A DNA stretch of 64,000 nucleotides, taken from the NCBI RefSeq assembly GCF_036013745.1, contig NZ_CP107880.1, positions 5,952,001-6,016,000 of the forward strand, in the 5' to 3' direction. The translations under genes and the position numbers were made by a program. The notes beneath the pieces were generated by a model. The model worked only from the letters and a program-made list of their open reading frames with translations. It did no database searches and was not told where the DNA came from. Below are positions 1-64,000 of this stretch, piece by piece; position 1 is the first letter of the stretch, and every line of letters begins with the position of its first letter. Origin of the DNA: Streptomyces sp. NBC_00483. Its GTDB lineage: Bacteria > Actinomycetota > Actinomycetes > Streptomycetales > Streptomycetaceae.

Positions 1-74
1 CGCCACCGGGCCTCGCCGTGCTCCTCGAACTCGCCGGAATGGCCGAGGTGCTGGGAGCGCAGGCCGGCGACGGG

Positions 75-1052
<978 letters not shown>

Positions 1053-1238
1053 GTCCAACGCCCCCATCGCCGCTGTGAGTTCCAGCACGACGAAAGCTAC
1101 CGCAGCCCACTGACAACGGCCCCCCGACCGGGAAAAAGCCCAGGTCAAGAGGCCGATATCGGAACGCCGGAGGCAGTTGTTCAGGTCGCCGCGCGTGTGC
1201 GGGCAGCCACGGCAGGTGTCAGTGCGCCACGGCAGGTG

Positions 1239-2555
1239 TCAGTGCGCCGCGATCGCGCCGCCGCCCGTCCGCTGCCGCGCGGACCGGGCCGCGTACGTGC
1301 CCCACACCGTGATCGCCACGACCCCGAGCACCGCGAGGAACCCGAGGCCCACGGTCCCCGACCAGCCCGCCGCGTGGAAGGCGACGGCGCCGACGGCCGA
1401 GCCGACGCTGGACCCGACGTAGTACATGGTCTGGTAGAGCGCGGAGGCCTGCGCCCGGCCGTGCGTCGCGGTGTGGCTGACGGACGACGAGGCCGTCGCG
1501 TGGCCAGCGAAGAAGCCCGCCGTGATCAGCACGAGCCCGAGCAGCACGAGGACGATGTTCGGCACGAGGGCCAGCAGCAGCCCCGCCATCGTCGTGCCCG
1601 CCGCCAGGTACAGCGTGCCGCGCCGGCCGAGCCGCGTGACGAGCCGCCCCGCCGCGGCCGAGGAGGCGGTCCCCACCAGATAGACGATGAAGATGGACCC
1701 GACCACACCCTGCGGAAGGGAGAAAGGAGCCGCCGACAGCCGGTAGCCGATCACCGTGTAGACCCCGCCGAACACCATCATGAACAGCGCGCCGATCAGG
1801 TACAGGCGGCGCAGCAGCGGGTTCGCGAGGTGGTTGCCGACCGTGGCGGCAAGGGCGCGCGGGCGCAGTGAGCCCGGCGTGAAGTGGCGCGGCGCCGGCA
1901 GCAGCATCCGGAACGCGACGGCGCACGCCACCGCGATCACACCGATCACCCCGACGGCCACCCGCCAGCCCCAGGCCTGCGCGATCCAGCCGCCGATGAT
2001 CCGGCCGCTCATGCCACCGATGGAGTTGCCTGCGACGAACAGTCCGATGGCCGCGACCAGCGCCTTCGGCCGTACCTCCTCCGCGAGATACGCCATCGCG
2101 GACGCGGGCAGCCCCGCGAGGGCTGCGCCCTGCAGCGCGCGCAACGTGATCAGCGCGCCGAGCGAGGGCGCGAAGGGGACCAGGAGCCCCACCGCGACCG
2201 CCACCGTCAGCGAGGCGGTCATCACCGTGCGCCGCCCGAACCGCTCGGACAGCGCGCTCAGCGGCAGCACGCACACCGCGAGCGCGAAGGTCGACGCGGA
2301 CACCGTCCAGGCCGCCGCGCTCGCGCTCGCGCCGTAGCCGTCGGAGATGAGGGGCAGCAGGGCCTGTGTCGAGTAGAGGAGCGCGAAGGTGGCGACTCCG
2401 GCGAGGAACAGGGCGAAGCTCATCCGGCGGTAGCCGGGGCCGCCGGGCGTCAACCGGGTGTCGGTGTTCGCGGCGTCGTCGTCAAGAGGAGCGGGGGCGG
2501 CAGAGGTGGCGACCGCGTCGGTGGAGACGGCCGCCGGGCTACTGGCAGGTGACAT
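1239..2555 (-). CDS. MFS transporter (YnfM-like drug exporter family)
   Basis: A 438-aa major facilitator superfamily protein with about 12 hydrophobic helices after a ~40-residue Pro/Ala/Asp-rich cytoplasmic N-terminus. The loop after helix 2 has ALSERFGRRTV, the MFS motif A region. It is probably a proton-driven exporter of small molecules; the substrate is not evident. It is divergent from a LysR-type regulator across 63 bp that hold a palindrome, so that regulator probably controls it. A -10-like TACGTT (2562-2567, minus strand) ends only 6 nt before the ATG, so the transcript may be leaderless. Confidence 0.9.
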   Translation of the reverse strand: MSPASSPAAVSTDAVATSAAPAPLDDDAANTDTRLTPGGPGYRRMSFALFLAGVATFALLYSTQALLPLISDGYGASASAAAWTVSASTFALAVCVLPLSALSERFGRRTVMTASLTVAVAVGLLVPFAPSLGALITLRALQGAALAGLPASAMAYLAEEVRPKALVAAIGLFVAGNSIGGMSGRIIGGWIAQAWGWRVAVGVIGVIAVACAVAFRMLLPAPRHFTPGSLRPRALAATVGNHLANPLLRRLYLIGALFMMVFGGVYTVIGYRLSAAPFSLPQGVVGSIFIVYLVGTASSAAAGRLVTRLGRRGTLYLAAGTTMAGLLLALVPNIVLVLLGLVLITAGFFAGHATASSSVSHTATHGRAQASALYQTMYYVGSSVGSAVGAVAFHAAGWSGTVGLGFLAVLGVVAITVWGTYAARSARQRTGGGAIAAH

Positions 2556-2579
2556 GCCCTGAACGTAGGCTCACCTGCG

Positions 2580-2600
2580 TTCATGCGTCCAATGCATGAA
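2580..2600. promoter_or_regulatory. LysR-type operator palindrome between MFS and LysR genes
   Basis: Perfect inverted repeat TTCATGC-N7-GCATGAA centred between the divergent MFS and LysR genes. It fits the T-N11-A architecture of LysR-type regulator boxes. It lies just upstream of CATAAT (2606-2611, plus strand), which precedes the LysR ATG at 2619 by 7 nt, and of TACGTT (2562-2567) on the minus strand before the MFS ATG. One site could therefore control both genes. Confidence 0.65.
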
Positions 2601-2618
2601 GAGGCCATAATCGTTCCC

Positions 2619-3596
2619 ATGCAGCATGAGCAGAGGTCGGGGCCGCGCTTGTCCGGGATGAGTGACACGGAAGACATCGTGACGCTCCTCGCCCCGCGCC
2701 TCGCCCACTTCGCCGGGGCCGCCCGCACCGAGCACGTCACGCGCGCGGCGCAGGAGATGAACGTGCCGCAGTCCACACTCTCCCGTGCCCTGGTCCGCCT
2801 CGAACGGGACCTGGGCGTCGAACTGTTCGCCCGCCACGGCCGCACGGTGTCGCTCACGCCCGCAGGACGTACGTTCCTCGGCTCGGTGGAGCGCGCGCTC
2901 GGCGAGATCGAGAAGGCGGTCGAGTCGGTGCGCGCCGACGCCGACCCGGAGTCCGGCAAGGTCGCCTTCGGCTTCCTGCACACCATGGGTACGGAGACCG
3001 TGCCCGGCCTGATCCGCGCCTTCCGCGCCGAGCATCCCCGCATCCGCTTCAGCCTCGTGCAGAACTACGGAGAAGCGATGCTGGAGCGGCTGCGCGCGGG
3101 CGAGCTCGACCTGTGCCTCACCTCGCCCGTCCCGGACGCGCCGGGCCTGGTCGCGCGCCGCCTCGACGAGCAGCGCCTGCGCCTCGTCGTCCCGGACCAC
3201 CACCGCCTCGCCTCCCGCAAGCGCATCCGCCTTCAGGAGGCCGCGGAGGAAACCTTCGTCACCCTCGAACCGGGCTACGGGCTGCGCCGCATCTGCGACG
3301 ACCTGTGCGCCGAGGCCGGGTTCACGCCGCGGATCGCGTTCGAGGGCGAGGAGGCGGAGACGCTGCGCGGCTTCGTCGCGGCGGGGCTCGGGGTCGCGCT
3401 CCTGCCGCCACCGACCGTGCCGCGCCCGGGAGTTGTGGAGCTGGCGGTCACCGGGCAGCGGGCCGTACGGGAGATCGGCGTCGCGTGGCTGGACGGCCAC
3501 CCGGACACCCCTCCCGTAGCGGCCTTCAAGCGATTCCTGCTGTCCCGTAGGGGCAAGCTCCTCCCGGAGCACACATCAAGCCCTGCCGACGACTGA
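2619..3596 (+). CDS. LysR-family transcriptional regulator
   Basis: A 325-aa LysR-type regulator. The N-terminal winged helix-turn-helix reads HVTRAAQEMNVPQSTLSRAL followed by LERDLGVELFARHGR; a periplasmic-binding-like effector domain follows from about residue 100. I chose the ATG at 2619 because CATAAT lies 7 nt upstream, as in a leaderless mRNA; alternatives are 2583 and 2658. The last codons (SSPADD and stop) come from a degenerate copy of the dispersed repeat that also lies just downstream. It probably autoregulates and controls the divergent MFS exporter. Confidence 0.88.
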   Translation: MQHEQRSGPRLSGMSDTEDIVTLLAPRLAHFAGAARTEHVTRAAQEMNVPQSTLSRALVRLERDLGVELFARHGRTVSLTPAGRTFLGSVERALGEIEKAVESVRADADPESGKVAFGFLHTMGTETVPGLIRAFRAEHPRIRFSLVQNYGEAMLERLRAGELDLCLTSPVPDAPGLVARRLDEQRLRLVVPDHHRLASRKRIRLQEAAEETFVTLEPGYGLRRICDDLCAEAGFTPRIAFEGEEAETLRGFVAAGLGVALLPPPTVPRPGVVELAVTGQRAVREIGVAWLDGHPDTPPVAAFKRFLLSRRGKLLPEHTSSPADD

Positions 3597-3663
3597 GCAT
3601 TTCCAGCCCCGCCGGCGATTGAGGCGCGGGGTCCGGGGCAGAGCCCCGCAACCCCGGCCCGGG
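3575..3663 (+). repeat. Dispersed intergenic repeat, copy 1 (plus a degenerate half copy)
   Basis: A full copy (about 3604-3663) contains the core GGGGTCCGGGGCAGAGCCCC and the flank GCCCCGCCGGCGATTGAGG. A degenerate partial copy (3575-3597) overlaps the end of the LysR gene and supplies its stop codon. It sits between convergent gene ends. The GGGGC-AGA-GCCCC part can form a hairpin. Confidence 0.8.
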
Positions 3664-3670
3664 CCCACAC

Positions 3671-4423
3671 TCAGAGCGTTCGCCCGAACCCCGCCGCCAA
3701 CGGCATCCGCAACCCCAACGGCGGCGGCGCCGCGAACGCGTCCTGGAGCGGACGCGAGAACGGCGTCCCGAACAGCGTGCCCAGCACGAAGTCGACCGCC
3801 AGGGAGGCGACTTCGAAGCGGTGCTGCGCCAGGTTGTGCCCGTCCGAGTGCACCTCGAACCGGCACACGTCGCGGTTCGCCTTCTTCGCGCGGCCCGCGA
3901 GCCGGAAGGACAACTCCGGGTCCGTGCGCCGGTCGTCGGTGCCGTGCACGATGAGGACCCGGCGGCCCGCGAGCTGCTTGACCGGTTCGAGCGGCGCCGC
4001 CACATCGTCCTCCGGCAGCCAAGGGGCAAGCGCCAGCACGGAGTTGACGGCCTCGTGGCCGCCCGCGTGCAGTGCCGCGCGGCCGCCCATGTCGAGGCCT
4101 GCGAGGCAGATCGGTACGTCCCCGTAGCGGCGCACGACCTCGTCGGCGGCCCACCGGGCGTCGCGCGCGAGTTCGGCCTGCGTCTCGTTCCAGCCGCGGC
4201 ACCGGTACTGCACGACATGCGTGACGAGTCCCGCGTCCCGCCCCGCGCGCGTGAGGCGGCGGGCGAGCGGGCGCAGCGCCGCCCGGTCCATCGTCGAGGG
4301 TCTGCGGGTCGACGTCTCCTCGCCCGCGGGGAGCAGCAGCACCACACCGCCCACCGCTCCCGGCACCGGCCCGGCCGCCCTGGCAAGCCGCGCCTCGCGG
4401 CCCTGCGTCGCTCGCTGCTGCAT
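3671..4423 (-). CDS. Alpha/beta hydrolase with Asp at the nucleophile position
   Basis: A 250-aa cytoplasmic alpha/beta-hydrolase-fold protein. The nucleophile elbow reads AGLDMGGRAAL, so the usual GxSxG is GxDxG with Asp111, as in haloalkane dehalogenase-type members. The other expected residues are present: an Asp in HGTDDRRTDP (163/164) and His196 in HSDGHN. The overall pattern otherwise resembles dienelactone-hydrolase or lysophospholipase families. The substrate is unknown. It is convergent with the LysR gene across a dispersed repeat. An imperfect inverted repeat, TGACA-N6-TGTCA, overlaps its start region (about 4423-4438). Confidence 0.8.
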   Translation of the reverse strand: MQQRATQGREARLARAAGPVPGAVGGVVLLLPAGEETSTRRPSTMDRAALRPLARRLTRAGRDAGLVTHVVQYRCRGWNETQAELARDARWAADEVVRRYGDVPICLAGLDMGGRAALHAGGHEAVNSVLALAPWLPEDDVAAPLEPVKQLAGRRVLIVHGTDDRRTDPELSFRLAGRAKKANRDVCRFEVHSDGHNLAQHRFEVASLAVDFVLGTLFGTPFSRPLQDAFAAPPPLGLRMPLAAGFGRTL

Positions 4424-4545
4424 GACAGCACAGTGTCAGAAGCCCGCCGCCCGACGCCGCTCGACGGGTCACTGTTGCGTATCGACGGATCATGCCGGCG
4501 TTCTTGGTGACCGATCGCAACGAACGGACAACGAACCGCAGCGAT

Positions 4546-4557
4546 CTACGCGCGTAG
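4546..4557. promoter_or_regulatory. CTACGCGCGTAG palindrome upstream of add
   Basis: Perfect 12-bp palindrome CTACGCGCGTAG, 16 nt before the add start and 4 nt upstream of a -10-like TAGAGT (4562-4567). The identical motif occurs upstream of deoC (15868-15879) and the purine-nucleoside phosphorylase gene (19360-19371), so it is a candidate operator of a shared nucleoside-salvage regulator. Confidence 0.7.
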
Positions 4558-4573
4558 GAGTTAGAGTGCGGAA

Positions 4574-5740
4574 ATGACGAGCCCGATCACCGCGAACCCC
4601 AACAGCCCCCGGGTGCCGACCGCCGAGCAGATCCGTCGCGCGCCCAAGGTGCTCCTGCACGACCACCTCGACGGCGGCCTGAGGCCCGGCACGATCGTCG
4701 ACCTGGCGCGCGAGCAGGGGTACGAGAACCTGCCGGAGGCCGACCCCGACAAGCTCGGCGTCTGGTTCCGTGAAGCGGCCGACTCCGGTTCCCTGGAGCG
4801 GTACTTGGAGACGTTCAGCCACACCTGTGCCGTCATGCAGACGCGCGAGGCGCTGTTCCGGGTCGCCGCCGAGTGCGCCGAGGACCTCGCCGAGGACGGC
4901 GTCGTCTACGCCGAGATCCGCTACGCCCCCGAGCAGCACCTGGAACAGGGGCTCACCCTCGAAGAGGTCGTCGAGGCGGTCAACGAGGGCTTCAGGGAGG
5001 GCGAGCGGCGCGCGAAGGAGAACGGCCACCGCATCCGCGTGGGCGCGCTCCTCACCGCGATGCGGCACGCGGCCCGCGCGCTGGAGATCGCCGAACTGGC
5101 CAACCGCTACCGCGACTTGGGTGTCGTCGGCTTCGACATCGCGGGCGCGGAGGCCGGCTTCCCGCCCACCCGCCACCTCGACGCCTTCGAGTACCTCAAG
5201 CGGGAGAACAACCACTTCACGATCCACGCGGGCGAGGCCTTCGGGCTGCCGTCCATCTGGCAGGCCCTCCAGTGGTGCGGTGCGGACCGGCTCGGGCACG
5301 GTGTGCGCATCATCGACGACATCAAGGTGGAGGACGACGGCAGCGTACAGCTGGGCCGCCTCGCCTCGTACGTGCGCGACAAGCGGATCCCGCTGGAGCT
5401 GTGCCCCTCGTCGAACCTGCAGACCGGTGCCGCGAGTTCCTACGGGGAGCACCCCATCGGGCTGCTGCGAAAGCTGCACTTCAGGGCGACGGTCAACACG
5501 GACAACCGGCTCATGTCCGGTACGTCGATGAGTCGCGAGTTCGAGCACCTGGTCGACGCATTCGACTACACGCTCGACGACATGCAGTGGTTTTCCGTCA
5601 ATGCGATGAAGTCAGCATTCATTCCTTTCGATGAACGACTGGCGATGATCAATGACGTGATCAAGCCCGGATATGCCGAGTTGAAATCCGAATGGCTGTT
5701 CCGTCAGACCGCTTCCACCAGCGGTTCTGTCGTCGAGTAG
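4574..5740 (+). CDS. add: Adenosine deaminase
   Basis: A 388-aa enzyme that hydrolyses adenosine or deoxyadenosine to inosine or deoxyinosine in purine salvage. The amidohydrolase zinc site is visible: HDHLDGG near residue 29 (family HxHxDG region), HAGE around residue 220, GHGVRI around 240, and the NTDNR segment near 310 for the last Asp ligand. The length fits the long actinobacterial type. The ATG at 4574 lacks a clear Shine-Dalgarno sequence and TAGAGT ends 6 nt upstream, which suggests a leaderless transcript. The CTACGCGCGTAG palindrome in its promoter links it to deoC and the nucleoside phosphorylase gene. Confidence 0.95.
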
Positions 5741-5887
5741 GGCCTTTTCGGGGGACGTTGGCGCGGTCGGGAACAGTTGTTCGCGGCCGCGTTTCCCGGC
5801 GGTTCGCTGTTTGCGGGCGCAGCGAAGGAATGTTTACGGTCGTGGACCGCTCATTCCCCCGTCATCGTCAAGAGGACGCATTTCACA

Positions 5888-6214
5888 ATGAAGCATTCTG
5901 CTGCCAAGACCCTCGGTGTCGCCGCTCTCGGAGCCGCTTTCGCCGCCGCCGGTGCCGGTGCCGCGAACGCTGCCCCGGCCGTCCCCGACGCGGCCGACAC
6001 CGTCGGATCCGTGACCTCCGCCCTCCCGCTGCAGGACGTGGCGTCGACGCTGCCCGCCGGCGCCGAGTCCCTGGCCGCCGGTCAGGGTGCGGTGGCCAAC
6101 GGCCTGAGCACGGCCACGCCCGTCGTGGACCAGGCCGCGAAGGGCGCCCTGCCGGTCGACGGCGACCCGGTCTCCGGCCTGCTCGGCGGCCTGCCGGTCG
6201 GTGGCCTCAGCTGA
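5888..6214 (+). CDS. Small secreted Ala/Gly-rich protein
   Basis: A 108-aa protein with a classical Sec signal peptide (MKHSAAKTLGVAALGAAF..., probable cleavage after ANAAPA). The mature part is Ala/Val/Gly/Pro-rich with no known catalytic motif. It resembles the secreted protein at 12017-12433 in composition and in phrases such as LPLQ/LPLP and GLSTAT/GVSTAL, so the two may be distant paralogs. I chose 5888 because it begins the signal peptide and follows AGAGGA. Function unknown. A strong hairpin follows the stop. Confidence 0.8.
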   Translation: MKHSAAKTLGVAALGAAFAAAGAGAANAAPAVPDAADTVGSVTSALPLQDVASTLPAGAESLAAGQGAVANGLSTATPVVDQAAKGALPVDGDPVSGLLGGLPVGGLS

Positions 6215-6232
6215 CCCGACCCACCGCACGAG

Positions 6233-6274
6233 CCGAAGGGGCGCACCCGCGATCACGCGGGCGCGCCCCTTCGG
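6233..6274. terminator. Bidirectional terminator hairpin
   Basis: Stem CCGAAGGGGCGC...GCGCCCCTTCGG, with a further CCCGCG/CGCGGG inner stem, between the convergent secreted-protein gene and the PspC gene. It has no long U tract on either side, as is usual in Streptomyces. Confidence 0.8.
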
Positions 6275-6292
6275 CGTGGGTGCGAACGGACG

Positions 6293-6493
6293 TCACCAGG
6301 CCTGGCGGACCTTGTTCTCACTCGGGAACATGATCCACAGCGCGATGTAGAGCAGGAACTGCGGGCCCGGCAGCAGGCACGAGACCAGGAAGATCACGCG
6401 CATCGTGGCCGCGGAGGTGCCGAAGCGCCGTGCCAGCGCTGCGCACACTCCGCCGATCATCCGTCCGTTGGTGGGGCGGGCAAGGGCGGTCAT
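6293..6493 (-). CDS. PspC-domain membrane protein
   Basis: A 66-aa protein that is essentially one PspC domain: GRMIGGVCAALARRFG, then hydrophobic VIFLVSCLLPGPQFLLYIALWIMFP. PspC domains occur in envelope-stress proteins and sit in the cytoplasmic membrane. A good GGAG-type ribosome-binding site (rev. comp. of ggctcctt) precedes the ATG. It stands alone, reads left, and ends at the shared hairpin. Its role is probably linked to membrane stress, but nothing nearby is a known partner. Confidence 0.88.
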   Translation of the reverse strand: MTALARPTNGRMIGGVCAALARRFGTSAATMRVIFLVSCLLPGPQFLLYIALWIMFPSENKVRQAW

Positions 6494-6580
6494 GGTTGGG
6501 CTCCTTCGCGAACCGTATGTCTTCGATGTGTGGTGCTTACGTCTTCGAATGTACGGCGACGGAGGGGCTTAAACGTCAGC

Positions 6581-7123
6581 TCACGGGGCTATGCCGACCC
6601 TGGAAATCGTCGGGGTCGGACCCTGAGCCGGCTCCTGCGGGGGGAGGGGATCGAGCTCGACCCTGCGGCGGAGCCGGGAGCGCAGGGTGGGCACGACGAG
6701 GAGATAGGTGAGCGCGACGCCCACCGTGTTCAGGAGCAGCGAGTCGATGTCCACGACCTGGCCCGGCACACCGGTCTGCAGCAGTTCGATGCCGAGCGAG
6801 ATCAGTGCGGCCATCGCGACCGTGCGCACAAGCGAACCCCACAGCGAAACGTAAAGCCGGCCGCCCGCGACGGGCAGGAGCACGCCGAGCGGGGCGAGCA
6901 GCACCAGGCCCTCGCCGAGCCGCACTGCCGCCTCACGCCAGCCGAGCGCGAGGTCGGAGCGGATGCCGGCCAAGGGGTGCAGGTTCGCCGCGCTGACCCA
7001 GGGCACGTCCAGGGGGCGCAGCGTGAACCAGGCAACGAATAGGAGATGCGCGGCGAGTAGGGCGATCCCTGCCGCACGGAAACGGACGGCGGCCCTTTGG
7101 CCGCCCGAGCGATGGCGCTGCAC
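6581..7123 (-). CDS. VanZ-like family membrane protein
   Basis: A 180-aa membrane protein with four hydrophobic helices and the VanZ-family pattern: FTLRP near the first loop, a middle helix region with ELLQTG, and DIDSLLLNTVGVALTYLL. VanZ was named for low-level teicoplanin resistance, but most chromosomal members have no assigned substrate. It follows the afsQ1-Q2-Q3 operon on the same strand after a 54-bp gap and may be read through from it. Confidence 0.85.
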   Translation of the reverse strand: MQRHRSGGQRAAVRFRAAGIALLAAHLLFVAWFTLRPLDVPWVSAANLHPLAGIRSDLALGWREAAVRLGEGLVLLAPLGVLLPVAGGRLYVSLWGSLVRTVAMAALISLGIELLQTGVPGQVVDIDSLLLNTVGVALTYLLVVPTLRSRLRRRVELDPLPPQEPAQGPTPTISRVGIAP

Positions 7124-7177
7124 GCACCCCTAGACGCCGGGCGCGGGAGGATCGGTTCCGCCGAGGTCGGGCCTTCG

Positions 7178-7780
7178 TCAGTTCAGAGTTCTCGTCGGGG
7201 CCGGGATCAGGCCCGGGCGGGCCTTCAGCGCCTCCGAGCAGGTGTATTCGCGGGGCGCGGCGTCGTCCGGGCCGCCGAGGACCACGTGCTCGTCGTCCTC
7301 CGCCGTGACCTCGCTGTTCGCGAACGTGCAGATGACCTGGGCCAGGGCGTAGGGGGACAGATCGGCCGGCGGCGCGTTCAGGCGCAGCGCGTCCGCGGGG
7401 TCGCCCTCGCGCGGGCCCGAGACCTTGAGGACGGAGCGTACGTCCGTCGTGTAGCCGGCCGTCTTCTCCTCGCTGGAGGGAGTCGCCGCCAGCTGCGCCA
7501 GGAGCTCCCGGGCCACCATGACACGGTCGGACGACTGGCCGCGCTCCAGCGTGATGGTCCGGTCGACCGTGACCAGCTGCGACGTACAGACCAGATAGAC
7601 CTGCACCGGGAACTCGCCGCCCGCCTGCGCCTCCACCTTGTCCGAGCCCGACAGGGAGCAGCCCACGCGCGTGGGCGCGGCGCCGAAGTCGGTCGGCACC
7701 TCCGTGGGACGGATCCCGCACCCGGTGAGCAGGAGCGAGGCGAGGCCGACGAGGACCCATGGGCGTACCCGGCGCGTCAC
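7178..7780 (-). CDS. afsQ3: AfsQ3 lipoprotein of the AfsQ1/AfsQ2 system
   Basis: A 200-aa predicted lipoprotein: RR-rich N-terminus, hydrophobic stretch and lipobox LLTGC with the lipidated Cys at residue 21. The rest is a soluble extracytoplasmic domain without a known motif. Its GTG start overlaps the afsQ2 stop as GTGA (7777-7780), so the two are translationally coupled. In S. coelicolor the third gene of the afsQ1-afsQ2 operon encodes a lipoprotein, AfsQ3, and this position matches. It may act as an accessory sensor for the kinase; that role is inference. Confidence 0.85.
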   Translation of the reverse strand: MTRRVRPWVLVGLASLLLTGCGIRPTEVPTDFGAAPTRVGCSLSGSDKVEAQAGGEFPVQVYLVCTSQLVTVDRTITLERGQSSDRVMVARELLAQLAATPSSEEKTAGYTTDVRSVLKVSGPREGDPADALRLNAPPADLSPYALAQVICTFANSEVTAEDDEHVVLGGPDDAAPREYTCSEALKARPGLIPAPTRTLN

Positions 7781-9366
7781 GTCGCGGCACCGCCTTCCCG
7801 CGCTTCCCTGGCGTCCTCCTCCGAGGCGGACGCCAGGGACTCCGCGTCCCGCGGCAGGTGCAGCGTGAACACGGCTCCCCCTTCGGGGGAGTTGGCGGCA
7901 CTGATCCGGCCGCCGTGGATACGCGCGTTCTCCATGGCGATGGAGAGGCCGAGGCCGCTGCCCTCCGAGCGGGGCCGCGAGGCGCTCGCCTTGAAGAAGC
8001 GGTCGAAGACGTGCGGCAGGACGTCATCGGGGATGCCCGGACCGTGGTCGCGTACGGAGATGACGACCTCCGAGCCCTCGCCGTGGCGTCCGTGCGACTC
8101 CACCCGCACCGAGACGCGCACGGGGGACCCGCCGTGCTTGAGCGCGTTGCCGATCAGGTTCGCGAGGATCACGTCGAGGCGGCGCGGGTCGAGGCGGGCC
8201 GAGATGCCGCGCTCGGCGTCGAGTTCGACGGCGTCCAGCCAGGCGCGGGCGTCGATGCAGGCGGTGATCTGGTCGGCGAGTTCCACGTCGTCGAGGACGA
8301 GCTTGGCGCTGCCCGCGTCGAAGCGGGTGACCTCCATCAGGTTCTCGACCAGGTCGTTCAGGCGCCGGGTCTCGCTGACCACGAGACGCACGGCCGGTTC
8401 GATCATGGGGTCGACCGAGCCGGTCTCGGCGTCGAGCTCCTCCTCCAGGACCTCCGTCACCGCGGTGATCGCGGTCAGCGGCGTGCGCAGCTCGTGCGAC
8501 ATGTCGGCGACGAAGCGGCGCGAGGACTCGTCGCGGGAGCTCATGTCCGCGACCTTCTTCTCCAGGTTCTCCGCCGTCTTGTTGAACGTACGGGAGAGCT
8601 CCGCGAGTTCGTCCGTGCCGGAGACGCGCAGCCGGGTGTCGAGCTTGCCCTCGCCGAGCCGGCGCGCGGCGACCCCCAGGCGGTGCACGGGCTTCAGCAC
8701 CGTCGTCGCGGCCGCCTGCGCGAGCAGTGCGGAGCCGACGAGGGCGAGCGCGGTGGCGATGCCGAGGGACCAGGCGAGCGAACCCATGTCCTTCGCCTCA
8801 GGCTCCAGGGACTTGAGCATGTAGCCCGTCGGCCCGTCGTCCACGGTGGCGCCGCCGACCAGGTACGGGGTGTCGTCCTGCGTGATCCGCTGCCAGTACA
8901 GGTGGTACGCGTGCTTGTCGCCGCCGTCGATCGGCTGCTTCTTGGTGACCGCGTCCCGCAGCGACTTCGGCACGTCGGCCACGGTGAAGGCGTCCAGGTC
9001 GGAATTGCCCACGACCCGGCGGCCGTCCTCGTCCTTCGCCATGAGCATCACGCTGAAGTGCTGGCTGCTGCCCGCCATCAGGTTCGCCGCGTGCTGCAAC
9101 TCGCCCTGCGTGGGCTGCTTGGGCAGCGCCGCCGCCCGGTTCTGCATCTCCTGCTTGAAGTCGCTGAGAGCGGAGTCCTGCGTGCGCGTGAGCACGGCCT
9201 CACGATTGAGCCAGTACGCGATCCCCGACGCGGACACCGCGGCCGTCAGCGCCACGAGCGCGAACACGACGACCAGGCGCAGCCGCAGGCTGGTGAAGCG
9301 CAGGCCGGCGAGGAGAGTCTTCTTGGCCGCCGCAGCGCCCCGGAGCTTGTCGTGCGGTTTCGTCAC
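7777..9366 (-). CDS. afsQ2: Two-component sensor histidine kinase AfsQ2
   Basis: A 529-aa membrane histidine kinase. Helix 1 (about 29-51) and helix 2 (about 195-218) flank a ~145-residue extracytoplasmic sensor domain; a HAMP linker follows (about 217-272), then HisKA with phospho-acceptor His291 in DMSHELRTPL and a HATPase domain with N, G1 (DHGPGIP) and G2 (GSGLGLS) boxes. I chose the GTG at 9366 because it overlaps the afsQ1 stop as GTGA. It is the partner of AfsQ1; in S. coelicolor this pair responds to nitrogen-rich conditions and affects antibiotic production. Confidence 0.93.
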   Translation of the reverse strand: MTKPHDKLRGAAAAKKTLLAGLRFTSLRLRLVVVFALVALTAAVSASGIAYWLNREAVLTRTQDSALSDFKQEMQNRAAALPKQPTQGELQHAANLMAGSSQHFSVMLMAKDEDGRRVVGNSDLDAFTVADVPKSLRDAVTKKQPIDGGDKHAYHLYWQRITQDDTPYLVGGATVDDGPTGYMLKSLEPEAKDMGSLAWSLGIATALALVGSALLAQAAATTVLKPVHRLGVAARRLGEGKLDTRLRVSGTDELAELSRTFNKTAENLEKKVADMSSRDESSRRFVADMSHELRTPLTAITAVTEVLEEELDAETGSVDPMIEPAVRLVVSETRRLNDLVENLMEVTRFDAGSAKLVLDDVELADQITACIDARAWLDAVELDAERGISARLDPRRLDVILANLIGNALKHGGSPVRVSVRVESHGRHGEGSEVVISVRDHGPGIPDDVLPHVFDRFFKASASRPRSEGSGLGLSIAMENARIHGGRISAANSPEGGAVFTLHLPRDAESLASASEEDAREAREGGAAT

Positions 9367-10040
9367 TGAGGCGTGTCCAGCCGGTAGCCCACCCCGCGCA
9401 CCGTACGGATCAGGGTCGGCGACGACGGCACGTCCTCGACCTTCGCGCGCAGCCGCTGCACACACGCGTCGACGAGCCGCGAGTCACCGAGGTAGTCGTG
9501 CTCCCACACCAGGCGCAGCAACTGCTGCCGGGACAGCGCCTGTCCGGGCCGCCGGCTCAGCTCGAGCAGCAAGCGCAGCTCGGTGGGCGTCAGTTGCAGG
9601 TCCTCGCCGTTCTTCGTCACCGTCATCGCGGCACGGTCGATCACCAACGAGCCGAACGTCGCGGCATCGTTGGCCTCCCGCTCGCCGCGCCGCAGCACCG
9701 CGCGGATCCGCGCGTCGAGCACGCGCCCCTGTACCGGCTTCACGACATAGTCGTCGGCACCGGACTCCAGGCCCACCACGACGTCGATGTCGTCGCTGCG
9801 CGCGGTCAGCAGGATGATCGGCAGTTGGTCGGTGCGCCGGATGCGCCGGCACACCTCGAAACCGTCGATGCCGGGCAGCATCACATCGAGGACGATCAGA
9901 TCGGGCCGCTGCTCGCGCAGCAGCTTCAGACCGTCCTCTCCGGTGGCAGCGGTGGCGACCCGGTGGCCCTGGCGCGTAAGTGACAGCTCCAGGGCCGTAC
10001 GGATGGCGTCGTCGTCCTCGATCAGCAACAGGGAAGGCAC
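9363..10040 (-). CDS. afsQ1: OmpR-type response regulator AfsQ1
   Basis: A 225-aa OmpR/PhoB-type regulator: receiver domain with acidic pocket EDDD, phospho-acceptor Asp52 in IVLDVMLPG, switch Thr in LLTAR and Lys in YVVKP, then a winged-helix DNA-binding domain ending VRTVRGVGYRL. I chose the GTG at 10040 because it puts the acceptor at Asp52, the residue described for S. coelicolor AfsQ1; an in-frame ATG lies at 10049. It is first gene of the afsQ1-Q2-Q3 operon, divergent from sigQ, with a GTGAC-N6-GTGAC box between them. Confidence 0.93.
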   Translation of the reverse strand: MPSLLLIEDDDAIRTALELSLTRQGHRVATAATGEDGLKLLREQRPDLIVLDVMLPGIDGFEVCRRIRRTDQLPIILLTARSDDIDVVVGLESGADDYVVKPVQGRVLDARIRAVLRRGEREANDAATFGSLVIDRAAMTVTKNGEDLQLTPTELRLLLELSRRPGQALSRQQLLRLVWEHDYLGDSRLVDACVQRLRAKVEDVPSSPTLIRTVRGVGYRLDTPQ

Positions 10041-10179
10041 AAGCGCCATTCTGGCCCATCAGGGGCCTTCAGTTCGACCGAGTGTGCCCTTCAGGTGCGG
10101 GGAAGAGGCCCGGGAGAGCCCCGGCGGAGTCCCGTCGGGGCCGGTTCCTCCACGCCTGCTCCCTATTACGGGAGCCGCT

Positions 10180-10195
10180 GTGACAGGCCTGTGAC
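10180..10195. promoter_or_regulatory. Putative AfsQ1-binding box upstream of sigQ
   Basis: Direct repeat GTGAC-AGGCCT-GTGAC exactly matches the published AfsQ1 consensus GTnAC-n6-GTnAC. It lies between afsQ1 and sigQ, about 110 nt upstream of the sigQ start, consistent with AfsQ1 activation of sigQ. Confidence 0.8.
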
Positions 10196-10304
10196 AGTCG
10201 ACGGACACCGTCATGAAGTCGACCCGGCAAGCTTTTGGTCATCGCGAAGAACGATCGCGACGACGACGCAGAAGTATTCGGTACTCCACGACGGGGGGCG
10301 CGAG

Positions 10305-11069
10305 ATGAACACGCTGCACAGCACCACCTCAAGCGCGGTTGTCACGCGTCTGCACGACATGGGCCGAGTGGTTTCCGAGCGTCACGAGAAGTCCGGTGCC
10401 GTGAGCGGGCGGGGGTGCGCTCGCGGCGCCGGGCGTCAGCACACCGGGATCATGACGGTGGTTGACACGCGGGAAACAGTGACCGAGGGGGGTCACGGGG
10501 GAGCCGCGTACAGGGAGGACTCGGGGGAGCAGCGCAGGACGTCCTTGTCGGAGGCCGAGTTCACGGCCTACGTCCAGGATCGCCGCGCCTCCCTGTACGC
10601 AACCGCCTACCACCTGACCGGTGACCGTTTCGAGGCCGAGGACCTGCTGCAGAGCGCACTGTTCTCGACGTACCGGGCCTGGGACCGCATCAGCGACAAG
10701 GCGGCGGTCGGGGGCTACCTCCGCCGCACCATGACGAACCTGCACATCAGCGCGTGGCGCCGCCGCAAGCTGAACGAGTACCCGACCGAGGAGCTGCCGG
10801 AGACGGCCGGCGACACGGACGCGATGCGCGGCACCGAGCTGCGCGCGGTCCTGTGGCAGGCGCTGGCCCGGCTGCCCGAACTCCAGCGCACCATGCTGGT
10901 CCTTCGTTACTACGAGGGCCGCACGGACCCGGAGATCGCGGACATCCTCGACATCAGCGTGGGCACGGTGAAGTCCAGCATCTGGCGCTCGCTGCGGCGA
11001 CTGCGCGAGGACGAGGTGCTGAGCTTCGGCCGTGACCAGGAGGAGTCCTTCGGCGAGCTCGTCGCCTGA
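10305..11069 (+). CDS. sigQ: SigE-family ECF sigma factor SigQ
   Basis: A 254-aa sigma factor of the Streptomyces SigE-like group. After a ~80-residue low-complexity N-terminus come region 2 (YATAYHLTGDRFEAEDLLQS, with AYRAWDRI-type helix) and region 4 (LPELQRTMLVLRYYEG, DPEIADILDISVGTVKSSIWRSL). The ATG at 10305 follows a GGGGGG ribosome-binding site. In S. coelicolor sigQ lies divergently beside afsQ1 and is an AfsQ1 target that counteracts its effect on antibiotic production; gene order and the AfsQ1 box here match. Confidence 0.92.
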   Translation: MNTLHSTTSSAVVTRLHDMGRVVSERHEKSGAVSGRGCARGAGRQHTGIMTVVDTRETVTEGGHGGAAYREDSGEQRRTSLSEAEFTAYVQDRRASLYATAYHLTGDRFEAEDLLQSALFSTYRAWDRISDKAAVGGYLRRTMTNLHISAWRRRKLNEYPTEELPETAGDTDAMRGTELRAVLWQALARLPELQRTMLVLRYYEGRTDPEIADILDISVGTVKSSIWRSLRRLREDEVLSFGRDQEESFGELVA

Positions 11070-11140
11070 AGGCCGGGGGAACGGGGCCCTGTTCGGGGGA
11101 GCGGGGTTCCGGTACGGGGGAGCAGTAGGGGGGAGTGGGC

Positions 11141-11173
11141 GGGACCGGAAGGCCGGGGGGTCTTTCCGGTCCC
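11141..11173 (+). terminator. Terminator hairpin after sigQ
   Basis: Stem GGGACCGGAA...TTCCGGTCCC with a 13-nt loop, 72 nt past the sigQ stop. Confidence 0.7.
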
Positions 11174-11192
11174 GTTCCGTGTGTCCGGCCCG

Positions 11193-11255
11193 CCGTGGTT
11201 GCGGACTCGGGGCTCTGCCCCGGACCCCGCTGCTCAAGCGCCGCAGGGGCTTGAT
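11193..11255 (-). repeat. Dispersed intergenic repeat, copy 2
   Basis: Reverse-orientation copy with the core GGGGCTCTGCCCCGGACCCC and the flanks GTTGCGGACTCG and GGGGCTTGAT. It lies between the convergent sigQ and kinase-like genes. Confidence 0.85.
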
Positions 11256-11258
11256 TGG

Positions 11259-11891
11259 CTACGCGGCGCGCGCCTTCACGCAACGCCCCGCGGCGGCCGC
11301 CGCCACGCGGCCCAACGCCTCCTCCTTGCCACAGGCGTGCGCGCCGAGCGCCACCTGCCGAGCCACGATGGACCGCTCCGTCCGCATCAGGCGCCAGCCA
11401 CGCCGCAGCAGGAACGGCACCGACTTGCGCCCCTCCTTGAGGTCACGCAGCAGCCGGCGACGGAACGTCGTCGACGGACGCCCGCGCAGGCACAGCGCAT
11501 CGGCGAGCACCCCCACCTCCCGGCAGCGCTCCACGATGTCCGCCGCGAAGATGCCCTCGGCGATGAACAGCGGCGTGCGCTCGATGTCCAGCGTCTCCTC
11601 GCCCACACGCGAGCTGGAGGAGATGTCGTAGACGGGAACGCTCGTCCGACCCTTCGCACAGAGCGCCACGATCGCGGCGACCGCGACCTCGGCGTCCCAG
11701 GAGAGCGGCGAGTCCCAGTCGATGTCCGAAGTGCCCGGCACCAGCGGCAGCGTGGGGTCCCCGGCCTCCTTGTAGAAGTCGTCGAGGCACAGGACGGGCA
11801 GCCCGGAGCGGGCCGCGAAGGAGGACTTGCCGGAGCCCGAGGGGCCGGAGAGCAGGACGACCCGTGTCGGTATCGGAGGATGCGAACTCAC
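11259..11891 (-). CDS. P-loop uridine kinase-like ATP-binding protein
   Basis: A 210-aa P-loop protein with Walker A GPSGSGKSSF at residues ~16-25 and LDDFYK, a signature of the uridine/phosphoribulokinase family. The remaining Arg-rich C-terminus is compatible with a nucleoside or small-molecule kinase. I chose the GTG at 11891 (VSSHPPIPTRVVLLSG) since upstream residues do not look native. The nearby add, deoC and nucleoside phosphorylase genes make nucleoside phosphorylation plausible; the substrate is not proven. Confidence 0.75.
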   Translation of the reverse strand: MSSHPPIPTRVVLLSGPSGSGKSSFAARSGLPVLCLDDFYKEAGDPTLPLVPGTSDIDWDSPLSWDAEVAVAAIVALCAKGRTSVPVYDISSSSRVGEETLDIERTPLFIAEGIFAADIVERCREVGVLADALCLRGRPSTTFRRRLLRDLKEGRKSVPFLLRRGWRLMRTERSIVARQVALGAHACGKEEALGRVAAAAAGRCVKARAA

Positions 11892-11967
11892 GAGACACCA
11901 GTGTGAGGCATGACGACCGCGCCGCCTCCCCGCGTGGTGCCGTTGTGGCACGCACCACGCCAACTAC

Positions 11968-11993
11968 CCTGTGTATCTACATGATTACACAGG
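11968..11993. promoter_or_regulatory. Inverted repeat CCTGTGTA-N10-TACACAGG
   Basis: An AT-rich inverted repeat in the 125-bp gap between the divergent kinase-like gene and the secreted-protein gene. It lies 24 nt upstream of the ATG at 12017, where a -35/-10 would lie, so it is a candidate operator. No regulator can be assigned. Confidence 0.55.
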
Positions 11994-12016
11994 CGAAAGG
12001 TTTCGGGCGGAACACC

Positions 12017-12433
12017 ATGGCACGACACGCAGAACAGACATCCTCGTCCTCCGTGCGGCGCACCCTGATGCGCGTAGGACTCACCGTGACCGCGGCCGGT
12101 GCGGTCGTCGCGGGCGGCGGCGTCGCCTCGGCGAGCGCGGCGCCGATCCCGCTGCCGCAGTCGGCGACCGGCGACTCCAACGTCGACGCGGCGGCCGACG
12201 GCGTCTCGACGGCGCTCAACTCGGCCACGGCGAACGGGCTCGGCACGCTGAAGAAGCTGCCGCTGGACCCGCTGGCCGGGACGGGAGTCGACCCGCTGGA
12301 CAACTCGGTCGGCACGCAGGTCGCGGACTTCGTGCCGGTCAGCACGGCGGCAGTCACCGGGCCGGTGGCTTCCGGTGCGTCGCTGGAGGAGCTGCCCGTG
12401 GTGGGTCCCGTGACGGGTGTGCTGCCAGGCTGA
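12017..12433 (+). CDS. Small secreted protein
   Basis: A 138-aa exported protein: Arg-containing N-terminus, hydrophobic core LTVTAAGAVVAGGG and a likely cleavage after ASASAAP. The mature part is rich in Ala, Val, Asp and Pro with no catalytic motif. It resembles the secreted protein at 5888-6214. I chose 12017; an in-frame ATG at 11981 lies inside the inverted repeat and is less likely. Function unknown. Confidence 0.75.
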   Translation: MARHAEQTSSSSVRRTLMRVGLTVTAAGAVVAGGGVASASAAPIPLPQSATGDSNVDAAADGVSTALNSATANGLGTLKKLPLDPLAGTGVDPLDNSVGTQVADFVPVSTAAVTGPVASGASLEELPVVGPVTGVLPG

Positions 12434-12440
12434 GTCCTAC

Positions 12441-12495
12441 GTCGCGGGGCTCTGCCCCGGACCCCGCGGGCTCTCGTCCAAAAGCGGGGCTTGAT
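12441..12495 (-). repeat. Dispersed intergenic repeat, copy 3 (variant)
   Basis: Reverse-orientation copy with core GGGGCTCTGCCCCGGACCCC. The distal flank is the variant GGGCTCTCGTCCAAAAGCGGGGCTTGAT-type, shared with copy 6. It lies between convergent gene ends. Confidence 0.8.
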
Positions 12496-12510
12496 GTGCC
12501 GGACCGGCTT

Positions 12511-12552
12511 GAAAGGCCCGGCTCCTCGTGGAGTGGAGGAGCCGGGCCTTTC
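12511..12552. terminator. Perfect 17-bp-stem terminator
   Basis: GAAAGGCCCGGCTCCTC and its exact complement separated by 8 nt, between the convergent secreted-protein and aldehyde dehydrogenase genes. With A and T residues at the stem ends it can act in both directions. Confidence 0.85.
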
Positions 12553-12562
12553 GCGTTGGTGC

Positions 12563-13459
12563 TCAGTACGCGGAGCCGGACGCGCCCAGCGAACCCGTCG
12601 GGTGCCAGACCGTCTTGGTTTCCAGGAAGTGCGTCAGGCGGTCCGTGCCCGGGTCCGCCGTGAAGTCCTCCACAGGCTGTGGACGACGCACGCGCTTCAG
12701 ATTGTCGGCGGCCGCGATCTCGAGCTGCTTCGCCAACTCGGGGTCGGCGCCCGTCAGATCGATCCCGTTCACGTCCTGGTGCGCGGCGAGCGAAGGCGCG
12801 ATCTCCGACGCCTTGCCGGACAGGATGTTCACGACGCCGCCCGGCACGTCCGAGGTCGCGAGCACCTCGCCGAGGGAGAGCGCCGGCAGCGGGGACTTCT
12901 CGCTCGTGATCACGACGACCGTGCTGCCGGTCGCGATGACCGGGGCGATCACCGAGATCAGGCCGAGGAAGGACGAGTCCTGGGGTGCCAGGGCCGCCAC
13001 GACGCCGGTCGGTTCGGGCGTGGAGAGGTTGAAGAACGGGCCCGCGACGGGGTTCGCCCCGCCGACGACCTGGCCGATCTTGTCGGTCCAGCCCGCGTAC
13101 CAGACCCAGCGGTCGATCGCGGCGTCCACGACGGCCCCGGCCTTCGACTTGCCGATGCCCTCTGCCTCGGAGACCTCGCGCACGAACTGCTCGCGGCGGC
13201 CCTCCAGCATCTCGGCGACGCGGTACAGGACCTGACCGCGGTTGTACGCCGTCGCGCCCTGCCAGCCGCCGAACGCCTTGCGGGCGGCGACCACGGCGTC
13301 ACGGGCGTCCTTGCGGGAGGAGAGCGGCGCGTTGGCCAGCCACTCGCCGCTCTTGCCATCGGTCACTTCGTACACCCGGCCGCTCTCGGAACGCGGGAAC
13401 TTCCCGCCGACGTACAGCTTGTAGGTCTTGAAGACGCTCAGACGGTTGGGCTCAGACAT
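12563..13459 (-). CDS. Truncated aldehyde dehydrogenase-family protein without catalytic Cys
   Basis: A 298-aa protein homologous to the N-terminal NAD-binding part of aldehyde dehydrogenases (AFGGWQG, YYAGW-like WVWYAGWTDKIG, GSTVVVI, PGGVVNILSG). Typical members have about 480 residues; here the GQxC Cys is absent and the oxyanion Asn region PWNFP is replaced by APQDSSF. The tail is unique. Its ATG overlaps the end of the full-length dehydrogenase gene by 8 nt (ATGTCTGA), so the two are probably co-translated. It is probably a non-catalytic partner subunit. No frameshift or stop suggests decay. Confidence 0.85.
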   Translation of the reverse strand: MSEPNRLSVFKTYKLYVGGKFPRSESGRVYEVTDGKSGEWLANAPLSSRKDARDAVVAARKAFGGWQGATAYNRGQVLYRVAEMLEGRREQFVREVSEAEGIGKSKAGAVVDAAIDRWVWYAGWTDKIGQVVGGANPVAGPFFNLSTPEPTGVVAALAPQDSSFLGLISVIAPVIATGSTVVVITSEKSPLPALSLGEVLATSDVPGGVVNILSGKASEIAPSLAAHQDVNGIDLTGADPELAKQLEIAAADNLKRVRRPQPVEDFTADPGTDRLTHFLETKTVWHPTGSLGASGSAY

Positions 13460-14888
13460 CGAGGTAGGCCTCCAGACCGTGACGGCCACCCTCGCGGCCG
13501 AAGCCCGACTCCTTGTAGCCGCCGAAGGGCGAGGTCGGGTCGAACTTGTTGAACGTGTTGGCCCAGACGACCCCGGCGCGGAGCTTGTTCGCGACCGCGA
13601 GGATGCGCGAGCCCTTCTCCGTCCAGATGCCGGCCGAGAGCCCGTACTGCGAGTTGTTGGCCTTGGCGACGGCCTCGTCCGGCGTGCGGAAGCTGAGCAC
13701 GGACAGGACCGGGCCGAAGATCTCGTCGCGGGCGATGGTGTGCGCCTGCGTGACGTTCGTGAAGAGCGTCGGCGCGAACCAGTAGCCGGAGGACGGGAGT
13801 TCACAGGGCGCCGACCAGCGCTCGGCGCCCTCGGCCTCGCCCTGCTCGGTGAGCGCGGTGATCCGGGCCAGCTGCTCCGCGGAGTTGATGGCGCCGATGT
13901 CCGTGTTCTTGTCGAGCGGGTCGCCGAGGCGGAGGGTCGACAGGCGGCGCTTCAGCGAGTCGAGCAGTTCGTCCTGGATCGACTCCTGGACGAGGAGGCG
14001 GCTGCCTGCGCAGCAGACCTGGCCCTGGTTGAAGAAGATGCCCGTGACGATGCCCTCGACGGCCTGGTCGATGGGGGCGTCGTCGAAGACGATGTTCGCG
14101 CCCTTGCCGCCGAGTTCGAGCGTCACCTTCTTGTCCGTACCGGCGACGGTGCGGGCGATCTCCTTGCCGACGGCCGTGGAGCCGGTGAAGGCCACCTTGT
14201 TCACGTCGGGGTGGGCGACGAGCGCCGCGCCCGAATCGCCGTACCCGGGAAGGATGTTGACGACGCCCTTCGGTAGGCCCGCCTGGCGGCAGATGTCCGC
14301 GAAGAAGAGGGCGGAGAGCGGGGTCGTCTCGGCGGGCTTCAGGACGACCGTGTTGCCGGTCGCGAGCGCCGGGGCGATCTTCCACGCGAGCATCAGGAGC
14401 GGGAAGTTCCAGGGGATGACCTGGCCCGCGACGCCGAGCGCCTTCGGGTTCGGCCCGAATCCCGCGTGGTCGAGCTTGTCCGCCCAGCCCGCGTAGTAGA
14501 AGAAGTGCGCGGCGACCAGGGGGAGGTCCGCGTCGCGCGTCTCCTTGATCGGCTTGCCGTTGTCGAGCGTCTCGAGGACGGCCAGCTCGCGGCTGCGCTC
14601 CTGGATGATGCGCGCGATACGGAAGAGGTACTTGCCCCGCTCGGCGCCGGGCAGCGCCGACCACTTCTCGAAGGCCTTGCGGGCCGCCTTCACGGCGCGC
14701 TCGACGTCGGCCTCACCGGCCTGCGCGACCTCGGAGAGAACCTCCTCGGTGGCGGGGGAGACGGTCTTGAAGACCTTGCCGTCGGCGGCGTCGGTGAACT
14801 CGCCGTCGATGAACAGGCCGTAGGAGGGTGCGATGTCGACGACCGAGCGGGACTCGGGCGCCGGAGCGTACTCAAATGCAGATGCCAT
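13452..14888 (-). CDS. Aldehyde dehydrogenase (full length)
   Basis: A 478-aa NAD(P)-dependent aldehyde dehydrogenase with all key residues: Asn161 in PWNFPLLM, Glu258 in LELGGKGANIVF, Cys292 in GQVCCAGSRL, and ENxxFGP-like EIFGPVLSV. Its start lies 6 nt after the deoC stop, so it belongs to the deoC operon. DeoC yields acetaldehyde and glyceraldehyde 3-phosphate, so this enzyme probably oxidises the acetaldehyde; that substrate is an inference from context. Confidence 0.93.
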   Translation of the reverse strand: MASAFEYAPAPESRSVVDIAPSYGLFIDGEFTDAADGKVFKTVSPATEEVLSEVAQAGEADVERAVKAARKAFEKWSALPGAERGKYLFRIARIIQERSRELAVLETLDNGKPIKETRDADLPLVAAHFFYYAGWADKLDHAGFGPNPKALGVAGQVIPWNFPLLMLAWKIAPALATGNTVVLKPAETTPLSALFFADICRQAGLPKGVVNILPGYGDSGAALVAHPDVNKVAFTGSTAVGKEIARTVAGTDKKVTLELGGKGANIVFDDAPIDQAVEGIVTGIFFNQGQVCCAGSRLLVQESIQDELLDSLKRRLSTLRLGDPLDKNTDIGAINSAEQLARITALTEQGEAEGAERWSAPCELPSSGYWFAPTLFTNVTQAHTIARDEIFGPVLSVLSFRTPDEAVAKANNSQYGLSAGIWTEKGSRILAVANKLRAGVVWANTFNKFDPTSPFGGYKESGFGREGGRHGLEAYLDV

Positions 14889-14894
14889 GGGTGA

Positions 14895-15848
14895 TCAGTC
14901 CACCGTCACGTAGTCGGGACCGGAGTAGCGTCCTGTGGCCAGCTTCTGACGCTGCATCAGCAGGTCGTTCAGGAGGCTGGAGGCGCCGAAGCGGAACCAG
15001 TGGTTGTCGAGCCAGTCCTCGCCCGCGGTCTCGTTCACGATGACCAGGAACTTGATGGCGTCCTTGGAGGTGCGGATGCCGCCCGCGGGCTTCACGCCGA
15101 CCTGTACCCCGGTGGTGGCGCGGAAGTCGCGTACGGCTTCGAGCATGAGGAGGGTGTTGGCGGGGGTGGCGTTGACGCCGACCTTGCCCGTCGACGTCTT
15201 GATGAAGTCGGCCCCGGCCAGCATGCCGATCCAGCTCGCGCGCCGGATGTTGTCGTACGTCGAGAGCTCGCCGGTCTCGAAGATGACCTTCAGGCGGGCG
15301 GCGCCGGAGGCCTCCTTGACCGCGCGGATCTCCTCGTAGACCTTCATGTAGTTGCCCGCGAGGAAGGCGCCGCGATCGATGACCATGTCGATCTCGTCCG
15401 CCCCGGCCGCCACGGCCTCGCGTACGTCCCCGAGCTTCACGTCGAGGGCGGCGCGGCCCGCCGGGAAGGCGGTGGCCACGGAGGCGACCTTGACGTCCGT
15501 ACCGGCGACGGCGGCCTTCGCGGTGGCCACCATGTCGGGGTAGACGCAGACCGCCGCGGTGCGGGGAGTCGTGCGGTCGGTGGGGTCCGGGTTGACCGCC
15601 TTCGCGCCGAGGGCCCGGACCTTGCCCGGGGTGTCGGAGCCTTCGAGGGTCGTCAGGTCGATCATCGAGATGGCCAGGTCGATGGCGTACGCCTTCGCCG
15701 TGGTCTTGATGGAACGGGTCCCGAGCGAAGCGGCGCGCGCCTCCAGGCCGACCGCGTCGACGCCGGGCAACCCGTGCAGGAAGCGGCGCAGCGTGCTGTC
15801 GGACGCGGTGGCGTCGCTGAGAGCGGGTGCGGGTGCAGAACTGGGCAT
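14895..15848 (-). CDS. deoC: Deoxyribose-phosphate aldolase
   Basis: A 317-aa class I aldolase that splits 2-deoxyribose 5-phosphate into acetaldehyde and glyceraldehyde 3-phosphate. The Schiff-base Lys lies in DFIKTSTGK and the second catalytic Lys in GVKPAGGIR; EIDMVIDRGAF is also typical. It is longer than the ~220-260 residues of E. coli or Bacillus DeoC because of an N-terminal extension. A GTG at 15854 (GTG ACC ATG) is an alternative start; no Shine-Dalgarno sequence precedes either. First gene of the deoC-aldehyde dehydrogenase operon, with CTACGCGCGTAG 20 nt upstream. Confidence 0.94.
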   Translation of the reverse strand: MPSSAPAPALSDATASDSTLRRFLHGLPGVDAVGLEARAASLGTRSIKTTAKAYAIDLAISMIDLTTLEGSDTPGKVRALGAKAVNPDPTDRTTPRTAAVCVYPDMVATAKAAVAGTDVKVASVATAFPAGRAALDVKLGDVREAVAAGADEIDMVIDRGAFLAGNYMKVYEEIRAVKEASGAARLKVIFETGELSTYDNIRRASWIGMLAGADFIKTSTGKVGVNATPANTLLMLEAVRDFRATTGVQVGVKPAGGIRTSKDAIKFLVIVNETAGEDWLDNHWFRFGASSLLNDLLMQRQKLATGRYSGPDYVTVD

Positions 15849-15867
15849 GGTCACGAGGGGAGCATAT

Positions 15868-15879
15868 CTACGCGCGTAG
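15868..15879. promoter_or_regulatory. CTACGCGCGTAG palindrome upstream of deoC
   Basis: Perfect 12-bp palindrome, identical to those before add and the nucleoside phosphorylase gene. On the minus strand its right end merges with a -10-like TAGATA before the deoC start. Confidence 0.7.
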
Positions 15880-15913
15880 CGGCTGTACAGGTCGGGGTTT
15901 ACGGTTCCGGGTG

Positions 15914-15975
15914 CCGTGGTTGCGGACTCGGGGCTCCGCCCCGGACCCCGCGCCTCAATCGCCGGCGGGGCTTGA
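15914..15975 (-). repeat. Dispersed intergenic repeat, copy 4
   Basis: Reverse-orientation copy with core GGGGCTCCGCCCCGGACCCC and flank GCCTCAATCGCCGGCGGGGC. Unlike the other copies it lies in a divergent gap (deoC and the PH-domain gene), near both promoters. Confidence 0.85.
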
Positions 15976-16058
15976 TTTTGCCCAGCCCCTTGATTCGCGG
16001 GCCGCTTGCTTGCCCAGCTGATGGATGCGGCTATTGACGGGTCGGGCACAATCGAGCC

Positions 16059-16679
16059 ATGACGAGCAGCCAGACCACGCCCCCGCAGGCACGTGACCGG
16101 ATCTATCGGTCTCCCGCCGGTATCGCCGGTGGTGTCGTGCTGATCCTGATCGGGGCCTGGATGGGCGGCGACGCCGTGGCGTACGGGGACGGGCGGACGC
16201 CGTGGACGGTGCTGGCCGGGCTGCTGTTCGTGGTGCCGCTCGTCGTGGCGTTCACCATCAGGCCGGCCGTCTTCGGTAACGAGGAGCGGCTGCGCCTGCG
16301 CAACCCGTTCCGTGACGTCTCGCTGCCGTGGTCCGCGGTCTCGGGCTTCAAGTCCGGGTACTCGAACGAGGTCGTCGACGAGGCGGGCACCAAGTACCAG
16401 CTCTGGTCCATCCCGGTGTCGCTGCGCGGCCGGCGCAAGGTGCAGCGCCAGCAGATGCGCGCCGCCAAGGGGGGCCGCACGGCCACCGGAGCCAGCGGCC
16501 TGCCGGTGACCGAGCAGCGCTCGACCGGCGACCAGGCCATGGACGAACTGCGCGAACTCCACGAGGCGCATGCCGAGGCCGAGACGACGCAGGGCGCCAC
16601 CAAGGTCCGCTGGGCGTACGAGATCATCGCTCCCGCACTCGTGGGCGCGGTACTCCTCGTCGTACTCCTCGCCATTTGA
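16059..16679 (+). CDS. PH-domain-containing membrane protein
   Basis: A 206-aa protein with two N-terminal membrane helices (about 20-40 and 48-66), a bacterial PH-like domain (RPAVFGNEERLRLRNPFRDVSLPWSAVSGF, then SNEVVDEAGTKYQLWSIP), a charged linker and a C-terminal helix (ALVGAVLLVVLL). The pattern RNPFRxxxLPWxxV is typical of actinobacterial PH-domain proteins. Function unknown. Its stop codon overlaps the first base of dispersed-repeat copy 5. Confidence 0.82.
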   Translation: MTSSQTTPPQARDRIYRSPAGIAGGVVLILIGAWMGGDAVAYGDGRTPWTVLAGLLFVVPLVVAFTIRPAVFGNEERLRLRNPFRDVSLPWSAVSGFKSGYSNEVVDEAGTKYQLWSIPVSLRGRRKVQRQQMRAAKGGRTATGASGLPVTEQRSTGDQAMDELRELHEAHAEAETTQGATKVRWAYEIIAPALVGAVLLVVLLAI

Positions 16680-16722
16680 GCCCCGCCGGCGTTTGAGGCG
16701 CGGGGTCCGGGGCGGAGCCCCG
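16679..16722 (+). repeat. Dispersed intergenic repeat, copy 5
   Basis: Forward copy AGCCCCGCCGGCGTTTGAGG plus core GGGGTCCGGGGCGGAGCCCC, starting at the stop codon of the PH-domain gene. It is followed after 7 nt by copy 6 in the same orientation. Confidence 0.85.
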
Positions 16723-16729
16723 ATCTTTT

Positions 16730-16793
16730 AAGCCCCGCCTTTGGGCGAGAGCCCGCGGGGTCCGGGGCGGAGCCCCGCGGCCGCAACCCCGGC
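16730..16793 (+). repeat. Dispersed intergenic repeat, copy 6 (variant)
   Basis: Forward copy with a variant left flank (AAGCCCCGCCTTTGGGCGAG, like copy 3) and the common core GGGGTCCGGGGCGGAGCCCC and CCGCAACCCCGG tail. It lies between the convergent PH-domain and mutase genes. Confidence 0.85.
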
Positions 16794-16803
16794 CTACGCC
16801 GAG

Positions 16804-18459
16804 CTAGATACCCGCCGCCCCCGCAAGGTCCCGCTTGATCGCCGCGAGGCGTTCCGTCGCGGTGACCCGGGCCGCGGGCAACGCGTCCCGACCCCCGACC
16901 GCCACCACGACCTCCAAATAACACTTCAGCTTCGGCTCGGTCCCCGACGGCCGCACCACGACCCGCGCCCCGTCGAGCGTGTACCGCAACCCGTCCGTGG
17001 GCGGCAGCCCTCCCGACCCTTCGGCGAGATCGTCCGCGCGGGTCACCGCGAGCCCCGCCAGCTCCACCGGCGGAGTCTCCCGGAGCCGGCGCATCGCGTC
17101 CGCGATGACCGACAGGTCCTCCACCCGGACGCTCAACTGGTCCGTGGCGTGCAGCCCGTGCGCGAGAGCCAGGTCGTCGAGCGCGTCCAGGAGCGTACGG
17201 CCCTGGGACTTCAGCTCGCTCGCCAGCTCGGTGACGAGCAGCGCGGCCGTGATGCCGTCCTTGTCGCGCACGCCCTCGGGGTCGACGCAGTAGCCGAGCG
17301 CCTCCTCGTAGCCGTAGCGCAGGCCCTCGACGCGGGCGATCCACTTGAAGCCGGTCAGCGTCTCCTCGTACGGGAGTCCCGCCGCCTCGGCGATCCGGCC
17401 GAGCAGCGAGGACGACACGATCGACTCGGCGAGGACACCGGTCACGCCCCGCTTCACGAGGTGCGCCGCCAGCAGTGCGCCGACCTCGTCGCCGCGCAGC
17501 ATCCGCCACTCACCGCCGTCGGGCACGGCCACCGCGCAGCGGTCCGCGTCCGGGTCGTTGGCGATGATCAGGTCCGGGGTCTCACCCTGCGCGCGGGCCG
17601 TCGCGAAGGACAGGTCCATCGCCCCCGGCTCCTCCGGGTTCGGGAACGCGACCGTGGGGAAGTCCGGGTCGGGCTCGGCCTGTTCGGGCACGAGGACCGG
17701 CTCGGGGAAGCCCGCGCGGGCGAAGGCGGCGAGGAGCGTGTCCTTGCCGACGCCGTGCATCGCCGTGTAGACGGTGCGGGCCGAGCGGGCGGAGCCCGGA
17801 GCCAGGACCGCGTCCGTGCGTGCCAGGTAGGCGTTCAGGACGTCGTCGCCCAGCGTCTCCCAACCGCTCTCCGCACGCGGCACGTCGTCCAGCGACGCCA
17901 CCGCGTCGATCTCCGCCGCGATCTCCGCGTCCGCCGGCGGCACGATCTGCGAGCCGTCGCCGAGGTACACCTTGTAGCCGTTGTCGCGCGGCGGGTTGTG
18001 CGAGGCCGTGACCTCGACGCCCGCGACCGCGCCCAGGTGCCGTATGGCGAAGGCGAGCACGGGGGTGGGCAGCGGGCGGGGGAGGACCGCGGCGCGCAGC
18101 CCGGCCCCCACCATCACCGCCGCCGTGTCGCGCGCGAAGTCCGCCGACTTGTGCCGCGCGTCGTAGCCGATGACGACCGGACCGTCCGTCTGGCCCTTCG
18201 CCTTCAGATACGCCGCCAGGCCCGCGGCCGCGCGGATGACCACCGCGCGGTTCATCCGCATCGGGCCCGCGCCCAGCTCGCCGCGCAGCCCGGCCGTGCC
18301 GAACTGCAGCCTTCCGGAGAAGCGCTCGCCGATCGACTCCAGATCCCCGGCCTCGATGAGCTTGGCCAGCTCCTCGCGGGTCTCCGGGTCCGGGTCCTCC
18401 GCCAGCCAGGTCTTCGCCCGGTCGAGCAGTTCGCTGCCAGATACGGTCACGGTTCGCAT
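16804..18459 (-). CDS. Phosphosugar mutase (phosphoglucomutase/phosphomannomutase family)
   Basis: A 551-aa alpha-D-phosphohexomutase. The catalytic phosphoserine loop is TASHNPPRDNGYK, the metal loop DPDADRCA, the sugar-binding loop lies in GFKWIARVEG, and the phosphate loop is RPSGTEPKLK. The gene begins 50 nt after the purine-nucleoside phosphorylase gene on the same strand. In that position such enzymes commonly act as phosphopentomutase, turning (deoxy)ribose 1-phosphate into the 5-phosphate that DeoC uses; ManB/PmmB-type activity is also possible. Confidence 0.9.
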   Translation of the reverse strand: MRTVTVSGSELLDRAKTWLAEDPDPETREELAKLIEAGDLESIGERFSGRLQFGTAGLRGELGAGPMRMNRAVVIRAAAGLAAYLKAKGQTDGPVVIGYDARHKSADFARDTAAVMVGAGLRAAVLPRPLPTPVLAFAIRHLGAVAGVEVTASHNPPRDNGYKVYLGDGSQIVPPADAEIAAEIDAVASLDDVPRAESGWETLGDDVLNAYLARTDAVLAPGSARSARTVYTAMHGVGKDTLLAAFARAGFPEPVLVPEQAEPDPDFPTVAFPNPEEPGAMDLSFATARAQGETPDLIIANDPDADRCAVAVPDGGEWRMLRGDEVGALLAAHLVKRGVTGVLAESIVSSSLLGRIAEAAGLPYEETLTGFKWIARVEGLRYGYEEALGYCVDPEGVRDKDGITAALLVTELASELKSQGRTLLDALDDLALAHGLHATDQLSVRVEDLSVIADAMRRLRETPPVELAGLAVTRADDLAEGSGGLPPTDGLRYTLDGARVVVRPSGTEPKLKCYLEVVVAVGGRDALPAARVTATERLAAIKRDLAGAAGI

Positions 18460-18509
18460 TCCTTCGGACGTACGGATACGACGACGGTCCCGGCGGGGAC
18501 CGGACGGGA

Positions 18510-19334
18510 TCAGATCTTCGCGAGGACCTTGGTCAGCAGGTCGCCCATGGCGGAGGCCGAGTCGCGGCCCGCCTGGAGGACCTCTTCGTGGTTGAGCGGC
18601 TCGCCGGAGAGGCCCGCCGCCAGGTTCGTCACCAGGGAGATGCCGAGCACCTCCGCGCCCGCCTCACGGGCCGCGATGGCCTCCAGGGTGGTGGACATGC
18701 CGACCAGGTCGGCGCCGAGGATGCCGGCCATCCGGACCTCGGCGGGGGTCTCGTAGTGCGGGCCCGTGAACTGGGCGTACACGCCCTCTTCCAGGCTCGG
18801 GTCGATCTCCTTGCACAGCGCGCGGAGCCGCGGCGAGTACAGGTCGGTGAGGTCGACGAAGTTGGCGCCGACGATCGGTGAGGCCGCGGTCAGGTTGATG
18901 TGGTCGGAGATGAGCACCGGCTGGCCGGGGCGCATGCCCTGGCGCAGACCGCCACAGCCGTTGGTGAGCACGATGGTCTTGCAGCCCGCTGCGGCGGCCG
19001 TGCGCACGCCGTGCGCGACGGCGGCGACGCCGCGGCCCTCGTAGAAGTGCGTACGGCCCAGGTAGACCAGGGCGCGCTTCTCGCCGACCTGGTACGAGCG
19101 GACCGTGCCGCCGTGCCCTGCCACAGCGGCGCCGGTGAATCCGGGCAGTTCGGTGAAGGGGAACTCGGCGGCGGGCTCGCCCAGCGCCTCGGAGGCGGGC
19201 GCCCAGCCGGAGCCCATCACGAGGGCGACGTCGTGGGTCTCGGCGCCCGTCAGCTCGCGCAGCCGCGCGGCGGCGGCGTCGGCGGCGGCGTACGGGTCGG
19301 CCAGGACGTGGTCCGGAGTAAGAGAAGCGTTCAC
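18510..19334 (-). CDS. Purine-nucleoside phosphorylase (trimeric PNP family)
   Basis: A 274-aa enzyme cleaving purine nucleosides with phosphate to free base and (deoxy)ribose 1-phosphate. Family signatures are MGSGWAP near the start, LGRTHFYEG with the phosphate-binding His, LTNGCGGL, the base-site Glu in [14 protein letters not shown], and [15 protein letters not shown] chose the GTG at 19334; a -10-like TACCCT on the minus strand ends 7 nt before it, with CTACGCGCGTAG further upstream, suggesting a leaderless transcript. Forms an operon with the mutase. Confidence 0.93.
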
Positions 19335-19359
19335 GCCGACGAGGGTAGCCTGTCGCTGC

Positions 19360-19371
19360 CTACGCGCGTAG
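19360..19371. promoter_or_regulatory. CTACGCGCGTAG palindrome upstream of the nucleoside phosphorylase gene
   Basis: Perfect 12-bp palindrome 25 nt upstream of the GTG start, identical to the add and deoC copies; 12 nt separate it from the -10-like TACCCT. Confidence 0.7.
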
Positions 19372-19472
19372 ATGTCGGAGGTCACGTCCTGAGGATCGTT
19401 GCTTTGTCGTTTCCGACGAACGGGGGAGCGGGAAGCGCTTCAGCACGCTCTCGATACGCCCTCAGCACGCCT

Positions 19473-19910
19473 TCAGCAGGGCCGCTTGCGCAGCTCCATC
19501 GCGTAGTCGTGCGGCGCGCCCGCGGACTCGGCCGCGTCGGCGATCTCGCCCAGGTACCGCGCCGAGGGGAGGCCGCCCTCGTAACCGTTCAGTACGTAGA
19601 GCCACGTCGGCTCCTCGCCCTCCAGGGTGTCCACGCGGACCCGCATCCGCCGGTAGATGTCGAGGCCGACGCCCTCCCAGCGGTCCATCGACTCCTCGTC
19701 CATCGGGGCGATGTCGTACAGCGCGACGAAGACCTGTGAACGCGGCGCCTCGACGATGGTGGCGAGTGCGCCCTCCCAGCCCATGTGCTCGCCCCCGAAC
19801 GTGAGCCGCCAGCCGTTCAGCCAGCCCGTCGCGCGCAGCGGCGAGTGCGGGGCGCGGCGCGTCATGAGCCGCGGGTCGAGATTGCCGGCGTACGCGGCGT
19901 AGAGCGACAT
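19473..19910 (-). CDS. Gamma-glutamylcyclotransferase-like protein
   Basis: A 145-aa protein of the GGCT/AIG2-like fold. The substrate-loop signature YAAYAGNL is at residues 4-11, and a Glu candidate for the catalytic acid lies in PMDEESMDRWEGV. The length matches single-domain members. Family members cyclise gamma-glutamyl groups to 5-oxoproline; because this organism uses mycothiol rather than glutathione, the true substrate is uncertain. It is monocistronic and convergent to nothing nearby. Confidence 0.82.
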   Translation of the reverse strand: MSLYAAYAGNLDPRLMTRRAPHSPLRATGWLNGWRLTFGGEHMGWEGALATIVEAPRSQVFVALYDIAPMDEESMDRWEGVGLDIYRRMRVRVDTLEGEEPTWLYVLNGYEGGLPSARYLGEIADAAESAGAPHDYAMELRKRPC

Positions 19911-20095
19911 GGGACCGAGACTACGTCAGACGGACCACATGTCTCGTGAGTAACCGAAGCACCCCTCTTAAGTGGGGAGGAGCGCGGCTTATGTGGGGAG
20001 GAGTGCGGCTCCCAGGAGGGGATATGCGCAGTCCGGGCCCGCGCGGTGCCCGGACGGGGGCCCCGGCTCGGTGCGGCCTTGAAGCGTGCGGGACA

Positions 20096-21544
20096 ATGGG
20101 GCATGTGACTCGGATCGTGATCATCGGTGGCGGACCTGGCGGATACGAGGCGGCTTTGGTGGCCGCGTCCCTCGGCGCGGAGGTGACCGTCGTCGATTGC
20201 GACGGCCTCGGCGGGGCGTCGGTGCTGACCGACTGCGTACCGTCGAAGACCTTGATCGCCACGGCCGAGGTGATGACCACCTTCGACTCCTCTTATGAAG
20301 AGCTCGGCATCATCGTCGAGGACGACACCCCCGACCCGGACAGCCCGGCCCGCGTCGTCGGCGTGGACCTCGGCAAGGTCAACCGCCGTGTGAAGCGCCT
20401 CGCGCTCGCCCAGTCCCACGACATCACCGCTTCCGTCACCCGCGCGGGCGCGCGCGTGCTGCGCGGCAAGGGCCGCCTGGACGGCCAGCAGGCGCTCGAC
20501 GGCTCCCGCAAGGTGATCGTCACCGCGGCCGACGGCAACGAGGAGACCCTCGTCGCCGACGCCGTGCTCCTGTGCACCGGCGGCCACCCGCGCGAGCTGG
20601 CCGACGCGCAGCCCGACGGCGAGCGGATCCTCAACTGGACGCAGGTGTACGACCTGGACGAGCTCCCCGAGGAGCTCATCGTGGTCGGTTCCGGTGTCAC
20701 CGGTGCCGAGTTCGCGGGCGCCTACAAGGCGCTCGGCTCCAAGGTCACCCTCGTCTCCTCCCGCGACCGCGTGCTGCCCGGCGAGGACCCGGACGCCGCC
20801 GCCGTCCTGGAGGACGTGTTCCGGCGCCGCGGCATGAACGTCATGGCCCGCTCCCGCGCCGCCTCCGCCAAGCGCGTCGGCGACCGCGTCGAGGTCACGC
20901 TCTCCGACGGCCGGGTCATCTCCGGTACGCACTGCCTGATGGCGGTCGGCGCCGTCCCCAACAGCGAGGGCCTCGGCCTGGAGGAAGCGGGCGTCAAGGT
21001 CAAGGAGTCGGGCCACATCTGGACCGACAAGGTCAGCCGCACCACCGCTCCCGGCGTGTACGCGGCCGGTGACGTGACCGGGGTCTTCGCCCTCGCGTCC
21101 GTCGCCGCGATGCAGGGCCGCATCGCGATGTACCACTTCCTGGGCGACGCGGTCACGCCGCTGAACCTCAAGACGGTCTCGTCCAACGTCTTCACCGACC
21201 CGGAGATCGCGACCGTCGGCTACACGCAGGCCGATGTCGACTCGGGCAAGATCGACGCCCGCGCCGTCAAGCTGCCGCTGCTGCGCAACCCCCGCGCGAA
21301 GATGCAGGGCATCAGGGACGGCTTCGTCAAGATCTTCTGTCGTCCGGGTACGGGGATCGTGGTCGGCGGAGTGGTCGTCGCGCCGCGCGCTTCGGAACTG
21401 ATCCACCCCATCTCGATCGCGGTCGACAACAATCTGACGGTCGAGCAGATCGCGAACACGTTCACCGTGTACCCCTCGCTGTCGGGATCGATCGCCGAAG
21501 TGGCGCGGCAGTTGCACACGCGGAAGATCGCCGAAGAGGGCTGA
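20096..21544 (+). CDS. LpdA-type NAD(P)H-quinone dehydrogenase
   Basis: A 482-aa flavoprotein of the pyridine-nucleotide disulfide oxidoreductase family. The FAD motif GGGPGGYEAA is at residues 11-20, a second dinucleotide fold is VVGSGVTGAEFAGA, and the FAD-contact motif is YAAGDVTG. The redox disulfide is lost: the usual CxxxxC reads SVLTDC (Ser42, Cys47), and the C-terminal His-Glu pair is replaced in VYPSLSGS. Those features match M. tuberculosis LpdA (Rv3303c), a quinone reductase and not a lipoamide dehydrogenase. A GTG at 20105 is an alternative start. Confidence 0.88.
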   Translation: MGHVTRIVIIGGGPGGYEAALVAASLGAEVTVVDCDGLGGASVLTDCVPSKTLIATAEVMTTFDSSYEELGIIVEDDTPDPDSPARVVGVDLGKVNRRVKRLALAQSHDITASVTRAGARVLRGKGRLDGQQALDGSRKVIVTAADGNEETLVADAVLLCTGGHPRELADAQPDGERILNWTQVYDLDELPEELIVVGSGVTGAEFAGAYKALGSKVTLVSSRDRVLPGEDPDAAAVLEDVFRRRGMNVMARSRAASAKRVGDRVEVTLSDGRVISGTHCLMAVGAVPNSEGLGLEEAGVKVKESGHIWTDKVSRTTAPGVYAAGDVTGVFALASVAAMQGRIAMYHFLGDAVTPLNLKTVSSNVFTDPEIATVGYTQADVDSGKIDARAVKLPLLRNPRAKMQGIRDGFVKIFCRPGTGIVVGGVVVAPRASELIHPISIAVDNNLTVEQIANTFTVYPSLSGSIAEVARQLHTRKIAEEG

Positions 21545-21630
21545 TTTTCGCCAACGGGCCGCAGGTCACGGTGAGTTGCGGCCCATGCAGGGGGCATAGG
21601 CGGGCTGGATAGGCGCCCCGCCGCACCTAT

Positions 21631-21644
21631 ACCACTCCGGTGGT
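21631..21644. promoter_or_regulatory. Short inverted repeat before the DeoR-family gene
   Basis: ACCAC-N4-GTGGT about 75 nt upstream of the GTG start. A weak candidate for an autoregulatory site. Confidence 0.3.
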
Positions 21645-21718
21645 TCCTGTGCGAACAGAATCGGTAAATCGGCGCAAACTGCTGAAACCAGACGGTCGTT
21701 GGGGTTACTGTCAGTTTC

Positions 21719-22678
21719 GTGTTCGCTGCAGAACGTCGTCAATTGATCCTCGAAATGGTGCGAGCCAACGGAGCGGTTTCGCTCCGTGAGCTCGCCCGCG
21801 TCGTCCAGACCTCTGAAGTGACCGTACGGCGGGACGTGCGCGCACTGGAGGCAGAAGGACTCCTCGACCGCCGGCACGGCGGTGCGGTATTGCCGGGCGG
21901 ATTCACGCGGGAATCCGGCTTTCCGCAGAAATCACATCTCGCGACCGCAGAGAAGACGGCCATCGCCGATCTCGCCGCGGGTCTCGTCGAAGAGGGCGAG
22001 GCCATCGTGGTGGGCGCGGGGACGACCACGCAGGAGCTGGCCCGCCGGCTCGCGCGTGTGCCGGGCCTGACCGTGGTCACCAACTCCCTCCTGGTGGCGC
22101 AGGCACTCGCCCACGCCAACCGTGTGGAGGTCGTCATGACCGGTGGCACGCTGCGGGGTTCCAACTATGCGCTGGTGGGCAGCGGTGCGGAGCAGTCCCT
22201 TCAGGGGCTGAGAGTGTCGCGCGCCTTCCTCTCCGGCAGTGGTCTGACCGCCGAGCGCGGGCTCTCCACGTCCAACATGCTGTCGGCGTCCGTGGACCGG
22301 GCGCTCGTGCAGGCCGCGTCCGAGGTCGTCGTGCTCGCGGATCACTCCAAGCTCGGTACGGACACCATGTTCCAGACCGTGCCGACCGATGTGATCACGC
22401 GTCTCGTGACGGACGAGCCGCCGGCGCACGACGACCGGGCCGCCACGGAGCTTCAGGCGTTGGCCGATCAGGGGGTGCAGGTCGCGGTCGCGGGGGCCGG
22501 GGCGGAGGACCCTTCCGGGGGCGGTGATTCCGCCCCGGCGCGTCAGTCGCGCCGGGATGTGCCGCTGCCGGGCCAGCGGCGTGGTCAGCTTCCGGGCGGT
22601 AACCATCCGTTGCGCTCGGCCCCGTTGGACACTCCGCCGGAGCGGACGGCCAGAGTGGCCGATCTCCGCCGCCGCTAA
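21719..22678 (+). CDS. DeoR/GlpR-family transcriptional regulator
   Basis: A 319-aa regulator beginning at GTG. The DeoR-type helix-turn-helix is at residues ~6-56 (RRQLILEMVRANGAVSLRELA, then SEVTVRRDVRALEAEGLL), followed by a sugar-phosphate-sensing domain of the ribose-isomerase-like fold (VGAGTTTQELA, ADHSKLG). A disordered ~70-residue C-terminus is rich in Pro, Gly and Arg. DeoR-family proteins sense phosphorylated sugars, so this is a reasonable candidate for control of the deoC/pnp/add palindromes; that link is inference. Confidence 0.88.
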   Translation: MFAAERRQLILEMVRANGAVSLRELARVVQTSEVTVRRDVRALEAEGLLDRRHGGAVLPGGFTRESGFPQKSHLATAEKTAIADLAAGLVEEGEAIVVGAGTTTQELARRLARVPGLTVVTNSLLVAQALAHANRVEVVMTGGTLRGSNYALVGSGAEQSLQGLRVSRAFLSGSGLTAERGLSTSNMLSASVDRALVQAASEVVVLADHSKLGTDTMFQTVPTDVITRLVTDEPPAHDDRAATELQALADQGVQVAVAGAGAEDPSGGGDSAPARQSRRDVPLPGQRRGQLPGGNHPLRSAPLDTPPERTARVADLRRR

Positions 22679-22701
22679 TTCATTTCGCCCGTCCGGCGTT
22701 T

Positions 22702-22752
22702 CGGCCACGGGGCTCCGCCCCGGACCCCGCTGCTCAAACGCCGCAGGGGCTG
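22702..22752 (-). repeat. Dispersed intergenic repeat, copy 7
   Basis: Reverse-orientation copy with core GGGGCTCCGCCCCGGACCCC. It forms an inverted pair with copy 8, 38 nt away, in the convergent gap between the DeoR and TetR genes. Confidence 0.85.
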
Positions 22753-22789
22753 TATTTGGCGGAGTCGGTCAGCCGGTGCAGGTATATGG

Positions 22790-22849
22790 AGCCCCTGCGG
22801 CGATTGAGCAGCGGGGGTCCGGGGGCAGAGCCCCCGAGAGCGCAACTCC
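22790..22849 (+). repeat. Dispersed intergenic repeat, copy 8
   Basis: Forward copy with flank AGCCCCTGCGGCGATTGAGC and a slightly expanded core GGGGGTCCGGGGGCAGAGCC. It ends just before the TetR stop codon and pairs with copy 7 as an inverted repeat. Confidence 0.85.
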
Positions 22850-22857
22850 GTTGCCGG

Positions 22858-23436
22858 TCAACTGGTGATCCCGCGGAGAGTCAATCGCAGCAGGCGATCC
22901 GCCAATCCCGGGTCCGACGGAGTCTCCTCCGCCGCGAGGGCGATCGCGTTCGTGAGCTGCAGGAGGTCACCCATGGAGACGTCCTGCCGCACCGCCCCCG
23001 CCCGCTGCGCCCGCGAGAGCAACGCCTGCCCCGCCTCCCGCATCGGATCGCTGCACCGGGCCAGTGCCGAACTCGCGTCCTGCGAGGCCGACATGAGGGC
23101 GCGGGAAAGACCCCGGTACTCGCTCGCGTGCGTGATGATCTCGCGCAGCCAGGTCACGAGCGCCGTACAGGGCTGCGGAGCGTCGAGAAGCGCCCGGGAG
23201 CGGGCGAGCAGATCGTTCACCGCCTCCTCGAAGACGGCGCTCATCAGCGCGTGCCGGTTGGGGAAGTGCCGGTACAGCGTGCCGATGCCGACTCCGGCCG
23301 CGCGGGCCACCTCCTCGAGGGACGCCCCCGTGCCGTGCTCGGCGAACGCGATCCGGGCCTGCGCGAGCAGCCGCTCGTAATTGCGGCGCGCGTCCGCGCG
23401 CATGCGGCGCGAGCGGTCGTGCTCGGCTGTCGTCAT
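22858..23436 (-). CDS. TetR-family transcriptional regulator
   Basis: A 192-aa repressor-type protein. The N-terminal helix-turn-helix is RRNYERLLAQARIAFAE, then TGASLEEVARAAGVGIGTLYRHFPNR; the C-terminal part is the ligand domain. A GGGAGG ribosome-binding site precedes the ATG. It is divergent from the LuxR-type gene 140 bp away. Its target is not evident; that neighbour and its own promoter are the first candidates. Confidence 0.9.
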   Translation of the reverse strand: MTTAEHDRSRRMRADARRNYERLLAQARIAFAEHGTGASLEEVARAAGVGIGTLYRHFPNRHALMSAVFEEAVNDLLARSRALLDAPQPCTALVTWLREIITHASEYRGLSRALMSASQDASSALARCSDPMREAGQALLSRAQRAGAVRQDVSMGDLLQLTNAIALAAEETPSDPGLADRLLRLTLRGITS

Positions 23437-23576
23437 CGGGCCTCCCTGGGCGTGCGCGGGCCTGGTGCGCAGGACTTCAAGGATGCCCGATGCCGGGACC
23501 GCGGCGGTGCGGAGGGATCGCTTCCGCAGTAGCGTCGACGCAGAGGGCGCATGCGCAGGGCGCCCCGGAGCGCGGC

Positions 23577-24581
23577 ATGAGCATCAGTGACGCGGGCCGG
23601 CGAGACGTACGGCAGCTCGTCCGGGAACTCGAAGAGGCCGTGGACGTGGACGAGTTGCGCTCCCACGCGGTCCGCGGGCTCGCCCGGCTCATCCCGGCCG
23701 ACGCCGCCCAGTGGTACCACTTCGCCGCCCACGACGGCGCCGTGCGCGCACTCGCGCTGCCCGCGGAGTCCTTCCACGCCGACCCCGCCGTCATCTACGA
23801 CCATCCCATGGACCACCCGCTGACCGGGCCCATGCTGCTCTCCGGGACGAGCGGCGCCTGGCGGGTGAGCGACGTCGCCGCCGATCGCGACTGGCGCCGC
23901 ACCCACTGCTACAACCTCGATTTCCGCCCCTTCGGGATGCACCGCCACCTCGTCGCCAGCGCCCGGGACGAGGCGGGTGTCGCGGGCTACGCGCTGCTGC
24001 GCGGCGGCACCGACTTCACCGAGGAACAGCGGGATCTGCTCGACTACGCCCAGCCCCACCTCGCGGCCGCCGAACGCCTGTTGGCCGAGCGGCAGCGGAT
24101 GTACGCGCTCCTCTCCGCCGCGCTCGCGTCCACCGGGCGGCCGGGGCAGGGCGTCGCCGCCGTGGCCGGGAACGGGGCGGTGCGGCCGCTCGACGCCGTC
24201 GCGGCGGAGCTGCTGCCGCGCCTGGACGGCGACCCGCGGATCGGCCTCGGAGCCCCGCCCGGCGCCTGCCGTGCCTTCCGGGCGCGCGATATCGACGTAC
24301 GGGCGGTGGCGTGCGCCGTGCCCGACGTGCCGCGGCTCCTGCTGCTGCGGGACCTCGCGCCGGGCCGCGCCGCCGCCCGCGCGCTCGGCCTGACCGAACG
24401 CGAGCACCGCACCCTGGAGCACATCGACGCCGGCCGCACCCCCGCCGAGGCGGCGCGTGCGATGGGGATCTCGCTGACGACCGTACGGGGATATGTGGCC
24501 GCCCTGCACCGCAAGTTGGACGCCGGGCACACGGCGGCGCTGTTGCGAAGGGGACGCGAGGCGGGGCTGCTGGGGGAGTGA
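23577..24581 (+). CDS. LuxR-type helix-turn-helix regulator
   Basis: A 334-aa protein with a GAF-like sensory region (about 15-190) and a C-terminal LuxR-type helix-turn-helix (LTEREHRTLEHIDAGRTPAEAARAMGISLTTVRGYVAALHRKL). It lacks a receiver domain, so a small ligand rather than phosphorylation is the likely input. The ATG at 23577 has GGAG 8 nt upstream. It is followed after 100 bp by a membrane-protein gene that it may control. Confidence 0.85.
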   Translation: MSISDAGRRDVRQLVRELEEAVDVDELRSHAVRGLARLIPADAAQWYHFAAHDGAVRALALPAESFHADPAVIYDHPMDHPLTGPMLLSGTSGAWRVSDVAADRDWRRTHCYNLDFRPFGMHRHLVASARDEAGVAGYALLRGGTDFTEEQRDLLDYAQPHLAAAERLLAERQRMYALLSAALASTGRPGQGVAAVAGNGAVRPLDAVAAELLPRLDGDPRIGLGAPPGACRAFRARDIDVRAVACAVPDVPRLLLLRDLAPGRAAARALGLTEREHRTLEHIDAGRTPAEAARAMGISLTTVRGYVAALHRKLDAGHTAALLRRGREAGLLGE

Positions 24582-24681
24582 GGCCTGTGGGCGCCCGTCA
24601 GAATTGACGGCTGGTCCGGCCGGGGGCCGCCCGCTTCACTGGTGGAATCCAGTGGCATCCACGGGCATCAGGGGGAACGCC

Positions 24682-25395
24682 ATGACCGCCACACCGTCAC
24701 CAGCGCACATACCCGCCGCCGCACCAGGAGCCGCCGCCGAACGGATCCGGCCGCTGCGGGCCGTCACGGCCGCGGTCCTCGTCCTCGGGCCGCTGCTCTT
24801 CATCGTCGCCTCGCTCCTGTCCCCGTACGACATGACGGAGGACAAGACGAGGAACATCGTCGCCGACATCGCCGCGAACGAAGGTCAGGAGAAGGCCGCC
24901 GCCTGGGCGTGGCTGGCCCTGGGGATCGCGATGGCCGCCGCGGCCATCCTGGTCTCCGTGTACGTCATGGCGCGCTCGCCGAAGCTGGGGCTCGCCGGGT
25001 TGCTGCTGTTCGGGGGCGGCGCGACGGCCGCCAACCTGGCGCCCTCGTACGACTTCGTGACCCTCGCCGGCCTCGACAAGGGGGTCGACCAGGTCACGAT
25101 CGTGAAGGTCCTCGACGGCGGCGACAGCCTGGCCATGCCTGCGGTCGCCGGGATCTGGTTCATCGCCGGCATCGTCTTCGGAGGCATCGTCCTCGGCATC
25201 GGCCTGCTGCGCAGCCACGCGGTGCCCGCGTGGGCGGCGTGGGTGCTGATGGCCGCGATGCCGCTGAACGTGCTGGGCTGGGTCACGGGCGTCGCGGCGT
25301 TCGCGTACGCGGGGTTCGCGCTGCTGACCGTCGCCTTCGCGGTGGTGGCCATGGACATCGCGCACCACGGCACCGGCTGGGTGCGCGGCGTCTGA
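24682..25395 (+). CDS. Multi-pass membrane protein of unknown function
   Basis: A 237-aa protein with about six hydrophobic segments, starting after a short Pro/Ala-rich N-terminus. Segment composition (Ala, Gly, Val, Leu) resembles actinobacterial DUF-type membrane proteins; I see no transporter or enzyme motif. GGGGG precedes the ATG at 24682. It may be regulated by the LuxR-type gene upstream. A heptamer tandem array begins 7 nt after its stop. Confidence 0.75.
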   Translation: MTATPSPAHIPAAAPGAAAERIRPLRAVTAAVLVLGPLLFIVASLLSPYDMTEDKTRNIVADIAANEGQEKAAAWAWLALGIAMAAAAILVSVYVMARSPKLGLAGLLLFGGGATAANLAPSYDFVTLAGLDKGVDQVTIVKVLDGGDSLAMPAVAGIWFIAGIVFGGIVLGIGLLRSHAVPAWAAWVLMAAMPLNVLGWVTGVAAFAYAGFALLTVAFAVVAMDIAHHGTGWVRGV

Positions 25396-25401
25396 CCAAA
25401 G

Positions 25402-25464
25402 GCCGAAAGCCGAAAGCCGAAAGCCGAACGCCGAAAGCCGAACACTGAACACTGAACGCCGAAG
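25402..25464 (+). repeat. Nine-unit heptamer tandem array
   Basis: Nine uninterrupted 7-bp units: GCCGAAA three times, then GCCGAAC, GCCGAAA, GCCGAAC, ACTGAAC twice and GCCGAAG. It lies 7 nt after the membrane-protein stop codon and runs into the following terminator stem. It is non-coding on both strands as far as I can judge. Confidence 0.9.
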
Positions 25465-25502
25465 CGCCCGTTGAACCGGTCACCGGTTCAACGGGCGCTT
25501 CG
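25460..25502. terminator. Perfect 21-bp-stem bidirectional terminator
   Basis: CGAAGCGCCCGTTGAACCGGT and its complement around a 1-nt centre (a true loop will open a few pairs). It lies between the convergent membrane-protein gene and accA2. Confidence 0.85.
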
Positions 25503-25521
25503 ACGTTCACGCGTCGGTGCG

Positions 25522-27294
25522 TCAGTCCTTGATCTCGCAGATCGGGGCGCCCGAGGTGAGGGACGCGCCGATCTCGGCGGACAGGCCCTTGACGGTGCCC
25601 GACTTGTGGGCGTTCAGGGGCTGTTCCATCTTCATGGCCTCGAGGACGACGACGAGGTCGCCCTCCTTGACCTCCTGGCCCTCCTCGACCGCGATCTTGA
25701 CGATCGTGCCCTGCATCGGGGAGGCGAGGGTGTCGCCGGAGGCCGCCGGGCCGGACTTCTTGGCGGCGCGCCGCTTGGGCTTGGCGCCGGCGTTGAGGCC
25801 GGTGCGGGCCAGGGACATGCCCATGCCGGCCGGGAGGGAGACCTCCAGGCGCTTGCCGCCGACCTCGACGACGATGTTCTCGCGGCCCGCCTCGTCCTCT
25901 TCCTCGCCGGGTGCCGGGGTGGCGAACGGCGGGATGTCGTTGACGAACTCGGTCTCGATCCAGCGGGTGAAGATCGTGAACGGGTCCTCGCTGCCGGTCA
26001 GTTCGGGGGCGAACGCCGGGTCGGTGACGACCTTGCGGTGGAAGGGGATGGCGGTGGCCATGCCCTCGACCTCGAATTCGGCGAGCGCGCGCGAGGCCCG
26101 CTGCAGGGCCTCCTTGCGGGTGCGGCCCGTGACGATCAGCTTGGCGAGCAGGGAGTCCCAGGCCGGGCCGATGACCGAGCCGGACTCGACGCCCGCGTCC
26201 AGGCGGACACCCGGTCCTGCCGGGCCGTCGAACTTGGTGACGGTGCCGGGGGCGGGCAGGAAGCCGCGGCCCGGGTCCTCGCCGTTGATGCGGAACTCGA
26301 AGGAGTGGCCGCGCAGTTCGGGGTCGCCGTAGCCGAGCTCCTCGCCGTCGGCGATGCGGAACATCTCGCGCACCAGGTCGATGCCGGCGACCTCTTCGGT
26401 GACCGGGTGCTCGACCTGGAGACGGGTGTTGACCTCGAGGAAGGAGATCGTGCCGTCCGCGCCGACGAGGAACTCGACGGTGCCCGCGCCGACGTAGCCG
26501 GCCTCCTTGAGGATCGCCTTCGAGGACGAGTACAGCTGCTCCAGCTGCGCCTCGCTCAGGAACGGCGCCGGGGCCTCCTCGACGAGCTTCTGGTGGCGGC
26601 GCTGGAGCGAGCAGTCACGGGTCGAGACGACGACCACGTTGCCGTGCTGGTCGGCCAGGCACTGGGTCTCCACGTGGCGCGGCTTGTCCAGGTAGCGCTC
26701 CACGAAGCACTCACCGCGACCGAAGGCGGCGACCGCCTCGCGCACCGCGGAGTCGTACAGCTCCGGCACCTCTTCGAGGGTGCGGGCGACCTTCAGGCCG
26801 CGACCGCCGCCACCGAAGGCGGCCTTGATCGCGATCGGCAGGCCGTGCTCCTCGGCGAACGCGACGACCTCGTCGGAGCCCGCGACCGGGTCCGGGGTAC
26901 CGGCGACCAGCGGGGCGCCCGCGCGCTGCGCGATGTGCCGCGCGGCGACCTTGTCGCCGAGGTCGCGGATCGCGTGCGGGGGCGGGCCGATCCAGATCAG
27001 CCCGGCGTCGAGGACGGCCTGGGCGAACTCGGCGTTCTCCGACAGGAATCCGTAGCCGGGGTGGATGGCGTCCGCGCCGGAGTCCTTCGCCGCCTGCAGC
27101 ACCTTGGCGATGTCCAGGTAGCTGGTGGCCGGGGTGTCCCCGCCAAGGGCGAAGGCCTCGTCGGCCGCACGGACGTGCAGAGCGTCCCGGTCCGGCTCGG
27201 CGTAGACGGCAACGCTCGCGATCCCCGTGTCCCGGCACGCCCGGGCCACGCGGACAGCGATTTCGCCACGGTTGGCGATGAGCACCTTGCGCAC
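25522..27294 (-). CDS. accA2: Acyl-CoA carboxylase alpha subunit (biotin carboxylase plus biotin carrier)
   Basis: A 590-aa protein. The biotin carboxylase ATP-grasp part covers about residues 1-450 ([43 protein letters not shown]). A Lys/Ala-rich linker leads to the biotinyl carrier domain, with biotin on Lys555 in EAMKMEQP. It forms the alpha subunit of acetyl-/propionyl-CoA carboxylase with beta subunits such as PccB, giving (methyl)malonyl-CoA for fatty acid and polyketide synthesis. The GTG at 27294 follows AAGGAGGG. BirA nearby presumably biotinylates it. It corresponds to S. coelicolor AccA2 by context. Confidence 0.94.
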
Positions 27295-27728
27295 GATGGC
27301 TCCCTCCTTGCTGTGTCTTCCCGGGGGCATCCCCCGGACCCCCGGCCGTTGTCGCCCGAGCCGGGGCGGTCGGCGGGTCACCGTGAAGCTTGACTCACTG
27401 AAACAAGCTGAGTTTAGGGACTGCCGACACGGACCCACGAGCCGTCCCCGGGCGTGAGCTTGCCCACACGGAGTGTCACCCGGGGTTCACGGGTCCGTGA
27501 AATCCCTTGTCGCGCCTGGATACGCGCGATCCTTCACCGCAACCCTAGCCCGCCTCTGTGGCCAAGGTCTCTGTGAGACCGTGCTGCGGCCCGCGGGCAT
27601 TCTTTGTGGAGTCCCTACGAATGGCCCAATGATTCTTTGCCTTCTGCAGAACCCTTGTACCGGGGTTTACCCGTTAGTAGCGTTCGGGATGTCTTGGCCG
27701 TACTAGCGGTAACAGTCAGCGGAAGTGG
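27295..27728. other. 434-bp intergenic region, relatively AT-rich in part
   Basis: The divergent gap between accA2 and a membrane-protein gene. It contains the inverted repeat AGCTTG-N11-CAAGCT (27387-27409) near the accA2 side. A stretch at about 27595-27720 is less GC-rich than the surroundings and holds an imperfect inverted repeat TTTGTGG-AGT-CCCTACGAA (around 27602-27620). I see no convincing gene, tRNA or known riboswitch; short open frames here have poor codon bias. Confidence 0.5.
27387..27409. promoter_or_regulatory. Inverted repeat upstream of accA2
   Basis: AGCTTG-N11-CAAGCT about 95 nt upstream of the accA2 start. A candidate operator for the carboxylase gene; the regulator is unknown. 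Confidence 0.45.
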
Positions 27729-28208
27729 GTGGGACCGGTGGCACGCAGGCCGGTGGCGTGGGTGGCGGCGATCGTGTTGTTCGCGGAGGCGCTCGGGATT
27801 GTCTTTCTGAACTGGTTCCTCGGCCTGGTGGTCGACAACCAGGACATGTCCCTGGCGGGTCTCGATCCGCAGGCGATGTCGGTGGGCGCGTGGATCGCGG
27901 GAGGCCTGTTCGGGCTCTATCTGGTGCTGTGCGGGATCGTGCTCGTGCGCACCGCGATCGTCGACCGGGCGCCGGGCACGGTCGGGCGGATCCTGCTGAT
28001 CAGCGTGGCCGTCGTGCACGGCCTGCTCGGCGCGTTCTCGATCAGCCTGGTGGGCTGGTCCAGCTTCGTGTTCATGATGATCGTGCTCGCCCTGCTCGTG
28101 CTGACGCTGGTGGCGTACGACCGGCACGAGCAGGGGGAGCGGCGCGCGGAGGGGGACACCCCCGCGCAGAACGGCCCCGCTACTCCGCCGGCGCCCACAA
28201 CTCCGTGA
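27729..28208 (+). CDS. Small four-helix membrane protein
   Basis: A 159-aa protein with four hydrophobic helices (about 8-30, 52-74, 84-103, 107-127) and a charged, Pro-rich tail. There is no catalytic motif. GTG at 27729 or 27738 could start it; both lie in a G-rich stretch. Its last 29 nt overlap the 3' end of the convergent maf gene. Function unknown; conserved next to accA2/maf in Streptomyces as far as I recall. Confidence 0.75.
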
Positions 28209-28791
28209 TGCCGATGCCCAGTTCGGCGAGGAGTCGGCGGAGCAGGGGCAGCGAGAGTCCGATCACGTTGCCGTGGTCGCCGTCGATGCCGTCGATGAAC
28301 GGGGCCGAGCGGCCGTCCAGGGTGAACGCGCCCGCCACGTAGAGGGGTTCGCCCGTCGCCACGTACGCGGCGATCTCCTCGTCGCTCGGCTCGCCGAACC
28401 GGACGACGGTGGAGGCGGTGCCGGAGCTGTACCGGCCGCTCGCCGTGTCGTAGACGCAGTGGCCGGTCTGCAGCGTGCCCACGCGGCCGCGCATCGACTT
28501 CCAGCGGGCCGTGGCCTCCTCGGCGTCGGCCGGCTTGCCGAGCGCCTCGCCGTCGAGGTCGAGCACGGAGTCGCAGCCGATGACGACGGCGCCGCCCGCC
28601 TCGGGCCGCGCCGCGACCACGGAGGCCTTGGCCTCGGCGAGGGCGAGGGCGAGTTCGGCGGGCGTCGGGGCCGTCACGGCGTCCTCGTCGACCCCGCTGA
28701 CGATCACCTCGGGGGCGAACCCGGCCTGCCGCAGCAGGCCGAGGCGGGCGGGGGACTGGGAGGCCAGGATCAGTCGGCGTGGAGCAGTCAT
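28180..28791 (-). CDS. Maf-like nucleoside triphosphate pyrophosphatase
   Basis: A 203-aa Maf/HAM1-fold protein. The N-terminal signature [16 protein letters not shown], the central [16 protein letters not shown] and [17 protein letters not shown] are typical. Maf proteins hydrolyse non-canonical or ordinary nucleotides to monophosphates and influence septation. The DxD-type acidic cluster is present. It follows the 45-aa membrane-protein gene on the same strand and overlaps the convergent gene by 29 nt. Confidence 0.9.
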
Positions 28792-28839
28792 GCGACTCAG
28801 GTTATCCAGGGTGACGCGGTGCGTTCCCGGCCGGCGGCG

Positions 28840-28977
28840 CTAACCGGTCCCCAGCATCAGGAACATGACGACCATGGCGAGCGCCAGCAGGAAACCCGCG
28901 CGCCGCAGCATCGCCTGCGTTTCGCGGAGCTCCTCTGGGGGCTCGTCATCGGGGTCGGACCACAGCACATACAGCAT
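28840..28977 (-). CDS. 45-aa single-pass membrane protein (MmpB-like?)
   Basis: A short gene encoding MLYVLWSDPDDEPPEEL-type acidic N-terminus, an ETQAMLRRAG segment and one hydrophobic helix (FLLALAMVVMFLML). From memory it resembles small Streptomyces proteins named morphogenic membrane protein MmpB; that match is tentative. It sits between the accE terminator and maf on the same strand, 48 nt before maf. Intact start and stop with strong codon bias support it as a gene. Confidence 0.65.
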   Translation of the reverse strand: MLYVLWSDPDDEPPEELRETQAMLRRAGFLLALAMVVMFLMLGTG

Positions 28978-28993
28978 GGTGCTGCTCGCGCGT

Positions 28994-29029
28994 GCGGGGC
29001 GCCTGAGTACGCGTACTCAGGCGCCCCGC
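28994..29029. terminator. Perfect 36-bp palindrome terminating the pccB-accE operon
   Basis: Perfect palindrome, 18-bp half GCGGGGCGCCTGAGTACG, 15 nt after the accE stop. It forms a very stable hairpin. Confidence 0.8.
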
Positions 29030-29044
29030 TACGAAAGGACTAAT

Positions 29045-29251
29045 TCACGCGGGCCAGTAGGTACGGGACCAGCTCGACGCCCCCGGCGCCGGCAACCGGT
29101 GCCGGGCGATGCGGGACGGGTCGGACCACGCGTCCCGGCCCGCCGTCGCGGCCGGGGCGTCCGGGACCGCCGCGGCGCGCGCCTGGACCACCGCCAGTGC
29201 GGCGGCCAGCTCCTCGGGGGTCGGATTGCCCCGTACGACCTTGATCATCAT
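29045..29251 (-). CDS. accE: Acyl-CoA carboxylase epsilon subunit
   Basis: A 68-aa protein: IKVVRGNPTPEELAAALAVV, an Ala-rich linker, and a C-terminus SRIARHRLPAPGASSWSRTYW. This is the AccE/PccE pattern, a small subunit that stimulates and helps assemble actinobacterial acyl-CoA carboxylases. It starts 10 nt after pccB; the pccB stop TAG is part of its AGGAG ribosome-binding site, so the two are tightly coupled. ATG 29251 and 29248 are both possible starts. Confidence 0.9.
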   Translation of the reverse strand: MMIKVVRGNPTPEELAAALAVVQARAAAVPDAPAATAGRDAWSDPSRIARHRLPAPGASSWSRTYWPA

Positions 29252-29261
29252 GATCCGGCTC

Positions 29262-30866
<1,605 letters not shown>

Positions 30867-31024
30867 CGGGATGCGGCTCCCTGCCTGCTTCGACGCTGCT
30901 CACGGGGACGGTTCGGGGGCGGTTCGGGGACGGTTCAAAAAGGGGAGTGGGGCTACTGATCCGTAGCGTAGTGGCCTGAATACCGTTCAGCAGTGCGGTC
31001 TTTGCCACACCTAGGCTGGGTTGC

Positions 31025-31897
31025 ATGACGCCGCGAGATGGTTCAGACGTACCCGCCAACCCCTGGTCCGACCTGGACAGGCCGCCCCTGGCCGAGGCCG
31101 GCCTCCGCCGGTCCCTGGTACGGGAAGGGGGACTGTGGTCGTCCGTGGAGGTGGTGCCCCGCACGGGGTCGACCAACACGGATCTGGTGCGGCGGGCCTC
31201 GACGGGACCCGTCGCCGAGGGCACCGTGCTCGTCGCCGAGGAGCAGAGTGCGGCGCGCGGGCGGCTCGATCGGAGCTGGTCGGCGCCGCCGCGCTCGGGC
31301 CTCTTCTTCTCCGTGCTGCTCAAGCCGGGCGAGCACGAGGTGCCGGTGGCGCGCTGGGGCTGGCTGCCGCTGCTCACCGGGGTCGCGGTGGCCACGGCGC
31401 TCTCCTCGGCAGCCGGCATCGACACCGCCCTGAAGTGGCCGAACGACGTGCTCCTCACGGTCGACGGCGAGGAGCGCAAGGCCGGCGGCATCCTCCTGGA
31501 GCGGGCCGGGGCGGACGGCGTCGTGATCGGCGTCGGCCTGAACGTGTCGCTGCGCGCCGACGAGTTGCCCGTCCCGACGGCGGGTTCGCTGGCGCTGGCC
31601 GGGGCGAAGGTGGTGGACCGGGAGCCGGTGCTGCGGGCCGTGCTGCGTTCTTTGGAGCGGTGGTACGTGGAGTGGTGTGCGGCCGAGGGGGACCCCGGGC
31701 TTTCCCGTTTGCAGGAGTCGTACGCGGCGGGCTGTGCCACGCTCGGCCGCCAGGTGCGGGCGATTCTTCCGGGGGACCGGGAGCTGGTGGGGGAGGCGGT
31801 CGCGGTGGACGGCGACGGGCGGCTTGTCATCGCGCCGGCGGACGGCCCCCGCGAGGCGGTCGGCGCGGGCGACATCGTGCATCTGCGGCCTGCGTAG
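31025..31897 (+). CDS. birA: Biotin-[acyl-CoA carboxylase] ligase
   Basis: A 290-aa biotin protein ligase that activates biotin with ATP and attaches it to the AccA2-type carrier. Motifs are GSTNTDLVRR, the ATP/biotin loop ARGRLDRSWSAPPRSGLFFS, KWPNDVLL and GGILLE, followed by a C-terminal SH3-like domain. There is no N-terminal helix-turn-helix, so it is the monofunctional class, unlike E. coli BirA. A TAGGCT lies 7 nt before the ATG, as in a leaderless mRNA. It is divergent from pccB, fitting a shared biotin-carboxylase function. Confidence 0.93.
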   Translation: MTPRDGSDVPANPWSDLDRPPLAEAGLRRSLVREGGLWSSVEVVPRTGSTNTDLVRRASTGPVAEGTVLVAEEQSAARGRLDRSWSAPPRSGLFFSVLLKPGEHEVPVARWGWLPLLTGVAVATALSSAAGIDTALKWPNDVLLTVDGEERKAGGILLERAGADGVVIGVGLNVSLRADELPVPTAGSLALAGAKVVDREPVLRAVLRSLERWYVEWCAAEGDPGLSRLQESYAAGCATLGRQVRAILPGDRELVGEAVAVDGDGRLVIAPADGPREAVGAGDIVHLRPA

Positions 31898-32025
31898 GTA
31901 CGGACCGCCGGGCGGCTCAGGACCCACGCCACCCGGAAGCGAACGGAGTGACGTGGGGCACAGGGGCTGCCGTAGAGTTGAGCCCGGTCGATACCTGACC
32001 GCGGCAGATCGGAAGGGCAGCAGGC

Positions 32026-33162
32026 GTGACCGTCGACGACTCGGGCTCCGGCACGGGCTCTCCCACCGACCCCGAGAAGCCGGAAGGTGCGGAACCGGAA
32101 GAGGCAGAAGCAGAGGCCGAGGATCCCCTCGCTCTGCGGCTCGAAGGGCTCATCCTCGGGGCCGAGCGCAGATACACCCCGTTCCAGGCGGCGCGCAGTG
32201 CGGGCGTCTCCATGGAGCTGGCCTCCCGGTTCTGGCGGGCCATGGGGTTCGCCGACATCGGGCAGGCCAAGGCGCTGACCGAGGCGGACGTGCTGGCGCT
32301 GCGGCGCCTCGCAGGACTCGTGGAGGCCGGGCTGCTCAGCGAGGCCATGGCCGTACAGGTCGCCCGGTCCACCGGACAGACCACGGCGCGGCTCGCCGAA
32401 TGGCAGATCGACTCGTTCCTTGAGGGCCTCACCGAGCCTCCGGAACCCGGCATGACCCGCACCGAGGTCACGTACCCGCTGATGGAGCTGCTCCTGCCGG
32501 AGCTGGAGGAGTTCCTCGTCTACGTGTGGCGGCGCCAGCTCGCCGCGGCGACCGGCCGCGTCGTGCAGGCCGGTGACGACGAGGAGATGGTCGACCGGCG
32601 GCTCGCCGTCGGCTTCGCCGATCTGGTCGGGTTCACGCGGCTGACGCGACGTATGGAGGAAGAGGAGCTCGGCGAGCTCGTCGAGGCCTTCGAGACCACC
32701 GCCGCGGACCTCGTCGCGGCGCACGGCGGCCGGCTCGTCAAGACCCTCGGCGACGAGGTCCTGTACGCGGCCGACGACGCGGGCATCGCGAGCGAGATCG
32801 CGCTGCGCCTGATCGAGACGATGAGCAACGACGAGACGATGCCGGAGCTGCGCGTCGGCATCGCGTTCGGCACGGTCACCACGCGGATGGGCGATGTCTT
32901 CGGCTCGACCGTGAACCTCGCGAGCCGCCTCACGTCGATAGCGCCACGGGACAACGTGCTGGTGGACGGCGCCTTCGCCCAGGAACTGATCAGGATCGGG
33001 GAGACGCCCACCTCCGAGGCGGAGGCCGCCGCCGAGGCGCAGAAGGCGAAGGAGGACGGCGAGGAGCCGCCCACCTACCGGTTCGCGTTGCAGCCCATGT
33101 GGCAGCGGCCCGTGCGAGGCCTCGGCGTCGTGGAGCCCTGGACGCTGACCAGGCGCACCTGA
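32026..33162 (+). CDS. cya: Class III adenylate cyclase
   Basis: A 378-aa cytoplasmic cyclase. An acidic N-terminus (1-35) is followed by a helical region of the type seen in actinobacterial pH-sensing cyclases (to ~185), then the class III catalytic domain: metal site VGFADLVGFTRL (~195-206), KTLGDEVLY (~243-251) and transition-state segment VFGSTVNLASRL (~293-304). It makes cAMP, which affects germination and differentiation in Streptomyces. GTG start with GGAAGG upstream. Downstream of birA in the same direction, 128 bp apart. Confidence 0.92.
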   Translation: MTVDDSGSGTGSPTDPEKPEGAEPEEAEAEAEDPLALRLEGLILGAERRYTPFQAARSAGVSMELASRFWRAMGFADIGQAKALTEADVLALRRLAGLVEAGLLSEAMAVQVARSTGQTTARLAEWQIDSFLEGLTEPPEPGMTRTEVTYPLMELLLPELEEFLVYVWRRQLAAATGRVVQAGDDEEMVDRRLAVGFADLVGFTRLTRRMEEEELGELVEAFETTAADLVAAHGGRLVKTLGDEVLYAADDAGIASEIALRLIETMSNDETMPELRVGIAFGTVTTRMGDVFGSTVNLASRLTSIAPRDNVLVDGAFAQELIRIGETPTSEAEAAAEAQKAKEDGEEPPTYRFALQPMWQRPVRGLGVVEPWTLTRRT

Positions 33163-33172
33163 CAACCTTGGC

Positions 33173-33190
33173 GGTTAACTGGCGTTAACC
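33173..33190. promoter_or_regulatory. GGTTAAC-N4-GTTAACC inverted repeat before the enoyl-CoA hydratase gene
   Basis: Perfect inverted repeat with a TGGC spacer in the 41-bp gap after cya, 13 nt before the hydratase ATG. Its position over the likely ribosome-binding or promoter region makes it a candidate repressor site. Confidence 0.6.
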
Positions 33191-33203
33191 GAAGGGGCGT
33201 GTC

Positions 33204-34007
33204 ATGGGTGACGAGCGGCGGTTCGGGGAGTTCGTGGCGGTGCGGCGCCATGAGGGCGGGACGGTCGCCGAGCTGGTGCTCGACCGGCCGAAGGCCATGA
33301 ACGCCGTGTCGAGCGACATGGCCCGCTCGATCACCGGCGCCTGCGAGGCGCTCGCGGGCGACCGGGACGTCCGGGTCGTCGTCCTCACCTCCAGCTCCGA
33401 GCGCGCCTTCTGCGTCGGCGCAGACCTCAAGGAGCGGAACTCGTTCTCCGATGCGGACATGCTGCGCCAGCGGCCCGTGTCCCGCGCCGCGTACACGGGC
33501 GTCCTTGAGCTGCCGATGCCGGCGATCGCGGCCGTGCACGGCTTCGCGCTCGGCGGCGGCTTCGAGCTGGCGCTCGCCTGCGACCTGATCGTCGCCGACG
33601 GGACGGCCGTCGTGGGGCTGCCCGAGGTGTCCGTCGGCGTGATCCCCGGCGGTGGCGGTACGCAGCTCCTTCCGCGCCGCGTCGGCGCCGCGCGGGCCGC
33701 CGAGCTGATCTTCACGGCGCGCCGGGTGCGGGCGGCGGAGGCTGCCGAGCTCGGGCTCGTGGACCAGGTCGTGGATGCGGGCGCGGATCGCGAGGAGGCG
33801 CTCGCGCTTGCCGCGCGGATCGCCGCCAACTCGCCGGTCGGCCTGCGCGCGTCGAAGAAGGCGCTGCGCCTCGGGCACGGCCTCGACATGCGGGCGGGGC
33901 TTGAGGTGGAGGACGCGGCGTGGCGGTCCGTGGCGTTCTCCGGGGACCGGGCCGAGGGGGTGGCGGCGTTCAACGAGAAGCGCAGTCCGCAGTGGCCCGG
34001 CGAGTGA
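33204..34007 (+). CDS. Enoyl-CoA hydratase/isomerase family protein
   Basis: A 267-aa crotonase-fold protein. The oxyanion-hole segments are SSERAFCVGADLKE (~63-76) and HGFALGGGFELALACDL (~112-128); the catalytic Glu candidate lies in GLPEVSVGVIPGGGGTQLLPR. The gap to cya is only 41 bp but contains its own operator-like repeat, so separate control is possible. It probably acts in fatty acid or amino acid beta-oxidation; the exact acyl chain is unknown. Confidence 0.9.
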   Translation: MGDERRFGEFVAVRRHEGGTVAELVLDRPKAMNAVSSDMARSITGACEALAGDRDVRVVVLTSSSERAFCVGADLKERNSFSDADMLRQRPVSRAAYTGVLELPMPAIAAVHGFALGGGFELALACDLIVADGTAVVGLPEVSVGVIPGGGGTQLLPRRVGAARAAELIFTARRVRAAEAAELGLVDQVVDAGADREEALALAARIAANSPVGLRASKKALRLGHGLDMRAGLEVEDAAWRSVAFSGDRAEGVAAFNEKRSPQWPGE

Positions 34008-34126
34008 CGGGGGCCGGTCGCGGCGCCGAGTCGCGTCGTCACGTTCAGTAACTTGCCTCTGGCCGGAAGCCCCGGATCGGCGCACCGAATTCACCGAAAT
34101 GTCGGAAAACTCCTTACTCTGGAGTG

Positions 34127-35299
34127 ATGGGTGATGACGTCCGGCTACGCGCCGTAGTGACGCTCGCGCAGGGCATGGCCGCTGCGCGCAGCCCGCGCGA
34201 CTCCTGGCGCGCGGCCGCGCTCGGCGCCTGCCGGGCGCTGTCCGGGAGCTTCGCCGCACTCTCCATGTGGGAGCGCGAGCGCGGCCGCCTACGGGTGCTC
34301 GTCAACGTGGGGGAGCTGGCCGAGGGCGAGGAGGAGTTCCCCGACGGCGAGGGCTACCCGGTGCACCAGTTCCCCGAGATCACCGAGTTCCTGCACGAAC
34401 GGTGGGCCAAGGGCGGCGAGCCCGACGCCTGGGTCGAGACGGCCGAGGGCCCCGTGGCCCGGGCCGGCTACTGCCACCAGCGGGTCGCCGCGCTGCGCCG
34501 CCGGGGCCGCGGCTGCTGCGTCGTCGCGCCGATCGTGCTGCACGGGCGGGCGTGGGGCGAGCTGTATGTGGCGCGACCGACCGGGGCCGAGGTGTTCGAC
34601 CGCTTCGACGCCGACTTCGCCACGGTCCTCGCGGCGGTCGTCGCGGCCGGCATCGCGCAGACCGAACGCCTGGAGGAGGCGCGCCGGCTCGCCTTCACCG
34701 ACGCCCTGACCGGCCTCGCCAACCGGCGCGCGGTCGACATACGCCTCGACGAGGCCGTGGAGCGGCACCGGGCCGACGGCTCCGTGGTCAGCCTCGTCGT
34801 CTGCGACCTCAACGGCCTGAAGCGGGTCAACGACACCTACGGGCATGCGGCGGGCGACCGGCTCCTCGAACGGTTCGGCTCGGTGCTCTCGCTGTGCGGG
34901 GCGATGCTGCCGGGAGCGCTCGCGGCGCGGCTCGGCGGCGACGAGTTCTCGCTGGTCGCCGTGGGGCCCTCGGCCGACGAGGTGGTCCGGGTGGGCGACG
35001 AGATCTGCTTCCGGGCCGCCGAGTTGGACCACGGCGACGGCGTCGCGTGCGGCGTCGCGTCGACCGGGGACCCGATCGGCGAGGTGCACAACGCGCGCCG
35101 CCTCTTCCGCCTTGCGGACGCCGCCCAGTACAAGGCGAAGGCCCTGCGCGCGGCGAAGCCCGTGGTGGCCGGCCGCGACGGCGGCCTCGACGACCCGGTC
35201 GTCCGCCTCGCGGACTCCCCGCCACCGGCCGCGGGCGAGGGGGAACGGCGCCGGATCAGGGGCCTGGAACCCGGCACCGACCGCCGACACCCGAACTGA
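34127..35299 (+). CDS. GAF-GGDEF diguanylate cyclase
   Basis: A 390-aa c-di-GMP synthase candidate. An N-terminal GAF-like region (about 15-185) leads to a GGDEF domain (about 190-340) with intact active site RLGGDEF at 268-274 and FTDALTGLANRRA at its start. The residues five before GGDEF are not RxxD, so the product-inhibition I-site seems absent. A GTG at 34124 is an alternative start; GGAG sits close by. It may correspond to a CdgE-type Streptomyces protein; that assignment is uncertain. Acts in the cytosol in developmental c-di-GMP signalling. Confidence 0.88.
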   Translation: MGDDVRLRAVVTLAQGMAAARSPRDSWRAAALGACRALSGSFAALSMWERERGRLRVLVNVGELAEGEEEFPDGEGYPVHQFPEITEFLHERWAKGGEPDAWVETAEGPVARAGYCHQRVAALRRRGRGCCVVAPIVLHGRAWGELYVARPTGAEVFDRFDADFATVLAAVVAAGIAQTERLEEARRLAFTDALTGLANRRAVDIRLDEAVERHRADGSVVSLVVCDLNGLKRVNDTYGHAAGDRLLERFGSVLSLCGAMLPGALAARLGGDEFSLVAVGPSADEVVRVGDEICFRAAELDHGDGVACGVASTGDPIGEVHNARRLFRLADAAQYKAKALRAAKPVVAGRDGGLDDPVVRLADSPPPAAGEGERRRIRGLEPGTDRRHPN

Positions 35300-35341
35300 C
35301 GCGCGCCCCGGGCCAGTTACCCCCTGGGACTCCTACGTCTC

Positions 35342-35626
35342 CTACGCCTCGTACGCCCTGCCCCTGCGCACCGAGTACGCCACGAAGCCGACGCCCAGGC
35401 CGAGGAAGGCCGAACCGCCGATCACGTACGGCGTCGTGTCCACCTGCCCTGTGTCGGCCAGGCGGAGTTGACGGTCGGACTGCTCGGTGACCACCGTGGC
35501 GGTCCGCTGCTGGTCGGGATGGGTGATGTGCTCGGGGTTCGCCGTCGCTGTGGGAACGAACCAGAGCGCGCCGAGGAGCGCCGCGGCGGCAGTGGCGGTG
35601 AACAGTGATCGACGTGCGGCAGACAC
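35342..35626 (-). CDS. Small surface protein with LAXTG-type sorting signal
   Basis: A 94-aa protein with a Sec signal peptide (ARRSLFTATAAAALLGALWF, cleavage after ATANP-like region), a ~45-residue polar mature part, then LADTG, a hydrophobic helix (YVIGGSAFLGLGVGFVAY) and a basic tail (RRGR). That is the architecture of a sortase substrate, and LAxTG is the motif used by Streptomyces class E sortases. I chose the GTG at 35626 because GGGGGA lies 9 nt upstream. Function at the cell wall unknown. Confidence 0.75.
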   Translation of the reverse strand: MSAARRSLFTATAAAALLGALWFVPTATANPEHITHPDQQRTATVVTEQSDRQLRLADTGQVDTTPYVIGGSAFLGLGVGFVAYSVRRGRAYEA

Positions 35627-35734
35627 GGAAGCGATCCCCCTTGTGGCGCTGGCGAATTGGCCGTGTGCCCTCATGTTAGTGATAGGCGCGGGTCACAGGA
35701 AAGTCACGAGGCGAATGGGTCGTACGCTCCGGCC

Positions 35735-36073
35735 ATGAGTACTGATGACACGTCACGTTTTGTTCGGCTCAAGGTGGAATTGGTCCTGGAGGTCGCCGAC
35801 GCGGAGGCGCTGACCGGGGCCGCGTTGCAGCGCGTCGCGGAGGACGAGGAGACCGGGCCCGAGGGGCGGGCCCAGGCGGTGAGCGCCGTGGAGGAGGACG
35901 AGGCGGAGGCGGTCGCGTACCTCGTGGACCCGTTCGATCTGGTCGCCGATGTTCCGGGGGCCGAGCTGGTGCAGGCCTCCTGGTCCAGCGAGCAGGTCGA
36001 TTACGACCCCGACTCGCCGGATTGGGACCTCGGCGAGGATGATGAGGAGGGGGACGCGGAAGACGGCGTGTAG
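35735..36073 (+). CDS. Acidic hypothetical protein
   Basis: A 112-aa protein, strongly acidic, especially at the C-terminus (DPDSPDWDLGEDDEEGDAED). It starts MSTDDTSRFVRLKVELVLEV and has no membrane segment, cysteine cluster or catalytic motif. It was placed by its ATG and good codon bias. A terminator hairpin follows. Function unknown. Confidence 0.7.
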   Translation: MSTDDTSRFVRLKVELVLEVADAEALTGAALQRVAEDEETGPEGRAQAVSAVEEDEAEAVAYLVDPFDLVADVPGAELVQASWSSEQVDYDPDSPDWDLGEDDEEGDAEDGV

Positions 36074-36089
36074 CGGTCCTTGAAACGGG

Positions 36090-36121
36090 AACCCTGGGCG
36101 GCAACCACTGCCCGGGGTTTT
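36090..36121 (+). terminator. Hairpin terminator with short T run
   Basis: AACCCTGGGC...GCCCGGGGTT (one G-T type mismatch) followed by TTT, 17 nt after the acidic-protein stop codon. Confidence 0.6.
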
Positions 36122-36305
36122 GTCGTCCCTGGTGAGGGGCCCGACGTGGCCTTGCCCACACCGGCGGTTCTTCGGGAACGGGACGAACCGGTCAAGGCGT
36201 TCACTGGGTACGAGGGGACTGTTGTGTCCTCTTGGGCCCGCTGTCGACCGGGCTCGGGGCGGTCGACAGCAGGGGAATTCGGCGAAGTCGGGAAATTCGG
36301 CGACT

Positions 36306-37565
36306 ATGGAGAAGCGTGTGATAACGGACGGTAAGCGGCGCAAGGGTCTGATGGCCGCGTCCGCTCTGCTCGGCGGTGTGCTCGTGCTGACGGCCTGTGG
36401 TGGCGGCGACGGCGGCGGCTCCGGCGGCAAGAAGGAATCGCAGGCGCAGGCCGACGAGGCCGCGGCGAAGAAGACCTCCGAGGCCGACATCAAGATCGCG
36501 CCGAAGGACGGCTCCGACAACGCGAGCATCAACAGTGCCGCGAAGGTCACCGTGAGCAAGGGCAAGCTCACCGACGTCACCATGACCACGGCCGACGGTA
36601 CGAAGATCGACGGTCAGATCGCCGCGGACAAGAAGAGCTGGAAGCCCACGAACCAGCTCGAGCGCGCGACGACGTACAAGATCGCCGCCGAGGCGAAGGA
36701 CTCCGACGGCCGCGCGGCCCACGAGAACTCGCAGTTCACGACGGTGTCCCCGGCCAACAGCTTCATCGGGAACTTCACGCCGGAGGACGGCTCGACCGTC
36801 GGTGTCGGCATGCCCGTGTCGATCAACTTCGACAAGGCGATCAGCAACAAGGCCGATGTGCAGGACGGCATCAAGGTGACGTCCAGCAGTGGGCAGGAGG
36901 TCGTCGGGCACTGGTTCAACGACACCCGGCTCGACTTCCGCCCCGAGGACTACTGGAAGGGCGGCTCCACGGTCACCCTGAAGCTGGACCTGGACGGGGT
37001 CGAGGGTGCGGACGGCGTGACCGGCGTGCAGCAGAAGACGGTCTCGTTCAAGGTCGGCCGCAACCAGGTGTCCACGGTCGACGCGAAGACCAAGATGATG
37101 ACGGTCACGCAGGACGGGAAGACCGTCAAGACCATCCCGATCTCCGCGGGCTCCCCCGAGAACAAGACGTACGAGGGCCAGATGGTGATCTCCGAGAAGT
37201 TCAAGGAGACCCGGATGGACGGTGCGACGGTCGGCTTCAAGGACGGCGACGGCAAGGGCGAGTACGACATCAAGGACGTGCCGCACGCGATGCGTCTGTC
37301 GAGCTCCGGCACGTTCATCCACGGCAACTACTGGGGCGCCAAGTCGATCTTCGGTGGCGCGAACACCAGCCACGGCTGCGTCGGTCTGCAGGACGCCAAG
37401 GGCGCCAATGACAACAGCACGCCGGGCGCCTGGTTCTACAACAACTCGATGGTCGGCGACGTCGTCGTCGTGAAGAACACCGGCGACAAGACGGTCCAGC
37501 CGGACAACGGGCTCAACGGCTGGAACATGGACTGGTCGCAGTGGAAGGCCGGTTCCGCCGAGTAA
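36306..37565 (+). CDS. L,D-transpeptidase lipoprotein
   Basis: A 419-aa lipoprotein: basic N-terminus, hydrophobic segment and lipobox LTAC (Cys31). Two Ig-like domains (about 60-250) precede the YkuD catalytic domain, which has His339, and SHGCVGL with His356 and catalytic Cys358. The layout matches mycobacterial LdtMt2-type enzymes that form 3-3 cross-links in peptidoglycan. A GTG at 36318 has a better-spaced GGAG and may be the true start. First gene of an envelope-related stretch. Confidence 0.92.
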   Translation: MEKRVITDGKRRKGLMAASALLGGVLVLTACGGGDGGGSGGKKESQAQADEAAAKKTSEADIKIAPKDGSDNASINSAAKVTVSKGKLTDVTMTTADGTKIDGQIAADKKSWKPTNQLERATTYKIAAEAKDSDGRAAHENSQFTTVSPANSFIGNFTPEDGSTVGVGMPVSINFDKAISNKADVQDGIKVTSSSGQEVVGHWFNDTRLDFRPEDYWKGGSTVTLKLDLDGVEGADGVTGVQQKTVSFKVGRNQVSTVDAKTKMMTVTQDGKTVKTIPISAGSPENKTYEGQMVISEKFKETRMDGATVGFKDGDGKGEYDIKDVPHAMRLSSSGTFIHGNYWGAKSIFGGANTSHGCVGLQDAKGANDNSTPGAWFYNNSMVGDVVVVKNTGDKTVQPDNGLNGWNMDWSQWKAGSAE

Positions 37566-37654
37566 CGGACCGGTCATACCCCGGCGGGGGTCTCATGCCG
37601 TTCTCATGACGGCCTCACGCAACCCTTACAACACCGCCATACCGTTTCGCCGCA

Positions 37655-37692
37655 GCGGGAGCCGGAGCGTCATCGAACGCTCCGGCTTCCGC
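37655..37692 (+). terminator. Terminator hairpin after the L,D-transpeptidase gene
   Basis: Stem GCGGGAGCCGGAGCGT / ACGCTCCGGCTTCCGC with a 6-nt loop and one mismatch pair. Confidence 0.75.
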
Positions 37693-37741
37693 TGATTCCT
37701 GTCAGCGCCCGTATTTGTGGGCCGTCATCGGCGAGGCTTCG

Positions 37742-39244
37742 ATGTTCTTCACCTATCTCCGGCGTGAGCTGCGCCGCCGCAGAAAAGCGGCGCTCGTCGT
37801 CGCCTCCGGGCTCGCGCTCGGGATCGCGCTCGTCATCGTGGTCAACTCGGTGTCCTCCGGGATGACCCAGGCGCAGGGGAAGGTCCTGCAGTCGCTCTAC
37901 GGCCTGGGCACGGACATGACCGTCACCAAGGCCGCGAGCGCGCCGAAGGCGGGCGACGACACGGGCCGCCCGAAGTTCAACTTCGACGCCAAGGACAGCG
38001 ACTCCGGGAAGAAGGAGCAGTCCAGCGACCGGGTGATGGTGCAAGGATTCCAGACCCTCGCCGACTCCACGGTCTCGAAGGTCGCCGACCAGAAGGGCGT
38101 CGCCGACACGGTCGGCGGGCTGAGCCTTCAGGTGATGAAGGTCAGCGGGCAGTTCACGCGCGGCCAGTTCAAGCAGGACCAGAGCAACGGCGGCGGCACG
38201 CAGGGCGGCGGCCCCGGCGGCGGTGAGGGCGGCCAGCCGCAGGGCCGCGTCCAGGGCGGCGGCGCCAACTTCGACGTCAACTCCTTCTCCGTCTACGGCA
38301 CCGACGTCACCCAGCAGAAGCTCGGCCCGCTGACCTCCTCGAAGGTCACCAAGGGGCGCAGCTTCAAGACCTCCGAGTCGAACGCGAAGGTCGCCGTCGT
38401 CGACTCCTCGTACGCCAAGGAGAAGAAGCTCGCCGTCGGCGACAAGGTCACGGTCAAGGGCGCCAAGTACCAGGTCATCGGCGTCGCGACCGCCGACAGC
38501 GGGGACGCCGCCGCCAATGTCTACGTGCCGCTGAAGCAGGCCCAGACGCTCGCGGACGCCAAGTCCAAGGTGACGACGGTCTACGTCAAGGCGACCGACT
38601 CGCAGCAGATCGACGCCGTGAAGACGGCCATCCAGAAGAACATCGACGGCACCACCGTCACCACGTCCGCCGATCTCGCCGACACCGTCTCGGGCTCCCT
38701 GTCGACCGCCTCGAACCTCGCCTCGAACGTCGGCAAGTGGCTGTCGATCGCGGTGCTCGTCGCCGCCTTCCTGGTGGCGGGGCTGCTCACGTCCTCGGCC
38801 GTGTCCCGGCGGGTCCGGGAGTTCGGCACGCTCAAGGCGCTCGGCTGGACGTCGGGCCGGGTGACCCGGCAGGTCGTCGGTGAGGCGGTCGTCAACGGGC
38901 TGATCGGCGGCGTCCTCGGCATCGCCGTCGGGCTCGCGGGCGCGTACGCGGTGACCGCGATCAGCCCCACTCTGTCCGCGCAGCTCGGCGGCGCGGGTGG
39001 CGGTGGCGGCATGGGCGGCGGCGCCGGTGGCGCGGGCTTCGGAGGCGGTGGCGGCGGAATGATGCGCCAGGCGGCAGGGGGAGGGGCGAAGACCCTCGAC
39101 ATCGCGCTCAGCGCGCCCGTCTCCGCGACCACCATCGCCCTCGCGGTCGGCCTCGCCGTCGCGGGCGGCCTCATCGCCGGCGGCTTCGGTGGCTGGCGGG
39201 CCTCGCGGCTGCGCCCCGCGGACGCGCTGCGCCGCGTCGAGTAA
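37742..39244 (+). CDS. FtsX/MacB-type ABC transporter permease
   Basis: A 500-aa permease. Helix 1 is near residues 14-36; a large extracytoplasmic domain (about 40-340) is followed by three helices (about 345-365, 395-425, 450-478) with the FtsX signature RRVREFGTLKALGWTSGRVTRQ. Two Gly-rich stretches (around 150-185 and 420-445) are unusual. A GAGG ribosome-binding site precedes the ATG at 37742. The ATP-binding partner gene follows after 46 bp. MacB/Lol-type systems act on envelope substrates or sense envelope stress. Confidence 0.88.
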   Translation: MFFTYLRRELRRRRKAALVVASGLALGIALVIVVNSVSSGMTQAQGKVLQSLYGLGTDMTVTKAASAPKAGDDTGRPKFNFDAKDSDSGKKEQSSDRVMVQGFQTLADSTVSKVADQKGVADTVGGLSLQVMKVSGQFTRGQFKQDQSNGGGTQGGGPGGGEGGQPQGRVQGGGANFDVNSFSVYGTDVTQQKLGPLTSSKVTKGRSFKTSESNAKVAVVDSSYAKEKKLAVGDKVTVKGAKYQVIGVATADSGDAAANVYVPLKQAQTLADAKSKVTTVYVKATDSQQIDAVKTAIQKNIDGTTVTTSADLADTVSGSLSTASNLASNVGKWLSIAVLVAAFLVAGLLTSSAVSRRVREFGTLKALGWTSGRVTRQVVGEAVVNGLIGGVLGIAVGLAGAYAVTAISPTLSAQLGGAGGGGGMGGGAGGAGFGGGGGGMMRQAAGGGAKTLDIALSAPVSATTIALAVGLAVAGGLIAGGFGGWRASRLRPADALRRVE

Positions 39245-39290
39245 CACCACCGGTAACGCCAATCACCTTACGTAGTACAGGAGTTGCACC

Positions 39291-39977
39291 ATGTATCAGC
39301 TCACCGGCGTGACCAAGCAGTACCGGCGCGGCAAGGACACCGTCGACGCGCTGGCGGGCGTCGATCTGGCCATCGGCGACGGCGACCGGCTCGTCATCCA
39401 GGGCCCCACGGGCGGCGGCAAGTCGACCCTGCTCCAGATGCTCGGCGGGCTCGACCGGCCCACGGCGGGCAGCGTCGTGCTCGACGGGGTCGACCTGGCG
39501 ACGCTGCCGGAGGCCCGGCTCACCAAGGTCCGCGCCGAGTCCATCGGCTTCGTCTTCCAGTCCTTCAACCTCGTCCCGACGCTCAACGCGCTGGAGAACT
39601 GCGAGACGGCCCTGGTGCCGCTGGGTCTGAAGAGCGCCGAGCGGCGGGAGCGGGCCGCGGAGGCGCTGCGGTCCGTGGGGCTCGGGGAGCGGCTGCGGCA
39701 TCTGCCTGCGGAGCTGTCCGGCGGCCAGCAGCAGCGTGTCGCCATCGCGCGGGCCCTGGTGAAGAACCCGAAGGTGCTGCTCGCCGACGAGCCCACGGGC
39801 AACCTCGACGAGTCGATGCGCGACGAGATCATGGACGTACTGGAGGAACGCTGGAAGGAGCACGGCCTGACGTTCGTGATGGTCACCCACGACTCGGCGA
39901 TCGCACGGAAGGCGCCCCGCCTCGCGACGATCAGCAAGGGGCGGATCACGGTCACGGAGAACGCCTCGGCGGCCTGA
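39291..39977 (+). CDS. ABC transporter ATP-binding protein (LolD/MacB type)
   Basis: A 228-aa ATPase: Walker A GPTGGGKSTLL, Q-loop FVFQSFNL, ABC signature LSGGQQQRVAIARAL, Walker B VLLADEPTGNLDE and switch His in VTHDS. It pairs with the upstream FtsX-type permease. GGAG lies 8 nt before the ATG. After the stop come three direct copies of GGACCGG(C/T)GTG-like sequence. Confidence 0.93.
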   Translation: MYQLTGVTKQYRRGKDTVDALAGVDLAIGDGDRLVIQGPTGGGKSTLLQMLGGLDRPTAGSVVLDGVDLATLPEARLTKVRAESIGFVFQSFNLVPTLNALENCETALVPLGLKSAERRERAAEALRSVGLGERLRHLPAELSGGQQQRVAIARALVKNPKVLLADEPTGNLDESMRDEIMDVLEERWKEHGLTFVMVTHDSAIARKAPRLATISKGRITVTENASAA

Positions 39978-40280
39978 CCCGGACCGGCGTGATCCGGACC
40001 GGTGTGCCCGGACCGGCCCGACCCGGACGCCTCACAGGTGTCGTCGAAGTGAACACGTTTTGGGCAAAGGGTTGTGCTCGAATCGGAAGGTGTGCCGTTT
40101 GTCACGTGCCACACCAGTCCCAGATGTTTCCCAATGCCCCAATTCCCGGAAGGCCGCATCAATACACTCGCCTCCCATGTGTGAGTGGAACGTGGAGAAC
40201 GGGCACCGAATGTGGTCGCTTCGTCGGGGCCAGGACCGGGACCGGGGTCGGCCGGGCGGCGACGCCGGCGCCGTCGCCTG

Positions 40281-42386
40281 ATGGGGGCACGGCACAAACA
40301 AGCAAGGGACCCGCGGGCGCACTGGCTGCTGCTCGCCCTCACCCTGCCGGTGCTCTTCGGCGCCCTCCTCTTCCAGGGCTGGACCCAGAACGAGGTGGAC
40401 GGCGCCAGGACGAAGCCTGCCTGCACGCAGCCCGTGCCCGCGTCGGCCTCCGGCGCGGGCCCGGTGCTGTCCATCGACGGCGGCCGGGTGTACAGCGCCT
40501 CGATGCGGCCCGGCACCGTCGCGCTCACCTATGACGGCGGCCCCTACCCGAAGGCGACGCCGAAGCTGCTCGCGCTGCTCAAGAAGCATCACGCGCACGC
40601 CACGTTCTTCCTCAACGGCGCCAAGGCCGCTCAGTATCCGAAGCTGGTCGAGCGGATCAGGGCCGACGGGCACGACATCGGCTCCAACACCTACACGGGC
40701 GCCGACATGGGCAGCTCGTCCAAGGTGCGCAGCAAGCTCGAACTGGGGCTGACCCAGAGCGCGTTCGCGGGCAGTGGCGGCTTCCACACCACACTCCTGC
40801 GGATGCCGATGACCACCACCGTCGCCACGATGTGCGGCGGCGAGTGGCCCGCCGCGCAGGCGGCGTCCGCCGACGGCTACACGCTGGTCGCGGCCGACCA
40901 CTCCGGGCAGCGGGTCAGGGACGGCCTGGTGCGCCAGCTCAGCCAGACCTCGCTCGGCTACCGCGAGACGGCGAAGCTGCTGGCGAATCCGCAGGCCAGG
41001 AACTTCGCCACCATCACGGAGGGCGCGCAGACCAACCAGCGGGCGACGGAGGAGGTGGCTGCGCCCGTGCGCTGGCTCGGGCAGGGCCTGATCTGGTTCC
41101 AGACCCTCGGCCGCAGCTTCGTCTCGGCCATCTCGTGGGTGCTCCTCGCGGCCGCGGGCCTCGGTGTGCTGCGCCTGCTCGTGCTCGTGCTGTTCGCCCG
41201 CGCGCACGTCAGACGCCTTGAGCGGTTCCGTCCCGGCTCGCCCTGGCTGCGCGAGATCCGCGATCCGGTGACCGTGCTCGTACCCGCGTACAACGAGGAG
41301 GCGGGCATCGGCGCGACGCTGCGTTCGCTGCTCGCCTCGACCCACCAGCCGATGCAGATCATCGTCATCGACGACGGGTCGAGCGACCGCACGGTGCAGA
41401 TCGCGAGCGAGTACGCGGCCCGTGACGCGCGCGTGCAGGTGCTGTGCCAGCCCAACTCGGGCAAGGCCGCGGCCCTCAACCACGGCCTGAAGTACACCCG
41501 TTGCCCGTACGTCGTGATGATCGACTCGGACACCGTCTTCGAGGCCGACGCGATCCAGCGCCTGGTCCAGCCGCTGGCCCACCCGGCCGTCGGCGCGGTC
41601 AGCGGCAACACCAAGGTCGGCAACCGCAAGCGCCTCCTCGGCCGTTGGCAGCACCTGGAGTACGTCTTCGGGTTCAACCTGGACCGCCGGATGTTCGAGG
41701 TCCTGGAGTGCATGACGACCGTGCCCGGCGCGATCGGCGCCTTCCGGCTCGACGCGCTGATGGGCGTCGGCGGCCTGAGCGAGGACACCCTCGCCGAGGA
41801 CACCGACCTCACGATGGCGCTGTGGCGGGCCGGCTGGCGGGTCGTGTACGAGGAGACGGCCATCGCCTGGACCGAAGTACCCACATCCCTGCGGCAGTTG
41901 TGGCGCCAGCGCTACCGCTGGTGCTACGGCACCCTGCAGGCGATGTGGAAGCACCGGGGCGCGGTCCTGGAGGTCGGGCCCGCGGGCCGCTTCGGGCGGC
42001 GCGGCCTTTCCTACCTGTTCCTCTTCCAGGTCGTGCTGCCGCTCCTCGCCCCGATGATCGACGTCTTCATGTTCTACAGCGCCGTGTTCGCCGGTGACAC
42101 GACCACGTCCGTGGTGGCCTGGGTGGGCTTTCTCGCCCTCCAGATGGTCGTCGCGGCGTACGCTCTGAAGCTCGACGGAGAGCGCAGGCGCACGCTCTGG
42201 TCATTGCCCTTCCAGCTGTTCGTGTACCGGCAGTTGATGTACCTCGTGGTCATCCAGTCCGTGGTGGCCTTCGTGGGCGGCAGCCGGTTGAAGTGGCAGC
42301 GCATGCACCGTTCCGGAACGGCCGCCGCGGCGGCCCAGCACATCGTCAGGACGGCCGAAGAGCCGGACCTGCCGGTCGCGAGGTGA
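40281..42386 (+). CDS. Glycosyltransferase family 2 with degenerate polysaccharide deacetylase domain
   Basis: A 701-aa membrane protein with a signal anchor (about 15-32) and an external NodB-like domain (about 60-245). Deacetylase motifs are degenerate: TFDDGP is TYDGGP (83-88), and the zinc-binding HxxxH is N136-TYT-G140, so the metal ligands are absent. The glycosyltransferase part (about 325-600) is intact: VPAYNEE, DSD (415-417), EDTD (506-509), QRYRW (543-547), with helices after. It probably makes a beta-linked polysaccharide. GTG codons at 40185 and 40212 could extend the Arg-rich N-terminus. Overlaps the LCP gene (GTGA). Confidence 0.9.
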   Translation: MGARHKQARDPRAHWLLLALTLPVLFGALLFQGWTQNEVDGARTKPACTQPVPASASGAGPVLSIDGGRVYSASMRPGTVALTYDGGPYPKATPKLLALLKKHHAHATFFLNGAKAAQYPKLVERIRADGHDIGSNTYTGADMGSSSKVRSKLELGLTQSAFAGSGGFHTTLLRMPMTTTVATMCGGEWPAAQAASADGYTLVAADHSGQRVRDGLVRQLSQTSLGYRETAKLLANPQARNFATITEGAQTNQRATEEVAAPVRWLGQGLIWFQTLGRSFVSAISWVLLAAAGLGVLRLLVLVLFARAHVRRLERFRPGSPWLREIRDPVTVLVPAYNEEAGIGATLRSLLASTHQPMQIIVIDDGSSDRTVQIASEYAARDARVQVLCQPNSGKAAALNHGLKYTRCPYVVMIDSDTVFEADAIQRLVQPLAHPAVGAVSGNTKVGNRKRLLGRWQHLEYVFGFNLDRRMFEVLECMTTVPGAIGAFRLDALMGVGGLSEDTLAEDTDLTMALWRAGWRVVYEETAIAWTEVPTSLRQLWRQRYRWCYGTLQAMWKHRGAVLEVGPAGRFGRRGLSYLFLFQVVLPLLAPMIDVFMFYSAVFAGDTTTSVVAWVGFLALQMVVAAYALKLDGERRRTLWSLPFQLFVYRQLMYLVVIQSVVAFVGGSRLKWQRMHRSGTAAAAAQHIVRTAEEPDLPVAR

Positions 42387-43666
42387 CGACCCTGAACCCC
42401 AGTGCACACACCCCGACGCCCTACCCGTACGGCGAGTACGAGGCGGAGCAGCACCCGTACGACGGGCAGCAGCATCCGTACGAGGTGGAGCAGAACCCGT
42501 ACGAGGTGGATCAGTACGGGCACGGGTACGAGTACGCCCCCGAGCCCCACTCGTACGAGGTCGAGCACCACCCGTTCGACCCGGTGCCGGCCAACAGGCC
42601 CGGCGGGCGGGCCGACGGCGGGTACAAGCGCAGCGAGCGCGAGCCCAAGCGCAAGCGGCGGCGCACCAAGTTCGGGCTCGTGGTGCGCGGGCTGTGCCTG
42701 CTCGTGCTGCTGGTGCTGCTCGCGGGCGCGGGGACGTACGTATGGGCGGGCACCCGGCTCGACGGGGAGGTCGACCTCGCGTCGCTGCCGAGCAGGGCCG
42801 CGCCGGGCAAGGGCACGAACTACCTGATCGTGGGCTCCGACAGCCGCGAGGGCCTCAGCGAGAAGCAGACCAAGAACCTGCACACCGGTTCGTCGCTCGG
42901 TTCCGAGGGCCGCCGCACCGACTCGATGATGGTGCTGCACACCGGCGCCCACGGCACCACCCTCACCAGCCTGCCGCGGGACTCCTGGGTCACCATCCCG
43001 CCGTACGTGGACCCGAAGACCGGCATCCACCACAAGCCGGCGAAGAACAAGCTCAACGCGGCGTTCTCGCTCGGCGGCCCCGAACTCCTGGTCCGCGCGG
43101 TCGAGTCGAACACCGGGCTGCGGATCAACCACTACACGGAGATCGGCTTCGCCGGGTTCGTCGGCATCGTCGACGCGGTCGGCGGCGTGCCGATGTGCGT
43201 CGACCGGCACATCGTCGACGACAAGTCGGGGCTCGACCTGGCCAAGGGCTGCCACAACCTGACCGGGCGCGAGGCGCTCGGCTTCGTGCGCCAGCGCCAC
43301 CAGGAGAAGGAGGGCGACCTCGGCCGCTCCCGCAACCAGCAGAAGTTCCTCTCCGCGCTGGCCAAGAAGGCGTCGTCGCCCGGGGTGCTGATGAACCCGT
43401 CGACCATGTACGGCACCGCGGGCGCGGGCCTGGACACACTCATCGTGGACAAGTCGACCGGGGTTCCGGAGCTGACCCGACTGTTCAAGGCGATGAAGGG
43501 GGTGTCCTCGGGCCAGGGCAGGCAACTGGGCGTACCTGTGCGCACGTTGGGCTTCGCCACGTCCAAGGGCAGCGCCATCCTCTGGGACAGGCAGAAGGCG
43601 AACCGGTTGTTCACGGAGCTCAGGGAGGACCGCCCGGTGACCGGATCAAGCCCCGCCGGCGATTGA
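42383..43666 (+). CDS. LCP (LytR-CpsA-Psr) family cell-wall ligase
   Basis: A 427-aa LCP protein that likely attaches anionic polymers or glycans to peptidoglycan. A ~95-residue cytoplasmic tail with repeated HPY/PYEV units precedes one membrane helix (about 105-125). The LCP domain has RTDSMMVL, SLPRDSWVTI, KLNAAFSLGG and the Arg-rich QKFLSALAKK region. Its GTG overlaps the glycosyltransferase stop as GTGA, so the two are co-translated; the LCP protein may anchor the polymer that enzyme makes. The last residues SSPAGD and stop are encoded by dispersed-repeat copy 9. Confidence 0.92.
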   Translation: MTTLNPSAHTPTPYPYGEYEAEQHPYDGQQHPYEVEQNPYEVDQYGHGYEYAPEPHSYEVEHHPFDPVPANRPGGRADGGYKRSEREPKRKRRRTKFGLVVRGLCLLVLLVLLAGAGTYVWAGTRLDGEVDLASLPSRAAPGKGTNYLIVGSDSREGLSEKQTKNLHTGSSLGSEGRRTDSMMVLHTGAHGTTLTSLPRDSWVTIPPYVDPKTGIHHKPAKNKLNAAFSLGGPELLVRAVESNTGLRINHYTEIGFAGFVGIVDAVGGVPMCVDRHIVDDKSGLDLAKGCHNLTGREALGFVRQRHQEKEGDLGRSRNQQKFLSALAKKASSPGVLMNPSTMYGTAGAGLDTLIVDKSTGVPELTRLFKAMKGVSSGQGRQLGVPVRTLGFATSKGSAILWDRQKANRLFTELREDRPVTGSSPAGD

Positions 43667-43709
43667 GGCGCGGGGTCCGGGGCAGAGCCCCGAAACCGCA
43701 ACCCCGGCC
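43645..43709 (+). repeat. Dispersed intergenic repeat, copy 9
   Basis: Forward copy with ATCAAGCCCCGCCGGCGATT and core GGGGTCCGGGGCAGAGCCCC. It overlaps the 3' end of the LCP gene and supplies its last codons and stop. Confidence 0.88.
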
Positions 43710-43745
43710 CTGGCTACAGCGGAGCGCCGGTGCTTGGCTGGGGGC

Positions 43746-44525
43746 ATGACGACTCGATCCCGGCGCACCATCGAGTACATCCGCTATCGCATCCCCGAGG
43801 ACCGCTCCGCCGAGTTCATGGCGGCGTACACCCGCGCGTCACAACAGCTGGCGGCCTCGGAGCACTGCGTCTCGTACGAACTCACCCGCTGCGAAGAGGA
43901 CTTCGAGCACTTCATCCTGCGCATCGTGTGGACGTCGACCGAGGACCACCTGAAGGGCTTCCGCACCTCCGAGCTCTTCCCGGTGTTCCTCACCGAGATC
44001 CGCCCCTACGTCGGGTACATCGACGAGATGCGCCACTACACGCCGACCACGGTGCGCGGAACGGGCTCGTCGGACCCCACGCTCTTCGAATGGGCGGGCG
44101 GCGCCGAGGCGTTCGGCCGTCTGACGTCCGTGTTCTACGAGAAGGTGGTGAAGGACGACCTCCTCGGCCCGCTCTTCGCCGACCTCCCTGCGGAGCACGC
44201 GGACCATGTCGCCCTGTGGCTCGGCGAGGTCTTCGGCGGCCCTTCGGCCTACTCCGAACAGCACGGCGGCCACAGCCACATGGTCGCGATGCACATCGGC
44301 AAGGGCGTCACCGAGCCGCAGCGCCGCCGCTGGGTCAACCTCATGCAGGACGCGGCCGACGAGGCGGCCCTGCCGACGGACGCGGAATTCCGCTCCGCGT
44401 TCCTCGCCTACATCGAGTGGGGCACACGCCTCGCCGCCCACTTCTCGGGCCCGGAGGCCGAGCGCCCGGAGGAACAGCCGGTACCCCACTGGACGTGGGG
44501 CGCGGCGCCTCCGTACCTGCCCTGA
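43746..44525 (+). CDS. Monooxygenase-domain/truncated hemoglobin fusion
   Basis: A 259-aa chimera. Residues ~7-100 form an antibiotic-biosynthesis-monooxygenase (ABM) domain (EYIRYRIPEDRSAEFMAAY ... EDHLKGFRTSELF); residues ~112-235 form a group II truncated globin (VFYEKVVKDDLLGPLFADL, proximal His candidate in MVAMHIG, and Trp in RRRWVNLM at the conserved G8 site). Such fusions have been described in S. avermitilis. It may bind O2 or handle reactive nitrogen or quinol substrates. ATG at 43746 follows GGGGGC. Confidence 0.92.
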   Translation: MTTRSRRTIEYIRYRIPEDRSAEFMAAYTRASQQLAASEHCVSYELTRCEEDFEHFILRIVWTSTEDHLKGFRTSELFPVFLTEIRPYVGYIDEMRHYTPTTVRGTGSSDPTLFEWAGGAEAFGRLTSVFYEKVVKDDLLGPLFADLPAEHADHVALWLGEVFGGPSAYSEQHGGHSHMVAMHIGKGVTEPQRRRWVNLMQDAADEAALPTDAEFRSAFLAYIEWGTRLAAHFSGPEAERPEEQPVPHWTWGAAPPYLP

Positions 44526-44531
44526 GAGGCG

Positions 44532-44642
44532 CTACGCCGGGGACATGACCTCGTACAGGTTCCGGGCGTCGTCGGCGAAGAAGCGGGCGGCCGTGGTGTT
44601 GTCGACGGCCGGGACGATCGTGTGGTTGAGGCTGACGGTCAT
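44532..44642 (-). pseudogene. VOC-family gene remnant with internal deletion
   Basis: A 36-aa reading frame. Its first ~24 residues (MTVSLNHTIVPAVDNTTAAR) match the start of VOC/glyoxalase-type proteins, and the last ~10 (NLYEVMSPA) look like their C-terminus, so the central part seems deleted in frame. Its ATG overlaps the TetR stop as ATGA. It is either a decayed gene or a short translated leftover. Confidence 0.6.
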
Positions 44643-45256
44643 GAGGGGCTCCCGGGTGCGGCCAGCGAACCGTGCAGCAGTACGTCGACGAGTTCGGCCG
44701 GTGTCGGGTTCAAGTCCGCTTCAGGGGAGCGGAGTTGGGTGAAGAGCATGCCGAGGAAGAGCGTGGCGAGCTTGTCCGGGGGCAGCCGCAGGGCGTCCCG
44801 GTCGGGCTCGATCAGCTCGCTCAGCGCCTCCCGCATCGCCTGCGCGGACGCCTGCCGGCCGTCCTGGGTGGGCCGCTCGCCCTCGGGTCGGCCGCGCCGC
44901 CGCCCCGACGCGTAGAGCCCGCCGACGACGGCGCCCATCCGGTCCAGATGGGCCCGCATCGCCTCGGCGGCCTCGGCGAGCCGGGCGGTGAGCGGCTGCT
45001 CCAGATCGATCGAGGCCAGCTCGCGCCGCACGTGCTCGGGGCTGACCGCCTCGGCGACGCAGGCGTCGAGCACCTCGTCCTTGTCCTGGAACACCCGGAA
45101 GATCGTGGCCTCCCCGATCCCCGCGGCGCGAGCGATCTGCCCCGTGGTGACGGCCCCGCCGTACTCGGCGACAAGCGGCAACGCGGCCGCGACGATCATG
45201 CTGCGCCGCTGCTCCGGACTCATGCCGGGAGCGCGCTTCCTGGTGGTGGCTGGCAT
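44639..45256 (-). CDS. TetR-family transcriptional regulator
   Basis: A 205-aa regulator. The N-terminal helix-turn-helix is RRSMIVAAALPLVAEYG, then AVTTGQIARAAGIGEATIFRVFQDKDE; the ligand domain follows. A perfect palindrome lies 12 nt upstream of its start, a typical autoregulatory TetR operator. The VOC remnant is coupled to its stop, and similar TetR-VOC pairs are common, so the regulator may have lost its original target partner. Confidence 0.9.
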   Translation of the reverse strand: MPATTRKRAPGMSPEQRRSMIVAAALPLVAEYGGAVTTGQIARAAGIGEATIFRVFQDKDEVLDACVAEAVSPEHVRRELASIDLEQPLTARLAEAAEAMRAHLDRMGAVVGGLYASGRRRGRPEGERPTQDGRQASAQAMREALSELIEPDRDALRLPPDKLATLFLGMLFTQLRSPEADLNPTPAELVDVLLHGSLAAPGSPS

Positions 45257-45268
45257 ACGCCGAAGGTA

Positions 45269-45288
45269 CGGAGTGAGCGCTCACTCCG
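45269..45288. promoter_or_regulatory. TetR operator palindrome
   Basis: Perfect 20-bp palindrome CGGAGTGAGCGCTCACTCCG, 12 nt upstream of the TetR ATG. Confidence 0.75.
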
Positions 45289-45299
45289 TCAAGCGGTTG

Positions 45300-45350
45300 G
45301 AGCCCTTCCCTTGTGGCGAGGGCCCGCAGGGTCCGGGGCAGAGCCCCGCG
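45300..45350 (+). repeat. Dispersed intergenic repeat, copy 10 (degenerate left flank)
   Basis: Core GGGTCCGGGGCAGAGCCCCG preserved; the left flank AGCCCTTCCCTTGTGGCGAG is a variant. It lies 4 nt beyond the stop codon of the XRE-type gene. Confidence 0.75.
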
Positions 45351-45354
45351 ACGT

Positions 45355-46269
45355 CTACAGCTTCGCCCGCAACGAGTCGTCCACACCCCAACTCGCAAGC
45401 AGCCGCAGCGCTTCCGCCGATGCCGTACCCGCCTCCGCGTGGTACACGGACAAGAACTGCCCGTCATCGTCCGGCAAGTGCAACGTCTCGTACGCGAGCG
45501 TCAGTTCACCCACCAGAGGGTGCCGCATCCGCTTCACGCCGTGGCCCTTCTCCTTCACGTCGTGCGTGGCCCACAGCCGCCTGAACTCCTCGCTCTTGAC
45601 GGAGAGTTCACCGACGAGCGCCGACAGCTCCGGGTCCTCGGGATTGCGCCCCGCGTACAGCCGCAGAAAGCTGACCATGTCGGTCGCCTTGGAGTCCCAG
45701 TCGACGAACAGCTCCCGGTAGTCCGGGTTCAGGAACGTGAGCCGCGCCCAGTTCCGCTCGGCGCGCGGCATGCGCCCCCAGTCGCCGAAGAGCGCCGCCG
45801 CCATCCGGTTCCAGGCGAGGATGTCCGAGCGCGCCCCGCCGATGTAGGCGGGCACGCCGTCCAGCGAGTCGAGCAGGTGGCGCAGCGCCGGCCGCACCTG
45901 CTGCTGCCGCTTCGGCGCCGGCGACCTGCGGCGCTGCCGCGTCGGGCTCGCCAGGTGGACGAGGTGCGCGTGCTCGGTGTCGCTGAGCCGCAGGGCGCGC
46001 GCGATCGCGTCGAGCACCTCCGCCGACACATTGCGCCCGTTGCCCTGCTCCAGGCGTGTGTAGTAGGCGACCGAGACCCCGGCGAGCTGCGCCAGCTCCT
46101 CGCGCCGCAGGCCCGGCACCCGCCGGTGCCGCCCCATCGAGGCGAGCCCCACGTCCTCGGGCTTGAGCCGGGCCCTCCGGGTGCGCAGGAACTCGCTCAG
46201 CTCGGCGCGCCGGTCCAGATGGTCCGGGCGGTCCGCCGCCGGTTCCCTGGCCGCATCGTTCTCGTCCAT
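45355..46269 (-). CDS. XRE-family regulator with MmyB-like domain
   Basis: A 304-aa regulator. The helix-turn-helix is RREELAQLAGVSVAYYTRLEQGN (about 68-90) with an upstream LRTRRARLKPEDVGL; the rest is the MmyB-like ligand-binding domain (SDILAWNRMAAALFGDW). The ATG at 46269 begins after a 20-bp palindrome. It is divergent from the alcohol dehydrogenase gene 128 bp away, the usual arrangement for this family and its oxidoreductase target. Confidence 0.9.
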   Translation of the reverse strand: MDENDAAREPAADRPDHLDRRAELSEFLRTRRARLKPEDVGLASMGRHRRVPGLRREELAQLAGVSVAYYTRLEQGNGRNVSAEVLDAIARALRLSDTEHAHLVHLASPTRQRRRSPAPKRQQQVRPALRHLLDSLDGVPAYIGGARSDILAWNRMAAALFGDWGRMPRAERNWARLTFLNPDYRELFVDWDSKATDMVSFLRLYAGRNPEDPELSALVGELSVKSEEFRRLWATHDVKEKGHGVKRMRHPLVGELTLAYETLHLPDDDGQFLSVYHAEAGTASAEALRLLASWGVDDSLRAKL

Positions 46270-46281
46270 GCTGTCCAGTAT

Positions 46282-46301
46282 TCCCGGTCGTACGACCGGG
46301 A
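46282..46301. promoter_or_regulatory. 20-bp palindrome between XRE regulator and alcohol dehydrogenase genes
   Basis: Perfect palindrome TCCCGGTCGTACGACCGGGA, 12 nt upstream of the XRE start. A second element, CCAGT-N9-ACTGG, lies just beyond. Candidate operators for divergent control. Confidence 0.65.
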
Positions 46302-46397
46302 GCCTGACCCCACCAGTAGTAGGACCACTGGACGTACGCAAAGCGGTGACCTGCGCATACTTTGCCGATCGGGCGCGGTGGGCGCACGCTTGGAGCC

Positions 46398-47441
46398 ATG
46401 ACCACGACTGTTGCCGCATACGCCGTTCCCAGCGCCAAGGCCCCGCTGGAGCGCACCACCATCGAACGCCGCACTGTCGGCGAGCACGACGTACTGATCG
46501 ACATCAAGTTCGCCGGAATCTGTCACTCCGACATCCACCAGGCCCGTGAGGGCTGGGGCGAGGCCATCTTCCCGATGGTGCCGGGGCACGAGATCGCCGG
46601 TGTCGTGGAGGCCGTCGGCGCGGGCGTCACCAAGTACAAGGTCGGCGACCGGGTCGGCGTCGGCTGCATGGTCGACTCCTGTGGCGAGTGCGAGCCCTGC
46701 AAGTCCGGGTTCGAGCAGCACTGCGTCAAGGGCAACGTCCAGACGTACAACGCCGTCGGCAAGGACGGCGAGCCCACCTACGGCGGCTACTCGCAGAAGG
46801 TCGTCGTCACCGAGGGTTTCGTCGTCGGCATCCCCGAGGGCCTCGCCCTCGACGTGGCCGCGCCGCTGCTCTGCGCCGGCATCACCACGTACTCCCCGCT
46901 GAAGCACTGGGGCGCGGGCCCCGGCAAGAAGGTCGCGGTCGTCGGTCTCGGCGGCCTCGGCCACATGGGAGTCAAGATCGCGCACGCGCTCGGCGCGGAG
47001 GTCACCGTCCTGTCGCAGTCGCTGCGCAAGAAGGACGACGGCCTGAAGCTGGGTGCCGACCACTACTACGCGACGAGCGACCCGAAGACCTTCGAGGAGC
47101 TCGCGGGCACCTTCGACGTCATCCTCTCCACGGTCTCCGCGCAGGTGGACTTCGGCGCCTACCTGGGCCTGCTCAAGACGGGCGGCGCCCTGGTGAACGT
47201 CGGCGCCCCCGAGGAGCCGATCTCCCTCAACCTGTTCTCCCTCATCGGCGGCAACAAGGTGCTCGCCGGCTCCATGATCGGCGGCATCGCCGAGACCCAG
47301 GAGATGCTCGACTTCTGCGCCGAGCACGGCCTCGGCGCCGAGATCGAGCTGATCGAGGCGAGCCAGGTCAACGAGGCGTACGAGCGGGTCCTCGGCTCGG
47401 ACGTGCGCTACCGCTTCGTGATCGACGCGGCGACCATCTGA
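46398..47441 (+). CDS. Zinc-dependent alcohol dehydrogenase (AdhC/YahK-like)
   Basis: A 347-aa medium-chain dehydrogenase. Catalytic zinc ligands are in GICHSDIHQ (Cys41 region) and GHEIAG; structural zinc Cys cluster is [15 protein letters not shown]; the NADP-binding fold is [12 protein letters not shown]. The overall pattern fits YahK/cinnamyl-alcohol-dehydrogenase-type aldehyde reductases using NADPH. The ATG at 46398 is preceded by GGAGCC. Probably under control of the divergent XRE regulator. Confidence 0.93.
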
Positions 47442-47518
47442 GCGCCTCCCGCACATCACATCGGTCATGACGTCATGGCCTTCATGACCTGAGAGGTCAT
47501 GGCCGCCCTCCCCGGGCC

Positions 47519-47556
47519 CCGGCAGGATCGTCCTCGTACCCACCAGATCCTGCCGG
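47519..47556. promoter_or_regulatory. Inverted repeat CCGGCAGGATC-N16-GATCCTGCCGG
   Basis: 11-bp arms ending 20 nt before the DUF1330-type gene. Just upstream, 47463-47503 holds several GGTCATG/CATGACC copies, including CATGACC-N6-GGTCATG. These may be a terminator of the dehydrogenase gene or operators for the next gene. Confidence 0.5.
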
Positions 47557-47576
47557 ACCCGAGGGAGGGCTCTTTC

Positions 47577-47918
47577 ATGACCGCCTACGCGATCGCCGTA
47601 CTCGGCACCACGCCCGGAGCGCCGCACCCCGACGTCCTCACGTACATCGAGCGCGTCCAGTCCACGTTCACCCCGTACGGCGGCCGCTTCCTGGTCCACG
47701 GCAAGAAGGGGGAGTGGATGGAGGGGGAGCCGCCCGGCGGCATCGTGATGATCGAGTTCCCCGACCTGGAGGCGGCCCACGCCTGGTACGCGTCCCCCGC
47801 CTACCAGGAGATCCTCCCGCTGCGCACCGACCACCTGCCCGGCAGCCTGGTGCTCCTGGACGGAGTGCCGCCGGGGTACGACGCGGCGCGTACGGCCGCG
47901 GCCATGCGCGAGGCGTAG
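47577..47918 (+). CDS. DUF1330-family protein
   Basis: A 113-aa protein of the dimeric alpha+beta barrel fold (AYAIAVLGTTP, YGGRFLVHGKKGEWMEGEPPGGIVMIEFPDLEAAHAWYASPAYQEILPLR). DUF1330 proteins have no well-defined reaction. GAGGGAGGG precedes the ATG at 47577. It is convergent with the large glycosidase gene, 45 bp apart. Confidence 0.88.
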   Translation: MTAYAIAVLGTTPGAPHPDVLTYIERVQSTFTPYGGRFLVHGKKGEWMEGEPPGGIVMIEFPDLEAAHAWYASPAYQEILPLRTDHLPGSLVLLDGVPPGYDAARTAAAMREA

Positions 47919-47963
47919 GCCCAAGGACCCAACGGCCCGGTCGCGAACGGCGTCACGCTCGCC

Positions 47964-50837
47964 CTACGGGACGCGCCGCGGCCGTACCCCGTCGAGCGTC
48001 GGCGCGACCGGTCGCATCAGCCCGTCCGCCCCGAACGTGACGCGGTCGATGGTGGTCTCGCGGTGGGTGCCGTCGCCGCCGGGCATCCCGAACCGGTGGT
48101 AGGCGATGTACCACTCGTCGGTGCCGGGCACGCGGAGCAGCGAATTGTGCCCGGTGCCGAGGATCCCCTGGGCCGGATCCTTCTCCAGCACCACGCCGCG
48201 GTTGGTGAACGGCCCGTACGGCGAGTCGGACGTGGCGTACCCGACGCGGTAGTTCTCGCTGCGGGTGTCGTCGATCGAGTACGTGAGGTGGTACAGGCCG
48301 CCTCGCCGCACCATGAACAACCCTTCCCGGAAGTCCTCAAGTCCCTTGATCTGTCGTGCTTTTGACGGGACGTACGACGTCATGTCGTTCTCGTCCAGCG
48401 GTACCACCCACGCCGAACCGTTGCCCCAGTACAGATACGTCTGCCCGTCGTCGTCCGTGAAGGCGGCGGGGTCGATGGCCTGTCCGTCGCCGTCCGGGTT
48501 GGCGGCGATCAGAACCTTCCCGCTGTCGGTGAAAGGACCCGTGGGCGAGTCGGCCGTGGCGACCCCGATCTTCGCCTCGGCGCAGTAGTAGAAGTAGAAC
48601 CGCCCGTCCTTCTCGGCGATGGTCGGCGCCCAGGCGCGGGACTCGGCCCAGCTCACGTCCTTGCCGAGGTCGAGGATGACCCCGCGATCGACCCAGTGGA
48701 CGAGGTCCTTCGACGACCAGACGCTGAAGGTCGTACCGCTCCAGCCGTCGAACCCGTCGTTGGTCGTGTAGAGGTAGTAAGTCCCCCCGAACGCGACGAT
48801 GTTGGGATCGGCGTGGAAGCCGGGCAGTACCGGCGTCCGCATCTCCACGGCCGACACCTTCCATTTGCGCCGCTCGCCGGCCGCCGAGGTGACGGTGTAC
48901 GTGACGGGCCGCCGCAGGTCCACCCGCTTGCCGCTCGCCGGGCTGATCCGGGCGCCGGGCGCGAGAGTGAACTCGGGTCGCAGGGCGCGCAGTTGCGTGC
49001 CCGGCTCGACCGGCAGCACGACGGTCGACCCGTCGCCCTCGATGACGGCGGGCACCTTCAGCTCCTTCGCCTCCACGCCCCGGATGCGGGTGGCGTTGGC
49101 GGGCAGCGCGGCGATCTCGTCGGCGGACAGGGCCCGGTTGTAGAGCCGTACGTCCCGCAGCCGCCCCTTCAGGGTGTGGTCGGAGGCGTACTGGGACCGG
49201 CCCAGATAGTTGGCCGTGGTGCGCCCGCCGCCGATGTCCGAGGGCATGAGGGTGACGGCGCTGTTCCGGGCGGCGACCGCACCGTCGAGATACAGCAGCG
49301 CGGTGTCGCCGTCGACGGTGTACGTGACCTGGGCCCAACGCCCGCGCGCCAGCCCGGTGTCGGACGCGGCGGCCTGCTCCTTGCTCCAGTTCCCGTCGGA
49401 CAGGGCGGCCCGGAAGCCGCTGTCGGCACTGCCGCCCGTGGCGAAGAGATAGCCGTCGCCGGAACCGGTGGAGGAGGCGGTGTTCCCGAACCCGTACAGG
49501 AAGTACGGCGTCGCCTGGTCGCTGTCGACCCACACCTCGGCGGCGACGGTCACCGAGTCCACGCCGGCCAGCATGTTGTCGGGCAGCTTCACGTGTCCGC
49601 TCGCGCCGCCGAGCACGAGGGCGCCGTCGTCCCAGTCGGCGTCCCCTGCCGCGGTGCCGTGATAGCCGTGCCCGGAAGTGTCCTTCGCGTCGCTGCCGAG
49701 CGGCCAGTGGGCGACGAGCCCGTCGGCGTCGGCGCGCACGGGAGCGACGCCCCACTTGGCGTCGACCCGGTCGAACTCCGCACGCGTCAGCGGGAGTACG
49801 GTCCCGTGTCGCGGGGCCGCGGGCAGCCGGTAGTCGGCGGATTTCGTCCACTCACCACCCGCCAGATCGGTGGACTCGAAGGGCATGTAGCCGGTGCCGG
49901 TGTAGTCGTCGATGAACAGGTACCACTTCTCTTCACTGTTGGACTTGAAGACGAGCGGCCCCTCGCCCTGCGCCATGGAGCCCATGCCGATGCCCTCGGC
50001 GACGGTCTCCCAGTCCGTGGAGAGCAGGTCCTCGGACTTCTCCTCCAGGATGAACTTCCCGTACGGCGACTGCGACGCCGACCGCTCGTCCTTCGTGAAC
50101 CGGTAGTACGTCCCGTCGTGCGCGATGACGGTGGAGTCGATGACCGAATACCCCGGGTCGTTCCACACCTTGGCCTCGGTGAAGGTCACGAAGTCCGTGG
50201 TCGTGGCGTACAGCATGCGGTTGTACGTGTCGCCGGTGTGCTCCGGGTCGTCCTCGCCGTACAGCTTCGACGCCCAGAAGACGACGTACGCGCCGAGCTC
50301 CTCGCTCCAATACGCCTCGGGCGCCCAGGTGTTGCCCGCGGTCTCCGGCGAGACCCGCACCGACCGCGGCTCGCCCCACTGCACCAGGTCCGCCGACTCC
50401 CACACGATGATCGACCGACTGCCGTGCCGCTGCACGTAGTCCCAGCCGGCCCCGCCATGGATCTTCAGGTCGGTGGCGATGAGAAAGAACTTGTCCCCTT
50501 CGGGCGACCGGATGACGAAGGGGTCGCGCACACCCTTGTCGCCGAGGTCGGAGGTGAGAACGGGCTCGCCTCCATTCAACTCCCGCCAGTGGAGCGGGTC
50601 GTCGCCCCGGCTGAGTGCGAGATGGATCTGCTCACCGTCCGCGCTGCCCTCGCCGGTGAAGTACACGAAGAGATAGCCCTCGTATCCGCCGGCGTCGGCG
50701 CTCCCGGCGCGAGCGCGAGCACTGGCGGGGCTCGGGGAGGCGAGAGTGGAAGCCCCCAGAGTGAGCGCTCCGGCGACGAGGAGGTTCCGTCGGGACAGGA
50801 CGGCGGCGGGCGGACGGGACGTTCCGTTACGGGGCAT
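47964..50837 (-). CDS. Secreted two-propeller glycoside hydrolase (GH43-like) with LamG domain
   Basis: A 957-aa exported enzyme. The N-terminus has a Tat signal (SRRNLLVAGALTLGAS). Residues ~50-360 form a GH43-like five-bladed propeller (RDPFVIRSPEGDKFFLIATD, WAPEAYW); ~380-590 a concanavalin/LamG-type domain (GLVAHWPLGSDAKDTSGHG, FYLDGAV-type); ~600-675 a linker domain; ~680-957 a second GH43 propeller (HADPNIVAFGGTYYLYTT, WAPTI, IDPAAF, REGLFMV). It probably acts on arabinan, xylan or galactan. Both domains show Asp at the first-blade position. No sugar regulator is adjacent. Confidence 0.88.
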   Translation of the reverse strand: MPRNGTSRPPAAVLSRRNLLVAGALTLGASTLASPSPASARARAGSADAGGYEGYLFVYFTGEGSADGEQIHLALSRGDDPLHWRELNGGEPVLTSDLGDKGVRDPFVIRSPEGDKFFLIATDLKIHGGAGWDYVQRHGSRSIIVWESADLVQWGEPRSVRVSPETAGNTWAPEAYWSEELGAYVVFWASKLYGEDDPEHTGDTYNRMLYATTTDFVTFTEAKVWNDPGYSVIDSTVIAHDGTYYRFTKDERSASQSPYGKFILEEKSEDLLSTDWETVAEGIGMGSMAQGEGPLVFKSNSEEKWYLFIDDYTGTGYMPFESTDLAGGEWTKSADYRLPAAPRHGTVLPLTRAEFDRVDAKWGVAPVRADADGLVAHWPLGSDAKDTSGHGYHGTAAGDADWDDGALVLGGASGHVKLPDNMLAGVDSVTVAAEVWVDSDQATPYFLYGFGNTASSTGSGDGYLFATGGSADSGFRAALSDGNWSKEQAAASDTGLARGRWAQVTYTVDGDTALLYLDGAVAARNSAVTLMPSDIGGGRTTANYLGRSQYASDHTLKGRLRDVRLYNRALSADEIAALPANATRIRGVEAKELKVPAVIEGDGSTVVLPVEPGTQLRALRPEFTLAPGARISPASGKRVDLRRPVTYTVTSAAGERRKWKVSAVEMRTPVLPGFHADPNIVAFGGTYYLYTTNDGFDGWSGTTFSVWSSKDLVHWVDRGVILDLGKDVSWAESRAWAPTIAEKDGRFYFYYCAEAKIGVATADSPTGPFTDSGKVLIAANPDGDGQAIDPAAFTDDDGQTYLYWGNGSAWVVPLDENDMTSYVPSKARQIKGLEDFREGLFMVRRGGLYHLTYSIDDTRSENYRVGYATSDSPYGPFTNRGVVLEKDPAQGILGTGHNSLLRVPGTDEWYIAYHRFGMPGGDGTHRETTIDRVTFGADGLMRPVAPTLDGVRPRRVP

Positions 50838-51096
50838 GCGTACCAGTCCTCGGGGTGCGGGGGAGTCCGTGGTGGCGGGGGATGGCAGGGGTGTCGGCGT
50901 TGGCCAGTGAAGAAGTACGCGGTCGCCCGGTCAAGATCCTGGATGCACATTGGTCCGAGAAATCGAAGCTCGATCGAGATCCCGAACGTAAAATGCCGCG
51001 AACTGCCCTACAGTGCCCACCCTTTGAGGTGTCAGGGCCGAGCCCCACGTCGAGCCACCGGCACATCCGGTGAACGGTCCCCTCCGCGACGGCGGG

Positions 51097-52194
51097 TCAG
51101 TGCCGCAGCGTCGCCGGGCTTCCGCCGTTCGCCTCGTAACCGGCGACGGCGAGCGCCCGGTACACGGCGTACGAGGCCGCCGGGTCGTACTCGGCGGTCC
51201 ACGGGATCGCGCCCACGTGGCCGTCGACGTGCACGAGTTGCCGCATCGCCTCGGACCAGCGCTCGCTGCGCACCAGGAAGAACACCAGCAGGTGCCGTAC
51301 GTGCGCGAGCATCGGGTCGTCGGGGCGCGCGGCGTGCACCGCGAACAGCGCCCCGTGCAGCGCCTTCGTGACGACCTCGCTCTCGTAGAACCCGCGCACC
51401 AGGTTCACCTCGGGCACGTGCTCGTACAGCGCGAACAGCGGCAGCGCCGCGAGCAGCGAACCGCGCGGCGCACGCGCGGCGGCGGCCTCGGCGAACGAGA
51501 AGGCCTGCTCGCGCGAGCCGTGCCACTTCTCCGTCCAGTACCGGAGGCCGGCCAGATGCGCGCCCATGTGGCCCGGCGCGGTGTCGAGGATCTTCAGCCA
51601 CAGCTGCTCGAACTCGGCCTGCGAATAGCCGAGTCCGCGCGCGACGGCGAGGTGCGTGATGTGCGGGACGGGGTCGCCGGGAGCCAGCATCGCCGCCTGG
51701 TCACAGGCATTGCGCGCCTCTTCGAGGACGATCCGCTGCTCGTCGGGAGTGCCGCCGCCGCGCCACGCCTGCTGCACGAGGAACTCGGCGAAGACCTGCG
51801 CCCCGCCCGCGTCCTTCGGCGCCTGCGACCGCCACGCGTGCAGCCATCCGGCACCGAGCCGCGGCGTCTGCTGGGCCTCGAGGGCGGCGGCACCGGCGAT
51901 CGCCTGTACCCGCTCCCACCGGGTCTCGGTCTCCTTACCGGTCCCGGCGAGGAGCTGGGAGGCAGCGGTGAAGTCCTGATTGCGCTGCACGACCGACATC
52001 ACGTCGAGCAGATCCTGGTCGGGCCCCGGCAGCCGGACGTCCAGGTCCTCCTGAAGCATGAACCCGTAGTCCGCCGGGTCCGCGGCGTCCGGGGACCCCG
52101 GAGCGACCTGCCGAATCCCGCCGCGGCGCCGCAGCAACTGCGACACCACGAGCCCGATCATGACCGCGGCCATCAGCCCCCAGAGAATTCCCAT
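51097..52194 (-). CDS. TPR-like protein with N-terminal membrane helix
   Basis: A 365-aa protein. A membrane helix (MGILWGLMAAVMIGLVVSQLL) is followed by a helical, Ala-rich region that looks like degenerate TPR or armadillo-type repeats (AWLHAWRSQAP, ARNACDQAAMLAPGDP). I chose ATG 52194 as the start because it begins the helix. No catalytic motif. A common type of Streptomyces hypothetical protein; function unknown. It is divergent from metB 108 bp away. Confidence 0.75.
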   Translation of the reverse strand: MGILWGLMAAVMIGLVVSQLLRRRGGIRQVAPGSPDAADPADYGFMLQEDLDVRLPGPDQDLLDVMSVVQRNQDFTAASQLLAGTGKETETRWERVQAIAGAAALEAQQTPRLGAGWLHAWRSQAPKDAGGAQVFAEFLVQQAWRGGGTPDEQRIVLEEARNACDQAAMLAPGDPVPHITHLAVARGLGYSQAEFEQLWLKILDTAPGHMGAHLAGLRYWTEKWHGSREQAFSFAEAAAARAPRGSLLAALPLFALYEHVPEVNLVRGFYESEVVTKALHGALFAVHAARPDDPMLAHVRHLLVFFLVRSERWSEAMRQLVHVDGHVGAIPWTAEYDPAASYAVYRALAVAGYEANGGSPATLRH

Positions 52195-52301
52195 ATCAAC
52201 AACGCTAACGTGCCGGTCCGACACGGGGTTCCCGGCCACAGTGGCGACAAAAGGGCGCTGCGCCCCACCTCCGCGCGCGCGAGCGCCTACGCTCGGCCCC
52301 C

Positions 52302-53474
52302 ATGAGCGACACGCACAGCCACAGCGGCAGCACCCCGCGCGGCTTCGAGACCACCGCCATCCACGCCGGCAACACGGCCGACCCCGTGACCGGCGCCGTC
52401 GTCCCGCCGATCTACCAGGTCTCCACGTACAAGCAGGACGGCGTGGGCGGCCTGCGCGGCGGTTACGAGTACAGCCGCAGCGCCAACCCGACCCGTACCG
52501 CCCTTGAGGAGAACCTCGCCGCTCTGGAGGGCGGCCGACGCGGCCTCGCCTTCGCCTCCGGGCTCGCCGCCGAGGACTGCCTGCTGCGGACGCTGCTCAG
52601 CCCCGGCGACCACGTGGTCATCCCGAACGACGCGTACGGCGGCACGTTCCGGCTGTTCGCGAAGGTCGTGATGCGGTGGGGCGTCGAGTTCTCGGTGGCG
52701 GACACCAGCGACGTCGAGTCGGTGCGCGCCGCGATCACCCCGCTGACCAAGGCCGTGTGGGTGGAGACGCCCTCCAACCCGCTCCTCGGCATCACCGACA
52801 TCGCGGCCGTCGCCCAGGTCGCCCGCGAGGCCGGGGCCAGGCTCGTCGTCGACAACACCTTCGCCAGCCCCTACCTCCAGCAGCCGCTGGCGCTCGGCGC
52901 CGACGTCGTCGTGCACTCGATGACCAAGTACATGGGCGGCCACTCCGACGTCGTCGGCGGCGCCCTCGTCGTCAATGACCAGGCGCTCGCCGACGACCTC
53001 GCATACCACCAGAACGCGATGGGCGCGGTGGCGGGCCCGTTCGACGCCTGGCTGGTGCTGCGCGGCATCAAGACGCTGCCCGTCCGCATGGACCGGCACA
53101 GCGAGAACGCGACCCGCGTCGCCGAGATGCTCTCCCGCCACCCGCGGGTCACGAAGGTGCTCTACCCGGGTTTGCCCGAGCACCCCGGGCACGAGATCGC
53201 GGCGAAGCAGATGAAGGCGTTCGGCGGCATGGTGTCGTTCCAGGTCGAGGGCGGCGAGGAAGCGGCCGTCGAGGTCTGCAACAGGGCGAAGCTCTTCACG
53301 CTGGGCGAGTCCCTGGGCGGCGTCGAGTCCCTCGTCGAGCACCCCGGCCGGATGACGCACGCCTCCGTCGCGGGCTCCGCCCTGGAGGTCCCCGCCGATC
53401 TCGTACGCCTCTCCGTGGGCATCGAGTCCGTCGACGATCTGCTCGCCGACCTCCAGCAGGCGCTCGACAAGTAG
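52302..53474 (+). CDS. metB: Cystathionine gamma-synthase
   Basis: A 390-aa PLP enzyme of the Cys/Met metabolism family. The PLP-binding Lys is Lys209 in VHSMTKYMGGHSD; ETPSNPLLGITDI, DNTFASPYLQQPL and SLGGVESLVEHP are family signatures. It joins O-succinyl- or O-acetyl-homoserine with cysteine to give cystathionine; in Streptomyces a gamma-lyase activity is also possible. No riboswitch is evident in the 107-bp upstream region. Confidence 0.9.
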   Translation: MSDTHSHSGSTPRGFETTAIHAGNTADPVTGAVVPPIYQVSTYKQDGVGGLRGGYEYSRSANPTRTALEENLAALEGGRRGLAFASGLAAEDCLLRTLLSPGDHVVIPNDAYGGTFRLFAKVVMRWGVEFSVADTSDVESVRAAITPLTKAVWVETPSNPLLGITDIAAVAQVAREAGARLVVDNTFASPYLQQPLALGADVVVHSMTKYMGGHSDVVGGALVVNDQALADDLAYHQNAMGAVAGPFDAWLVLRGIKTLPVRMDRHSENATRVAEMLSRHPRVTKVLYPGLPEHPGHEIAAKQMKAFGGMVSFQVEGGEEAAVEVCNRAKLFTLGESLGGVESLVEHPGRMTHASVAGSALEVPADLVRLSVGIESVDDLLADLQQALDK

Positions 53475-53492
53475 TACTCCCCGTAAAGGAGT

Positions 53493-53747
53493 TCACCAGC
53501 CGGTCAGTTGTGGAGTCGTCTTCGAGGGCGGCTCCACCCACGGCCGCTCGACCGTCGCCCACACGACGAACGTCACGACGGCGACGACCAGCACGAACCA
53601 CATCAGCCGCGACGCCGCCCGGCGCCGCTTGCGCGCGCGGCCGCCCTTGCGCATCGCGTCCGCGCACAGTTCCGTCGGCACCACGGGCGCGGGCCCGCCG
53701 TCGAGCACCGCGCGCACGGCCGCCTCATTGCGCTCCTGGAGACTCAT
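53493..53747 (-). CDS. Small single-pass membrane protein coupled to the sigma-like gene
   Basis: An 84-aa protein: ~48-residue cytoplasmic part (NEAAVRAVLDGG, ADAMRKGGRARKRRR), one helix (LMWFVLVVAVVTFVVWATV) and a short external tail. Its ATG overlaps the upstream sigma-like gene stop as ATGA, so they are co-translated. By position it could be an anti-sigma-like partner, but no zinc motif or known anti-sigma domain is visible. Confidence 0.75.
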   Translation of the reverse strand: MSLQERNEAAVRAVLDGGPAPVVPTELCADAMRKGGRARKRRRAASRLMWFVLVVAVVTFVVWATVERPWVEPPSKTTPQLTGW

Positions 53748-54223
53748 ACCGGGGCCGCCCCTCGCAGTTCGGCGGGCGCGGGGCCGCGCGGCGGGTGCAG
53801 GACGAGGGCCATCGCCCGCGCGTGCACGGTGCGGACGCGCTCCGCGGGCAGCCCGAGCAACGACGCGGTCTGCTCCTCGCCGACCCCTTCGAAGAGCCGC
53901 AGCACGAGGACGAGCCGCTCCTGGGGGCTGAGCAGGCCCAACGCGCCACCACGCGCGCGGTGCTGCCGCCATGAGCCGCGGGCGAACCGGACGGCCAGCT
54001 CCTTGCGCGCGCAGTCGTAGGGATCCTCACCCCGAAGCCGGTCCCAGGAGGCGTACGTTCGGCCGAGGACGGTCGTGAGCAGCTTGCGCGCGCGAGGGTT
54101 GGCGTCCGGCGGCTCCGTCGTCAGGAGCGTCGCGGCACGCAACAGCCGCCCGGCCGCGCCCGCGACGAACGCCTCGAACTCACGGGCCCGGCGGGCGTCA
54201 CGCAACGCCTGCCGTTCTCGCAC
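53744..54223 (-). CDS. Short SigE-family sigma factor-like protein
   Basis: A 159-aa protein resembling SigE-type ECF sigma factors. A region 2-like part (EFEAFVAGAAGRLLRAATLL ... LGRTYASWDRLRG) and a region 4-like part (LLSPQERLVLVLRLFEGVGEEQTASLLGLPAERV, VRTVHARAMAL) are visible, but the EDLVQ motif of region 2 is replaced (ARKLLTTVLG), so it may be a divergent or inactive sigma factor. GTG start assumed. Coupled to the downstream membrane protein by ATGA. Confidence 0.7.
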   Translation of the reverse strand: MRERQALRDARRAREFEAFVAGAAGRLLRAATLLTTEPPDANPRARKLLTTVLGRTYASWDRLRGEDPYDCARKELAVRFARGSWRQHRARGGALGLLSPQERLVLVLRLFEGVGEEQTASLLGLPAERVRTVHARAMALVLHPPRGPAPAELRGAAPV

Positions 54224-54302
54224 CCTTCATATGAGGCCGACCGCGGCTCCCTGGTCAAGAGGCGGGAGCCGCTCATGCCGTACCCGTGCTGCCAGGGAAC
54301 CG

Positions 54303-54788
54303 TCAGGAGTCGGCGGGCGGCGTCGGCTGGCCGTGGCGCGCGGAGAGCGCCGAATTGAAGCGCGCGAGGAGCGCGCAGAACTGCTCGCGCTCCTGCGGCT
54401 CCCACTCCTGCGTCAACTGCGCCATCAATTCCTGCCTGGATGTGCGTACCTCGTCGAGCCGTGCCGCACCGCGCGGCGACAGCTGCAACACCACCGCACG
54501 TCCGTCCTCCGGGTGAGAGGTGCGCTTGACGAGACCCGTGTCGACGAGCGGGGCGACCTGGCGGGTCACCGTCGAGGAGTCGATCCCCATGCTCGACGCG
54601 AGCGCCTTGACGCCCATCGGGCCTTCCTTGTCGAGGCGGTTGAGCAGCAGATAGGCCGCTCGGTCCATCGAATTGCGCACCTGCCCGACCCCGCCGAGCC
54701 GGGTCTGTTCGGCGCGACGGGCGAAGACCGCCACCTCGTGCTGGAGCGTTTCGAGGAGGCCGGGGTCACCAGCGGTCGTCATGTCCAT
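54303..54788 (-). CDS. MarR-family transcriptional regulator
   Basis: A 161-aa winged-helix regulator: RAAYLLLNRLDKEG, MGVKALASSMGIDSSTVTRQVAPLVDTGLVKR, then HPEDGRAVVLQLSPRG in the wing. I chose ATG 54788 since AGGA precedes it by 4 nt; an ATG at 54809 lies upstream. MarR proteins often bind aromatic ligands and repress adjacent genes; threonine dehydratase is divergent 175 bp away, but I see no clear operator. Confidence 0.88.
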   Translation of the reverse strand: MDMTTAGDPGLLETLQHEVAVFARRAEQTRLGGVGQVRNSMDRAAYLLLNRLDKEGPMGVKALASSMGIDSSTVTRQVAPLVDTGLVKRTSHPEDGRAVVLQLSPRGAARLDEVRTSRQELMAQLTQEWEPQEREQFCALLARFNSALSARHGQPTPPADS

Positions 54789-54963
54789 CGTTTCCTGTGG
54801 TGTGGGCATGGCCGGGGGCTCACTTCATGCGTGGGTGGTGGATTGCACTGGATTGGCCCACAGGGTACGCGGCGAAAGCGCTGGCCGTACCGGCCGTGCG
54901 CAATCCGGTCTCGCAGCGTGAGCATCCCGAGAGACGCCCGCCGTGAGCTGCAAGACTTTCGTC

Positions 54964-56205
54964 ATGAGCAACAGCGCGTCTGACTACTTGCCCGCCCCGA
55001 CGCCCGCGGTCACCCTCGACGATGTCCGTGGCGCCCAGAAGATGCTTTCCGGGGTGGCACGGCTGACGTCGATGGCGCACAGCCACCACCTCTCCCAGCT
55101 GGCCGGGACGCCGGTCCACCTCAAGTGCGAGAACCTCCAGCGCACCGGATCCTTCAAGCTGCGCGGCGCCTACGTGCGGATCGCGGGCCTGCTGCCCGAG
55201 GAGCGGGCAGCCGGGGTCGTGGCCGCGAGCGCGGGCAACCACGCGCAGGGCGTGGCCCTCGCCTCCTCGCTCCTCGGCGTGCGCTCCACGGTGTTCATGC
55301 CGGTCGGCGCGCCCCTGCCGAAGGTCGCCGCGACCCGCGAGTACGGGGCCGAGGTGCGCCTGCACGGCCAGGTGGTCGACGAGACCCTCGCGGCGGCCCA
55401 GGAGTACGCGGAGCAGACAGGGGCGGTGTTCATCCACCCCTTCGACCACCCGGACGTCGTCGCGGGCCAGGGCACGCTCGGCCTGGAGATCCTGGAGCAG
55501 TGCCCGGAGGTGCGGACGATCCTGGTCGGCGTCGGCGGCGGCGGACTCGCGGCCGGCATCGCGGTCGCGGTGAAGGCGCTGCGGCCCGACGTGAAGGTGA
55601 TCGGCGTGCAGGCGGCGGGCGCGGCCGCGTACCCGCCCTCGCTGGCCGCCGGGCACCCGGTCGCGATCCAGTCCCCGTCGACGATGGCCGACGGGATCAA
55701 GGTGGGGCGGCCCGGCGACGTCCCGTTCGGGCTTGTCTCCGGCCTGGTCGACGACGTCCGTACGGTCTCGGAGGACGCGCTCTCCAGCGCGCTGCTGCTC
55801 TGCCTGGAGCGCGCCAAGCTGGTCGTCGAGCCGGCGGGCGCGAGCCCCGTGGCGGCGCTCCTCAGCGAACCCGGCGCCTTCGAGGGCCCGGTCGTCGCGC
55901 TGCTGTCCGGCGGCAACATCGACCCGCTCCTGATGCAGCGCGTCCTCACCCACGGCCTTGCCGCCGCGGGCCGCTACCTGTCGCTGCGGCTGCGTCTCAC
56001 CGACCGCCCCGGCGCCCTGGCCACGCTCCTCCAGGTGTTGTCAGTGGCCGACGCTAACGTCACCGATGTGAGCCACGTACGGACCGATCCGCGGCTCGGG
56101 CTCACGGAGGCGGAGGTGGAGCTGCACCTGGAGACCAAGGGTCCCGCGCACTGCACCGAGGTCGGCACGGCGCTGCGGGAGGCGGGCTACACCGTCATCG
56201 AGTAA
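54964..56205 (+). CDS. ilvA: Threonine dehydratase (threonine ammonia-lyase)
   Basis: A 413-aa PLP enzyme that deaminates threonine to 2-oxobutanoate for isoleucine synthesis or catabolism. PLP Lys65 lies in QRTGSFKLRGAY; the glycine loop is VGVGGGGLAAGI; a C-terminal ACT-like domain (about 335-413, LRLTDRPGALATLLQVL) suggests amino-acid regulation. The single short ACT-like domain and length fit the catabolic/type II group. GTG at 54943 is a possible alternative start. Confidence 0.92.
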   Translation: MSNSASDYLPAPTPAVTLDDVRGAQKMLSGVARLTSMAHSHHLSQLAGTPVHLKCENLQRTGSFKLRGAYVRIAGLLPEERAAGVVAASAGNHAQGVALASSLLGVRSTVFMPVGAPLPKVAATREYGAEVRLHGQVVDETLAAAQEYAEQTGAVFIHPFDHPDVVAGQGTLGLEILEQCPEVRTILVGVGGGGLAAGIAVAVKALRPDVKVIGVQAAGAAAYPPSLAAGHPVAIQSPSTMADGIKVGRPGDVPFGLVSGLVDDVRTVSEDALSSALLLCLERAKLVVEPAGASPVAALLSEPGAFEGPVVALLSGGNIDPLLMQRVLTHGLAAAGRYLSLRLRLTDRPGALATLLQVLSVADANVTDVSHVRTDPRLGLTEAEVELHLETKGPAHCTEVGTALREAGYTVIE

Positions 56206-56298
56206 TTCCGTGGCGGTACGCGATACATCGCGATAGTGTGTGGCGCGCTTCACCCGTTCGCCGGGCACGTACGGCCCGGCAAATTTACACTTTCTCCA

Positions 56299-56331
56299 CG
56301 TAAGGCTGCGTAAGTCACGTAACGCCGCGTA
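56299..56331 (+). promoter_or_regulatory. Four phased CGTA elements upstream of the DrrAB-type exporter
   Basis: CGTA occurs at 56299, 56309, 56318 and 56328, at 10-, 9- and 10-bp spacing (about one helical turn), just upstream of the exporter start. A CGCGATA-CAT-CGCGATA direct repeat lies further upstream (about 56216-56235). Candidate binding sites for a regulator. Confidence 0.45.
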
Positions 56332-56378
56332 CGCGGGCACAGCACGCATCAGGTAACACCCACACACTGGGGGAACCA

Positions 56379-57377
56379 ATGCCAGGCGCCATCTACGCCG
56401 AAGGTCTGGTGAAGACCTTCGGCGATGTAAGGGCTCTGGACGGCGTCGATCTGGACGTACCGGAGGGCACCGTCCTCGGCCTGCTGGGGCCGAACGGGGC
56501 GGGGAAGACGACGGCGGTGCGCTGCCTGACGACCCTGCTCACGCCGGACAGTGGCAAGGCGGTCGTCGCGGGCATCGACGTACTGAAGAACCCGAACGAA
56601 GTGCGGCGCTCCATCGGCCTGTCCGGCCAGTTCGCCGCGGTCGACGAATATCTGACGGGGCGCGAGAACCTGCAGATGGTCGGGCAGCTCTACCAGCTGT
56701 CCAAGAAGGACGCCAAGAAGCGGTCCGTCGAACTCCTCGAGCGCTTCCACCTCGTGGACGCCGCCGACCGCCCCTCCAAGACGTACTCGGGTGGCATGCG
56801 CCGCAGGCTCGACCTCGCGGCCGCCCTCGTCGTCTCCCCGCCGGTGATGTTCATGGACGAGCCGACGACCGGCCTCGACCCGTACAACCGGCAGCAGCTG
56901 TGGGAGGTGATCCAGGAACTGGTCGCCGGCGGTACGACGCTGCTGCTCACGACCCAGTACCTGGAAGAGGCCGACCACCTGGCGCACGACATCTGCGTCG
57001 TGGACCACGGCCGCGTCATCGCCCGCGGCACCGCCGACCAGCTCAAGGCGCAGACCGGCGGCGAGCGCGTCGAGGTCGTGGTGCACGAGCGGGAGCACAT
57101 CACTGCGGCCCGGGAGATCCTGGCCGGCTTCGGCAAGGGCGAGGCCGCCGTCGACGAGCACACCCGCAAGCTGACCGTCCCGGTCACCGGCGGCGCGAAG
57201 CTCCTCGCCGAGGTCATCCGCGACCTGGACGCGCGCGGCATCGAGATCGACGACATCGGCCTGCGCCGCCCGACCCTGGACGACGTGTTCATCTCGCTGA
57301 CCGGCCATGTCGCCGAGGAGGCGGACGCGGCCGATGCGGCCGATGCGACCGAGGAGACGAAGGGGGCGAAGCAATGA
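56379..57377 (+). CDS. ABC transporter ATP-binding protein (DrrA family)
   Basis: A 332-aa ATPase of the daunorubicin-resistance (DrrA) type. Walker A GPNGAGKTTAVR, signature YSGGMRRRLDLAAAL, Walker B VMFMDEPTTGLDP and the DrrA-type C-terminal region (DDIGLRRPTLDDVFISLTGH) are present. The GGGGGAACC before ATG 56379 gives a ribosome-binding site. Its stop overlaps the permease ATG as ATGA. Exports hydrophobic drugs or lipids; substrate unknown. Confidence 0.93.
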   Translation: MPGAIYAEGLVKTFGDVRALDGVDLDVPEGTVLGLLGPNGAGKTTAVRCLTTLLTPDSGKAVVAGIDVLKNPNEVRRSIGLSGQFAAVDEYLTGRENLQMVGQLYQLSKKDAKKRSVELLERFHLVDAADRPSKTYSGGMRRRLDLAAALVVSPPVMFMDEPTTGLDPYNRQQLWEVIQELVAGGTTLLLTTQYLEEADHLAHDICVVDHGRVIARGTADQLKAQTGGERVEVVVHEREHITAAREILAGFGKGEAAVDEHTRKLTVPVTGGAKLLAEVIRDLDARGIEIDDIGLRRPTLDDVFISLTGHVAEEADAADAADATEETKGAKQ

Positions 57378-58180
57378 GCGCCTGGAACGACTCCCTGGTC
57401 ATAGGCAAGCGCAACCTGATCCGGATGACCCGGATCCCCGAGATGATCCTGTTCGGGATCATCCAGCCGGTGATGTTCGTGGTCCTGTTCACGTACGTCT
57501 TCGGCGGCTCGATCGCCATCCCGGGCGCCGGAGTCAGTGCCGACGCCTACAAGGAATTCCTGATGGCCGGCATCTTCGCCCAGACCGTCACCTTCGCCAC
57601 GGCGGGCGCCGGCGCGGGCATCGCGGACGACATGCACAAGGGCCTCATCGACCGGTTCCGCTCGCTGCCCATGGCGCGCGGCGCCGTGCTCACCGGCCGC
57701 ACCCTCGCCGACCTGGTGCAGACGGCGGTGACGCTGGCCGTGCTCGCGGTGGTGGCGCTGCTCGTCGGCTGGCGCACGCACGAGAACCTCGGCAAGGTCC
57801 TGGCCGGGTTCGGCCTGCTCCTGCTGCTCGGGTACGCGTTCACGTGGATCGGCGCGCTGATCGGCCTGTCGGTGCGCACCCCGGAGGCGGCGACCTCCGG
57901 CGGCCTGATCTGGCTCTTCCCGCTGACGTTCATCTCGAACGCGTTCGTGCCGGTCAACGGCATGCCGAAGTTCCTTCAGTACATCGCGGAATGGAACCCC
58001 TTCAGCGCCACGGTGGCGGCGGCCCGCGAGCTGTTCGGCAACACGATCGAAGGCGTACCGAAGTCGGTGACCGGTGCCTGGCCCATGGAGCACCCGGTCT
58101 GGGCCTCCCTGATCTGGTCGGTCCTGATCATCCTGGCCTTCCGCACCCTCGCGGTGCGCAAGTACCGCAAGGCGGCCTGA
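57374..58180 (+). CDS. ABC transporter permease (DrrB family)
   Basis: A 268-aa permease of the ABC-2 type with six helices and the DrrB/ABC-2 signature (GLIDRFRSLPMARGAVLTGRTLADL; IWLFPLTFISNAFVPVNGMP). It overlaps the DrrA-type ATPase gene by ATGA and is probably part of the same exporter. After its stop the 17-bp GGCGGCCTGACACATGA is duplicated before the terminator. Confidence 0.93.
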   Translation: MSAWNDSLVIGKRNLIRMTRIPEMILFGIIQPVMFVVLFTYVFGGSIAIPGAGVSADAYKEFLMAGIFAQTVTFATAGAGAGIADDMHKGLIDRFRSLPMARGAVLTGRTLADLVQTAVTLAVLAVVALLVGWRTHENLGKVLAGFGLLLLLGYAFTWIGALIGLSVRTPEAATSGGLIWLFPLTFISNAFVPVNGMPKFLQYIAEWNPFSATVAAARELFGNTIEGVPKSVTGAWPMEHPVWASLIWSVLIILAFRTLAVRKYRKAA

Positions 58181-58196
58181 CACATGAAGGCGGCCT

Positions 58197-58250
58197 GACA
58201 CATGAGTGGGGCCCCGCGGCGTGCGTGCCGCGGGGCCCCACTCATGTGTC
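58197..58250. terminator. 24-bp-stem terminator between DrrB and greA
   Basis: GACACATGAGTGGGGCCCCG... and its perfect complement with a 6-nt loop, between the convergent permease and greA genes. Confidence 0.9.
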
Positions 58251-58259
58251 TGCAGTGCG

Positions 58260-58757
58260 TCAGCCGCTGAAGGGCTCCGCCTTGAGGATCCTGACCGAGG
58301 CCTTCTTGCCGTTCGGCAGCTCGTAGTCCACGTCCTCGCCCACCTTGTGGCCGTTGACCCCCGTGCCGAGCGGGGACTGCGGCGAGTACGTCTCGAAGTC
58401 GCTGCTCGCGTACTCGCGCGAGGCGAGCAGGAACTCCAGGGTGTCGTCCTCGTCGCCATCGAAGGCGATCGTGACAACCATGCCGGGCGCGACGACGCCG
58501 GTCGCCGCCGGGGCCTCGCCGACCTTGGCCCTCTCCAGCAGCTGGGTCAGCTGGCGGATGCGGAGCTCCTGCTTGCCCTGCTCCTCCTTGGCCGCGTGGT
58601 ACCCGCCGTTCTCCCGCAGGTCGCCCTCCTCGCGCGCAGCGGCGATCTTCTGAGTGATCTCCTCGCGCGCGGGACCAGACAGGTACGCCAGCTCGTCCTT
58701 GAGCTTGGTGTACGCCTCCTGCGTCAGCCAGGTGACGTCTTCGCTGGTCTGGGTCAC
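58260..58757 (-). CDS. greA: Transcription elongation factor GreA
   Basis: A 165-aa factor that stimulates RNA polymerase to cleave backtracked RNA. The coiled-coil N-terminal domain (LTQEAYTKLKDELAYL, REEGDLRENGGYHAAKEEQGKQELRIRQL) carries the acidic tip GDLRENGGYHAAKE; the C-terminal FKBP-like domain has SPLGTGVNGHKVGE. I chose the GTG at 58757 with GAGGAG upstream; an ATG at 58793 is less likely. Confidence 0.95.
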   Translation of the reverse strand: MTQTSEDVTWLTQEAYTKLKDELAYLSGPAREEITQKIAAAREEGDLRENGGYHAAKEEQGKQELRIRQLTQLLERAKVGEAPAATGVVAPGMVVTIAFDGDEDDTLEFLLASREYASSDFETYSPQSPLGTGVNGHKVGEDVDYELPNGKKASVRILKAEPFSG

Positions 58758-58936
58758 AGGTCGCTCCTCGTAGGTACTGGGTATACAAAGCATCGCCCTA
58801 CTCAGAAGGATGTTCCCTACTGAGTGGGCGAAACCACGAGCCTAACAATTCAGGCGTGAAAGGGGGAGGACAAAAGGCATCAGCGTTGCGTCGGCGCAGG
58901 TCAGCGCCCGCCGTTTCGCCGACCTCGTATCGACAA

Positions 58937-59341
58937 TCAGTCGGCGTGACAGCCCAGGAGCTCGGCGGTCGTGCCGTCGCCCGTCGTCTTCAGAGTGACG
59001 ACCTTGTCGATCCGCTCGGTCTTCTGGTCGAAGCGGAAGTCGGCGCGTCCCACCTCGGCGCCGGCGGCGTCCTGCGAGCGGATCGTGCAGTAGCCGGTGG
59101 CGTCGGTGTCCTTGCGGATCTCCAGGTGCGCCTGGACGTTGTTCTTGTTCGTGTCGAAGGCGATGACCTCGCCGCTGAACTTGCTTCCGCCGACGACGTA
59201 GTACCAGCCGAACCAGATCATCAGCGCCGCGAACAGGGCGCCGAGAATGATTCCGGTGATCTTCAGCTTGCGGTCGGCACGGGCGTCGGCGGAGCGCGAG
59301 GATCCGTATCGGCCCTCGGGCAGCTGCTGCACGGCGCTCAT
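58937..59341 (-). CDS. DUF4307-family membrane protein
   Basis: A 134-aa protein: cytoplasmic Arg-rich N-terminus, one helix (ITGIILGALFAALMIWFGWYYVV) and an external beta-rich domain with two Cys (GYCTIRS, LLGCHAD) that may form a disulfide. It fits DUF4307, commonly next to greA and mca in actinobacteria. A good promoter lies upstream (59410-59437). Function unknown. Confidence 0.87.
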   Translation of the reverse strand: MSAVQQLPEGRYGSSRSADARADRKLKITGIILGALFAALMIWFGWYYVVGGSKFSGEVIAFDTNKNNVQAHLEIRKDTDATGYCTIRSQDAAGAEVGRADFRFDQKTERIDKVVTLKTTGDGTTAELLGCHAD

Positions 59342-59409
59342 CCGCCAGTTCCTCTCGCATCGCCCGGCATGTTCCCGGGCACCGGAATTTTCCGCCCCCC
59401 GGTTCCGTC

Positions 59410-59437
59410 ACTATAGAAGTCGCCCATTGCACTCCAA
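59410..59437 (-). promoter_or_regulatory. Consensus-like promoter for the DUF4307 gene
   Basis: Minus-strand TTGGAG-N16-TATAGT, close to the principal sigma factor (HrdB) consensus, about 70 nt before the DUF4307 start. Confidence 0.65.
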
Positions 59438-59474
59438 GCACCCGGGCGTCCCATAACTGACCGAGGATCTTGTC

Positions 59475-60356
59475 TTGACTGAGCAGCTGCGACTGATGGC
59501 CGTTCACGCCCACCCCGACGACGAGTCGTCGAAGGGCGCGGCCACCATGGCCAAGTACGTGTCCGAGGGGGTGGACGTACACGTAGTGACCTGCACGGGC
59601 GGCGAGCGCGGCTCCATCCTCAACCCGAAGCTCCAGGGCGACAAGTACGTCGAGAAGAACATCCGGGAGGTGCGCCGCAAGGAGATGGACGAGGCGCGCG
59701 AGATCCTCGGCGTCAAGCAGGACTGGCTGGGCTTCGTCGACTCGGGGCTGCCCGAGGGCGACCCGCTGCCGCCGCTGCCGGAGGGCTGCTTCGCCCTGGA
59801 GGACGTCGACCACGCGGCCGGCGCCCTGGTCAAGCAGATCCGCACCTTCCGTCCGCAGGTCATCACGACCTACGACGAGAACGGCGGCTACCCGCACCCC
59901 GACCACATCATGACCCACAAGATCACGATGGTGGCCTTCGACGGTGCGGCCGACGCCGAGAAGTACCCCGAGGACGAGTTCGGCCCCGTCTACCAGCCGA
60001 AGAAGCTCTACTACAACCAGGGCTTCAACCGGCCGCGCACCGAGGCGCTGCACAACGCGCTGCTCGACCGCGGCATGGAGTCCCCGTACGGGGACTGGCT
60101 CAAGCGCTGGGACGAGTTCGCGCGGGTCGAGCGCACGCTTACCACGCACATTCCGTGCGCCGACTTCTTCGGGATCCGCGACAAGGCGCTGATCGCGCAC
60201 GCCACGCAGATCGACCCCGACGGCGGCTGGTTCCGCGTGCCGATGGACATCCAGCAGGAGGTCTGGCCGACGGAGGAGTACGAGCTCGCGAAGTCGCTCG
60301 TCGATACCTCCCTCCCCGAGGACGACCTCTTCGCGGGCATCCGACACAATGCCTGA
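59475..60356 (+). CDS. mca: Mycothiol S-conjugate amidase
   Basis: A 293-aa zinc amidase that cleaves mycothiol-toxin conjugates to give a mercapturic acid and glucosaminyl inositol. The metal motif HAHPDDES starts at His11, and further ligands lie in NGGYPHPDH. It belongs to the PIG-L/MshB fold and, because of KSLVDTSLPEDDLFAG-type C-terminus and length, to Mca, not MshB. TTG start at 59475. Overlaps the next small gene by 8 nt. Confidence 0.94.
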   Translation: MTEQLRLMAVHAHPDDESSKGAATMAKYVSEGVDVHVVTCTGGERGSILNPKLQGDKYVEKNIREVRRKEMDEAREILGVKQDWLGFVDSGLPEGDPLPPLPEGCFALEDVDHAAGALVKQIRTFRPQVITTYDENGGYPHPDHIMTHKITMVAFDGAADAEKYPEDEFGPVYQPKKLYYNQGFNRPRTEALHNALLDRGMESPYGDWLKRWDEFARVERTLTTHIPCADFFGIRDKALIAHATQIDPDGGWFRVPMDIQQEVWPTEEYELAKSLVDTSLPEDDLFAGIRHNA

Positions 60357-60591
60357 TGTGAACGCGAATCTGGCATTGACCCATCTCGTCCCCCTTGCCG
60401 CTAAGGAGGTCGACGAGAACAAGGTGACTCCGGGCGTGCTCGGCTTCATCGTCTTCGCCGTGATGGCCGTCGCGGTCTGGGGCCTGATGAAGTCGATGAA
60501 CAAGCACATGGGCAAGGTCGACTTCAAGGAGAAGTCGGACGAGCCCGCCGGTGCGACGAGCGGCAAGGACGCCGGGCAGAAGTCCGCCTGA
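60349..60591 (+). CDS. Small single-pass membrane protein after mca
   Basis: An 80-aa protein: polar N-terminus, one hydrophobic helix (PGVLGFIVFAVMAVAVWGLM) and a Lys/Glu/Gly-rich tail. It starts inside the end of mca (8-nt overlap), so it is probably co-translated. Similar proteins follow mca in other Streptomyces as I recall. Function unknown. Confidence 0.8.
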   Translation: MPDVNANLALTHLVPLAAKEVDENKVTPGVLGFIVFAVMAVAVWGLMKSMNKHMGKVDFKEKSDEPAGATSGKDAGQKSA

Positions 60592-60600
60592 ACCTGCCGT

Positions 60601-60630
60601 CGGCCCCGCGCACGAGAGCGCGCGGGGCCG
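60601..60630. terminator. Terminator hairpin after the mca operon
   Basis: Stem CGGCCCCGCGC / GCGCGGGGCCG with an 8-nt loop. It is followed by a near-perfect duplicated CCCCGTCTG(T/C)CATGT. Confidence 0.8.
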
Positions 60631-60714
60631 TTGCGCTGTCCGTCGCGCGCCCCCGTCTGTCATGTCCCCGTCTGCCATGTCCGGGACGGGGAGCCGTGCG
60701 GGGGCGCGCCCGGC

Positions 60715-63700
60715 CTACGACCGCTGTGCCTCCTTGGCGACGCCCATCACGTCCCGCGAGTGCCGGTTCGGGACCATGCCGAGGCGCCAGGCCTGCCAGC
60801 CGTCGTCCAGGTCCAGGCCCCGCTCGAGCATCAACTGGTACGCCTCCACGTAGTCGTCGAGCTTTCCGTCGCGGGCCGGATGCGTGGCCCGGGTGAGCTG
60901 GGACAGCTCCTCCTGGGCGACCGCCGTGCCGATCTCCGAACCGCCGGGGGAGGCGTACGGCAGGAGAGTGCAGCGCAGGAACGTCGCCCAGTCCTCGCCC
61001 CTGCGGTCCTCGTACCCGGCGAAGATGGCCCCCGCCTCCTCGCACAGCTCCATCGCCTGCGCGAGCCGCGCGTTGCCCGCGTCGACCACCGCGAGCTCCA
61101 GGCACGTCCACGCCTCGCCGTGCGGCACGCCGATGCGCTGGAAGTCGGCGCGGGCGTCGACCAGGAGCTGCCGTGCGAAGCCGGAGTTGCGCAGCGAGCC
61201 CGTCTGCGCGGCCCGTTCGTCGCGGGTGACGCGCGCCGAGTGGTGGCGGGCGCAGGCCAGGCCGTAGACGTCGCGCATCCGGGAGAACATCGTGCGCGAG
61301 CGTTCGAGTTCCCGCACCGCCTTGTCGAGGTCGCCGGTCTCCTCCAGGGCCTGGCCCAGGTAGTAGTACGTCCACGCCTCGCCGCGCGCGTCCTCGTTCT
61401 CACGGTGCCGGGAGGCCGCCTGACGCAGGCCGTCGACCGCCGCGGAGGCCTCGCCGTCCATGAGCCGGGCGCGGGCCAGCTCGGTCAGCGCCCAGGCCTG
61501 GCCGCGGCCGTCGCGGGTCTGCCCGTACAGATCGAGCGCCTCCCGCAGCTCCTCCTCCGCACGCGGCACGTTGCCCATCCGCAGGCAGAGCTGGCCGAGC
61601 TGGAAGTGCGCCCACGCCTCGCCGTGCAGCGACTCGTTCTCGCGGTGCAGGGCGAACGCGTCGGTGAGCAGGGCGAGCGACGTGCGTACGTTCGCGCGGT
61701 CGCGCTCGACCGCCGCGAGCGCGTGCAGCGTCCAGCCGCGGTCGCCCTTCGTCTCCGGCGTCGTCTGAAGGTCGAGCGCCTCCTGCAACCGCCCGGCCGC
61801 CTCGGTGAGTTGGCCCTGGTGGTGCAGGGTGATGCCGAGGGAGCACAGCGCGCGGCCCTCGCCCGCCCTGTGGTGCGCCTCGCGGTAGAGGTCGACCACC
61901 GAGGACAGCGTCGTCCGCGCCTTGTCGAGCTCGCCGAGCTGGCGGGCCGCGATACCCGTGCGCCACTGGACCGAGCGCATGAGCAGGCCCTGGTCGATGG
62001 ATTGCGCCAGCTCCTGGATCTCGCCGAGCCGGTAGAGGTCGCCGCGCAGCAGGCAGTAGTCGCACAGAGCGCCGAGCAGGCCGAGCACAGCGTCCTGGTT
62101 GACGCCCTCCGCGTGCCGCAGCGCCGCCGTGATGAAGCTCGACTCGTCGTCGAGCCAGCGCAGCGCCGCGTCCAGGGACGTGAAGCCGTGCGGCCCGGTC
62201 TGGCCCGCGCGCGTCGACATGTTGCCGTCGACCAGGCGGATCACCGAGTCGGCCAGATCCGCGTAGTTCTGGATCAGGCGCTCCTGCGCGGCCGTGCGCT
62301 CCGCGGGCTCCTCCTCGTCGGCGAGGCGGGCCTGGGCGAAGGCGCGGACGAGGTCGTGCAGGCGGTAGCGGCTGCCGCGCACGTGGTCGACGAGCCCGGC
62401 GTTCGCGAGCGCCGACAGATGCCGCGTCGCCTCCGCGCTGGTGGTGGCGAGCAGCGCGGCAGCGGCGGCCGCGCCGAGCGAGGCGCGCCCGGCGAGCGCG
62501 AGCCGCCGCAGCAGCCGCCTGCCCTGCTCGGACTGGTCGGTGTAGCGCAGCCACAGCACCCGCTCGACCGGGTCCACGGGCCCGTACGCGCCCAGGTCGG
62601 CGGCGAGCTGACGCGTCGTACGCGGCCCGATCGCGGAGCCCGCGACGCGCAGCGCCAGCGGCAGGCCGCCGCACAACTCCCGTACGGCATCGGAGGATTC
62701 GGCATCATAGGGGCCGCTCGGATCCTCCGCGGCCTCCCGCAGCAGCTCCTCCGCGCCCGCCGCGTCGAGCGCCTGCACCGGCAGGTGGTGCACCCAGGCG
62801 GGCGTGTCGTTGCCGAGTTCGAGCGGCTCACGCGCGGTGACGATCACGAGGCTGTCGGACCGCTCGGGAACGAGCGTACGCACCTGCTCCGCGCCCGCCG
62901 CGTCGTCGAGCACGATCGTCACCGGCAGCCCGGTCAGATGCTGGTGATACAGCTCGCTGAGCCGCTTGACCTGCTGTTCCTGCGAGGACCGCTCACGGAA
63001 GAGCAGCTGCTCGCGCGGTGCTCCGAGCCGGTTCAGGAGGTGCAGCAGGGCGTCCCGCGTGGGCAGCGGCGGCGCGTCCGGGCGGTCGCCGCGCAGATCC
63101 ACCACGCACGCCCCGCGGAACTGGTCCCGCAGGTCGTGCGCCGCGCGCACCGCGAGCGTCGTACGCCCCGAACCCGGGTCCCCGTGCAGCACGACGACGG
63201 TCGGCCGGGTCTCGGTGCTGGCCCGCGCCGCGTGCACCCACTGCGCGATCTGCGACATGGCGACCCGCCGGCCGGCGAACGGCCCCTCGGGCTCAGGCAG
63301 TTGACCGAAGGACTGCTCAAGCACGCTCCGCCGCCGCGCGGCCGCGCTCTTGTCGGTGCGGCGCAGTTGAGGCGTCGGCTTGTTCGAGCCGCCCGCCCCC
63401 GTCGACGCCGCGAGCACCCGCTGCTGATCGAGGAACGGCCTGATGCCCCGCACTTCCAGCGCGGTCAGCCACTGCAGCCGCAGCTGCTCCGGCCCGCCCG
63501 GTTGATTGCGCGCCCCGGCGCTGCGGCTCGCCGCCGGCACGTGCGAAGCGGTCACCTTCGCGACGGTCGCGGCGGACCCCAGTACGGCGACGGCGACACC
63601 GGCGCCCACGGCCGTCCCGGTCCCCACCCCGAGCACCAGATCCGCCACGCACGCGGTGACGGCACCAACCCCCGCCACCATCAGCGGAGTTGACCCGCCC

Positions 63701-63927
63701 TCCTTGGCGAACCGCTGCCCGAACGTCATCCGCCCCGCGTCGGCCTCGTCGAGCGCCCGGGTGAACGCGTCGTACTCGTCCGCCGCGCTGCGCTCCATCG
63801 CGTCGAGCGCACCCTTCGCCCTCGACAGCAGCACGGCGCCGTCCGCACGCCCGCCCGAGCGCCTGACCTCTTCCTCGACGGCCCGGGCCAACAGCCGTTC
63901 GGCTTCCGCCCGATGGCTGTCCCGCAT
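60715..63927 (-). CDS. Large NB-ARC-like ATPase with TPR repeats
   Basis: A 1070-aa protein. Residues 1-80 are helical; two hydrophobic stretches follow (about 82-123); an NB-ARC/STAND-type ATPase has P-loop GDPGSGRTT (249-256) and Walker B-like VTIVLDDAAG; a winged-helix-like region (VRGSRYRLHDLVRAFAQARL) and about ten TPR-type repeats (for example GEAWAHFQLGQLCLRMGN, GEAWTYYYLGQALEETGD) complete it. There is no OmpR or SARP DNA-binding domain, unlike AfsR. Probably a membrane-associated scaffold or signal integrator. ATG 63927 has GGAGGGGG upstream. Confidence 0.85.
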   Translation of the reverse strand: MRDSHRAEAERLLARAVEEEVRRSGGRADGAVLLSRAKGALDAMERSAADEYDAFTRALDEADAGRMTFGQRFAKEGGSTPLMVAGVGAVTACVADLVLGVGTGTAVGAGVAVAVLGSAATVAKVTASHVPAASRSAGARNQPGGPEQLRLQWLTALEVRGIRPFLDQQRVLAASTGAGGSNKPTPQLRRTDKSAAARRRSVLEQSFGQLPEPEGPFAGRRVAMSQIAQWVHAARASTETRPTVVVLHGDPGSGRTTLAVRAAHDLRDQFRGACVVDLRGDRPDAPPLPTRDALLHLLNRLGAPREQLLFRERSSQEQQVKRLSELYHQHLTGLPVTIVLDDAAGAEQVRTLVPERSDSLVIVTAREPLELGNDTPAWVHHLPVQALDAAGAEELLREAAEDPSGPYDAESSDAVRELCGGLPLALRVAGSAIGPRTTRQLAADLGAYGPVDPVERVLWLRYTDQSEQGRRLLRRLALAGRASLGAAAAAALLATTSAEATRHLSALANAGLVDHVRGSRYRLHDLVRAFAQARLADEEEPAERTAAQERLIQNYADLADSVIRLVDGNMSTRAGQTGPHGFTSLDAALRWLDDESSFITAALRHAEGVNQDAVLGLLGALCDYCLLRGDLYRLGEIQELAQSIDQGLLMRSVQWRTGIAARQLGELDKARTTLSSVVDLYREAHHRAGEGRALCSLGITLHHQGQLTEAAGRLQEALDLQTTPETKGDRGWTLHALAAVERDRANVRTSLALLTDAFALHRENESLHGEAWAHFQLGQLCLRMGNVPRAEEELREALDLYGQTRDGRGQAWALTELARARLMDGEASAAVDGLRQAASRHRENEDARGEAWTYYYLGQALEETGDLDKAVRELERSRTMFSRMRDVYGLACARHHSARVTRDERAAQTGSLRNSGFARQLLVDARADFQRIGVPHGEAWTCLELAVVDAGNARLAQAMELCEEAGAIFAGYEDRRGEDWATFLRCTLLPYASPGGSEIGTAVAQEELSQLTRATHPARDGKLDDYVEAYQLMLERGLDLDDGWQAWRLGMVPNRHSRDVMGVAKEAQRS

Positions 63928-64000
63928 CTTCGGTCCCCCTCCGGTGGCGACAGTACGGGTCAAGTGTGCTGCGTATGGGGTGTCGGCGCGAGGGTCCCGG

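Follow-up and report, generated by a model that had tools for sequence, protein, structure and literature searches.

The 12-bp palindrome CTACGCGCGTAG and its variants very probably form the operator of a nucleoside uptake and breakdown regulon across the family Streptomycetaceae, to be bound by a dimeric protein that is most likely a repressor released by an inducer. Because it is kept at nucleoside promoters in nearly every sampled family member, the palindrome very probably stands for a single on/off control common to these genes. We describe below its copies in the window (the whole analysed stretch of 64,000 nucleotides), its conservation, its placement in the promoters and the proteins that may read it.

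Palindromes and nucleoside genes in the window

Three exact copies of CTACGCGCGTAG lie in the window and precede add, deoC and the purine nucleoside phosphorylase (PNP) gene, respectively (Table 1). As an earlier note on this DNA had reported, they are identical and the only exact copies there. None arose in 100 dinucleotide shuffles of the window. Throughout the genome of 10.24 Mb the exact sequence occurs three times, all in the window, and its reversed control does not occur at all. The genome is that of a Streptomyces, the genus to which all of the 80 best named matches to one of its proteins belong, the top one at 99%. With one mismatch allowed, the genome has 26 places, the three exact ones included, against 37 for the control. 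This is no excess, so the near-exact members of the regulon are recognised by position and conservation and not by number.

The earlier note had placed the palindromes 16–26 nt before the start codons. The range fits add (16 nt) and PNP (25 nt) but not deoC, which from its GTG at 15854 encodes 319 aa and has the palindrome 13 nt away from that codon and 19 nt away from an in-frame ATG. Of the −10-like hexamers proposed at the same time, TAGAGT of add and TAC.CT of PNP are backed by conservation across genomes, whereas TAGATA has to be given up for TATGCT, the conserved box of deoC.

Two neighbouring genes extend the pathway. The aldehyde dehydrogenase gene, 6 nt past deoC, probably shares its operon, as the short spacing suggests, and the 25 best of its 44 matching families are aldehyde dehydrogenase-type models, none reaching its own cut-off. 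Judged by operon position and superfamily, the enzyme could oxidise the acetaldehyde made by DeoC. By the same two marks, the phosphosugar mutase encoded past PNP likely performs the phosphopentomutase step; no NCBIfam model scored above its cut-off for it in a search at E ≤ 1e-20.

Table 1. Proposed operators, promoter boxes and genes in the window, with one split regulator gene of another genome (last line).
Feature	Position	Strand	Basis or remark
Operator CTACGCGCGTAG of add	4546..4557	+	exact match; 17 distinct exact-site add promoters aligned
add −10-like box TAGAGT	4562..4567	+	4 nt past palindrome, 6 nt ahead of ATG; apparently leaderless
add, adenosine deaminase	4574..5740	+	NCBIfam NF006847, 644 bits, cut-off 412; ATG 4574
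Aldehyde dehydrogenase	13452..14888	-	6 nt past deoC; 44 family matches
deoC, deoxyribose-phosphate aldolase	14895..15854	-	TIGR00126, 184 bits (computed on 14895-15839), cut-off 117
deoC −10-like box TATGCT	15861..15866	-	1 nt past palindrome, 6 nt ahead of GTG
Operator CTACGCGCGTAG of deoC	15868..15879	-	exact match, cross-genome conservation
PGM/PMM-superfamily phosphosugar mutase	16804..18459	-	50 nt past PNP; Pfam PF02878, PF02879, PF02880, PF00408
PNP, purine nucleoside phosphorylase	18510..19334	-	TIGR01698, 331 bits, cut-off 303; GTG 19334
PNP −10-like box TACCCT	19342..19347	-	12 nt past palindrome, 7 nt ahead of GTG
Operator CTACGCGCGTAG of PNP	19360..19371	-	exact match, cross-genome conservation
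DeoR-family regulator, candidate	21719..22678	+	HTH_DeoR + DeoRC; PF08220 and PF00455 above cut-off
Split DeoR-family gene (L273)	G176:C2:5624202-5625114		

Conservation and reach of the probable regulon

The palindrome is present in all 101 sampled genomes of the genus, with 383 copies compared with 56 for the reversed pattern. At the family level, 149 of 150 sampled genomes have it, and the sole exception (G109) has the variants CTACGCGCGTTA at PNP and CTACGCGAGTAG at deoC. Outside the family it is found in 10 of 268 sampled genomes of the class, with 12 copies altogether. Nine of these 12 were inspected and no nucleoside gene was among the reading frames found next to them, some having no frame found at all. 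Likewise, the outside-family PNP loci show no perfect palindrome resembling the site (12 judgeable loci from 11 genomes, 14 fetched).

Within the family, the surroundings of 113 distinct exact copies were read, and 107 of these copies lie at nucleoside genes. PNP accounts for 46, the ATPase gene of a BMP-type ABC transporter for 27, add for 17, deoC for 10, a paralogue of add for 6 and ushA for 1. These 113 make a non-random sample, being mostly the first-listed copy of each genome plus stretches fetched partly for their extra copies. Among the six elsewhere, two lie within unrelated coding sequence (L071, L093), one precedes a HAD hydrolase gene by 16 nt and another is 93 nt into its locus. 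Exact copies within unrelated coding sequence are what chance would also produce, but chance as the origin of the whole pattern is excluded in practice by the observed conservation.

Loci picked for where the DeoR-family gene lies, and so independently of the motif, agree with this count. The PNP site is there with at most two mismatches in 12 of 12 genomes from nine genera besides the window's own, and within one mismatch in 11 of them. The deoC site has at most one mismatch in 8/8 and the add site is exact in 2/2. The single nucleoside regulon proposed in the earlier note is thus strongly supported at the genus and family levels and in the motif-independent loci, and the motif is neither equally common at unrelated genes nor missing from close relatives.

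Judged by sequence, the regulon is larger than the three genes first proposed. The gene of a secreted 5′-nucleotidase (ushA) has CTACGCGCGTTG upstream in 29 loci, that of the window's own genome included, and lacks it in one; these 30 were returned from the 40 genomes with a match among 41 searched. The lipoprotein gene of the BMP-type transporter (bmp) is preceded by an identical CTACGCGCGTTA in 14 of 15 evaluable loci, one more of the 16 tried being cut off, and in the own genome.

The remaining promoters of this transport and salvage group are less uniform. For the transporter ATPase gene, the site is exact in 8 of 16 loci, and these eight were already known to have it when the stretches were picked; five of the other eight have a one-mismatch site, three have none, and the own genome has no site within three mismatches upstream of this gene. 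Thymidine phosphorylase (deoA) has its own site, CTATGCG(C/T)GTAG, in 5/16 loci and in the own genome, and in the other 11 genomes no site directly precedes it. Several of these site-less loci have upstream sequence that resembles cdd coding sequence, which suggests that deoA there shares an operon with the transporter; at least two (L358, L362) do not.

In a paralogue of adenosine deaminase, 60–62% identical to add, the first codons themselves (MTATRV) contain the palindrome, always in the same place. There, in L026, L051, L052, L053, L112 and L166, one stretch of bases serves both as operator and as coding sequence. Counted over the whole family, operator sequences occur at eight kinds of promoter, of which the own genome shows six.

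Weaker members are uncertain, as one-mismatch sites show no genome-wide excess and the candidate site of iunH is not conserved. The iunH site is found in 1 of 6 loci, that of the own genome, and not at an 88% identical orthologue or at four homologues of 50–52% identity, so iunH was rejected. A GntR gene was also rejected, as the one-mismatch site that precedes it (L015) reads as inside the end of the upstream gene. Further one-mismatch sites stand before genes that read, from their protein starts, as a nicotinamidase, an NCS2 permease, an NCS1 permease and an aminotransferase (L010, L150, L153, L157), for which no membership is claimed.

Site anatomy and proposed mode of action

Cross-genome alignments put the palindrome 4 nt from the conserved −10 box at add, 1 nt at deoC and 12 nt at PNP. 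In all three promoters the start codon follows 6–7 nt past the box, as in leaderless transcripts. The gap at ushA, to the box TAGGCT, is the same as at add. At bmp and deoA the −10 box itself appears to include the last bases of the palindrome.

The closeness of the sites to −10 boxes would also suit recognition by a sigma factor, the palindrome then being a promoter element and no operator. This reading is highly improbable, as such an element agrees poorly with the two-fold symmetry, the varying distance to the box and the placement inside a coding region. A repressor operator fits better, given the symmetry, the variable distance and a site in the path of the polymerase.

An activator site, from which the bound protein would recruit polymerase to these promoters, deserves more weight and is still unlikely. 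The site is upstream of the box at add, deoC, PNP and ushA, and the promoters have, by reading, no obvious strong −35 box, both as an activator would have it. On the other hand, the overlap with the box at bmp and deoA, the site within the coding region of the add paralogue and a spacing of 1, 4 or 12 nt or none all speak against an activator. Our preference for repression over activation draws only on the position of the sites.

From the sequence, position, conservation and gene content of the sites, we infer the following course of repression and induction. The palindrome would be occupied by a DNA-binding protein in dimeric form, most likely a repressor, and since the site lies on the −10 box or shortly before it, this protein would block RNA polymerase. 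A nucleoside, or a sugar phosphate derived from it, would release the repressor. The release would switch on the secreted 5′-nucleotidase, the BMP-type ABC importer with deoA, adenosine deaminase, the nucleoside phosphorylase with the mutase, and deoC with the aldehyde dehydrogenase.

The resulting pathway would run from dephosphorylation of extracellular nucleotides through import, deamination, phosphorolysis and sugar-phosphate mutation to aldolase cleavage and, probably, aldehyde oxidation.

Candidate regulators and known systems

The earlier note named the DeoR-family gene at 21719 as the candidate regulator, and this part of its proposal is not established, strongly supported as the single regulon is. 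The protein would be a repressor that senses a sugar phosphate such as deoxyribose 5-phosphate, which we regard as possible but doubtful. By synteny its gene would correspond to SCO4920 of S. coelicolor. It combines a DeoR-type helix-turn-helix with a DeoRC sensor domain, and among solved structures it has a single match at E ≤ 0.001, to the effector domain of the repressor of the E. coli deoxyribose operon (7l6l, E 3e-8).

Moreover, 149 of 150 family genomes have one match each to this protein at E ≤ 1e-80. Its DNA-binding domain is nearly invariant, with 56 unchanged positions among the first 60 over 47 loci. For comparison, the TetR gene next to it, which was found in 15 of those 47 loci, reaches 14 invariant residues of 20 in its best block.

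Several observations weigh against the DeoR-family protein. Its own promoter has no exact palindrome in 48 loci scored for exact copies, an operator at the regulator's own promoter being typical though not required. By domains and best NCBIfam models it belongs with the AgaR/GlpR-type regulators of sugar-phosphate metabolism, no model reaching its cut-off, and the E. coli DeoR model is far behind (75.9 bits, cut-off 244). In genome G176 the gene is in two overlapping pieces (Table 1), by mutation or sequencing error, yet the genome has four copies of the motif. The protein is spread more widely than the motif: beyond the family, 25 of the 268 genomes of the class have a match at E ≤ 1e-50.

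Some of its outside-family orthologues may point the same way. Four of the seven loci read (L267, L268, L269, L174) adjoin apparent sugar ABC-transporter genes; they contain GATCGG/CCGATC repeats but lack such a palindrome, and the neighbours differ at the remaining three. The four proteins are 66–70% identical to the candidate over the aligned part. Recognition helix residues 32–41 are identical in two of them (G494, G296) and changed at residue 40 in the others. G494 and G296 have A42I and changes in the preceding turn, and their genomes have no exact palindrome.

The GATCGG/CCGATC elements, common to the upstream regions at these four loci, are perhaps a different operator. The window has seven two-mismatch matches to them against 9.1 expected, so this argument against the DeoR-family protein is suggestive only and the target of the protein may have changed. 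The promoter of the DeoR-family gene (window 21650-21719, about 70 bp) shows good conservation throughout the family but lacks the palindrome, and may therefore be the target of something else.

No regulator gene carrying the exact site was found. A MarR-family gene has CTACGCACGTAG in its divergent upstream region (L152) and could, in principle, encode a regulator that controls itself. Over 80 Streptomyces loci, CTACGCACGTAG occurs within one mismatch in 58, exactly in 51. However, it goes with the divergent GH25 lysozyme gene: both are present in 53 loci and neither in 16, against 5 with the site only and 6 with the GH25 gene only. Most site-less loci still keep the sequence nearest the MarR gene. 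As the site follows the lysozyme gene, the MarR gene was set aside as the regulator, a role we consider most improbable for it.

The site between the GH25 and MarR genes (L152:1501-1512; own genome C1:6344809; L274-L353) marks a possible extra member of the regulon. A bolder reading would assign the operator to an undescribed Streptomycetaceae regulator, not to the nearby DeoR-family protein, and let it control also the secreted GH25 lysozyme via CTACGCACGTAG, so coupling nucleic-acid scavenging to lysis. We hold this to be rather unlikely. If true, cell-wall breakdown and the use of the released DNA and RNA would be switched together.

The E. coli DeoR/CytR nucleoside regulon does the same job, with phosphorylases, deoC and transport under common control. 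Unlike it, the Streptomyces genes are scattered and include a BMP-type ABC importer and a secreted 5′-nucleotidase. The operators differ as well: that of E. coli DeoR is the 16-bp palindrome TGTTAGAATTCTAACA, which has no match in the window at up to three mismatches.

Bacillus thuringiensis belongs to a different phylum from Streptomyces. Its NupR, of the GntR/HutC family, is reported as a dedicated regulator of nucleoside transport (PMC9430930). Both systems concern the control of nucleoside transport.

Nucleoside regulons are of a known kind; for this operator, and for its membership across the family, the open-access literature covered appears to hold no description. That coverage, of titles, abstract beginnings and a few passages (PMC3224704 and PMC4848846 among them), gave no description of the operator; subscription papers and regulon databases were outside its scope. 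The matches to the exact letters or to the 10-bp core concern, by their listing, DNA structure, GapR and other subjects.

In biological terms, a main antibiotic-producing bacterial family very probably has here a compact and testable regulon, which would serve the use of released nucleosides, for example from lysing mycelium. The operator sequences can be the bait for the regulator, and they offer a natural switch, perhaps a nucleoside-responsive one.
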